Positions 1 to 36,084 of a DNA stretch of 36,084 bases are shown here, piece after piece. Source of the stretch: Phycisphaerae bacterium. GTDB lineage: Bacteria; Planctomycetota; Phycisphaerae; Phycisphaerales; SM1A02. The translations under genes were made by a program, and so were the position numbers. The stretch covers positions 6,727 through 42,810 of the forward strand of contig PAQL01000013.1 of NCBI GenBank assembly GCA_002709295.1, given 5' to 3'. The notes beneath the pieces were generated by a model that was given only the letters and a program-made list of their open reading frames with translations, did no database searches and was not told the origin of the DNA. Numbering within the stretch: position 1 is the stretch's first letter; each line of letters begins with the position of its first letter.

Positions 1-491
1 AGGGCAACCGGGACCAAGCCTGCCGCGACGGCGGCTGCGCTCCCTCCTGATGATCCTCCGGGAACCCGGGAGGCATCCGCAGGGTTTTTGACCGGGCCAA
101 AGTGGCACGTTTCAGTTGAGGACCCCATGGCGAACTCATCGCAGTTCACTTTGCCCACGACAACTGCACCAGCTTCTTGCAGTCGGGTCACCACGGTGGC
201 GTCAAATGGCGAGCGATAGTCCTCAAGCATTTTGGAGCCACAACTGGTTCGCCCCTGAGTGGTGCAGATGTTGTCTTTGATTGCGACGGGCACCCCGGCC
301 AAGGGGCCTGGTGATTCTCCGGCCGCGACGCGGCGGTCGATTTCGGCTGCCGCCGTCAAGGCGGATTCGTTAAAAGTCTCCCTGAAGGCGTTGGACTGGT
401 CTGACTCGATGCGGTTCAATGCATTTTGAACGACTTCAACCGCAGATCCTCCTGAGTTGACGTGTTCGGCAATGTCACGGGCGGTTTTCAT
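1..491 (-). CDS. gatA: Aspartyl/glutamyl-tRNA amidotransferase subunit A, partial
   Basis: N-terminal 163 residues of the amidase subunit of GatCAB, which turns mischarged Glu-tRNA(Gln) or Asp-tRNA(Asn) into the correct aminoacyl-tRNA using ammonia from glutamine. The gene runs off the left edge. Visible amidase-signature elements are the catalytic lysine in VAIKDN (K72) and the glycine/serine loop GGSSGGS at 145-151, whose S147 fits the cis-serine of the Ser-cisSer-Lys triad. The nucleophilic serine should lie a few residues beyond the edge, so it cannot be checked. The ATG overlaps the gatC stop by 4 bases (ATGA), so the two are probably translationally coupled. Identification is firm. The full protein should be about 480-500 residues, so roughly two thirds is missing. 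Confidence 0.96.
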
Positions 492-787
492 GAGCCCTCT
501 CCCAAAACTTTGGGCACTGCGATCCAAGCATCGTGGGTGGCGGGCGCGAGATTGAGAACTTCTTCGGTGGCCAAGGAGGCGGTGATGGTGTCCTCGCGGA
601 GTGCGTTGCTGAGTTCGTGGGGATTATTGAGGGGTTCAATGCCTTCCACATCAACCGATGCGAGGGATTGGACGTGATCGAGTACTCGAATGAGGTCTTG
701 TCGAACCGCTTCACGCTCTTCGGGCTCAAGGTGCAACCTGGCCAAGCTGGCAACTTTCTGGACTGCGGAATCGTCAATTTCAGGCAT
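488..787 (-). CDS. gatC: Aspartyl/glutamyl-tRNA amidotransferase subunit C
   Basis: Small GatC subunit of 99 residues, the normal family length. It wraps around GatA and stabilises the GatCAB complex. The N-terminus ([20 protein letters not shown]) matches the family pattern of a short helix followed by a conserved VxxLARL segment. The C-terminal part has the [10 protein letters not shown] and [15 protein letters not shown] stretches; the final xxVPKVL is the conserved GatC tail. It is the first gene of a gatC-gatA operon on the minus strand and is divergent from the efflux adaptor, with under 30 bases between the two starts. The promoters for both must therefore lie in that short gap or inside the opposing gene. 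Confidence 0.95.
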
Positions 788-815
788 TGGGCCTCACCTT
801 GAATGGGGGATATGG

Positions 816-2132
816 ATGGGGTCTATGATATTGCACTTCATCATGCACGATTCGACCCCACAAGTCCCGTTTGTTCGAAAGTTGGCACGATTTGCGATCG
901 TTCTGGGGGTCTTGGTTGCCGGTCCCGGATCATTCATCATGCTGGTCAGGTCCGCTCCAGACCCCTCAGAGGCCATCGTTGAAGTCCCACCAGTTGCCTT
1001 GGAGGTCTACGCCCTCTCCGAGGTTCTGATACCTCGCCAAGCCTCGGCGTTTGGGCGGGTCCAGCCGCTGTATCGGATCGAACAGAGTGCAGAAGTGGCG
1101 GGCCCTGTGGTGTGGCGGGCCGATCTTGACAATGGTGATTTGGTGCAAGATGGGCAACCTCTCCTGCGCATCGATCCGGCCCCCTTTGAGGCCCGATTGG
1201 CCGCCGCCAAGGCTGCGGTTCAATCTGCCGAAGCCGCCGTAGCTGACCTTGAGGAAGAATCAAAGGGCCTGCGCGACCGTCGCCCCGGATTGGCGTCGCA
1301 ACTGGAAGCGGTGACCCGTGAAGCAGATCGACTCCGCAGAGCGGTGAATTCCGGCGCTGTGGGGTCCAGCGCTTTTGATCAGGCCGAGGCGGCTCGGCTT
1401 CAGGCCGAAGATGCCCTGACTCAGCTCGATCTCGCGGTGCGGCGTATCGAGACCCGCCGAGCTGTGCTTCGTGCTCAACAAGCCTCTGCACTGGCAGCCC
1501 AAGCTGAGGCGCAAGACCAGCGTGACCGATGCGAAATCACCTCGGCTCTCGAGGGTCAACTTGACCGATTTGAGGTGGAACTTGGGGAGCGGGTTGCTGC
1601 AGGGCAGATCATTGCTTCAGTGACCGGACAGACTGATGTTGAATTGGAATTGACGATTCCAGCATCTATGTTTGGGACCGTGACTGTTGGTGACAGCGTC
1701 ACGCTGAGACGCACCGGCAGTGCAACAACCCGTACGGTGTCAATTGATCGAATTGCTCCCGCTGCTGATCCAAGTGGCCGCACCTTCCAGGCTTGGGTTG
1801 AAGCCAAAGCAGATCAAATGCTCCTCCCGGGCGTTTTTGTCGAAGCCACCGTTTCGGCTGGTGAGCCCACGTCTGCCGTCGTTGCACCACGCAGTGCCTT
1901 GCTGGGCGAATCACTTCAAACGGTGGACCCTCAGGGTCGCCTTCAGACCGTTCCGGTACAGATCGCCTGGACGTTCGAGGGGCCGCTGCCAGAGACTGGC
2001 TTGTCCGATCTTGAATGGGCCGTTCTGCGTATTGGGCCGGCCGCGGGTACCAATGTGATCCGCCGGGCCGGCCGCCGACTCCCAGACGGCCTTCGCGTTG
2101 ATGCGGTCCGAGTGCTTGAGGGCGCGAAGTGA
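816..2132 (+). CDS. RND efflux periplasmic adaptor (HlyD/MFP family)
   Basis: Membrane-fusion protein expected to link the inner-membrane RND pump encoded next to an outer-membrane channel. The open frame extends upstream to 690, but that part is antisense to gatC. I chose ATG 816, preceded by a GGGGGA stretch at 805-810; ATG 825 or 843 are possible. The protein has about 438 residues: an N-terminal membrane anchor (FAIVLGVLVAG and on), a lipoyl/barrel-sandwich half (VVWRADLDNGDLVQDGQPLL), a long alanine/glutamate-rich coiled coil, the second lipoyl half (GELGERVAAGQII-type segment, here VELGERVAAGQIIASVTG) and a beta-barrel domain. It overlaps the pump gene by 4 bases. No outer-membrane factor gene is present. 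Substrate unknown. Confidence 0.88.
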   Translation: MGSMILHFIMHDSTPQVPFVRKLARFAIVLGVLVAGPGSFIMLVRSAPDPSEAIVEVPPVALEVYALSEVLIPRQASAFGRVQPLYRIEQSAEVAGPVVWRADLDNGDLVQDGQPLLRIDPAPFEARLAAAKAAVQSAEAAVADLEEESKGLRDRRPGLASQLEAVTREADRLRRAVNSGAVGSSAFDQAEAARLQAEDALTQLDLAVRRIETRRAVLRAQQASALAAQAEAQDQRDRCEITSALEGQLDRFEVELGERVAAGQIIASVTGQTDVELELTIPASMFGTVTVGDSVTLRRTGSATTRTVSIDRIAPAADPSGRTFQAWVEAKADQMLLPGVFVEATVSAGEPTSAVVAPRSALLGESLQTVDPQGRLQTVPVQIAWTFEGPLPETGLSDLEWAVLRIGPAAGTNVIRRAGRRLPDGLRVDAVRVLEGAK

Positions 2133-5100
2133 GCCTCGTTGAGTCTGTCCTGAAGCGGCCGACGGGTTCCAACCTGCTCGCATGGGTTCTGCTGCTGACT
2201 GGGCTTTACTCAGCCACGTCGTTGACTCGAGAATTTTTTCCTGAGTCCAGCCCAGAATCGGCTTCGGTGACCGCCATTTGGCCGGGTGCGGCCCCAGAAG
2301 ATCTTGAAGAAGGCGTGGTACGCCGCGTTGAAGACGCTCTCGTTGAGCTCGATGAAGTTGATCGTGTGACAGCCTCGGTGCTTGAAGAGACCGCCACCAT
2401 CATGGTGGAGTTTCGAGAAAGCGTGAGCGATGTCGATAAGGCCGTTGACGAAGTACAGCGTGCGGTAGATGCCATACCTGATATCCCGGCGGAAGTTGAG
2501 CGCCTCACCGTTACCGAATTCGAACCCGTGCTTCCTGTCATCATGCTCAACGCGTTCGGTGATGCGGATGAGATTGTTCGAAAACGCGTGCTTAAAGACA
2601 TTGAGCGTGATCTCCGTGGTATGACCGGGATGGGCCGTCTTGTCTTAACGGGTATTCGAGACGATGAAATTTCTGTGGAGTTCGATCCATTGGCCAGCGT
2701 TCAAGTTGGAAGATCACTCCCAGAAATTGCCGGTCAAATTGGGGCTGCCATGGACGACGGTCCGGCTGGCACGGTGCTCGGTGCCGATCGCATCACGACG
2801 TTCCGTGGAGTTGGCCGCGAGGAATCTGTCGAAGCTATTTCCGACATCAGAATTTCAGGCCCGGGAGGAAGTTGGCCACTCTCCGACCTTGCTTCAGTTG
2901 ATGCCACATTTGACGACACTCCTATCCGTTCCCGATACGCCGGGGTGGCGGGCTCCGGAGCGACGGGAACCATAACGGTTTACAAAACCGGTGATCAGGA
3001 TGCTGTAGACATTGCTCGCATGGTTCGTGCCTACGCGGCCGGTCGCCGAGATGCTGCGGGGCGTGATCAGCCTCGACTGTCATGGGGATGGTTCGAACGC
3101 TTTGCGGCAAGTGTTTATGCATCTTCAGATGCAAAGATTGATCTTCGCAGCAAAGCTCAAAAAGCCTACGAGACTGGGTATACCGCGCCAGGCCTGCTCC
3201 CGGAGCAGATTGATCTTTCCATCAGCAGTGATCTGGCTCGATTTATTGAGGGGCGAATTGACCTGCTTGCCCGCAATGCAGCGATGGGGGGCGTGTTGGT
3301 TTTCGTATTGCTGCTTCTCGCATTGTCATGGCGAACCGCGTGGTGGGTCTTTGTCGGACTCTCGCTCGCGCTCTGCGGGACGCTCACGTTTATGGCTCTG
3401 GCCGGTACCACCCTCAACTTGTTGACCATGTTTGGTTTGATCATTGTGATTGGTCTTTTGGTTGATGATGCCATCGTGGTTTCGGAAAACATCGAGTCTT
3501 ACGGCGAGGCAGGTCATGATCCCGAAACCGCCGCCATTCTGGGGACCAAGCAGGTCTTCTGGCCGGTGACGGCCACTATCGCCACTTCAATCGTTGCCTT
3601 CCTGCCCCTTTCGTTTATTCGCGGACAGATTGGAGATTTGATGGGGGCGTTGCCTGCGGTGGTTGCATGCGCTTTGATCACCAGCTTGATTGAAAGCCTC
3701 CTCATTTTACCCATTCATATGAAGCATTCCTTGGCGGCCCGTCCGAAGCGAGCCAAGCGAGGCTGGTCAGCCTTCCGGGACAACCGTCTGCTACCGACTC
3801 TGCAAGATGGTCACGCGTGGCTCCTTCGCCGCGCCCTACGACGACCTGCGCTGACCGTCTCGATCGCCATCAGTACGAGCATTTTCTGTCTTGGTTTGGT
3901 GGTCGCCGGGAAGCCTCCATTTGAGTTTCTCCCCACCAGTGACAGCGAAACCGTAATTGCTGAACTTCGCATGCCGGTGGGGACACCAGTTGGCGAGACG
4001 GAAAAAATAGTCCGGCGCATTGAAAGCGCTGCGCGTTCCATGCCCGAAGTGAAAGGCGTATCAGGTCTCACTGGCGCTCAGGCCTCGGTGGACGACACCA
4101 GCGGTATGACGCTTGCGGGCACTGGGTCCCATCTTGGGCAAGTCTTTATCGAGCTGCTTCCCGTCGAGTCGCGGGTACGCGAGTCCAAGACGGTTACGGC
4201 CGATATTCGAGATCGCATCGGGCCAGTACCTCAGGCGGAACGTCTTGTATTTACCGAAATTCAAGGGGGGCCAGCGGGGCGGGCAATCACCATTGAGGTG
4301 GCGTCTGAAGATGATGCACGTCGTCAAGCCGCGGTGGACGCGTTGAAAGCAGTCCTGGCCGGTGTCGATGGGGTGGTTGACATTGGCGATGATGACCCCG
4401 GCGAGCGACGTGAACTCCGAGTTGAAGCCAAGCCGTCTTCAATCACCCTTGGCCTCTCCGAGTCGTCCATTGGTCAGCAGGTCCGAACCGGGCTCTTGGG
4501 TTCAGTTGCCCACCGCTTCGCTTTGGATGGTGAAGAAGTTGACCTTAGAGTTCGACTGGACAACCGGACTCGTCGTTCTACCGCCGCAATGGAGCAGTCG
4601 TGGATCGTCTCCGCTATGGGCATTCCTGTCCCGCTTGCCGAGGTGGCATCTTTACGTGAGGCCACAGCACCCGCATCCATCCGACGTGTCGATCGTCGAA
4701 GAACCACCAGTGTTGTGGCCGACTGTCGTCCGGACTTGTCGCCAGAGACCGCCATGCAGGCGATTCGCCCTGGTCTTGAGAGGGTCCAGTTGGAATTTCC
4801 CGGCGTGATAATTGATGAAGGCGGTCGCCAGCGACAGCTCTCCCGAGCTTTCGCCTCACTTCCCATCGGATTTTTGGCTGCGACCATTGGGATCTACATG
4901 ATTCTTTGCCTTCTGTTCGCTTCAATGCGTCAGCCAATTGCTGTGCTCGCGAGCATTCCTTTTGGCATCATTGGGGTGGTTCTCGGCCACCTGTTAACGG
5001 GATACAACCTCACTTTCTTGAGCCTGGTTGGCTTCATTGCCCTTTCCGGCATTGTCGTGAACGACTCGTTGGTTCTGGTTGAATTCTTCAATCGTAAAAA

Positions 5101-5359
5101 AGCGGAGGGCGTCGAAACCATTGAAGCGTTGATGGCGGCCGGACGGCGTCGATTGCGGCCTATTTTGCTGACCACGCTCACCACGGTGCTTGGTCTTCTT
5201 CCCCTCATGCTGGAGCAATCCTTCCAGGCCAAGTTCCTTATTCCGATGGCCATTTCCATCTCCTTCGGCTTGATCAGTGCCACGGTCTTGATCCTCGTGG
5301 TGCTACCCGCGCTCCTGGTTTTGTTCGACACTTCCCGGGCAGAGCCCTCAACCCACTAA
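2129..5359 (+). CDS. RND family inner-membrane efflux transporter (AcrB-like)
   Basis: Proton-driven RND permease of 1076 residues, the usual AcrB/HAE-type length. It starts at a GTG that overlaps the adaptor stop (GTGA). Order: TM1 near residues 15-30, a porter domain beginning TREFFPESSPESASVTAIWPG, TM2-TM6 from about 385, a hydrophilic loop and TM7, a second porter domain, and TM8-TM12. The TM4 proton-relay pair is present as LLVDDAIVVSEN (D446/D447), and TM10 carries SGIVVNDSLVLVEFFN. About 45-50 extra residues seem to sit before TM2 (about 308-354). The second porter half includes GGPAGRAITIEV. Family assignment is secure. The pair could export drugs, lipids or other amphiphiles; the sequence does not decide. 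Confidence 0.93.
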   Translation: MSLVESVLKRPTGSNLLAWVLLLTGLYSATSLTREFFPESSPESASVTAIWPGAAPEDLEEGVVRRVEDALVELDEVDRVTASVLEETATIMVEFRESVSDVDKAVDEVQRAVDAIPDIPAEVERLTVTEFEPVLPVIMLNAFGDADEIVRKRVLKDIERDLRGMTGMGRLVLTGIRDDEISVEFDPLASVQVGRSLPEIAGQIGAAMDDGPAGTVLGADRITTFRGVGREESVEAISDIRISGPGGSWPLSDLASVDATFDDTPIRSRYAGVAGSGATGTITVYKTGDQDAVDIARMVRAYAAGRRDAAGRDQPRLSWGWFERFAASVYASSDAKIDLRSKAQKAYETGYTAPGLLPEQIDLSISSDLARFIEGRIDLLARNAAMGGVLVFVLLLLALSWRTAWWVFVGLSLALCGTLTFMALAGTTLNLLTMFGLIIVIGLLVDDAIVVSENIESYGEAGHDPETAAILGTKQVFWPVTATIATSIVAFLPLSFIRGQIGDLMGALPAVVACALITSLIESLLILPIHMKHSLAARPKRAKRGWSAFRDNRLLPTLQDGHAWLLRRALRRPALTVSIAISTSIFCLGLVVAGKPPFEFLPTSDSETVIAELRMPVGTPVGETEKIVRRIESAARSMPEVKGVSGLTGAQASVDDTSGMTLAGTGSHLGQVFIELLPVESRVRESKTVTADIRDRIGPVPQAERLVFTEIQGGPAGRAITIEVASEDDARRQAAVDALKAVLAGVDGVVDIGDDDPGERRELRVEAKPSSITLGLSESSIGQQVRTGLLGSVAHRFALDGEEVDLRVRLDNRTRRSTAAMEQSWIVSAMGIPVPLAEVASLREATAPASIRRVDRRRTTSVVADCRPDLSPETAMQAIRPGLERVQLEFPGVIIDEGGRQRQLSRAFASLPIGFLAATIGIYMILCLLFASMRQPIAVLASIPFGIIGVVLGHLLTGYNLTFLSLVGFIALSGIVVNDSLVLVEFFNRKKAEGVETIEALMAAGRRRLRPILLTTLTTVLGLLPLMLEQSFQAKFLIPMAISISFGLISATVLILVVLPALLVLFDTSRAEPSTH

Positions 5360-5368
5360 GATTCCGGA

Positions 5369-7120
5369 ATGCTTCAACTTCCTGCCATTCCTGTGGCTCC
5401 AGGCCTCGCTGTGGGTGAGGCCATGGTGGTCCGCGATCTACGAGAAGGTGTTGAACGTCAGCCCATCGAGTCCCACCAGGTTCAGTCTGAGTCCCTAAGG
5501 GTTCAAGACGCCCTTGATCATGTCGCGGGTGAACTCGAACAAGATCGGGACCGGGTCAAAGTTGACTTGGGGGCCGAAGCCGCCGAGATTTTTGCCTTTC
5601 ATCTGGGACTGCTTCGGGACCCGGCTCTGCGGGAGGCCATTCTCAATCGCATTCGAGATAATCTTGACGATGCGGCCCACGCGACCGCTGAATCGATCTT
5701 GGATTTGTCTCGGCGATTTCAAGCGCTCAACGATCCAATTTTCCGTGAAAAAGCAGACGATCTTCTCGATCTGGAGCGAAGATTGCTTCGTCGCCTCGGA
5801 GCCCTTGGCGAGGATCGGATTCAGGGCATTGATCGCCCCGTCATTTTGATTGCGGCCCGACTCACCCCGGCTCAGGCGGCCGGACTTGATACCGCCTTTG
5901 TTAAAGCTCTTGTTATGGAGACGGGGGGGCGAACCAGCCACGTTTCCATTATGGCCGGTGCGCTTGGCATTCCCGTGATTGCTGGGTGCCGAGGATCCAC
6001 CCGACACGTCAAAGAGCATTCCACCGTCGTCGTAGATGGCGACGCAGGACGTCTTTTGGTTCGCCCTCTGGATGATGAGCTGGCCCAACTTAGAGAGATG
6101 GCCAGTCGTCGTGCTGCTCGGATTGCCGAGGCCCTCGATCACGCCCATGAACCTGCAGTTACTGCCGATGGGGTCGAAATTTCTATTCAGGGCAACATCG
6201 AACTGGCCCGTGAAGTCTCAGGGCTGCTCGATGTGGGCGGCGACGGAGTTGGTCTGTTCCGCACGGAATACCTGTACCTCACGTCACCACGAGCACCAAC
6301 CGAAGAGGAACACCTCCAGCAGTACCGAAAGGCCCTGAATGATCTCGGCGGACGGACGCTTACCATCCGCACGTTCGACTTGGGCGCTGATAAGGCTGGC
6401 CTGGCGGGTCCTGATCCCGAACCCAATCCGATGCTTGGCCTCCGTAGCATCCGCTATTGCCTGAGGAACATGCAAATGTTCCGAACCCAACTCCGCGCAA
6501 TTCTACGAGTGGCGGCCGAAGGCCCGGTCCGCGTGATGTTCCCATTGATCGGCGTGCACTCTGAACTCCGTCAAGCACGAATGGCTCTCGAGGATGTCCG
6601 AGAAGAATTGCTCGAAGAGGGGCTTCCCCACAGCCGGGACTTGCCGGTCGGCATGATGATTGAGGTTCCAAGTGCGGCCCTAATGGCGTCCAGCTTCGCC
6701 CGAGAGGTGGATTTCTTTTCGATTGGCACCAACGACCTCACCCAATACGTCCTGGCCGTAGACCGTGGCAACGACTCCGTGGCCAGTTTGTATTCCTCCG
6801 CTCACCCGGCCGTACTTCGAATGGTCAAAGATGTGGCCAGTGCGGCCCGGCATCACGGGATTGACTGCTCACTGTGCGGAGAAGCCGCCTCGGACCCTCG
6901 TCTGACCATGTTGCTCCTTGGTCTTGGGCTGCGTACACTTTCCCTAACGCCGTCTCGAATCCCAGACATCCGCCGAGTTGTCCGGAGCGTTCGAATGGCA
7001 GACTGTGAGCGGGTCGCCCGAAGGGTTCTCCGCCTCGAATCGGACCGGCAGGTGCTTCGTTGCCTGCAGGAGGAACTTGGACGGGCGGCTCCTGACTTCC
7101 GAGCGGAGCAAGGCAGCTGA
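5369..7120 (+). CDS. ptsI: Phosphoenolpyruvate-protein phosphotransferase (PTS enzyme I)
   Basis: Enzyme I moves phosphate from phosphoenolpyruvate to the HPr histidine, the first step of the PTS. At 583 residues it has standard length and no N-terminal GAF domain, so it is PtsI-like rather than PtsP. Domains: N-terminal swivelling part (PVAPGLAVGEA, residues 8-18), the phosphohistidine loop GGRTSHVSIMAGALGIPVI with H191, and a C-terminal PEP-binding barrel with GLFRTEYL (295-302), the Mg/PEP signature FFSIGTNDLTQYVLAVDRGN (449-468) and the acid/base cysteine in SLCGEAASDP (C503). It begins 9 bases after the RND gene. No HPr or sugar permease is nearby, so it may serve a regulatory PTS or sugar uptake encoded elsewhere. 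Confidence 0.95.
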   Translation: MLQLPAIPVAPGLAVGEAMVVRDLREGVERQPIESHQVQSESLRVQDALDHVAGELEQDRDRVKVDLGAEAAEIFAFHLGLLRDPALREAILNRIRDNLDDAAHATAESILDLSRRFQALNDPIFREKADDLLDLERRLLRRLGALGEDRIQGIDRPVILIAARLTPAQAAGLDTAFVKALVMETGGRTSHVSIMAGALGIPVIAGCRGSTRHVKEHSTVVVDGDAGRLLVRPLDDELAQLREMASRRAARIAEALDHAHEPAVTADGVEISIQGNIELAREVSGLLDVGGDGVGLFRTEYLYLTSPRAPTEEEHLQQYRKALNDLGGRTLTIRTFDLGADKAGLAGPDPEPNPMLGLRSIRYCLRNMQMFRTQLRAILRVAAEGPVRVMFPLIGVHSELRQARMALEDVREELLEEGLPHSRDLPVGMMIEVPSAALMASSFAREVDFFSIGTNDLTQYVLAVDRGNDSVASLYSSAHPAVLRMVKDVASAARHHGIDCSLCGEAASDPRLTMLLLGLGLRTLSLTPSRIPDIRRVVRSVRMADCERVARRVLRLESDRQVLRCLQEELGRAAPDFRAEQGS

Positions 7121-7139
7121 CCCGGCCGTCATCGGAACC

Positions 7140-7161
7140 GTTCTGGACCTTCTTCCAGAGC
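7140..7161 (+). other. Inverted repeat just after ptsI
   Basis: An 8-base stem (7140-7147 with 7154-7161, one G-U pair) with a 6-base loop lies 20 bases after the ptsI stop. No T-run follows, so it is not a standard intrinsic terminator. It could still protect the 3' end or mark the start of the longer gap before the RNase gene. Confidence 0.35.
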
Positions 7162-7295
7162 ATTGAACCCCGGAGCAAGGCACCACTACTGGCCACGATA
7201 GAAGCAGGACACCAGTCTCCTCGATGGGGCTGTCGCTTGATTCCCTGCTCAGACGTGTTTGCCCGGCGCCTTCCTCCCCATCTGTGTTCAGATCT

Positions 7296-7316
7296 TTGGA
7301 GATTTATTCTCTCCAA
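7296..7316 (+). promoter_or_regulatory. Hairpin in the presumed 5' leader of the RNase E gene
   Basis: A perfect 7-base stem (TTGGAGA at 7296-7302, TCTCCAA at 7310-7316) encloses a 7-base loop, TTTATTC. It ends 26 bases before the GTG start at 7343. The rest of the 7121-7342 gap holds no gene I can support. In enterobacteria RNase E represses its own synthesis by cleaving its leader, and the enzyme prefers AU-rich single strands. A structured leader with an AU-rich loop is consistent with similar control here, but this is inference. Confidence 0.35.
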
Positions 7317-7342
7317 GAGTCCTGAACAGAAAGTAGGCACCT

Positions 7343-9961
7343 GTGCCAAAGGCCGAATCGGCTTCGAATGAAGCCATCATGCTGATCAATGACAACCCAG
7401 GTCAAGAGACACGTATCGCCATCATGCGGGGTGGCCGTCTTGATGACCTTCTTTCTGAACGCCCGGCGACCGCCACCAGCGTGGGCAACATCTACCGCGG
7501 ACGGGTAACCAACGTCGAAGCAGCCATTCAAGCCGCGTTCGTTGACTTTGGTCACGGAAAGGTTGGCTTTCTCCACGTCACCGACTTGCACAAGAAATAT
7601 TTCCCTGGGGACAACAAGAAAGAGAAGATTGGCAAAAAGACGCCCCGGAGCGAGCGTCCCCCGATTCAAGATTGTCTGAAAAAGGGTGACATCATTGATG
7701 TTCAAGTCATCAAGGAAGGCATTGGCACCAAGGGCCCGACCCTGTCATCTAACCTTGCCATTCCAGGACGCTATCTGGTCATGTTCCCCTGGCAAGACGG
7801 TGCTGGCGTCAGCCGGAACGATGTTGAAGAAGAAGTCCGGCGTAAGACCCGAGAAATCGTCAAATCTTTGGAAAAACCAGCCGAAAGTGCAGGACTGGTT
7901 GCCCGTACCGCTGCTTTCGGAAAGACTGCCACGGATCTCAAACGCGATGTCGCCTATCTCAAGCGGTTGTGGAAGACCATTGAAACGAGAATTGAAAAGG
8001 CTGGGGTCCCGTGTGAGCTCTATACGGAAAGTGATTTGGTTCTTCGCACCATCCGTGACCAGTTGGGGCCCGAGATCACCAAGATTGTTGTTGATTCAGA
8101 ATCGGCGTATGAACGTGTCACTGCTTTCCTTTCGGTTGTAGCTCCCAGAAGTGCTCCTCCGGTGGTCTTGTACGAACGCCCCACTCCACTCTTCCATGCG
8201 TATCGGGTGGAGCCCCAAATCACGGAAGTGCTCCAGCGTGAAGTCCCGCTGAAGTCCGGCGGTGCGCTGGTCATTGATCAGACCGAAGCCTTGGTGGCCA
8301 TTGACGTGAACTCAGGTCGTTCGCGATCAGCCAAGGATGCAGAGACCAACGCCTACTCCACCAACTGCGAGGCCATCGACGAAATTGCCCGGCAGCTCAG
8401 ATTGCGCGATCTTGGCGGGGTGGTTGTCCTTGACCTCATCGACATGCGTCTCCAGAAGCAGCGGCGAGAAATTCGTGACCGCCTTGAGAAAGCTATGGAG
8501 CATGATCGGGCAAAAAAAACCATCGGCGAAATCGACCGCTTTGGGCTCCTTTCTTTGACGCGACAGCGCATGCGCCCCGGAGTCGACAAAGAGCATTTCC
8601 GGGAATGTGATATCTGCCATGGTCGGGGTCGAATACGAAACGGTGACAGCCTTGGCAGCGAGAATTTACGTCAAGCGGCGTTTCTACTTTCGCGTGACGA
8701 AGTGGGCAGCGTCGAGTTGGTGTGTCACCCCGAAGTCGCGGCGGCTCTTTTTGCCAGTCGTCGTCAGGAGTTTGTAGCCCTTGAAGAGGAGACCGGAAAA
8801 TCTCTGCACGTCAGAGTGAACGATCGAATGATCCGCGACCAGGTCGATTTGTATGCCTACGACGAACGTGGCGCCGACCTCCCCATTGAAAAGTTCAAAG
8901 ATGAGCCTGTTCCCAAATTCGAACACCTCCAAAAAGAAGCGGATCTCCGCCAAGATGCCCAAGAGCAAGACGAAAATGACGATGCCAAGTCCGCTACGGG
9001 CCGACGCCGCCGCCGACGTCGTAGAAAGACCGGCCCTGCCGACGCCGCCGCAGTCGCATTGAGTGAGGACTTGCAACTGGAACTCGAGGAAATTGAACAG
9101 GAAGAACTCCGGGCCGAAGCCGAAGCTGCAGCCCGGGCGGCCTGGATTGCTGTTCTTGAGGGCAAGGGTGAAGATTTGCCGAAGGTCACCTCTTTGGCTA
9201 ACCGAAAATCTTCAACCTCGAATGATGCTGCGGGTTCCGATGAATCTGGCGCGGGAGGCAAGCGTCGACGCCGTCGTCGACGACGTCGTGGTGCCAATGA
9301 TGAGGCCACGGCCGAAGCAGTGGCTGCAGCCGCCATCGAGCCGCCAGATGCTCCGGTGGCCGTCCATGTCCTCGCAAAGGAGGCCGGCTTGAAAAGCACG
9401 CTGCTGCTCGATCGCATCCGCGAGGAGTTGGGCTTTGATGTCAAGAGCTACATGACTCGGTTGGCACCTGACCAAGTTGTCAAAGTCAAGGAAATGCTCC
9501 TGCCAGAGCCCGCATCATCGGTTGAATCAGACACTTCTGCCGAGCACGATTCAGCCAAAGATCCCAGTCCACTTGAGTCCGATGGTTCAGGCTCTGATAC
9601 CGGCAGACGCAAGAAGCGTCGTCGTCGTCGACGGCGTGGTCGTGGGCGAAGCGATACCGACCAAAGCACCGGATCCGAGGGCTCTGACATCCCTGAAAGT
9701 GCGACCTCGGATGACAGCAAGCCTGATTCCATGGCCTCGGACGAGTCCAAATCTTCCTCAGAAGAATCCAAGCCCCGCCGATCCCGTCGATCAGGCAAGA
9801 ATCTGCAGAAGAAAAAGGAGAGCACAGGCGAATCCACGCCATCCTCCTCCCCAACAAGTGCTCCATCTTCAACCGCCGAAGACAAACCCAAGCCAAAGCT
9901 CTCTCGCCTGCGAAGATCTGTCCGTCGGACCTCAGGGACCCGCACTGCGGACCGTGAATGA
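7343..9961 (+). CDS. rne: Ribonuclease E/G family endoribonuclease with long Arg-rich tail
   Basis: Single-strand-specific endoribonuclease for mRNA decay and rRNA/tRNA processing; 872 residues, start GTG 7343 (ATG 7379 is an alternative). An S1 RNA-binding domain (about 45-140, VGNIYRGRVTNVE) contains a lysine-rich insertion, KKYFPGDNKKEKIGKK. The catalytic DNase I-like fold has the metal aspartates D321 (LVAIDVNSGRS) and D364 (VVVLDLIDMR), followed by the zinc-link cysteines C422/C425 (CDICHGRGR). From about 540 the tail is low-complexity, with arginine blocks of up to ten residues near 553, 640 and 757, separated by Glu/Ala- and Ser/Asp-rich stretches. At about 672-723 lies a short helical segment resembling the IF2_N module. 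The stop overlaps dxr (ATGA). Confidence 0.93.
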   Translation: MPKAESASNEAIMLINDNPGQETRIAIMRGGRLDDLLSERPATATSVGNIYRGRVTNVEAAIQAAFVDFGHGKVGFLHVTDLHKKYFPGDNKKEKIGKKTPRSERPPIQDCLKKGDIIDVQVIKEGIGTKGPTLSSNLAIPGRYLVMFPWQDGAGVSRNDVEEEVRRKTREIVKSLEKPAESAGLVARTAAFGKTATDLKRDVAYLKRLWKTIETRIEKAGVPCELYTESDLVLRTIRDQLGPEITKIVVDSESAYERVTAFLSVVAPRSAPPVVLYERPTPLFHAYRVEPQITEVLQREVPLKSGGALVIDQTEALVAIDVNSGRSRSAKDAETNAYSTNCEAIDEIARQLRLRDLGGVVVLDLIDMRLQKQRREIRDRLEKAMEHDRAKKTIGEIDRFGLLSLTRQRMRPGVDKEHFRECDICHGRGRIRNGDSLGSENLRQAAFLLSRDEVGSVELVCHPEVAAALFASRRQEFVALEEETGKSLHVRVNDRMIRDQVDLYAYDERGADLPIEKFKDEPVPKFEHLQKEADLRQDAQEQDENDDAKSATGRRRRRRRRKTGPADAAAVALSEDLQLELEEIEQEELRAEAEAAARAAWIAVLEGKGEDLPKVTSLANRKSSTSNDAAGSDESGAGGKRRRRRRRRRGANDEATAEAVAAAAIEPPDAPVAVHVLAKEAGLKSTLLLDRIREELGFDVKSYMTRLAPDQVVKVKEMLLPEPASSVESDTSAEHDSAKDPSPLESDGSGSDTGRRKKRRRRRRRGRGRSDTDQSTGSEGSDIPESATSDDSKPDSMASDESKSSSEESKPRRSRRSGKNLQKKKESTGESTPSSSPTSAPSSTAEDKPKPKLSRLRRSVRRTSGTRTADRE

Positions 9962-11094
9962 GACCCCAAAAAGTCATTGTTCTAGGTGCAACGGGCACAA
10001 TTGGGCGTCGAACTCTCGATGTCCTGAAGCAGCTTCAGCAATCTGATCCCACTTGGGATTGCGTGGGTCTGGCCTGCGGATCTCGTGTTGATCGGATTCT
10101 CGAGGACGCCCAGAAACATTGGCCGGCTGCGAAGGTCGCTTCGGTTATTGACGATGACAGAGCTGACTTTTGTGGTTCTGACGCGGCATTGCATTTGGTT
10201 GAAGCTTGCGCTTCGACCGAGACCATCGTGGTTTCGGCGATTGTTGGTGCCGCCGGTTTGCGCCCCACCTTGCGGGCGATTGAACTGGGTGCCTCAGTCG
10301 CTTTGGCCAACAAGGAAACCTTGGTCTGTGCTGGGCATTTGGTCCAGCAGGCCTTGAAGTCCTCTCCCGGGACATTGTGGCCGGTGGACTCAGAACACGC
10401 AGCCATAGCCCAGTGCTTGCGAGGCATTCGTTCAGATCAGATCAAATCGATTGTGCTCACCGCTTCCGGTGGCCCTTTCCGGGACACCCCTCTTTCAGAT
10501 CTTCGTGAAGTGACACCCCAACAGGCTCTCAATCATCCCGTCTGGGACATGGGTCCTCGTATCACTATTGACAGCGCTACTATGGCAAACAAGGCCCTGG
10601 AGTTGATCGAAGCCCATCACCTTTTTGCTGTGAACGATCAGCGGCTGGAGGCCATCATCCATCCAACGTCATTGGTCCACGGCATGGTGCACTTGTGTGA
10701 TGGCACCACGCTGCTCCAGATGTGTACACCGGATATGGCGGGTCCTATTCGTTGGGCACTTACTGCCGGTGAACATGATGCGCCAGTCGCCCCCACGCTC
10801 AACCCTCTAGAACTGACTAGCCTCGAATTTATTCCGGTCGATGCTGAGCGTTTCCCATTTGTTGAGCTCGGCTTCGAAGTCATCCGAAAAGGTGGCGGGG
10901 CGGGCTGTGTACTCAACGCTGCCGATGAAGTGTGTGTCCAAGCATTTTTGGACGGGCGGCTTCCCTATCTTGACGTCTACCATTTCGTCGCCGAAGCGGT
11001 TGATCGATTCGGCCATCATGACCCCAGCACTCTGAGTGACATTCTTGAATTAGACATCGCTGTCCGTGAAGATGTCGCCAACCGAATCCCGTGA
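9958..11094 (+). CDS. dxr: 1-deoxy-D-xylulose 5-phosphate reductoisomerase
   Basis: Second enzyme of the MEP isoprenoid pathway, converting DXP to MEP with NADPH in the cytoplasm. It has 378 residues, close to the usual 385-400. The Rossmann NADPH motif is VLGATGTIG (8-16). The metal-binding acids are in PVDSEH (D144, E146) and NKALELIEA (E215 and E218), and the flexible catalytic loop follows TASGGPFRDTP (168-178) with HPVWDMGPRITIDSATM (193-209). It starts inside the RNase stop codon region and ends 6 bases before the rseP homologue, the classical dxr-rseP adjacency. It supplies isoprenyl units that uppS, encoded about 2.6 kb away on the other strand, would elongate. Confidence 0.97.
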   Translation: MRPQKVIVLGATGTIGRRTLDVLKQLQQSDPTWDCVGLACGSRVDRILEDAQKHWPAAKVASVIDDDRADFCGSDAALHLVEACASTETIVVSAIVGAAGLRPTLRAIELGASVALANKETLVCAGHLVQQALKSSPGTLWPVDSEHAAIAQCLRGIRSDQIKSIVLTASGGPFRDTPLSDLREVTPQQALNHPVWDMGPRITIDSATMANKALELIEAHHLFAVNDQRLEAIIHPTSLVHGMVHLCDGTTLLQMCTPDMAGPIRWALTAGEHDAPVAPTLNPLELTSLEFIPVDAERFPFVELGFEVIRKGGGAGCVLNAADEVCVQAFLDGRLPYLDVYHFVAEAVDRFGHHDPSTLSDILELDIAVREDVANRIP

Positions 11095-11100
11095 ACCATC

Positions 11101-13005
11101 ATGCTTGATACTGTCATCAATCTGCCTGCCGTCATCCTCGGATTCGGCGCTCTCATTTTCTTTCACGAACTTGGCCACTTCGTGGCGGCCAAGTGGGCCG
11201 GAGTTCGAACTGGTGCTTTTGCAGTCGGGATGGGTCCTGTGCTCATTTCTTGGCGTCGAGGCATCGGATTTGTGGCTGGGTCTAGCCAGAGCCGGGTGGT
11301 TGAGTTGACTGGTTCTCCTGCCGACAAACTCACGGATGAAGAGCTGGCGCAGCATGGCTTGGGTGAGACTGAATACTCCCTGCGGCTTCTCCCGCTGGGC
11401 GGCTTCGTTTCCATGCTCGGACAAGAGGATGGCAAGCCTGACAAAGTGAGTGATGATCCTCGGAGCTACAACTTGGCTCCAGTTGGTAAACGAATGGTCA
11501 TCATTTCTGCCGGTGTGGTGATGAACCTGATTCTTGCGATCGTACTTTTTGTCGTTGCATTTGGAATTGGTGTGAAGTTTGAAGCCCCGGTCATCGGGAC
11601 CATCCAAATCGGTGGTCCGGCCGCCCGGGCTGGACTCTTGCCGGGAGACACCATCACGAAGGTGAACGGCGCTCTCGTTTCTACTTTCAAAGACGTTGAT
11701 GTTTCCGCGGCGATGGCCAAGCCAGATGCGGCCCTGCAGATCGAATGGACACGCGATGGGCTGGTGCAGGAGGCTTCGGTGCTCCCTGAAGTTGGTCCCC
11801 GAGGGCTCCTGTCGCTGGGCATTCTCCCTGCCGCCAGTGCCACGCTTCGTTCGGACCTCGATGATGTGATCTCTCATAAACTTTGGTCCGCGGCTGGGCT
11901 TGACTCAGTCCCTCCCGGGTCCATCTTGTCCCATCTCGACGGTGAACCTGTGACCTCGTTCTCTCAGGCCGCAGACCGAGGCGTGACCTCGAGAGCTCCG
12001 AGGCTCCGGTTTGCAACACCTGAAGGGGGGGTGGTTGAAGTTCCAGTTGGGACGACCTCAGTGCTTCCTTTGATTTCCGAAGACGGTACGGAACGAGGCT
12101 GGGCTGGCCTATCTCCCGTGCCACAAATTGATTCAATCGCCGATGGCGCACCAAGCGAGAGTCTCTTGGAGCCTGGTGATCGCTTCGCCGAACTTGAAGG
12201 GGTGGCTTGGCCTTCGATCACCGAGATTCAAACTCTCATTGCCAACTCGGTGAGTCCTAGGGCCACCATCCAACGTGGAGAATCACTCATTGAACTTGAG
12301 TTGCTCTTGCGTTCTGATGGAAAGTTGGGCATTGGGCTGAGTCCAGCCTCGAGCCCACTGCAGCTCACTGGCCCTCGGATCGGTGAAGAATTTGCCGTGC
12401 CCCGCGGCTTGGTTCTTACCGGTGATATTGATTTTGTGGAATTCGCCCAGACCCTCTCCGCTATGTCCGAGCCTCAAATCATGACCGATGGGGGCAGTTA
12501 CCCCATCGAGTTGACTCAGGACGAGCGGGACGCGGCCAATGCCCTCAAGCGAACTGTCGGACTCTCGCCTTCTTTCTTTGAACCAGAATCTGTCACTCTT
12601 CAGGGTTCGATTCCGTTTGAGGCTGCCGCCATGGGCACCAAAGAGACGGTGAAGTGGATTACTTTGACCTATCTAACGATTGACCGACTCGTTCGCGGTT
12701 CCGTTGAAGTCAAGCAGCTACACGGACCCGTAGGCATTTTGGATGTCGGGGCGAAAACTGCGGCCCAAGGGTTGACCTACTTGCTGTTCTTTCTCGGCCT
12801 CCTGTCCGTCAACCTTGCCGTGTTGAACTTCCTACCGCTTCCAGTGGTTGACGGGGGGCACATGATTTTCTTGGCGTGGGAAGGGGTGACCGGTCGGCCT
12901 CCATCCGTCACTTTCCAAAAATGGGCAACCATGATTGGGTTGGGTCTTCTGGGATCGCTGTTTGCGGTCACCTTCTTCAACGACTTAAGTCGGTTGTTTG
13001 GATGA
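11101..13005 (+). CDS. rseP: RseP/MmpA-type site-2 zinc metalloprotease, PDZ-containing
   Basis: Membrane-embedded protease that cleaves transmembrane segments during regulated proteolysis, as RseP does to anti-sigma factors. The zinc motif is FHELGH (H22, E23, H26) in TM1, and the third ligand is in NFLPLPVVDGG (D584) near the C-terminus. TM segments also lie near 131-155 and 555-580. At 634 residues it is about 180 longer than E. coli RseP. The extra length is in the periplasmic part, where I see three PDZ-like segments: about 162-232 (GGPAARAGLLPGDTI), 260-318 (SVPPGSILSHLDGEPV) and 340-405 (DGAPSESLLEPGDRF). A further domain of about 100 residues follows. The stop overlaps the next gene (ATGA). 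Natural substrate unknown. Confidence 0.93.
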   Translation: MLDTVINLPAVILGFGALIFFHELGHFVAAKWAGVRTGAFAVGMGPVLISWRRGIGFVAGSSQSRVVELTGSPADKLTDEELAQHGLGETEYSLRLLPLGGFVSMLGQEDGKPDKVSDDPRSYNLAPVGKRMVIISAGVVMNLILAIVLFVVAFGIGVKFEAPVIGTIQIGGPAARAGLLPGDTITKVNGALVSTFKDVDVSAAMAKPDAALQIEWTRDGLVQEASVLPEVGPRGLLSLGILPAASATLRSDLDDVISHKLWSAAGLDSVPPGSILSHLDGEPVTSFSQAADRGVTSRAPRLRFATPEGGVVEVPVGTTSVLPLISEDGTERGWAGLSPVPQIDSIADGAPSESLLEPGDRFAELEGVAWPSITEIQTLIANSVSPRATIQRGESLIELELLLRSDGKLGIGLSPASSPLQLTGPRIGEEFAVPRGLVLTGDIDFVEFAQTLSAMSEPQIMTDGGSYPIELTQDERDAANALKRTVGLSPSFFEPESVTLQGSIPFEAAAMGTKETVKWITLTYLTIDRLVRGSVEVKQLHGPVGILDVGAKTAAQGLTYLLFFLGLLSVNLAVLNFLPLPVVDGGHMIFLAWEGVTGRPPSVTFQKWATMIGLGLLGSLFAVTFFNDLSRLFG

Positions 13006-13682
13006 AATCTTCGATCTTGATCACCGGGGCCTCAGGCGGCATTGGACGTGCGCTGGTCTCCCGCCTCGCTGATGATTATCAGATTTTTGCTACGGGTCGA
13101 AGTGCTGAACGGTTGCAGGGCTTCCCCGAAGGGGTACAGACCCTTTCGGGTGATCTTGCGTCTGATGTGTTTCGCAGCCAGTTGTCAGATTGGGCTACTG
13201 GGGTGACCTCCATTGTCCACAACGCCGGCTTTGCGCCAAATATTGACGTTCAGGACACCGACTCTGCATTCGATCGCATGGTCTTTGAGACCAATGTCAT
13301 TGCTCCGCTCGATCTCACCCGCAAGTTGCAAGACTCTTTGGTCCAAGGGACGCCAGGTCGGGTGGTCTCTATTTCGAGCTTTGCCACCCACGACCCATTT
13401 CCCGGCTTTCGTGCGTACGCGGCTTCAAAGTCAGCATTGGAGTCGCTGGTTCGTTCTCTGCCGGCGGAGACGGACGGACAGGTCATCGGATTCAATGTGG
13501 CTCTGGCCGCCGTCGAGACTCCGGCGTTGCGTGCTTTTGCCGATACTTCAATGGTTCCTCCTGAGGCTGCCCTTGATCCGAGCGCTGTGGCCTCAGCGGT
13601 TGGCAAGCTCTTGAGCGGGGATTTTGATGCCCGCTCTGGACAGCGGTTCCTTCTGAGCGTGGATCACGTGCTTCCTGATTAA
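13002..13682 (+). CDS. Short-chain dehydrogenase/reductase (SDR family)
   Basis: Classical SDR of 226 residues. The open frame extends upstream into rseP, but ATG 13002 overlaps the rseP stop by 4 bases and starts right at the Rossmann strand (MKSSILITGASGGIG). Motifs: cofactor glycines TGASGGIG (8-15), NAG (74-76), the catalytic serine region VVSISS (121-126), and YAASK with Y139 and K143. The substrate-binding loop is short, giving a compact protein. The TGR after strand 2 (TGRSAERL) suggests NADP(H) preference, since the basic residue can contact the 2'-phosphate. Substrate unknown. Its TAA stop and the convergent uppS stop share the same four bases, TTAA. Confidence 0.9.
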   Translation: MKSSILITGASGGIGRALVSRLADDYQIFATGRSAERLQGFPEGVQTLSGDLASDVFRSQLSDWATGVTSIVHNAGFAPNIDVQDTDSAFDRMVFETNVIAPLDLTRKLQDSLVQGTPGRVVSISSFATHDPFPGFRAYAASKSALESLVRSLPAETDGQVIGFNVALAAVETPALRAFADTSMVPPEAALDPSAVASAVGKLLSGDFDARSGQRFLLSVDHVLPD

Positions 13683-14410
13683 CTTGAAGTCGTCCCACCG
13701 AGTCTTCGAGGGCGTTGCTCGTACTCATGAAGTGCTCGATGGAGTGCTTCGGCGTCAAAATCTGGCCACAGTTCGTTTTGAACCACCAGCTCAGCGTAAC
13801 TTGATTGCCAAAGTAGGAAGTTCGAGAGTCTTGCTTCTCCTCCGGTGCGTATGACCAAGTCAGGGTCAGGCACATTTGCGGTAAGCAGTCGTTCGGACAA
13901 TGAATCCTCGCTGATCTCGTCTGGATTCAACCGTCCCATGGCGACGTCTAGGGCAAGTCGTCGTGCTGCGTTCGTGATTTCCTGACGGGATCCGTAGTTG
14001 ATGGCAATCTGGAGGGTCATCGATGATCCCGGTGCCGTGTCGGCTTCTAGCCGGTCTGACCGATCGAGCACAGCTGCGGGCAGTCCCTCACGCTGCCCAA
14101 GCCGTCGGTATCGAATGCCCTGCTCCATAAGTCGATCTCTTTCAGAGGTCATATAGCTCTCAAAAAGGGTCATGAGTGCAGTGACTTCGGCTTGGGGCCG
14201 GCTCCAATTTTCAGTCGAGAAGGAGTACAGCGTCAGGACTTCCACCCCGCATTCTGCGGCCGCCTCGACGGTGCCCTGAACGGCTTTCGCCCCGGCACGG
14301 TGTCCGTCGATCCGTGGGCGCCCGCGCGCTTCGGCCCAACGCCCGTTGCCATCCATGATGATGGCGACGTGTCGCGGGAGAGCGGGCAATTCAGTGTTGT
14401 TGCTGGTCAC
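13679..14410 (-). CDS. uppS: Isoprenyl transferase (undecaprenyl diphosphate synthase family)
   Basis: Cis-prenyltransferase of 243 residues that adds isopentenyl units to farnesyl diphosphate to make the C55 carrier for envelope glycans. Motifs: HVAIIMDGNGRWAEARG with catalytic D20, GHRAGAKA for the diphosphate-binding region, LTLYSFSTENWSRP, and the C-terminal DPDLVIRTGGEARLSNFLLW for the homoallylic substrate. The family usually has RTSGE, so the serine is glycine here. It is translated from an ATG overlapping the purA stop, so purA-uppS is a two-gene unit. In many bacteria uppS precedes cdsA-dxr-rseP; here it is convergent with that group and cdsA is absent. Confidence 0.96.
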   Translation of the reverse strand: MTSNNTELPALPRHVAIIMDGNGRWAEARGRPRIDGHRAGAKAVQGTVEAAAECGVEVLTLYSFSTENWSRPQAEVTALMTLFESYMTSERDRLMEQGIRYRRLGQREGLPAAVLDRSDRLEADTAPGSSMTLQIAINYGSRQEITNAARRLALDVAMGRLNPDEISEDSLSERLLTANVPDPDLVIRTGGEARLSNFLLWQSSYAELVVQNELWPDFDAEALHRALHEYEQRPRRLGGTTSS

Positions 14411-15771
14411 GCATTCTCCAGGGAGCCCGGATGGCAGCAGGAATCCTCGCCGGAGTTTGGCTGAAGGGTGCGGCGCATGGTTTGTCGGCGATCTGGTCCC
14501 ACCGAGACGAATTCAATCGGGACTCCGAGATGAGATTCCAATGAATGCAGATACGATTGACAGGCCTCTGGCAAGTCGGAGATGGATTGGCATTGGTCAA
14601 TCTCTTCGGCCCATCCCGGATGAGATTCGTAGACCGGGATGCATTCTTTGAGCAGTCGAGCGTCGGGCGGGAAGCGGTCCAAAACCTCACCTGATGCAGT
14701 CCTGTAGCCGGTGCACAGTTTGATTACGTCAAATCCGGAAAGGACGTCGAGAAGCGTAATGGCCAAGCTGTCAGCGCCGCACACCATGGCGGCGTATCGG
14801 AGGGCAACCAGGTCGATCCAGCCGCAGCGTCGTGGGCGTCCTGTTGTGGTTCCGTATTCATGCCCCCGATCTCGAATTCGGTTGCCGATGGCATCGTCGA
14901 GTTCCGTAGGGAAGGGGCCTCCTCCGACGCGGGTGGAATACGCCTTTACCACGCCAACCACCCGTCCGAGAGATTTTGCGGGGAGTCCGGTGCCGGGGGA
15001 GATCCCAAGGGCTGAAGCGTTCGAACTTGTGACATAGGGATATGTGCCATGGTCAACATCGAGAAGGCACGCGTTCGCACCTTCGAACAAGAGTGAACGG
15101 TTTTCGTTGACTCGATCGTGCAAGAGCCAGGTGGTATCGGTGATGTATGGCCGCAAACGTTCCCCCAACCTCAGCAAGTCTGAAAGGAGGGTATCGATAT
15201 CGATGGCAGAATCGTTCCCGGCCACTTTTAGTTCTTCAAGGCGAAGGGGGGCCATTTTGCCGAGGTGGGCTTTCAAATACGGCTCGTCGAGAAGATCGCC
15301 TATCCGCACGGCCATCGATCGTCCAATTTTGTCGGCATACGCTGGGCCGATGCCCCTCTTGGTCGTCCCAATGGCTTCGCCACGATTGGAGAGCCGGGCT
15401 TCGGCGGCACCATCGAGCAAGCTGTGCCAGGGCAGTACCACATGGGCTCGAGAAGAAACGTGAAAGCGCCCTTCAAGTGAGAGCCCCCGGGCTTCTACGA
15501 GTTCGATTTCTTTCACCAGAATGCTGGGGTCAATGACAGTGCCGTTGGCGATGACCAGTTCACAATCGGGGTTTAGGACCGCGCTTGGCATGAGGTGCAG
15601 CGCAAGTTTCTCGCCTTCTACGACGATGGTGTGCCCGGCGTTGGCTCCGCCATTGAATCGAACCACCACGTCGTGTTCGGCGGCCAGAACGTCAACAAAC
15701 TTGCCCTTGCCTTCGTCGCCCCACTGAAGGCCGACAATCGCAGTATTTGGTACGCCAGATTGAGATGCCAT
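14407..15771 (-). CDS. purA: Adenylosuccinate synthetase
   Basis: GTP-dependent ligation of IMP and aspartate, the first committed step to AMP. The open frame extends upstream to 16182, but that part is antisense to hemW. ATG 15771 gives MASQSGVPNTAIVGLQWGDE, placing the P-loop GDEGKGK at 18-24, as in other PurA proteins. The protein has 454 residues against about 430 in E. coli. Other signatures: FNGGANAGHTI (39-49) with H47, the GTTKRGIGPAY switch segment, the FEGAN motif, STRVGGGPFPTEL, and EYGTTTGRPRRCGWIDL. The last 20 or so residues (rich in Ser, Cys and His) go beyond the usual end and form a small extra tail overlapping the uppS start. Confidence 0.96.
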   Translation of the reverse strand: MASQSGVPNTAIVGLQWGDEGKGKFVDVLAAEHDVVVRFNGGANAGHTIVVEGEKLALHLMPSAVLNPDCELVIANGTVIDPSILVKEIELVEARGLSLEGRFHVSSRAHVVLPWHSLLDGAAEARLSNRGEAIGTTKRGIGPAYADKIGRSMAVRIGDLLDEPYLKAHLGKMAPLRLEELKVAGNDSAIDIDTLLSDLLRLGERLRPYITDTTWLLHDRVNENRSLLFEGANACLLDVDHGTYPYVTSSNASALGISPGTGLPAKSLGRVVGVVKAYSTRVGGGPFPTELDDAIGNRIRDRGHEYGTTTGRPRRCGWIDLVALRYAAMVCGADSLAITLLDVLSGFDVIKLCTGYRTASGEVLDRFPPDARLLKECIPVYESHPGWAEEIDQCQSISDLPEACQSYLHSLESHLGVPIEFVSVGPDRRQTMRRTLQPNSGEDSCCHPGSLENA

Positions 15772-15810
15772 CCTGTGCTCCTCCAAGGACGATACGATCG
15801 CTTTTGGACA

Positions 15811-16986
15811 ATGAACCTTACCAAAAATGGCCGTGCTCTCGGGGATGATCCCCGCCTGTCGCCGCCGCTTGACGCGGCCTTGGGTTTGTACGCCCACGTT
15901 CCCTTTTGTACCCACAAATGCCACTACTGCGACTTTTACAGCCTTGTTGATCAGAACGATCGCATTGGCCAATTCAGCGATCGTCTGCTCGAAGAATTGG
16001 AGCAGATCCCAGCGGGTACCGCTTTTGACACGATCTTCTTTGGCGGCGGTACACCAACCATGCTTCCTCAGAACTTTTGGGAAGCCTGGAGTGGCATTTT
16101 GTCCCGTAGGTTTGTGTTGCCCTCCGACTACGAGTGGACGGTTGAAGCGAATCCCGAAACCATTACGGCTGACATGGCCCACGCACTTGTCTCAGCCGGT
16201 GTCAACCGAATGAGTTTGGGTGTGCAGTCTTTCACCACGGGCTCTTTGCAGACCCTCGAACGCCGACATCAGCCCGAATCCGTACCGCGTGCCGTGGAGT
16301 TGTTGCGGGAGGCGGGAATCTCTCGGCTCTCTTTGGATCTGATTTTTGGTGTTCCTGGTCAGGATCTTGATGGGGTTGCCTACGACATATCAGAAGCCCT
16401 TGCGCTGAAGCCTGACCATCTGTCGGTCTACGGGTTGATCTTTGAGCCCAACACCGCGCTGACCAAACGACGCGACCTTGGCATGGTTGAACCGTGCGAT
16501 GAAGAATTTGAAGCCGAGGCCTACGAGCTGGTGGTCTCTCGGCTCCAATCGGTGGGACTTCACCGGTATGAGGTTTCCAACTTCGCTCTCCCCGGTGAAC
16601 AGTGTCGACACAACCTGAAATATTGGAAGAACAAACCATGGTGGGCATTGGGCCCGAGCTCGTCTGGCCAATTCTCCGGGGCACGATGGAAGAACCAGCG
16701 TCGACTCGATGGTTATTTGTCGTCAACGGGGTGGTGCCCCCTAGAAAGTGTTGAGATTCGCACCGGGGAATTGCATCGCGCCGAACGCTTCTTACTGGGG
16801 CTTCGACTGCAAGAAGGCCTCTCCATCGATGAGCTCGAGAGTCTTCAAGCCGGTCCGGGTTCACCCAGAGCAGCGGTGATTCGACGCATGGTTGATCGCG
16901 GCCTGTTGCATCGTGGGTCCGAACGGCTTTCGCTCACAGATCAGGGGTTCCTTCTTGCTGATCAGGTTATTGGGGAGCTCATGTGA
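15811..16986 (+). CDS. hemW: HemW-like radical SAM protein (formerly HemN-like)
   Basis: Radical SAM protein of 391 residues from ATG 15811; the open frame upstream of this is antisense to purA. The cluster-binding motif is PFCTHKCHYCDFY with C33, C37 and C40 (CX3CX2C). GGGTPT follows, then the SAM-binding NPET and SLGVQSF segments, and RLSLDLIFGVPGQ. The C-terminal part has VSNFALPG and HNLKYW, as in HemW. The cysteine that distinguishes true HemN is absent (CHYCDF ends with F rather than xC), which fits HemW, a haem chaperone inserting haem into respiratory proteins. That would suit the nearby cytochrome b558 subunit sdhC, though linkage alone is weak. The start is only 39 bases from the purA start. 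Confidence 0.9.
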   Translation: MNLTKNGRALGDDPRLSPPLDAALGLYAHVPFCTHKCHYCDFYSLVDQNDRIGQFSDRLLEELEQIPAGTAFDTIFFGGGTPTMLPQNFWEAWSGILSRRFVLPSDYEWTVEANPETITADMAHALVSAGVNRMSLGVQSFTTGSLQTLERRHQPESVPRAVELLREAGISRLSLDLIFGVPGQDLDGVAYDISEALALKPDHLSVYGLIFEPNTALTKRRDLGMVEPCDEEFEAEAYELVVSRLQSVGLHRYEVSNFALPGEQCRHNLKYWKNKPWWALGPSSSGQFSGARWKNQRRLDGYLSSTGWCPLESVEIRTGELHRAERFLLGLRLQEGLSIDELESLQAGPGSPRAAVIRRMVDRGLLHRGSERLSLTDQGFLLADQVIGELM

Positions 16987-17552
16987 TGGATTGGCTGGTT
17001 GAATTTCTACCTTCAGGTGCGGCTGTGGGAAATGCCCTTTGGCTGCTGATTACCTTTCTGCTCTTACTGCTGGTGGTCCCGCTTGCAGCATTGGGGCTTC
17101 CGGGCAGTTGGCTGATTCTGCTTTGGTGTGCTGGAACGTTCGTGGCGGGGGGAGACGCCGTTTCTTTGTGGTGGATCAGCGCTGGCGTTGCTGTCGCAGT
17201 GGCCGGGGAGGTTGTGGAGCATGTGCTTGGTATTGCCGCCACCAAAAGGGGAGGAGGGGGTAGGCCAGGCATGTGGGGAGCTGCTATTGGATCACTGGTT
17301 GCAGGCGTGGTAGGACTGTTTGTTCCGCCGCCTGTTGTTGGGGCAATTTTGGTGGCCCTGCTTGGCGCATTCTTCGGAGCCTTTGTAGGCGAAACATGGT
17401 TTGCTGCACGAAGCAAAAAGGAGGCCCTTCGTCCCGCAATCTGGGCGGCAGGGGGACGATTGGCTGGCATGTTCGCCAAGATCATGTTCAGCGGGATCGT
17501 CGCCTTGCTGGTGGCATTGGATCTTGTGATGGATTGGATCTGGCCAGCGTAA
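16983..17552 (+). CDS. DUF456 family integral membrane protein
   Basis: Hydrophobic protein of about 189 residues with five or six membrane segments. The GTG at 16983 overlaps the hemW stop; the ATG at 16986 is the next codon and equally plausible. The family pattern is clear: AALGLPGSWLILL near residues 35-47, a glutamate in the second segment (VAGEVVEHVLG) and a glycine-rich loop GGGGRPGMWGA before LVAGVVGLFVPPPVVGAILVALLGAFFGAFVGE. DUF456 proteins have glycine-zipper-like repeats and no established role. Coupling to hemW may only reflect compact packing. It is convergent with sdhA, with 24 bases between them. Confidence 0.82.
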   Translation: MMDWLVEFLPSGAAVGNALWLLITFLLLLLVVPLAALGLPGSWLILLWCAGTFVAGGDAVSLWWISAGVAVAVAGEVVEHVLGIAATKRGGGGRPGMWGAAIGSLVAGVVGLFVPPPVVGAILVALLGAFFGAFVGETWFAARSKKEALRPAIWAAGGRLAGMFAKIMFSGIVALLVALDLVMDWIWPA

Positions 17553-17576
17553 GCGCGCGTCTCTTGCCAGATTCGG

Positions 17577-19406
17577 CTAAGCGGTTTGCTTTTTGCCGTA
17601 TGTCCGAGCCCGCGGTTCCACAATGCCTAGTTGAACCGGCTCAAACTCGATTGATGGTGTTCCGCCGTTCCATTTGGCCACGGTACTGGCCAAGAATGGA
17701 TCGTCCACTCGTTCTGGGTAATCGGTTCGGTAGTGGGAGCCGCGAGACTCTTTACGTTCGATCCCTCCCATGAGCATGACTTCGGCGAGGGCCAGCATGT
17801 CCGGAACGGCTCGGGCGAAAGAAAGGTTTTGGTTGGTCCACAAGCCGGTGTCAGAAAGACCAATATTGCTTGCTCGTTCTTGGAGGCTTCGAATTGCCCC
17901 TAAGGCCTCTGTCATTCTGGCTTCGGTTTTGACCACCGTCGCTGCCGCGGTCATTTCGTCACCCATGGCTTTGGCGATGACATAGGGGTTCTCGTGCCCA
18001 GAGGAAGCCGCCAGCCGTGATTGCAACTCTGTTTCAGCATCTACGGCCGCAGCAAACAGTGTGTCGTCTGAGTTTGCCCCCGCGTGCTCACGCGCATGGT
18101 TGGCAACACCGTGGCCACAGAAGAGCCCATCAAAGATGCACGAAAGAAGTGCGTTGGCACCAAGACGGGTCGCACCGTGGTACTGGTAATTGGCTTCGCC
18201 AAAGGCAAAGAGGCTCGGTATGCCGGTCATCATAGAATTGGGGGCGCCGTATTCCATGAGCTGTCCGTCTTCAGTTGCGGTGTACTCCGTCCAGAGTCCG
18301 CCCATGGAGTAGTGGACGCCAGGAAAAATGCGCATGGGAAGTTCGCAAGGGTCTTCGCCGACAAACTTGCGGTAGATCTCCAGAATGGCCCCCAGCTTGG
18401 TTTCGAGGTAGTCGCGGGGTTTGTGCGTGAGGTCCAGATAGACCTGGTTCTCACCACGCACGCCCATACCTTCGTCCACGCAAACACTGAAGATTTCACG
18501 GGAGGCAATGTCTCGGGGGACCAGGTTGCCATATGCCGGATACTTTTCCTCGAGGAAATACCAGCGCTCTTCGGCAGGAATGTCTCGAGGGTCACGTGAA
18601 TCGCCAGAGGCCTTGGGGACCCAAACGCGTCCACCTTCCCCACGAGCAGATTCACTCATCAGGCGAAGTTTGTCTGCTCCCGGGATGGCGGTGGGGTGCA
18701 CCTGAATGAATTCGCCATTGGCGTAGGGGGCCCCCGAAGTGAAACATCGGGCCGCAGCGGCGCCGGTGCACATCACGGAGTTTGTGCTCTTGCCGAAGAC
18801 CAATCCGGGGCCGCCAGTAGCCATCACCACGGCATCGGCAGCAAACGAGCGAATAGTCATGGTGCGGAGATCTTGAGCGACAATCCCGCGGCACCGGCCG
18901 TCGGCGTCGACGATGGGGCGCAAGAACTCCCAGTATTCGTACTTACTAACGTTCCCTTCAGATTCATGACGTCGGACCTGCTCATCGAGGGCGTAGAGCA
19001 ATTGCTGGCCGGTTGAGGCGCCGCTGAAGTGGGTTCTCTTGAAGAGTGATCCACCAAAAAGGCGAAGATCTCGACGCCCCTCAGCCGTCCGGTTAAACGG
19101 GACGCCCATCCGGTCCAAGAGGTCAATGATCTTCGGGGCCCAGTGCGTCATTGTGCGAACTGGTGCCTGGTGGGCCAAGAAGTCGCCCCCGTACAGGGTC
19201 TCATCACAGTGCTGATCTTCGGAGTATCCCTGTTGCCGGGCCACATTGTTGCAGGCGTTGATGCCGCCCTGGGCGCAAACACTGTGTGATCGCTTGACCG
19301 GCACCAGTGAGAAGAGGTCGACCTGGAGTCCTGACTCGACAATCCGTGTGGTGGCGGCCAGACCGGCCAGTCCACCACCGACGACAATCACTCGGGGGCC
19401 ACTCAT
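17577..19406 (-). CDS. sdhA: Succinate dehydrogenase / fumarate reductase flavoprotein subunit
   Basis: FAD subunit that oxidises succinate to fumarate in complex II; 609 residues, normal length. It has the dinucleotide fold VVGGGLAG (8-15), the covalent-flavin histidine in KRSHSVCAQGGINA (H41), the substrate-site HPTAIPG (237-243) and SESARGEGG (251-259), and the C-terminal helical domain ending in the YPERVDDPFLASTVAKWN segment. It follows sdhC with a 4-base overlap. The sequence resembles the Bacillus/menaquinone-linked type. The iron-sulfur subunit gene sdhB, which normally follows sdhA, is not here: the next gene is convergent and begins 24 bases away. Confidence 0.96.
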   Translation of the reverse strand: MSGPRVIVVGGGLAGLAATTRIVESGLQVDLFSLVPVKRSHSVCAQGGINACNNVARQQGYSEDQHCDETLYGGDFLAHQAPVRTMTHWAPKIIDLLDRMGVPFNRTAEGRRDLRLFGGSLFKRTHFSGASTGQQLLYALDEQVRRHESEGNVSKYEYWEFLRPIVDADGRCRGIVAQDLRTMTIRSFAADAVVMATGGPGLVFGKSTNSVMCTGAAAARCFTSGAPYANGEFIQVHPTAIPGADKLRLMSESARGEGGRVWVPKASGDSRDPRDIPAEERWYFLEEKYPAYGNLVPRDIASREIFSVCVDEGMGVRGENQVYLDLTHKPRDYLETKLGAILEIYRKFVGEDPCELPMRIFPGVHYSMGGLWTEYTATEDGQLMEYGAPNSMMTGIPSLFAFGEANYQYHGATRLGANALLSCIFDGLFCGHGVANHAREHAGANSDDTLFAAAVDAETELQSRLAASSGHENPYVIAKAMGDEMTAAATVVKTEARMTEALGAIRSLQERASNIGLSDTGLWTNQNLSFARAVPDMLALAEVMLMGGIERKESRGSHYRTDYPERVDDPFLASTVAKWNGGTPSIEFEPVQLGIVEPRARTYGKKQTA

Positions 19407-20191
19407 GACGACGCACCTCTCAACGGGGGATCTGCAGGGGGGATTGATACCGATTCCGAAGCCTGATTCATTTTGTCTTCAATTTTCTGGGCCGCTTCAA
19501 CATCTAAGGTGCTGTACCCCGCGATGGCCGCAACGGCCATTGTGGAGAGGCCCATGCCGAGTGCAGCACAGGCATAGCCCCATCGTGCCTGCGAGGCTCG
19601 GCTGACGGTGAGTCCCCAAGTGATGGCGGCTGACCACAAGCCGTTGGCGAAGTGGAAAACAATGGCGAGGACGCACACCAGGTAGAACGCGGCGAGGAAA
19701 AGCCCAACTTCACCTTGCTGGAAGTGGACCGCTAGGGAGCTTGCGGCGTGATGAGTGTCGAACTTTGGCATGAGGCCCAAGTACGTCCAGCCGAAGCGAA
19801 GCGAGGTGATGTGCAAAAAGATAAAGGCGACGGCGAGATAGCCGGTCATTCGCTGGAGAGCGTACCTCCAAGATCCATGCCACCCATACCGGTCCACATT
19901 GGCCTTACCGGATCGCGCGAAGATGACACCCAAGCCCGCGTGGAATGCGATGGGGCCAAAAAGGACCGTCCATTCAATGATCTCGAGGGCAGGAAGAGAA
20001 TGGATAAAATCTACTTCGTGCTGAAAGGTCTCGACACCTGCGTCTCCGTACTCTGATTTTCCTAGAAATCTTCCCCAGACAATGGATGAGTTGGTGGTTA
20101 AGTGCGGGAGCAGAAAAAGGCCCACCGGGAACACCCCTGAGAGACTGTGAAGTCGGCGAAGCAAGTGGTAGTGGCGATCAATGATGGACAT
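19403..20191 (-). CDS. sdhC: Succinate dehydrogenase cytochrome b558 subunit
   Basis: Di-haem membrane anchor of complex II, 262 residues. It closely follows the Bacillus SdhC layout: RRLHSLSGVFPVGLFLLPH at 12-30, then IIEWTVLFGPIAFHAGLG, the QRMTGYLAVAFIFLHIT segment, and VFHFANGLWSAAITWG. The candidate axial haem ligands are H30, H84, H127 and H180, one in each of the first four membrane helices; a fifth helix follows. This architecture holds two haems b and normally reduces menaquinone. The C-terminus has an extra hydrophilic tail of about 35 residues (QKIEDKMNQASESVS) beyond the Bacillus end. It is transcribed from the DUF1844 side and overlaps sdhA by 4 bases. Confidence 0.92.
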   Translation of the reverse strand: MSIIDRHYHLLRRLHSLSGVFPVGLFLLPHLTTNSSIVWGRFLGKSEYGDAGVETFQHEVDFIHSLPALEIIEWTVLFGPIAFHAGLGVIFARSGKANVDRYGWHGSWRYALQRMTGYLAVAFIFLHITSLRFGWTYLGLMPKFDTHHAASSLAVHFQQGEVGLFLAAFYLVCVLAIVFHFANGLWSAAITWGLTVSRASQARWGYACAALGMGLSTMAVAAIAGYSTLDVEAAQKIEDKMNQASESVSIPPADPPLRGASS

Positions 20192-20246
20192 GGGTGTTCT
20201 TTGCTGTCGGTTCAGTTAGGAAGTGTTCCGAACATCAAATTGGTGG

Positions 20247-20744
20247 TTAGGGAATGATGAGCCCGGACCCCCCAGAAGCTGTGTCCTCCCCAGTTGTGGT
20301 GCCGGGTCCAGTTTGAGCATCTGGAGTCAGGCCTCCGCCATGTTTGGCTAGGTGTTCTTGGACTTGATTTTTGATTTGGACGTACTGAGTGCGGAGTCCG
20401 TCAACGGTTTCGGTAAGCATTTTGGACTCTTCGTCGGTGAGGTTGCCCTTTGTCTTGTCGTCGAGGACCGCCAGAAGATCGATGTGATGCTCTGCCATTT
20501 TGAGATCAACAGCATTCAAATCGATAAAGACTTGACCGGAGGGGTCCGGCCGCATGGCCATCGCCATCATCGCTTGTGAGGCTAGAGCAATGACGAAATA
20601 CTCGAAGGTGGCTTCCGGTATTGGGGGCTGTTCGGAGGCGGCAGCCTTGGCGTCCGCTTCGGCGAGCCGGGCACGCTCCGCCTCGGCTTCGGACTTCCAA
20701 TCTTCATCGGCAGAGAAATGGTTCGACGGATCGGTCTCAGTCAT
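20247..20744 (-). CDS. DUF1844 domain protein
   Basis: Acidic 165-residue protein. The central part is the DUF1844 domain: FVIALASQAMMAMAM (50-64), a link with FIDLNAVDLKMAEHHIDLL (73-91) and the hallmark KTKGNLTDEE (97-106). It is predicted to be an all-helical bundle. An N-terminal charged stretch (DEDWKSEAEAERARLAEADA) and a Gly/Thr-rich C-terminal tail flank it. The family has no known activity. It is common in Planctomycetota, Verrucomicrobiota and some Proteobacteria, which is part of the taxonomic inference. It lies 55 bases upstream of sdhC on the same strand, and 53 bases separate its start from the divergent lipoprotein gene. Confidence 0.82.
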   Translation of the reverse strand: MTETDPSNHFSADEDWKSEAEAERARLAEADAKAAASEQPPIPEATFEYFVIALASQAMMAMAMRPDPSGQVFIDLNAVDLKMAEHHIDLLAVLDDKTKGNLTDEESKMLTETVDGLRTQYVQIKNQVQEHLAKHGGGLTPDAQTGPGTTTGEDTASGGSGLIIP

Positions 20745-20797
20745 GGTGGTGGGGTACCCTTTCCATCGTGAAGTATAGGTCTAGAGCACATTTTCCG

Positions 20798-21976
20798 ATG
20801 CCCAGAATCTTTCGTGGCCCGATTCCATTGCGGATCGTCCAACTCCTCATGATTGCCTTTTGCGGGCTCACTCCGGCGTGTCAAACTGGGCAGCAATCAT
20901 TCGTGCTTGATGACTATCGCCTCAGGCTCACTGCCGAGTCCATTGAGAATGATTCTCCGGAACTTGCTGCCGACAACGAAGGACAGCTTATTGACTGTTT
21001 GGTGGGGCACGTAGCAGGGCGTCCGATGTATGCCCACGACATCCTTGATCCCATGCGGGACGAGCTCACAGCCGTCGCCGCCCAAAGTGATGTCGCCCAA
21101 TTTCGTAAGGAGGCTCGACAGCGGGTCCAGCAACGACTCGAGGGTGAAATACTCAATCGTTTGTTGATTGAAGAGGCAGCTCTGCAACGAGATCCCGAAA
21201 GCAGTGGCCAGTTCAGCGACCAAGTTCAGGCCGTGGCGGCAATTTTGTCAAGAAACTCTGGCCTGTCAGATGCAGAGTTCCGCAGGACCATCCGTAATGA
21301 AAAGGGCGTGTCACCAGCGCAATTTGCGAAAGACCTTCTGATTCAGGAAGAGGTGCGGAAGTATCAATTGAAGCAAGCCGCCGCTGCCGGTGATGTCACC
21401 TGGAAAGACATTGAACGCCTGTACGCCAGACAAGTCGAGAGCTTTGATCAAGGCAGCTTCACCCTAGCTCGCTTTGAGCTTGATTCCGAAGACAGCGTTG
21501 CGCCGCTACTAGAGGCGCTCTCTTCGTGGAATCCGGGTGATGACCCCGCAATACTCGAGTCACTTGGTTCCAAGTATGCAAGCCCTCGAAGCGGCGGACT
21601 GTGGCTGAGTTACAACTTCGAAGATGGCGGCCTCCCCGAAGTGACATTTGGTGTCCCCGAGCTTCAAGCCGCCGTGCGGACTCTCAGCACTGAAAATCCA
21701 GTGACCCCTGTGGTTTCTGTGAATGGCCGACCGTGGCTTGTGGTTCTGCGCACTTTCGAGCGTGCCCAGCCAGCTGACCTTTGGGATCCTGATGTTCAGG
21801 AACGGCTTCGGTCACTCTTGCAAGCGGAACAGCAACGTCGCGTTTTGACTGCGAATCGTCGAGTTTTGATCAACAACGGAGACCTGTCGCCCTCCCCAAA
21901 CGAGATGCTTCGCCGGCTTCTCGATGTGGTATACAACCGGCATATTCCCACCAGCTCTGATGGGGACGGCTCATAA
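20798..21976 (+). CDS. SurA/parvulin-like periplasmic lipoprotein
   Basis: Protein of 392 residues from ATG 20798; upstream in-frame sequence is antisense to the DUF1844 gene. The N-terminus is a signal peptide (LRIVQLLMIAFCGLTPAC) with C28 as the likely lipidated cysteine; the -3 residue is threonine, so the lipobox is imperfect. The N-terminal part (about 60-220) is helical and resembles SurA/PpiD chaperone regions, with RQRVQQRLEGEILNRLLIEE and SDAEFRRTIRNEKGVSPAQF. A shorter C-terminal part (about 225-345) has parvulin-like elements (FTLARFEL, RSGGLWLSY, ENPVTPVVSVNGRPWLVVL) but looks degenerate. It may be a holdase or foldase for exported proteins. The PPIase activity is uncertain. Confidence 0.6.
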   Translation: MPRIFRGPIPLRIVQLLMIAFCGLTPACQTGQQSFVLDDYRLRLTAESIENDSPELAADNEGQLIDCLVGHVAGRPMYAHDILDPMRDELTAVAAQSDVAQFRKEARQRVQQRLEGEILNRLLIEEAALQRDPESSGQFSDQVQAVAAILSRNSGLSDAEFRRTIRNEKGVSPAQFAKDLLIQEEVRKYQLKQAAAAGDVTWKDIERLYARQVESFDQGSFTLARFELDSEDSVAPLLEALSSWNPGDDPAILESLGSKYASPRSGGLWLSYNFEDGGLPEVTFGVPELQAAVRTLSTENPVTPVVSVNGRPWLVVLRTFERAQPADLWDPDVQERLRSLLQAEQQRRVLTANRRVLINNGDLSPSPNEMLRRLLDVVYNRHIPTSSDGDGS

Positions 21977-22008
21977 GTCGGCGGCGGCTGCATTTCATTC
22001 TTTCGGTT

Positions 22009-22012
22009 AAGG
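22009..22012 (+). promoter_or_regulatory. Weak ribosome binding site before yraN-like gene
   Basis: AAGG, 8 bases before TTG 22021. It supports that start over the in-frame CTG at 21988. Confidence 0.35.
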
Positions 22013-22020
22013 CCTCAACA

Positions 22021-22365
22021 TTGCATCGCGGCCTCCGAGCCGAGGTTTGGTCTTGGCTCTGGAGTCTGTTGAGTTTTCGCCGGACGGTCGGCTGCCGGGT
22101 CCGTATTGGGAGATTTGAAGCTGATCGAATTGAACGCCGTTTCTCTGGGAGGCTCTGCCTCGTTGAGGTTCGCTCGCGTCGGACCTGCGATTTGGCATTT
22201 CGCTCTGTCGGTCGAACCAAGCAACGAAGACTCGCTGTCATGGCAAAACATCTTGCCACGCGGACAGGAGAGCCGGTCACGATTGAGGTGGAGGCAGTGG
22301 CCCCTAGGCAAATAGCCCGCAGGGTTTTAGGCGTCGTTCACCCAAATTTGCCAGACCACAATTGA
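22021..22365 (+). CDS. yraN: YraN/UPF0102 family protein, divergent, TTG start
   Basis: This 114-residue frame has no ATG or GTG near its beginning; TTG 22021 gives MHRGLRAEVW, matching the RGxxGE opening of YraN proteins. The middle holds the family core: GCRVRIGR, then RLCLVEVRSRR (the conserved LVFVEVK/R strand of this endonuclease-like fold), and then VGRTKQRRLAVMAKHLA, equivalent to the family xxKQRRLxxxAxxYL helix. The usual GEIDLI motif before the VEVR strand is replaced by GRFEADRI, so the metal-site aspartate is missing or swapped for glutamate. The stop overlaps the end of the convergent coaB gene by 28 bases. YraN function is unclear. Recognition rests on motif order, not on an alignment. 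Confidence 0.68.
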   Translation: MHRGLRAEVWSWLWSLLSFRRTVGCRVRIGRFEADRIERRFSGRLCLVEVRSRRTCDLAFRSVGRTKQRRLAVMAKHLATRTGEPVTIEVEAVAPRQIARRVLGVVHPNLPDHN

Positions 22366-23003
22366 AGTGACCTGTCGAGCAGTTCCACCGCATATTCGTC
22401 CTTTGTCATTTTGCGAAGAGCGACGTGTTCCCCTGCAGTTATCCAGGCGCCAGAGACAACTTCAGATCCGACGGTTTCGAGGGGATTTGCCGCTATGGCG
22501 TGACACTTTTTCGATGCCAGCTTCCTTCGGGCTCGGTCCATCAGTTGATTTTTGTTCTCGAGAGCAAACCCGATTCGGATGCCATGGGAAGGCCACTTGT
22601 CCGATAGACCCGCCAGCAAGTCGGGGACTGGTTCTAGCTGGATTGAGACGGGCGATCGAGGCAGCTTGGATTGGGATACTTCTGCAGGCCTGAGATCAGA
22701 GACCGCCGCGGCCATGAATAAAAGGTCGTGCTCGGGCCAGAAATTGATCAGCAGCTTCTGGAGATCTTCGCTGGTCTGGTACTCAGCAATCTCGCCATGG
22801 CTTCTCAAATCATCTCGAACCGCCGATTCGACGGGCCCGACCAGAACTTGAACAGCAAGACCTCGCGCTCGGCAGGCCTTGGCCAAAGCCAAGCCCATTT
22901 TTCCGCTAGACCGGTTCAGAATGCCTCGAACTGGGTCCAAGTGCTCCAGAGTTGGACCAGCCGTGATCAAAATTCGGGGCTCGTGAGACTTTGGAGAGGG
23001 CAT
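22338..23003 (-). CDS. coaB: Phosphopantothenate-cysteine ligase (standalone CoaB)
   Basis: The 221-residue protein corresponds to the C-terminal half of the bifunctional Dfp/CoaBC protein. It joins 4'-phosphopantothenate to cysteine using CTP (or ATP) in coenzyme A synthesis. The start is RILITAGPTLEHLDPVRGI followed by NRSSGKMG (30-37), the conserved nucleotide loop. AAAVSDL (98-104) is the family AAVAD-type substrate motif, FALEN (147-150 region) replaces the usual FAAET, and AANP (171-174) is present. No CoaC decarboxylase domain precedes it: the gene begins 103 bases from the divergent gspE, so CoaC must be separate. It could alternatively be a CoaB paralogue. Confidence 0.88.
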   Translation of the reverse strand: MPSPKSHEPRILITAGPTLEHLDPVRGILNRSSGKMGLALAKACRARGLAVQVLVGPVESAVRDDLRSHGEIAEYQTSEDLQKLLINFWPEHDLLFMAAAVSDLRPAEVSQSKLPRSPVSIQLEPVPDLLAGLSDKWPSHGIRIGFALENKNQLMDRARRKLASKKCHAIAANPLETVGSEVVSGAWITAGEHVALRKMTKDEYAVELLDRSLQLWSGKFG

Positions 23004-23096
23004 GATCCACTTTTCGGGGCGGAATTGTCACTTGAGATGGACGGGACGGGGTCCATTGATCATACTCATCATTCTGCAACTGGCTCTTAGCCGATG

Positions 23097-23102
23097 AAGG
23101 AG
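23097..23102 (+). promoter_or_regulatory. Ribosome binding site for gspE
   Basis: AAGGAG, 4 bases before ATG 23107. This is one of the few strong Shine-Dalgarno sites in the window and marks the head of the pilus/secretion operon. Confidence 0.7.
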
Positions 23103-23106
23103 TCTC

Positions 23107-24846
23107 ATGGCACGCAAGCGCCTCAAACTTGGTGAAATTCTTGTCCAGCATGGCGCTCTGACGCCGGCTGCTCTTGAAGAGGGCCTGAAATCCGCCTCCG
23201 CGGCTCGCAAGCGTCTGGGTGACGCCTTGATTGAGGCCGGCTCGTGTGATGACACTGCCATCGCGAAGGCATTGGCTGAACAAACTGGACTGCCATTTGT
23301 TGACCTCAACGACAGATCTGCAGCCCAAAGGGTTGATCTCAACCTTGTGCCTGATGACTTGCGGAAGAGATTCAAGATTGTCCCGTTGGGTGAGGACGGC
23401 GGCCGCCTGCATCTTGCCATTGGGGACCCCATGGCCCTTGATGCTCTTGACATGCTTCGCTTTCGGCTCAACCGAGAGCTGGTGATTGAGGTTGCCTCAC
23501 CCTCCGCAATCGAAGCCGCCCTTGATGGCAATGAAGGTGGAGGGGGGCGCAATTTCGATGGACAGAGCTTTGTCACGGACTCCATCGATGCTTCGGTCGA
23601 CTCATCGGTCGATCGGTCCGTCGACAAGTCCATTGATGTGGATGCGGGAGAAGACTCCCGCATGGTCACTTTGGTGAATCGTATTATTGAAGAGGCGGTT
23701 CGAAACCGCGCTTCTGATATTCACATTGAGCCCATGCCCGACCGGGTCGTGCTTCGCTACCGCATTGACGGTGTGTGTACGGTCCGAGACAACCTGCCCA
23801 AGAGGATGCAAGCCGCAGTGCTCGCGCGCCTCAAGTTGATGGCAGGCATCAACATTGCCGAAAAGCGTATTCCTCAAGACGGCCGCATTAAACTCAAAGT
23901 TGACGAGTCTCAAATTGACTTTCGGGTCTCTTCATGTCCGGCCTACCACGGCGAGTCCATCGTCCTGCGGATTTTGCGTCCCGACTCGGTACAGATTGGC
24001 CTGGCAAACCTTGGTTTTGAGCCGGATCACCTCGACATTTTTAATCGCGTGATCCGTCGGCCCAATGGCATCTTTTTGGTGACTGGCCCCACCGGCTCCG
24101 GGAAAACCACCACTCTGTACACCGCACTTGACGAACTGAACCGCCCTGACAAAAAGATCATTACCGCGGAAGACCCGGTTGAATACAACTTCAAAGGTAT
24201 CAACCAGTGTCAGGTGAGAGAGAGCATCGGTTTCACGTTTGCCTCGATTCTCCGTTCAATGCTTCGTCAGGCTCCGAATGTCATTCTGGTCGGCGAAATT
24301 CGCGACCGCGAAGTCGCTGAAATTGCCATCCAAGCGGCGCTCACGGGTCACTTGGTCTTCTCGACACTTCACACCAATGACGCGCCGAGTGCCATTACAC
24401 GGTTGATTGATATGGGGGTGAAGCCTTTCTTGGTCGCCAGTTCTATTCAGGCGATTATGGCCCAGCGGCTGGTTCGAGTCCTCTGCAAAGACTGCAAGGC
24501 TCCTGCTCAGGACCTTGATCCCAAGGAGTTGCAGCTCATTGGCATTGATCCAGATTCGCCCGAAGTAGACCAAATCATGGGACCGGTTGGTTGCCCCAAG
24601 TGTGACAACATCGGCTTCAAAGGTCGCCGTGCCATCTTTGAATTTATGAAGATGAACAGTGAGGTTCGTGATCTTGCTTTCCAACGCGCTCCTGCAGAAG
24701 AAATTCGTGCCGTTGCCATTCGAACCGGTATGAGAACTCTCGTTGATGATGGCCGCCTCAAAACCCTTGCCGGTTCAACCACGCCAGCTGAGGTTGCCCG
24801 ATTTGCTCAGGCCGAGTTCCTGACTACCGGAAACGTCGACATTTAA
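23107..24846 (+). CDS. gspE: Type II secretion / type IV pilus assembly ATPase (GspE/PilB)
   Basis: Hexameric motor ATPase, 579 residues, powering pseudopilus or pilus assembly at the inner membrane. An N-terminal GspE_N-like domain (about 1-150, with LGEILVQHGALTPAALEEGL) is followed by a linker containing five S-(I/V)-D-x units (159-178). The core has RASDIHIEPMPDRVVLRYRIDG, Walker A GPTGSGKTT (from 327), the Asp-box region ITAEDPVEY, Walker B ILVGEIRDREVAEIA and the His box GHLVFSTLHTNDA. Four cysteines (C460, C463, C496, C499) form the zinc-binding CM element found in GspE/PilB but not PilT. It is the first gene of the operon and is followed after 37 bases by pilT. Which system it drives is unclear. 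Confidence 0.93.
   Translation: MARKRLKLGEILVQHGALTPAALEEGLKSASAARKRLGDALIEAGSCDDTAIAKALAEQTGLPFVDLNDRSAAQRVDLNLVPDDLRKRFKIVPLGEDGGRLHLAIGDPMALDALDMLRFRLNRELVIEVASPSAIEAALDGNEGGGGRNFDGQSFVTDSIDASVDSSVDRSVDKSIDVDAGEDSRMVTLVNRIIEEAVRNRASDIHIEPMPDRVVLRYRIDGVCTVRDNLPKRMQAAVLARLKLMAGINIAEKRIPQDGRIKLKVDESQIDFRVSSCPAYHGESIVLRILRPDSVQIGLANLGFEPDHLDIFNRVIRRPNGIFLVTGPTGSGKTTTLYTALDELNRPDKKIITAEDPVEYNFKGINQCQVRESIGFTFASILRSMLRQAPNVILVGEIRDREVAEIAIQAALTGHLVFSTLHTNDAPSAITRLIDMGVKPFLVASSIQAIMAQRLVRVLCKDCKAPAQDLDPKELQLIGIDPDSPEVDQIMGPVGCPKCDNIGFKGRRAIFEFMKMNSEVRDLAFQRAPAEEIRAVAIRTGMRTLVDDGRLKTLAGSTTPAEVARFAQAEFLTTGNVDI
23581..23640 (+). repeat. Five 12-base coding repeats in the gspE linker
   Basis: Five consecutive degenerate 12-base units (TC-N-RTY-GAY-NNN in pattern) encode S-I-D-A, S-V-D-S, S-V-D-R, S-V-D-K and S-I-D-V. 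They lie between the N-terminal and catalytic domains of the GspE-like ATPase. The array reads as a tandem expansion of a flexible acidic linker. Confidence 0.75.
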
Positions 24847-24883
24847 CAAAAGCACCCCTTTGTCATTTCACTGAAAGCCACTT

Positions 24884-25999
24884 ATGTCCACCATCCAGAT
24901 CGACCGTCTGCTTGACACTGTGATCAAACTCGATGCTTCTGACCTCCACCTCTCCGTAGGTCGAAAACCAACCCTCCGCCTCCATGGCGGCCTCAAGAAT
25001 CTGGATACCAAGGTTCTCGATGGAGATGACACCGTGGCGCTCATGAAGCAGATCACCCCGGAACGCAACCAGCAGGAAATTCAAGAAGAGGGAGGCACCG
25101 ACTTTGGCTTTGCCTACGGCGACAAAGCTCGCTTCCGTGTCTCTGTTTTTCGCCAGCGTGGGGATCTGACGCTGGTCCTCCGCTTGATCCCCAACCGTTT
25201 GCTGACCTTCGACGAAATTGGTCTGCCTGATATCTGTAAAGATTTGATTCGGCGGCCACGTGGGCTCTTCATTGTGACTGGCCCGACGGGGTCAGGGAAA
25301 ACCACCACTTTGGCGACCATGCTCGATTTCATCAATATGAACTACGAGCGTCACATTGTGACTGCGGAAGACCCTATCGAGTACTACCACTACCACAAGA
25401 AGTCGGTCGTGAATCAGCGTGAAGTTGGCGCGGATGTCCCAAGCTTCTCTGAAGCACTCCGCCGTGTGCTTCGGTCAGACCCTGACTGCATCCTTGTGGG
25501 TGAAATGCGTGACCTCGAGACCATTGAAGCGGCGATCCGAGCGGCTGAAACTGGTCACTTGGTCTTCGCGACCCTGCACACCACCGGCGCTGCCGGAACC
25601 ATTAGCCGGGTGATTGACGCTTTCCCGACCAACCAGCAGGCTCAGGTGCGTGTCCAGCTTTCAGTGTCACTCATCGCCGTTCTTTCACAGGCCCTGCTGC
25701 GGCGTTCTGATAAGCCTGGCCGAGTTGCAGCCTATGAGTTCCTCGTGGTGACTCCGGCCATTGCCAACCTCATTCGTGAGAACAAGACCTTCCGTATCGA
25801 TTCGGCCATCCAAACCGGCAAGAAGTTTGGCATGCAGCTTCTGGACGACCACCTCTGGAGCTTCTACCAACGCAGCATGATCAGTGCCGAAGAGATGATC
25901 GACAAGAGCAAAGATCCTGGGGCACTTTCGGCCAAGATCCATAGCGAGGGCGGGGCAGTCGGCCGCATCGAATGGGACGACGACGATCTCGAGGACTGA
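24884..25999 (+). CDS. pilT: Twitching motility retraction ATPase
   Basis: PilT disassembles type IV pili by driving filament retraction; 371 residues, normal length. It lacks the N-terminal GspE domain and the zinc cysteines. Features: ASDLHLSVGRKPTLRLHG near the N-terminus, Walker A GPTGSGKTT (from 133), TAEDPIEYYHYHKKSVVNQRE, Walker B CILVGEMRDLETIEAA, and the PilT hallmark AIRAAETGHLV (217-227) followed by FATLHTTGAAGTISRVID. The C-terminus is acidic (EWDDDDLED). Its presence argues for a retractable pilus, because dedicated T2SS loci do not carry pilT. A 143-base gap before the next ATPase contains short GC-rich inverted repeats but no clear terminator. Confidence 0.95.
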   Translation: MSTIQIDRLLDTVIKLDASDLHLSVGRKPTLRLHGGLKNLDTKVLDGDDTVALMKQITPERNQQEIQEEGGTDFGFAYGDKARFRVSVFRQRGDLTLVLRLIPNRLLTFDEIGLPDICKDLIRRPRGLFIVTGPTGSGKTTTLATMLDFINMNYERHIVTAEDPIEYYHYHKKSVVNQREVGADVPSFSEALRRVLRSDPDCILVGEMRDLETIEAAIRAAETGHLVFATLHTTGAAGTISRVIDAFPTNQQAQVRVQLSVSLIAVLSQALLRRSDKPGRVAAYEFLVVTPAIANLIRENKTFRIDSAIQTGKKFGMQLLDDHLWSFYQRSMISAEEMIDKSKDPGALSAKIHSEGGAVGRIEWDDDDLED

Positions 26000-26142
26000 C
26001 CATTATTTTATTGCCCCCGCAGGGCAGTTGGACCTGTTCTCGGCCGGATGATTTGGCCGCAAATACCCACTGTCACCCTCTCTCGGCCTGCGGCCTCGCC
26101 GCATCTTCGGGTTGAGGCTCGATATTCAGGTATCCTGCCCGA

Positions 26143-27906
26143 ATGCCCGAGTCGGAAACTTCATTCAAGGCTATCCCCCCGAGTGAAATGAAGGGTCGCC
26201 GCATCGGTCGAATCTTCGTCAAGATGCAACTCGTCAAGCGTGAGCAAGTCTCCAAGGCCCTTGCCGTGCAGAAGGAGCGGGCAGAGTCGGGACAAAAGGT
26301 CAAGGTCGGTGAGGTTCTTCGTGAACTCGGCTTCGTTACTGATCACCACATTGCCTACGCCCTGGCCGGACAAGCTGGCATGCAGTTGGTCGACTTGGAT
26401 CCCGAAGCAATCCCTGCCGAAGCAGTTGATGCCCTTCCTGCTGAAACCGCCACCTCCTACCAGATCGCTCCAGTCTCATTCGATGCTGGCTCCAACCGCT
26501 TGGTGGTCGCCCTCAAGTCCCCGGACAACTTTCAGGCCATCGATAACCTTCGTTTGCTGCTGAATTTTGATGCCGTGGCGGTGATTGCCGACGCTGAAGC
26601 CATCGATCAAGTTATTGCCAAGCATTACGCCAACCAGTCTTCAGGCGCTGCCAATATTGATTTCGGTAGCGAAGAATTGTCCGCACTTGAGGGCCGAGGC
26701 GATTCTGTGGATCTCGAAGACTTGGTGCAGGCGGCCGGAAGCAGTGCGGTTGTTCGTCTCATCAATATGGTGCTGATGCAGGCCATCCGCGACAAGGCTT
26801 CTGACATTCACTTGGAGCCGTTCGAAGACGAATTCAAAATGCGTTATCGAATCGATGGTGTGCTCTACGAAATGAGCCCGCCGCCACCCCACTTGGCTAT
26901 GCCCATTGTTTCTCGCGTCAAAGTGATGTCGAATTTGGACATTGCCGAACGTCGGCTTCCCCAAGATGGCCGCATTGAGCTCACTTTGGGCGGCAACCCC
27001 GTGGACCTTCGCGTGGCGGTTCTTCCCACGATGTTTGGTGAATCCGTCGTAATGCGGGTGCTTGACCGAGGCAATGTCCAGTTGAGCCTTGACAATGTTG
27101 GTTTGCGGCCTGATGACCTTGAGACTGTTCGCGACTTGATCAAACGGCCCAATGGCATTGTGGTCGTGACCGGTCCCACCGGTTCTGGCAAAACCACGAC
27201 GTTGTATTCCTGCCTCAATGAACTCAATGACCCAGAAACCAAAATCCTCACCGCGGAGGACCCGGTTGAATACGACATTGACGGCTTGATTCAGTGTCAG
27301 ATCAACCCAGACCAAGAACTCACGTTCGCCAAATTGCTGCGGTCATTCCTTCGCCAAGACCCGGACATCATTCTGGTCGGTGAAATTCGTGACCTCGAAA
27401 CCGCGCAGATCGCGGTGCAGGCTTCGTTGACGGGCCACCTGGTATTTACCACGGTGCACACCAACGACGCGCCGAGTACCGTTCTGCGCTTGACCGACTT
27501 GGGTATGGAGCCCTTCTTGCTCACCGCCACCATTGAGGCGATTGTGGCCCAGCGATTGGTTCGCCGCATCTGTGTTGACTGCAAGCAGGCCTATGAACCG
27601 TCTGAAGAAGAGTTGATGGAGCTTGATTTAAGGCCCAGTGACGTGGAAGGTCGGACCTTCTTCCGTGGCATTGGCTGTGATAAATGCAACAATACTGGCT
27701 TCAAGGGTCGAATGGCTCTGTTTGAGATTCTGGTCATGGACGACAAGATTCGAGAATTGGTCATGCAACAAGTGTCTACCACGGTCATTCGTGACGCCGC
27801 CCGTCGGCGCGGCATGCGGACCCTCCGGGAATCCGGATTGCTGGCGATTTACGAAGGCCAGAGCACGATTGACGAAGTTGTGCGCGAGACGATCACCGAC
27901 GATTAA
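26143..27906 (+). CDS. pilB: Second pilus assembly/secretion ATPase (PilB/GspE)
   Basis: A second extension-type ATPase, 587 residues. It has an N-terminal GspE_N region (about 17-165: GRIFVKMQLVKREQVSKAL, ALAGQAGMQLVDLDPEAIP) followed by a short linker and the core KASDIHLEPFEDEFKMRYRI. Walker A is GPTGSGKTT (from 344), Walker B ILVGEIRDLETAQIAVQA, then GHLVFTTVHTNDAPS. Zinc cysteines are at C477/C480 and C512/C515. It begins at ATG 26143; ATG 26188 would start directly at MKGRRIGRIF and is a fair alternative. It is 41 bases upstream of pilC, which suggests it is the ATPase paired with that platform protein. The two ATPases share motifs but differ in linker length. Confidence 0.93.
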   Translation: MPESETSFKAIPPSEMKGRRIGRIFVKMQLVKREQVSKALAVQKERAESGQKVKVGEVLRELGFVTDHHIAYALAGQAGMQLVDLDPEAIPAEAVDALPAETATSYQIAPVSFDAGSNRLVVALKSPDNFQAIDNLRLLLNFDAVAVIADAEAIDQVIAKHYANQSSGAANIDFGSEELSALEGRGDSVDLEDLVQAAGSSAVVRLINMVLMQAIRDKASDIHLEPFEDEFKMRYRIDGVLYEMSPPPPHLAMPIVSRVKVMSNLDIAERRLPQDGRIELTLGGNPVDLRVAVLPTMFGESVVMRVLDRGNVQLSLDNVGLRPDDLETVRDLIKRPNGIVVVTGPTGSGKTTTLYSCLNELNDPETKILTAEDPVEYDIDGLIQCQINPDQELTFAKLLRSFLRQDPDIILVGEIRDLETAQIAVQASLTGHLVFTTVHTNDAPSTVLRLTDLGMEPFLLTATIEAIVAQRLVRRICVDCKQAYEPSEEELMELDLRPSDVEGRTFFRGIGCDKCNNTGFKGRMALFEILVMDDKIRELVMQQVSTTVIRDAARRRGMRTLRESGLLAIYEGQSTIDEVVRETITDD

Positions 27907-27937
27907 ATGTACCGGAGCATTCGCTCCATTCAGAACC

Positions 27938-27943
27938 AGGAGG
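27938..27943 (+). promoter_or_regulatory. Ribosome binding site fixing the pilC GTG start
   Basis: A perfect AGGAGG with 4 bases to GTG 27948. It supports the GTG as the true start. Confidence 0.75.
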
Positions 27944-27947
27944 CTCC

Positions 27948-29234
27948 GTGCCTACGTTCAAATACCAAGCCGTAACCGCCGATGGAAAAGCAACCAAGGG
28001 CACCCTTGACGCAGAGAATCTTGATGATGCTGGCGCTATGCTCCGCGCCCAGGGGCTCTTCCCCCAATCTGTGGTTCCTGATAAGGCACGCAAGCGTGGA
28101 AAGAAAGGCGTGCCTGATGCCGGCGCGGCGGAAACCAAACGCAAGAAGCCTCTCGCCTTGGGCGGGGTCTCTCAGAAAAAGCTCACGCTATTCACACGGC
28201 AACTCTCTACGCTGCAAGACGCAGGCCTTCCCCTGCTTCGATCGGTGCAGATTTTGGAATCTCAGCAGCGGGGGGGGATGATGAAATATGTGCTCGCCTC
28301 GGTGGCCGATGATGTTGCCGCTGGATCAACGCTAGCTGATTCCATGGCGCGCCACCCTGGCACCTTCGACCGTCTTTACTCCAAGATGATTGCGGCCGGA
28401 GAAGTGGGCGGTGTTCTTGATGTCATTCTGCAACGCTTGGCGGTCTTTATGGAGAAGGCCCAAGCGCTGAAGCGACGGGTGATTGGCGCCATGATCTACC
28501 CCGTGGTAGTGATCATCATTGCGGTCCTCATCGTGACCGGCATCATGTACTTCGTGATCCCCAAATTCATTGAGATCTTCAATGACTTTGAGGTTGAGTT
28601 GCCAGGCCTGACCATCTTCTTGACCGAAGCTTCGGCATGGGTTGCAGGTTCGGCGACACCTGATCAACAGATTCCAGGCGCGGCTTGGATCGTCGTCAGT
28701 CCGTTCATCATCTTCATCCTCTGGAAGATCATCAGGAAGATTGAAATCGGACGAAAGATTACCGACCGTCTGCTGCTGATCTCTCCTCCTGTTGGTGGTC
28801 TTCTGCGAAAGACCGCTGTGGCTCGATTCACTCGGACCTTGGGAACGCTCATTGCGGCGGGGGTGCCGATTCTTGAAGCCATCACGATTACCAAAGAAAC
28901 CAGTGGCAACAGTGTGTTTGAAGACGCACTGGGCAAGGTGCACGACTCGATCCGCGAAGGCGAGTCATTCGCCGAACCTCTTCGGAAGTCAAAGGTGGTG
29001 GATGAACTCGTGGTCAATATGATCGAGGTCGGTGAAGAAACCGGTGACCTTGACGTCATGCTTATGAAAGTCGCCGACAACTATGACGAGGAAGTTGATG
29101 TTGCGGTGCAAGGCTTGACCAGGCTGATCGAGCCACTCCTTGTGGTATTCCTCGGTGGCGTCATTGGCACCATCGTTCTGGCGTTGTTCCTGCCTTTGGT
29201 CAAAATGATCGAATCGGTGTCTCAAGGTGGTTAA
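27948..29234 (+). CDS. pilC: Type IV pilus / T2SS inner-membrane platform protein
   Basis: Polytopic platform protein (PilC/GspF family), 428 residues, start GTG with a perfect RBS. It begins MPTFKYQAVTADGKATKGTLDAE, the typical GspF opening, and has two repeated T2SSF domains at about 78-205 (FTRQLSTLQDAGLPLLRSV) and 282-405 (FTRTLGTLIAAGVPILEAI). Membrane segments are near 180-205, 240-260 and 395-420. A lysine/arginine-rich linker (45-70) is present. The platform transmits ATPase motion to prepilin extraction. The stop overlaps the first prepilin gene by 8 bases, tying assembly machinery and pseudopilins into one transcript. Confidence 0.94.
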   Translation: MPTFKYQAVTADGKATKGTLDAENLDDAGAMLRAQGLFPQSVVPDKARKRGKKGVPDAGAAETKRKKPLALGGVSQKKLTLFTRQLSTLQDAGLPLLRSVQILESQQRGGMMKYVLASVADDVAAGSTLADSMARHPGTFDRLYSKMIAAGEVGGVLDVILQRLAVFMEKAQALKRRVIGAMIYPVVVIIIAVLIVTGIMYFVIPKFIEIFNDFEVELPGLTIFLTEASAWVAGSATPDQQIPGAAWIVVSPFIIFILWKIIRKIEIGRKITDRLLLISPPVGGLLRKTAVARFTRTLGTLIAAGVPILEAITITKETSGNSVFEDALGKVHDSIREGESFAEPLRKSKVVDELVVNMIEVGEETGDLDVMLMKVADNYDEEVDVAVQGLTRLIEPLLVVFLGGVIGTIVLALFLPLVKMIESVSQGG

Positions 29235-30375
29235 GTTCCACCGCGGTTCACGGACATCCCGTTCTGGGTTCACTGTTATTGAACTCTTGGTCGTGATTGC
29301 CGTCATCATTGTGCTCACGGGCCTCCTGCTCGCGGGTCTCCGTGCGGCCACTGGAGCCGCCCGGGATGCAGATTCCAAATCTCGATTCCGTGCCATTGCC
29401 CAGGCGCTTGCTGCCTTTCAAGGTGATCACGGGTACTTCCCCCCAATTTTGCGGGGAGGACTTCTGTCGGATCGCAATGGGCCCGCCTGGAGTGATGTGG
29501 TGCCGAATCCATCACCTACTTCCGACTACTCGATTGATATTCAGTCTTGGTATTCCATGACCGCGCTCCCGGAGTACCTGTTGGGTGCTGGTGGGCGTGA
29601 CATTGACGGTTACGGTCAGTATGACGGGGACAGCAATTCAACCACCGAACGTCCCGCCTTAGGCATTCGCTCTCCTGGTTCAGACGGAGCATGGGGCAGC
29701 ACCCTTTACGCCTCCGGTCCAAACAACAACCTTCCGGTCGGCGCGGCGCTTCAGGAGGATCGACTGCGTGCCTTTTACGTGGACCCCGACGCAAACCCTT
29801 TTTCGATTCGCTTCCGACGTCCGGGGCCGGTGTATGGCCCTTATCTAGGTCTCGAACAGGCGGGCTCTCTGGGCAAAATTTTACCTTCGAATGCAACCTG
29901 GTCTGTGAATGATCAGGAGCCTGAGCCCGTCCAGCTGATCACCGAAAATGATCTGGCGTGGACCGATCCCGCGGCACGCTTGGTCATGCTCGACAGTTAC
30001 GGCAACCCTATCGAGTACTTCCGCTCGCCTTATGCGCCGGGGCAGCTCTCCAAACGAGATGTTCGTGACTTTCTTGGCGGCCCAGATCTTCCCGACGACT
30101 CCGATTACCAGCCCTCAACACTTGCCGATGTCATACGCCTTCGCCCCTTCACCTTCACGGCTGATGAGTCGGTCGATGGCGACGGGACTGGAGCATTTGA
30201 CTCTCGCCTGGTTGATGACCTAGGGCCGGAGGCGAGAGACATCCCTGGTTCAACCACTCTGGCCCTGAAGACGGCCCGATGGGCCCTGTTCTCTGGAGGT
30301 GCTGATAAGACCTACAACCCATGGGTCCGCTCTTCCGAGTTGAACGAAGACAACATTGTGGAGATTGGAAAATGA
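29227..30375 (+). CDS. Large prepilin-like protein, GspG-like
   Basis: Class III-type prepilin of 382 residues, start GTG. A short basic leader ends SRTSRSG and is followed by FTVIELLVVIAVIIVL, so prepilin peptidase should cut after G14, leaving F at +1 and E at +5. The helix continues into RDADSKSRFRAIAQALAAFQGDHGYFPP, the GspG-like pattern in which the alpha-helix leads to a YxxDxGxYP motif. Typical GspG is about 140 residues; this protein has about 300 more. It contains aspartate-rich loops (DIDGYGQYDGDSN, and DGDGTGAFD near the end) that could hold calcium. The end (LFSGGADKTYNP) resembles the GspG/DUF1559-type terminal motif. It is coupled to the next gene by ATGA. Confidence 0.82.
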   Translation: MVKFHRGSRTSRSGFTVIELLVVIAVIIVLTGLLLAGLRAATGAARDADSKSRFRAIAQALAAFQGDHGYFPPILRGGLLSDRNGPAWSDVVPNPSPTSDYSIDIQSWYSMTALPEYLLGAGGRDIDGYGQYDGDSNSTTERPALGIRSPGSDGAWGSTLYASGPNNNLPVGAALQEDRLRAFYVDPDANPFSIRFRRPGPVYGPYLGLEQAGSLGKILPSNATWSVNDQEPEPVQLITENDLAWTDPAARLVMLDSYGNPIEYFRSPYAPGQLSKRDVRDFLGGPDLPDDSDYQPSTLADVIRLRPFTFTADESVDGDGTGAFDSRLVDDLGPEARDIPGSTTLALKTARWALFSGGADKTYNPWVRSSELNEDNIVEIGK

Positions 30376-31304
30376 GACGCGCATTGACTCTCATTGAGCT
30401 CGTTGTCGTTGTTGGCATTGTTCTGATTCTGGTTGCTTTGGTGACCAGCTCATTCTCGTCCATCATCTCTCGCTCCGAAGCGGCGAAAACAGAAACGGCG
30501 ATGCAGCTCTTGAGTGCAGCCGTCGACGCCTATGAGCAAGGCACTGGGAACAAAATCACCTTGTCCCGCCGAGCTGCTGATCTGGGGGGGACTGAGCTGG
30601 GACCTGAGCCGCCCAGCCCCGAACAATTGCGCCGTGGCGTTCAGCTTTACGGCATGCACAGAAACGGTTCGCATTTCCTGACCACGGCAGAGCTGACACG
30701 GCAATTGCTTACGTATCAAGAGTCCGCTGATATTTTGGCCAAAATTGACCCGTCACTACTCTTTCCGATTCGATTTGACGCCGTCAATCCTCCATCTTGG
30801 GTCCCTTCACCACCGACGTTTGAGTGTGAACCAGACCTCAATAAAATTTTTGCACAGGCTCGGTGGAATGCGGCGTGTACTTGCCAAGTGGGCGAAGATC
30901 CCTTTTCAGGGAACTACAACCCGTACTGCCTAAATACGGCCCTGCTTGTCCTTGATTCATGGGGTCAACCCATCCGCGCAATCCATCCTGGACCACTCGC
31001 TCAAGTCGGCCCCAACGGTCTGTTGTCTCCCGATTCTTTTCCTGCGCTTACCGCCGATGGAGCAGGGCTCGACCGGGTGATGGATCAACCCAGAGACGCC
31101 GACGGAACCGTGTCCCGCCTTGCCGAGTTCCAGTATTTCGGTCAGGGGTCGACTGACGGGCAAATCCGATTCGTTAGCGCAGGTCCTGATTTGAAATTCG
31201 GCCAGCGGGTGGTCGGTACCAACGGGAATTCTGCCGAAGTTGCCAATCCCGATTGTTTTCGTAACGCCCTAGATAACGTCTTCTTTGGAGGAGGGACCCC
31301 ATGA
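30372..31304 (+). CDS. Prepilin-like protein with Ala at the cleavage site
   Basis: Second prepilin-like protein, 310 residues. ATG 30372 overlaps the previous stop by 4 bases; further upstream would be inside the preceding gene. The leader is only MRRA, followed by LTLIELVVVVGIVLILVAL, so the -1 residue is alanine and +1 leucine, with E9 as the conserved +5 glutamate. An alpha-helix (SRSEAAKTETAMQLLSAAVD) ends in AYEQGTGNKI. The C-terminus has five to six cysteines (FECEPD, AACTCQVGED, NPYCLN, NPDCF) that could form disulfides. FVSAGPDLKFG near the end resembles the GspG-like terminal loop. It may be a second G-type or a core/tip subunit. Confidence 0.75.
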   Translation: MRRALTLIELVVVVGIVLILVALVTSSFSSIISRSEAAKTETAMQLLSAAVDAYEQGTGNKITLSRRAADLGGTELGPEPPSPEQLRRGVQLYGMHRNGSHFLTTAELTRQLLTYQESADILAKIDPSLLFPIRFDAVNPPSWVPSPPTFECEPDLNKIFAQARWNAACTCQVGEDPFSGNYNPYCLNTALLVLDSWGQPIRAIHPGPLAQVGPNGLLSPDSFPALTADGAGLDRVMDQPRDADGTVSRLAEFQYFGQGSTDGQIRFVSAGPDLKFGQRVVGTNGNSAEVANPDCFRNALDNVFFGGGTP

Positions 31305-32278
31305 GACGCCGTGGATTCACTCTCATTGAACTCCTGGTGGCTATGGGCATCATTGTTCTGCTGAGCGCTATTGCCCTGGCGTCTACTCGAAACATTCGCA
31401 GCGGGCTCCGCCTTTCCGGCGGTGTCAACACTGTCACCGCCGCTCTTGAGCTTGGTCGTTCGCTTGCCATTCAGAATGGTGAGCCCGTTCTTGTGGCTTT
31501 CCGGCCGAAGGTCCGTGCTTCCGACAATTCACCTCCGAGTAGCTCAAATTGGCCTCCGCCCCAAAGCACTTCGTTTGTTGAAATCACCATCATGAAGTGG
31601 TCTGGTGATACCTTCAGATTTCGGACCGCGAATAACTCTGGGGGGTGGGATGGTGGATACTCCGTTGACCGGTGGATTCCGTACCCTCAGATCAAAACTT
31701 TCCCCCTGCCTGATGATGTTTGTGTCGCCGCCCCACGATTTTTTAGGTTCAATGACAACGGTGACGACGACTTCGTGGTGACCGGCGACTTTGTCGCGTT
31801 TGGTAATGGGCTGTCTTATGGAGCTGGCGGCGCCAGTGGCTTCCCGTTCGAAGTGCCCGCCATTCTCTTTGATCGAACTGGAGCCGTCGCTGTCAACAAC
31901 CCGGACTCGAGCGCTCAGGGGCCTTGGCTCGATTGGGATGGCACCCCAGATGCTTTGCCGAGGGTTGCTCTCGGTTCTCAGCAGATTGCGTCAACAAATA
32001 ATTCAAATCTTATTTTCAATGTTCCTCGTTCCACTGGTCAAATGTACGCCACCTTGGATGTGCGCGATGAACCGTTTGCTGGTGTTTCCCCCTTCATCAC
32101 CATCTACGACCAGACCAAAGCTTTAAGCGCTGTGTTCACCCAGTCTGGCACACCGACCCTCGAGGAGTACCAGCGGGATACCTTGGTCACTGGCAACAAT
32201 ACGGCCAACATCATTTTTGCCTTGCGCGAGGGGCGCCAAATTTCCTTCAACGCCTACAGCGGGGTGGTGCTCAAATGA
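31301..32278 (+). CDS. Prepilin-like protein, GspH/FimT-like
   Basis: 325 residues, ATG overlapping the previous stop. Leader MRRRG, then FTLIELLVAMGIIVLLSAIAL, a canonical site (G5/F6, E10). The helix continues with STRNIRSGLRLSGGVNTVTAALELGRSLAIQNGEPVLVAF, which is the GspH/FimT arrangement: a segment of roughly 25 residues with LxxARxxAIxxxxPV, ending in a conserved LVAF-like strand. Typical GspH is about 150-200 residues. A central loop with FNDNGDDDF looks calcium-binding. The C-terminal part has LREGRQISFNAYSGVV, like the terminal beta strands of GspH. It lies between a G-like and an I-like gene, in T2SS order. Confidence 0.78.
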   Translation: MRRRGFTLIELLVAMGIIVLLSAIALASTRNIRSGLRLSGGVNTVTAALELGRSLAIQNGEPVLVAFRPKVRASDNSPPSSSNWPPPQSTSFVEITIMKWSGDTFRFRTANNSGGWDGGYSVDRWIPYPQIKTFPLPDDVCVAAPRFFRFNDNGDDDFVVTGDFVAFGNGLSYGAGGASGFPFEVPAILFDRTGAVAVNNPDSSAQGPWLDWDGTPDALPRVALGSQQIASTNNSNLIFNVPRSTGQMYATLDVRDEPFAGVSPFITIYDQTKALSAVFTQSGTPTLEEYQRDTLVTGNNTANIIFALREGRQISFNAYSGVVLK

Positions 32279-33585
32279 TGAACCGTCGCGCTTTCTCTCT
32301 CATTGAAGTCCTCATGAGCGTCTTCATTCTCGGTATCGGCGTGATCGCGATTGCTTCTTTGCTGCCTGCAGGCATTCGTCAACAACGAGCTGCTCGAGAC
32401 ACTTCAGTTGGCCCGGTGGTCGCGCAGTCTGCCATTGGCCTTTTGCGTTCCAAGTATTCCCAAGACACCTTTGGTGGCGACGACATGGGCTTTGACTGCG
32501 GTGCATCGTCGACATCCTGTCAAGGCGGCACCGGATTCACCAACGATTATTTTTGCCACCTGGCTCCTGGAGATTTTGGCTGGACGAGGCCTGCCCGATG
32601 GTCTGCCAATGCCCTTTCCAGTGTTTCAGTGTTTGACACTGCGGCCAACCAGCAGGTTGCTTTTGCCCCTCGTGGCGCGGTGCACCCCTTCATTGGCCCG
32701 CCTTCGGTTCAGGGCCAAGGTGGAACCGATTCGATGTGGTGGCCTTCAACGGTTCCAAACTACCCCGATGCCCAGTCATCTCTGGACCCGCTTGACCCGT
32801 GCTTTAACCCCTTTTTGCGATCCGGTGAAGGGTTTACCAACAATCAGGCGCCCGCACCGTTCTTCACTCGAAACATCCCCGTCAATGATGCCGACTATCC
32901 TTGCGGCGCTATTCCTTTGGTGGACATCCTTGGTGTCACCGATGTCTCATCTCTTCCTCCCGACGGTCAAAAGCCATTCTCTTGGTTCATCCGGCAAGAA
33001 GAACGGCAATGGCCAATTGGTGCCACTACCCCCGAGTACTACTGGGACTGCATGTTCCGCCGCACCAACGGAGTTGTTGAGGTGGCCATCTTTGTGTACC
33101 GAGTCATTGGCGACCAAATCGGAGGTCTTACCGATGCCGTTGAAGACGGGTACCTCTCTCCGGGCTCCCGTCGGCCTCATGGCGTCTGGCTTCCCCGCGA
33201 AGCCTGCGAGAGCGCACCTCTTTTTGGAGAGAACCACTTTCTCGTGAGTGGTCAGACCTTGGTCACAAATATTCAGTCACCATCTCCATTCGACACCTCC
33301 GGCCTTGGCTACATGGACTCGCAGTGGCAAGCGCCCGGCCAACTTATTCTTGATGAGCACGGCGGGGTGCACCGCGTGGTTCGTGGGCGAACTCGAGAGG
33401 GTGAGACCAGGATTGAATTTGCGGATCCGCTCTTCACCCCACCGGCGGAGCGTGATTTTCTGAACACGCTAGGCGGTCCCGATGCTTCGGAACGCACCCC
33501 CATTCGCCAGATTTGGTTCATCCCAATCCTCGAAAGAGGCGGTCGACGAATGGAGCCCGTCTACATCTCCGTGGAGACTCTTTGA
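32275..33585 (+). CDS. Prepilin-like protein, GspI/PilV-like
   Basis: 436 residues, ATG ATG start with 4-base overlap to the previous gene. Leader MMNRRA, then FSLIEVLMSVFILGIGVIAIASL, so cleavage would follow A6 (Ala at -1) with E11 at +5. SLIEVLxxxxILxxGxxA is the GspI/PilV signature. The C-terminal region is far longer than the usual 100-150 residues and cysteine-rich (DCGASSTSCQGG, YFCHL, LDPCFN, YPCGA, YWDCMF, EACES), suggesting a disulfide-stabilised exported domain. NGVVEVAIFVYRVIG and LILDEHGGVHRVVRG are further beta-like segments. The stop codon and next start share one base (TGATG). Confidence 0.77.
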   Translation: MMNRRAFSLIEVLMSVFILGIGVIAIASLLPAGIRQQRAARDTSVGPVVAQSAIGLLRSKYSQDTFGGDDMGFDCGASSTSCQGGTGFTNDYFCHLAPGDFGWTRPARWSANALSSVSVFDTAANQQVAFAPRGAVHPFIGPPSVQGQGGTDSMWWPSTVPNYPDAQSSLDPLDPCFNPFLRSGEGFTNNQAPAPFFTRNIPVNDADYPCGAIPLVDILGVTDVSSLPPDGQKPFSWFIRQEERQWPIGATTPEYYWDCMFRRTNGVVEVAIFVYRVIGDQIGGLTDAVEDGYLSPGSRRPHGVWLPREACESAPLFGENHFLVSGQTLVTNIQSPSPFDTSGLGYMDSQWQAPGQLILDEHGGVHRVVRGRTREGETRIEFADPLFTPPAERDFLNTLGGPDASERTPIRQIWFIPILERGGRRMEPVYISVETL

Positions 33586-35189
33586 TGAACCGACGCGGCT
33601 TTACTCTCATTGAACTGCTGGTCGCCATTCTGGTGCTCCTTGCGGTCCTACTGGCTTCCGGTCAGATTTTCAGCGCGACTTCCAAAGTTGCCGGCCTTGG
33701 CGAAGCCAATTCTGACGTTAACGCAGATCTGCAGGCTTTTGAACGTTCGATTCGCGACGATCTTTCCGCGATATCTCGGGACGGTTTTCTAATGATCCGT
33801 TCTGTTGCGGTTCGCAACGATGTCCGTGGTACTGATCCCGCAACGACCATTCTTCTTGACAGCACCCTTCCTTCCGACCACATTTTTCGTTGCGATCAGT
33901 TGTTGTTCTTCCGAGAAGGCATCTCTGGTTCAAAAAACTATGGGCTTTCCTCCGGTGCGAACAACCGTGGTCGATCCGCAGCCCATCGTGTGTATTACGG
34001 ACATGCCTTCCAGTTGGGAGATGCGGCCCTGCCTCCAGTCGGATCCGCCTACGTTGGCGTTAACCCAAACACCAACCGGTTCCAGTTGATTCCTCCATGG
34101 GCTGATTCAGGCACCGTTGGCAATATTCCTCTGAGTAACTTTGACGCCGAGACGCCAGAAAATGAAGCTGGAAGTGGCGCAGGAACGGCTCCGCTTCCCG
34201 CCGTCCCGGCCAATGAATGGTTGTTCTCCCGGCAGGCGTTCATGATGGCTGACGACGGGGGGGTTTCTTCTTCGTATCGATATCTGGATGGCCCTTACAA
34301 CCCCGGCCAAGCGTTGTGGGGCGGCGGTGTGGTGGTGACCCCATCGATTTTTGTCCGTCCCCCGTTCCCCTTTAATCCAATCGGACGTGCGGAGTATTTC
34401 GGCGGGGTGGGAGGCCGCGTCGACGCCGCTGGCATGTCGATTCGAGGTGCAATTGAAACTCTCGATGATTTTGCTTCTCAGGCCGATGGAAATGTCTTGG
34501 CGAACAACCATTACTGGCGCCGTCAGTTCGTGAGTCGATATGGGCTGTACTGGCCTCGCGGGGAAGCTCGATCACCCTCGACCTCTCGTGTCTCCTTTCC
34601 TTTGACCCGCCACATCATTGCCGCCTCCTGCAGCGATTTCCAAGTTGAATGGGCCTGGGCCGATGGAACAGGGTCCATCTCCCAGTTCCCCAATGAGCCG
34701 TTCTTGGAGCAGGGCGTCACCAACCTCCCTGGTCAAAGTTGGTACCCACGCCTTGCCGAGGATGTTGACGAGCCTCTCTTCATTCCCGCATCGGCCACAC
34801 TGAATTACCCCGGTGGACTTCCCATCCTTGCTGATGGCGGTGAGCGAGTCTTCGCCGATTTCGAGCAGTTCCCAACTGCTGGTGAACTCTCAATACTTGG
34901 CTTGGTGCCAGGCAAGACTGCGGTGTACGAGGCGTACTTTGGCACCAACTCCACCCAGCCCTTCGTGCGTCCTGAAAATCCAACCGTAAGCAACGTTGAT
35001 GTCAATGGGGATGGCGAACCGGACGACATTCCTGGTGTTCTTGATATCAGAGATTTTCGCGGTGACTGGACGCCATGGCCCACTGCGATTCGCGTTACTG
35101 CCACCATCCACGACCGACTCGGCCGACTGGCCGCCGGCCAAACGACCCAATTTGTTGTGACCCTTCCACGAAGAGGTGTTTCCGAATGA
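33585..35189 (+). CDS. Prepilin-like protein, GspJ/PilW-like, very large
   Basis: 534 residues, ATG 33585 sharing one base with the preceding stop. Leader MNRRG, then FTLIELLVAILVLLAVLLASG, a canonical site (G5/F6, E10). The helix runs into KVAGLGEANSDVNADLQAFERSIRDDLSAISRDG, matching GspJ/PilW, where the helix is followed by an LxRDLxxx segment. Usual GspJ is about 200 residues. The C-terminal domain has many Gly, Pro and Asn residues, a dockerin-like loop DVNGDGEPDD (codons 34998-35027), and a final IRVTATIHDRLGRLAAGQTTQFVVTLPRR strand segment typical of PilW ends. The stop overlaps the next gene by 4 bases. Confidence 0.78.
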   Translation: MNRRGFTLIELLVAILVLLAVLLASGQIFSATSKVAGLGEANSDVNADLQAFERSIRDDLSAISRDGFLMIRSVAVRNDVRGTDPATTILLDSTLPSDHIFRCDQLLFFREGISGSKNYGLSSGANNRGRSAAHRVYYGHAFQLGDAALPPVGSAYVGVNPNTNRFQLIPPWADSGTVGNIPLSNFDAETPENEAGSGAGTAPLPAVPANEWLFSRQAFMMADDGGVSSSYRYLDGPYNPGQALWGGGVVVTPSIFVRPPFPFNPIGRAEYFGGVGGRVDAAGMSIRGAIETLDDFASQADGNVLANNHYWRRQFVSRYGLYWPRGEARSPSTSRVSFPLTRHIIAASCSDFQVEWAWADGTGSISQFPNEPFLEQGVTNLPGQSWYPRLAEDVDEPLFIPASATLNYPGGLPILADGGERVFADFEQFPTAGELSILGLVPGKTAVYEAYFGTNSTQPFVRPENPTVSNVDVNGDGEPDDIPGVLDIRDFRGDWTPWPTAIRVTATIHDRLGRLAAGQTTQFVVTLPRRGVSE

Positions 35190-36084
35190 TGCCTTACTCC
35201 ACAACCCGTCGACGAGGCAATGCCATTGTGCTGGCCGCCTCCATCCTCGTCTTGTTGGTGATTATCGCCACCACATTTGTGTCCCGCACCCAGACCGCGC
35301 GTCGCACGGCCAGCGCGGTCCAACGTGACGCGGCCTCTGAGACCTCTTTTGACGGCATTGCAGATTCGCTTTCCACTTTGGTCTCAGATGCCCTGTTTGT
35401 TCGGCTGATTGACGCCCATTACGATCCGTTTGCGGGCGACAATCCTCAAAATACGTTTGCGATTCCAAGAACATCGTGGTCTTCCCGTGATCCTGAGACC
35501 GGCTCAACACTTGGTCAGCAAGTCATCCCTGAGGTCCGCGGCGTTGTGTCCCAACTTCCCACGGAAATCGCGACGGGGGGGCAAGGCCCGCCCATGTCTC
35601 GGCTTGGCATCCCTTCTGAAAACCCTGGTCTTCGGGAGGTCTCGGATCCGAATCGCCCCAGAATCCCCGCGAAAGACGCCAAACTTGGCACCGCCTTCGG
35701 TGACCTCGTCGCAAGATTCAATCTTGAGTCTGCGGCCTCTTGGTCGTATCCGGATCGGGCCACATTTGAATCCGAATACAACCCAGATGACCCCTTCTTT
35801 TCACCGGCAACTGCTCCAATCACTGACTCCGGAATCAAACTTGGCCGCGCTCCAAGTTGGCTCAAACGTTACGGAGTGGACCCACGGTTCCCGGCCAACT
35901 TTGCCCCCTACGAAGTTGTTCCCTGGACGAACTGGCCAGATCGTCCCTTGTATCCATGGTCCCCATCGAATGGTGGTAGTGGCTTGCGGGGGCATTTCAA
36001 TGCCCCTGAAACCTTCACCCCAATTTTCTCCTCCGCCAATCCACTGTCACCGTTCGAAGACCTTTACCAGACCGCGGGTGGCCC
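35186..36084 (+). CDS. GspK/PilX-like protein, partial
   Basis: An open frame starts at ATG ATG (35186), overlapping the previous stop, and runs to the right edge without a stop; about 299 residues are visible. The N-terminus is MMPYSTTRRRG followed by NAIVLAASILVLLVIIATTFV. The cleavage site would be after G11, and the +5 glutamate of ordinary prepilins is absent, as expected for GspK and PilX. It then has SRTQTARRTASAVQRDAASETSF, a helix like that of GspK after the membrane segment. Position after G, G, H, I and J agrees with K. The visible remainder is proline- and aspartate-rich with no recognised domain. Confidence 0.72.
   Translation, partial: MMPYSTTRRRGNAIVLAASILVLLVIIATTFVSRTQTARRTASAVQRDAASETSFDGIADSLSTLVSDALFVRLIDAHYDPFAGDNPQNTFAIPRTSWSSRDPETGSTLGQQVIPEVRGVVSQLPTEIATGGQGPPMSRLGIPSENPGLREVSDPNRPRIPAKDAKLGTAFGDLVARFNLESAASWSYPDRATFESEYNPDDPFFSPATAPITDSGIKLGRAPSWLKRYGVDPRFPANFAPYEVVPWTNWPDRPLYPWSPSNGGSGLRGHFNAPETFTPIFSSANPLSPFEDLYQTAGG

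Follow-up and report, generated by a model that had tools for sequence, protein, structure and literature searches.

Gene content of the operon

The analysed window, a stretch of 36,084 nucleotides from contig C13 of a Phycisphaerae genome bin, ends in a row of motor and prepilin genes, all on the + strand. The row starts with PilB-a, a GspE-type assembly ATPase with N-terminal MshEN domain (579 aa, 23107..24846; Pfam T2SSE 2.1e-128, MshEN 6e-16), followed by the PilT retraction ATPase (371 aa, 24884..25999; NCBIfam PilT/PilU family), a second assembly ATPase with MshEN, PilB-b (587 aa, 26143..27906; Pfam T2SSE 9.8e-139, MshEN 1.9e-14) and the PilC/GspF inner-membrane platform protein (428 aa, 27948..29234; Pfam T2SSF 6.7e-63). 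The gaps between these motor genes are 37, 143 and 41 bp, and all junctions after PilC are overlaps of 1-8 bp. The prepilin genes comprise a GspG-like one with a GTG start (382 aa, 29227..30375; NCBIfam GspG 4.3e-7, residues 13-73), a second GspG-like one whose ATG at 30372 overlaps the stop of the first (310 aa, 30372..31304; NCBIfam GspG 3.1e-6), a GspH/FimU-like one (325 aa, 31301..32278; NCBIfam GspH 1.7e-7, Pfam N_methyl 1.3e-7), a GspI/PilV-like one (436 aa, 32275..33585; NCBIfam PilV 1.9e-7) and a GspJ/PilW-like one with predicted long head insertions (534 aa, 33585..35189; generic prepilin model 2.8e-5 and a structure model). The last gene, K, encodes a giant putative tip pilin assigned to the GspK type; the window holds its first 299 codons (35186..36084, ATG at 35186) and the frame runs beyond. 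Gene calls and profile scans thus confirm the arrangement read in an earlier note, PilB/PilT/PilB/PilC followed by prepilins in the order G, G', H, I, J, K.

The NCBIfam matches of all five complete prepilins are confined to the N-terminal region; for the first GspG-like prepilin, a profile made from 24 relatives aligns with pilins of known structure along the N-terminal helix, and a PDB sequence search with the I-like pilin gave no convincing match. The pilins are two or more times larger than usual T2SS pseudopilins. The lengths of 310-534 aa given before hold for these five, and the size claim was even understated, since K has 2551 aa.

Among the motor proteins, PilT passes its family model (NCBIfam PilT/PilU, 433 bits against a cut-off of 319). 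The proposal of a filament machine that has a retraction motor and whose subunits are enlarged is supported. PilB-a scores best with NCBIfam PilB (581 bits; GspE second with 554.5 bits), both values being below the cut-offs, and PilB-b likewise scores best with PilB and second with GspE, its 618 bits lying below the PilB cut-off of 675 bits. For PilC the NCBIfam scores are tied (GspF 377.6, PilC 377.2 bits), both under the cut-off. As the earlier note had it, no secretin, GspC, GspL, GspM or prepilin peptidase was found among the 19 window proteins scanned, a set that leaves out small ORFs, and inspection of C13 by eye to about position 61,000 revealed no ordinary T2SS or T4P operon directly downstream.

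Structure and size of the J and K pilins

The model of the J pilin resembles minor pilins of known structure: six entries are listed at Z 8.2-9.2, namely GspJ, EpsJ (two), XcpW, the Xcp pseudopilus and, as top match, TTHA1219 of Thermus thermophilus. Against XcpW, EpsJ, GspJ and the Xcp pseudopilus, 135-177 residues are aligned at Z 8.2-8.9; plain Foldseek gave E 0.29 only. In this model 195 of 534 residues have pLDDT < 50, and the lower pLDDT of both the J and K models is partly due to thin alignments (19 and 22 rows). The fifth pilin is therefore predicted to have a GspJ fold with inserted loops. In it, the one complete pilin modelled, the extra residues are placed as insertions inside the head and do not make up a single appended domain, which corrects the idea of a large extra domain in each pilin.

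On the source contig the K gene encodes 2551 aa without an internal stop and ends at C13:49567, outside the window. The mature protein ranges from 1380 to 3212 residues across the window's relatives, and K reaches up to 3225 aa. For the K of the window itself, Pfam gives no match and NCBIfam GspK only E 0.83, so its placement in the GspK type runs via relatives, some of which carry GspK signatures at the level of sequence. One compact K matches Pfam T2SSK at 8.2e-10, which passes, and NCBIfam GspK at 9.2e-17, under the cut-off. T2SSK is above its cut-off in one of seven K proteins scanned singly and matches 3/15, and NCBIfam GspK matches 4/15 (best 61.5 bits, cut-off 130). Glu5 is absent from K in 45/45 alignment rows from 40 distinct genomes (40 rows judged by a script unable to score Glu, five by eye), and a late G-x-N-x-NTA motif is present in 41 of the 45.

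A model of a K fragment (1189 residues) is of low confidence, with a pLDDT of 51 and 643 residues < 50. Eleven lamin entries, all lamin tails, take ranks 2-12 at Z 7.2-7.9, rank 13 falling to Z 4.7; with the second-look aligner that gave these values, Z < 8 may reflect common arrangement only. The matches listed for this model do not include GspK, and searches of PDB sequences with the K alignment gave no convincing match. Since Foldseek returned nothing at E 0.001, the lamin-tail case is built on the second-look aligner and on weak Pfam LTD matches in 2/15 K proteins, below cut-off. K thus probably contains a lamin-tail-like beta-sandwich module, and this module, together with a size several times the usual, makes K a candidate adhesin or surface hook of an unusual kind.

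The J and K models bear on a DNA-uptake pilus with an enlarged tip serving as DNA receptor, as proposed for ComZ of Thermus; this pilin resembles GspK, carries a large DNA-binding domain as an insert and is placed at the tip according to the portion of PMC6561018 drawn on here. Retraction by PilT is compatible with such a role, as is the source of the best structural match to J, T. thermophilus itself; the fold suggested in K, lamin-tail-like and not a beta-solenoid, speaks against it, and we regard DNA uptake as improbable.

It was also considered that an ordinary type IV pilus has merely gathered flexible, functionless insertions in its subunits. The residues of low pLDDT in the J and K models and the wide range of mature K lengths agree with that, but the thin alignments also depress pLDDT, a better-modelled module lies inside K, K frames are long in nearly all class genomes with listed lengths, and the lengths of K and J co-vary. 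In tree-corrected contrasts K length follows J (p9; r 0.84, sign-flip p 0.002) and I (p8; r 0.61, p 0.037); of seven length tests made, these two alone are relied on, and the incomplete K of L212 and L213 were left out. Uncorrected correlations with K were 0.88 for p5, 0.87 for p9, 0.72 for p7, 0.65 for p8 and 0.62 for p6; after correction p5 gave 0.68 (p 0.19), and p7 (0.36) and p6 (0.17) were not significant. The lengths of PilB-b and PilC gave no signal with K after correction, being a rough control only because ORF starts were untrimmed. Joint change of K and J is the behaviour expected of partners, and functionless insertion appears the least probable of the explanations weighed here.

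Recurrence across Phycisphaerae and beyond

The arrangement recurs in other genomes and is therefore more than chance. Same gene order had been suggested as a search, and it was found: in 19 Phycisphaerae neighbourhoods, selected by K match, motor order is kept in 14/14 K-bearing ones that reach PilB-a (PilB-a itself being cut in six), and PilB-b, PilC, pilins and K follow one another in all 24 named loci extending back to PilB-b. The K profile matches 187/198 class genomes, an upper figure for the giant K because the profile also catches GspK-like proteins of ordinary size (G018, 443 aa; G076, 463 aa and uncut). Frame lengths were listed for 103 class genomes, and in 101 of these the K frame has at least 844 aa; the lengths of J and K together with these frames support enlarged tip subunits. 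Long K frames in many genomes, single-contig ones included, rule out an assembly error of this metagenome-assembled genome. Three complete genomes from another family of the phylum share the arrangement. The operon is therefore not unique to this organism, and the earlier suggestion that it is lineage-specific gains no support, the K profile also matching most of the class genomes sampled.

Variants exist. PilT is absent from the gene row in f66 (2/2). Two class genomes inspected for their motor genes also depart from the pattern. In G143 the operon is split, PilB-a and PilT lying ~960 kb from the PilB-b-PilC-pilins-K part, and there is a second K near which no motor genes were seen. G002 has PilB-PilT-PilB, and matches for PilC, pilins and K were not found behind them within that stretch.

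The bin was considered as the window's own genomic complement and rejected: C13 (109 kb) has a GC content of 0.545-0.566 against 0.633-0.673 in the rest, its tetranucleotide profile differs, and a second copy of the operon is present on contig C9. C13 is probably foreign to its bin.

Probable alignment complex and secretin elsewhere in related genomes

Parts that seem to be missing at the locus are found elsewhere in complete relatives, namely secretins and a PilM accompanied by two membrane proteins. Both secretin and PilM occur in 10/10 single-contig relatives, and a long-PilM profile matches 188/198 class genomes. In 9/9 loci retrieved and looked at for PilN and PilO, PilM is followed by a pair of proteins, each showing a single hydrophobic stretch near its N-terminus (by eye); the two pairs scanned had no Pfam family, and PDB sequence searches with the two proteins gave no convincing match. 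In nine genomes fetched the long secretin is sited apart from the long PilM. G193 is the only relative scanned for it; there the actin-like protein, encoded away from the operon, scores above the PilM cut-off, GspL giving 4.9e-4. The presumed tie of the operon to PilM and secretin rests on their near-universal presence. PilY1 (PF05567) was found in three of 198 class genomes, two above cut-off (best 3.3e-42, G108), and in 0/14 controls. To our knowledge, PilY1 is not universal in T4aP.

Relation to known systems

The pilin order, earlier taken as that of T2SS and so as a sign of a hybrid, is not diagnostic, because the minor pilins FimU-PilV-PilW-PilX of T4aP are homologous to GspH-I-J-K, as stated in the consulted part of PMC7248040. 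Similarly, a locus without secretin or PilMNO is normal for T4P, since T4P loci are usually dispersed: in the survey data drawn on from PMC4793230, 99% of T4P are spread over several distant loci and 96.5% of T2SS occupy one. With the type IVa pilus the operon shares PilT, H-I-J-K-type minor pilins and, judged by best or tied matches under the cut-offs, PilB and PilC; its relatives also have PilM and secretin at other places in the genome. Differences are the two PilBs on either side of PilT, the pilin genes that form one row with those of the motors, a K assigned to the GspK type that measures 1.4-3.2 kaa in the window's relatives, and the near absence of PilY1.

The T2SS pseudopilus (GspG-H-I-J-K, with GspI-J-K at the tip) is alike in pilin order, GspJ fold, K without Glu5 and the match of some K to GspK models, and unlike in that here PilT is present, relatives have a PilM-type partner and no GspC/L/M was seen in the operon. 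A T2SS-like secretion endopilus, in which the filament stays in the envelope, pushes proteins through the secretin and is merely shortened as a piston by PilT, would account for GspF, GspG and GspH being best or equal-best for PilC and three pilins, and for a K of GspK type, given that PilX of T4aP is described without the GspK insertion in the relevant part of PMC7248040. In favour of it, the gene close behind K on C13, on C9 and, clearly, in 4/25 named loci (weakly in two more) is one for a metalloprotease/FG-GAP protein; as a conserved neighbour this exoprotein gene was rejected, the other 19/25 being without it close behind K. In L203 such a gene is far off on the opposite strand, and in nine of the 25 purA is among the next ORFs behind K instead (by eye). 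The presence of PilT, PilB scores above those of GspE and the preference for PilM over GspL in the one relative scanned also count against an endopilus, which we consider unlikely, if the most serious of the alternatives.

ComZ and PilB of Streptococcus sanguinis resemble K as minor pilins with a large domain inserted or grafted; here K has 2551 aa, elsewhere up to 3225 aa, and a probable lamin-tail-like module. The most extreme multi-domain example in the modular-pilin survey is a protein of 860 residues, with no length record stated in the part of that source used (PMC8179133). Proteins A-D of the Verru_Chthon cassette (TIGR02600, 02598, 02599, 02596) give weak profile matches only, far under cut-off: the protein A model TIGR02600 matches 3/15 K at <=0.01 (best 2.2e-3), and models B, C or D match 5/5 window pilins (best of each 1.1e-5 to 0.035). 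In G193, the one relative scanned, there is some likeness to the Akkermansia Amuc_1098-Amuc_1101 pilus complex: its long PilM scores 3.9e-69 with the Amuc_1101 family and its long secretin weakly, 1.7e-13, with Amuc_1098, both below equivalog cut-offs. A difference is the separate siting of long secretin and long PilM in the nine genomes retrieved. Among literature matches listed, with most subscription journals outside coverage, there was no title on this operon and nothing for giant GspK in Planctomycetes or for Verru_Chthon, and lamin tail domain with pilin in bacteria matched haloarchaeal work only.

Proposed model and its significance

The reading preferred here, to which we give a probability slightly above one half (about 0.56), is that the operon encodes a PilT-equipped type IV pilus, of T4aP working type, with an I-J-K tip in which K is enlarged. 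Extension on the PilC platform would be powered by PilB-type ATPases and retraction by PilT, the five prepilins and K building filament and tip. By analogy, an I-J-K complex may prime assembly and remain at the tip with K as its cap. The large insertions in the heads of J and K, those of K probably including the lamin-tail-like beta-sandwich, would make the tip bulky and surface-exposed, and its role is probably contact (adhesion), for which PilY1 would otherwise serve. An alignment complex from the PilM/Amuc_1101-like three-gene cluster and an MshL/PilQ/GspD-like secretin would come from other loci, and we infer that motors, pilins, PilM cluster and secretin work together. A bolder version, put forward tentatively and with less than even confidence, is that Planctomycetota, and possibly the PVC group at large, build a type IV filament with a single giant pilin of GspK class (0.85-3.2 kaa) at its tip. 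Containing a lamin-tail-like core, this pilin would take the place of both the GspK cap and PilY1 and would expand with J; such giant K proteins could exceed in size all other type IV pilin-like subunits known.

Should this hold, a large environmental class of bacteria would have filaments tipped by proteins of the size of big adhesins on a pilin scaffold, and the idea of modular pilins would reach well past the examples surveyed. It would also hint at how a lineage nearly without PilY1 gets a specialised tip, and would make it possible to test directly how the pilus apparatus moves very large tip subunits through a secretin.

Gene content of the operon

The region 23107–36084 of the window codes for PilB-a, PilT, PilB-b, PilC, five prepilins (G, G′, H, I and J) and the 5′ part of a sixth gene, K, whose open frame extends along the same contig to C13:49567 and comprises 2551 aa. 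From pilC onward all gene junctions overlap by 1–8 bp, which marks a single operon. In comparisons with NCBIfam models PilT scored above the cut-off of the PilT/PilU family, each of the extension ATPases scored better with the PilB than with the GspE model (below the equivalog cut-offs), and the platform protein could not be assigned to PilC or GspF by model score. All pilin matches were confined to the N-terminal part; they were to GspG, GspG, GspH and PilV for the first four pilins and to a generic prepilin model for the fifth. The earlier note had read the GHIJK order as the sign of a T2SS hybrid; the order is not diagnostic, because this set also makes up the minor pilins of T4aP (PMC7248040).

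Upstream of the operon, on the opposite strand, lies purA (adenylosuccinate synthetase; 14407–16182), and positions 690–5359 hold an HlyD-type membrane fusion protein paired with an AcrB-type RND efflux pump. In relatives, purA was seen by eye among the first ORFs behind K in 9/25 named loci.

Origin of the contig

The contig C13, on which the window occupies positions 6727–42810, probably contaminates its bin and comes from another member of Phycisphaerae, because its GC content is 0.545–0.566 (0.633–0.673 in other bin contigs sampled), its tetranucleotide correlation with the window is 0.97–0.98 (0.57–0.86 on other sampled contigs), and a second operon of identical order is present on contig C9 of the same bin. 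In the PilB-b and PilC tree C9 clusters with a Phycisphaerales MAG, C13 branches by itself at the base, which is not resolved, of that family's clade, and the two K proteins share 33% identity. Therefore the matches found across the bin (secretin 5, T2SSF 14, A24 peptidase 2, N-methyl 26) are not all creditable to the organism of the window. A secretin domain of the bin (C12:240185–240682) lies in a 4774-aa open frame, and such giant frames, 4557–4856 aa overall, also occur in genomes G167, G002 and G032 (4634–4856 and 4557 aa); they may encode genuine giant secretins or be no more than the long open frames that occur in GC-rich DNA. Close behind K, C13 codes for two proteins (50320–56123, outside the window), one with FG-GAP repeats and a dockerin-like end, the other an M12-like metalloprotease; on C9, K is followed by a single protein combining FG-GAP repeats with an M12-like domain (101671–104901).

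Recurrence of the operon

Inside the class, a two-sequence K profile matched 95/198 genomes and a profile built from ten compact K proteins 187/198 (151/155 of the high-quality ones). Among the matches listed, 101 of the 103 genomes with a frame length carry a K frame of at least 844 aa, up to 3237; the exceptions are a frame cut at the fetched ends (G039) and an uncut one of 463 aa (G076). The matching genomes beyond these 103 gave weaker matches to the profile, some of which may be ordinary GspK, since the profile also finds a 443-aa frame in G018. All 19 neighbourhoods selected by a K match contain the K frame, and in 14/14 of those reaching PilB-a (partial in 6) PilB-PilT-PilB-PilC precedes the pilins and K, some pilins being without a match. 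Two genomes were fetched by their motor genes instead. In G143, PilB-a and PilT lie ~960 kb away from PilB-b-PilC-pilins-K (K of 1314 aa), and no motors were seen near a second K frame of 1086 aa in its stretch (two loci examined, L258 and L259); the operon can thus split, and K can duplicate. In G002, PilB-PilT-PilB is present, and the fetched stretch behind it holds no PilC, pilin or K match. The named collection yielded 50 loci, in records labelled as planctomycete or unclassified MAGs, 26 of them of at least 15 kb, and all 24 that reach back to PilB-b retain PilB-PilC-pilins-K, with the five pilins all matched in 23.

Outside the class, the K profile matched 119/272 genomes, mostly, among the matches listed, through the N-terminal helix only. 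Fifteen neighbourhoods were fetched with an ORF picker that can miss genes in GC-rich DNA. In three complete genomes of one family (f48) a single row contains all four motor genes, five genes of prepilin type and a K-like gene (1569–1649 aa), and two genomes of another (f66) carry PilB-PilB-PilC, pilins and a K of 862–875 aa, without PilT. In 10/15 neighbourhoods, one of them from f48, motors were not seen in the stretch, where GC-rich genes may be missed. K-like frames of 1734 aa (L249, G253) and 1640 aa (L252, G402) adjoin prepilin-like genes; by eye, a PilM-like gene lies near each, and motor genes were not seen in these stretches.

The enlarged pilins

In the named loci the mature pilins measure, in operon order, 317–454, 211–297, 272–356, 341–485 and 445–647 aa, and mature K measures 1380–3212 aa (including one K truncated at the end of its contig). 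The length of K tracks the pilin lengths (rho 0.62–0.88, 21–23 named loci) but not the untrimmed ORF lengths of PilB-b and PilC (rho 0.14 and 0.23). After correction for the PilB-b/PilC tree, just two of seven tests remain notable, that of J (r 0.84, p 0.002, n=20), which withstands Bonferroni correction, and that of I (r 0.61, p 0.037, n=22). I-J-K is known as the tip trimer of T2SS (PMC7248040).

The model of J (534 aa; mean pLDDT 62, pTM 0.70, 195 residues <50) combines a helix of 54 residues with a beta sheet. Among 992 aligned chains 8 reach Z 2, all with Z of at least 8; six entries are listed, XcpW, EpsJ twice, GspJ and the XcpGHIJK filament (all GspJ-type) as well as Thermus TTHA1219. 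Plain Foldseek ranked an Xcp pseudopilus chain first (E 0.29). On account of the GspJ-type matches, J is predicted to be a pilin fold carrying long internal insertions. Thus, of the earlier proposal that the pilins carry a large extra domain, as opposed to small folds with disordered tails, one part stood, as the model has no disordered tail, but the pilin fold itself is ordinary.

K begins like a prepilin, and Glu5 is absent in all 45 rows compared (five genomes included twice): a script, whose filter was unable to score Glu, read 36 Leu, 2 Met, 1 Val and 1 Ile, and the rows it skipped were read by eye as 3 Leu and 2 Phe. D-x-D-x-DG (42/45), a late G-x-N-x-NTA (41/45) and a C-terminal RSD-x-F (41/45) are motifs of a type that we take to be the mark of GspK. 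Pfam T2SSK matched 3/15 K at 0.05, over its cut-off in one compact K (8.2e-10), and NCBIfam GspK matched 4/15 (best 9.2e-17, below cut-off); the window's own K has no match to either family. Residues 221–1409 of a smaller K were modelled with a mean pLDDT of 51, higher across ~421–770. A second-look structural comparison ranked a Bacteroides DUF4876 protein first (Z 8.2) and lamin tails at 2–12 (Z 7.2–7.9 over 101–112 residues; Z <8 may reflect common arrangement), the next being at Z 4.7. Pfam LTD matched two K below cut-off, and in 29/45 rows the stretch flanked by the outer motifs contains a loose N-P-aromatic pattern (in L107 and its duplicate L221 the hit looks false). Together, these three lines make a lamin-tail-like module in K likely, though not proven.

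Candidate partner genes and the proposed filament

All ten single-contig genomes contain secretins (4–10 matches apiece) and PilM (1–5), including a PilM in a frame of 687–825 aa. In 9/9 fetched loci the two genes after this long PilM code for proteins that, by eye, have one hydrophobic stretch at the N-terminus, and the profile of long PilM matches 188/198 class genomes. In G193, the one relative scanned, long PilM scores above cut-off with the PilM model TIGR01175 and also matches the Amuc_1101 family of Akkermansia (3.9e-69), and a long stand-alone secretin matches MshL, GspD and PilQ, all below cut-off. Many further ATPases and secretins are present, and since PilM and secretins are near-universal, their co-occurrence does not prove that they serve the operon. 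PilY1 was matched in 3/198 class genomes (2 above cut-off) and in none of 14 control genomes.

From these parts and from named knowledge we infer that an I-J-K complex would prime and cap a filament, to which PilB and PilC would add G-like subunits and which PilT would retract; the enlarged K, together with J, would form a contact structure displayed at the tip. Alternatives to such a retractable contact filament are an endopilus for secretion and a ComZ-type pilus for DNA uptake. No literature on this operon was found among open-licence publications; among named systems, the idea comes closest to the TIGRFAM Verru_Chthon cassette, to which matches are weak only. Large minor pilins are already known: in a survey of modular pilins, the most extreme multi-domain case is an 860-residue protein, and the proteins were collected via the N-terminal motif IPR012902 (PMC8179133), a search that may miss K-type proteins.
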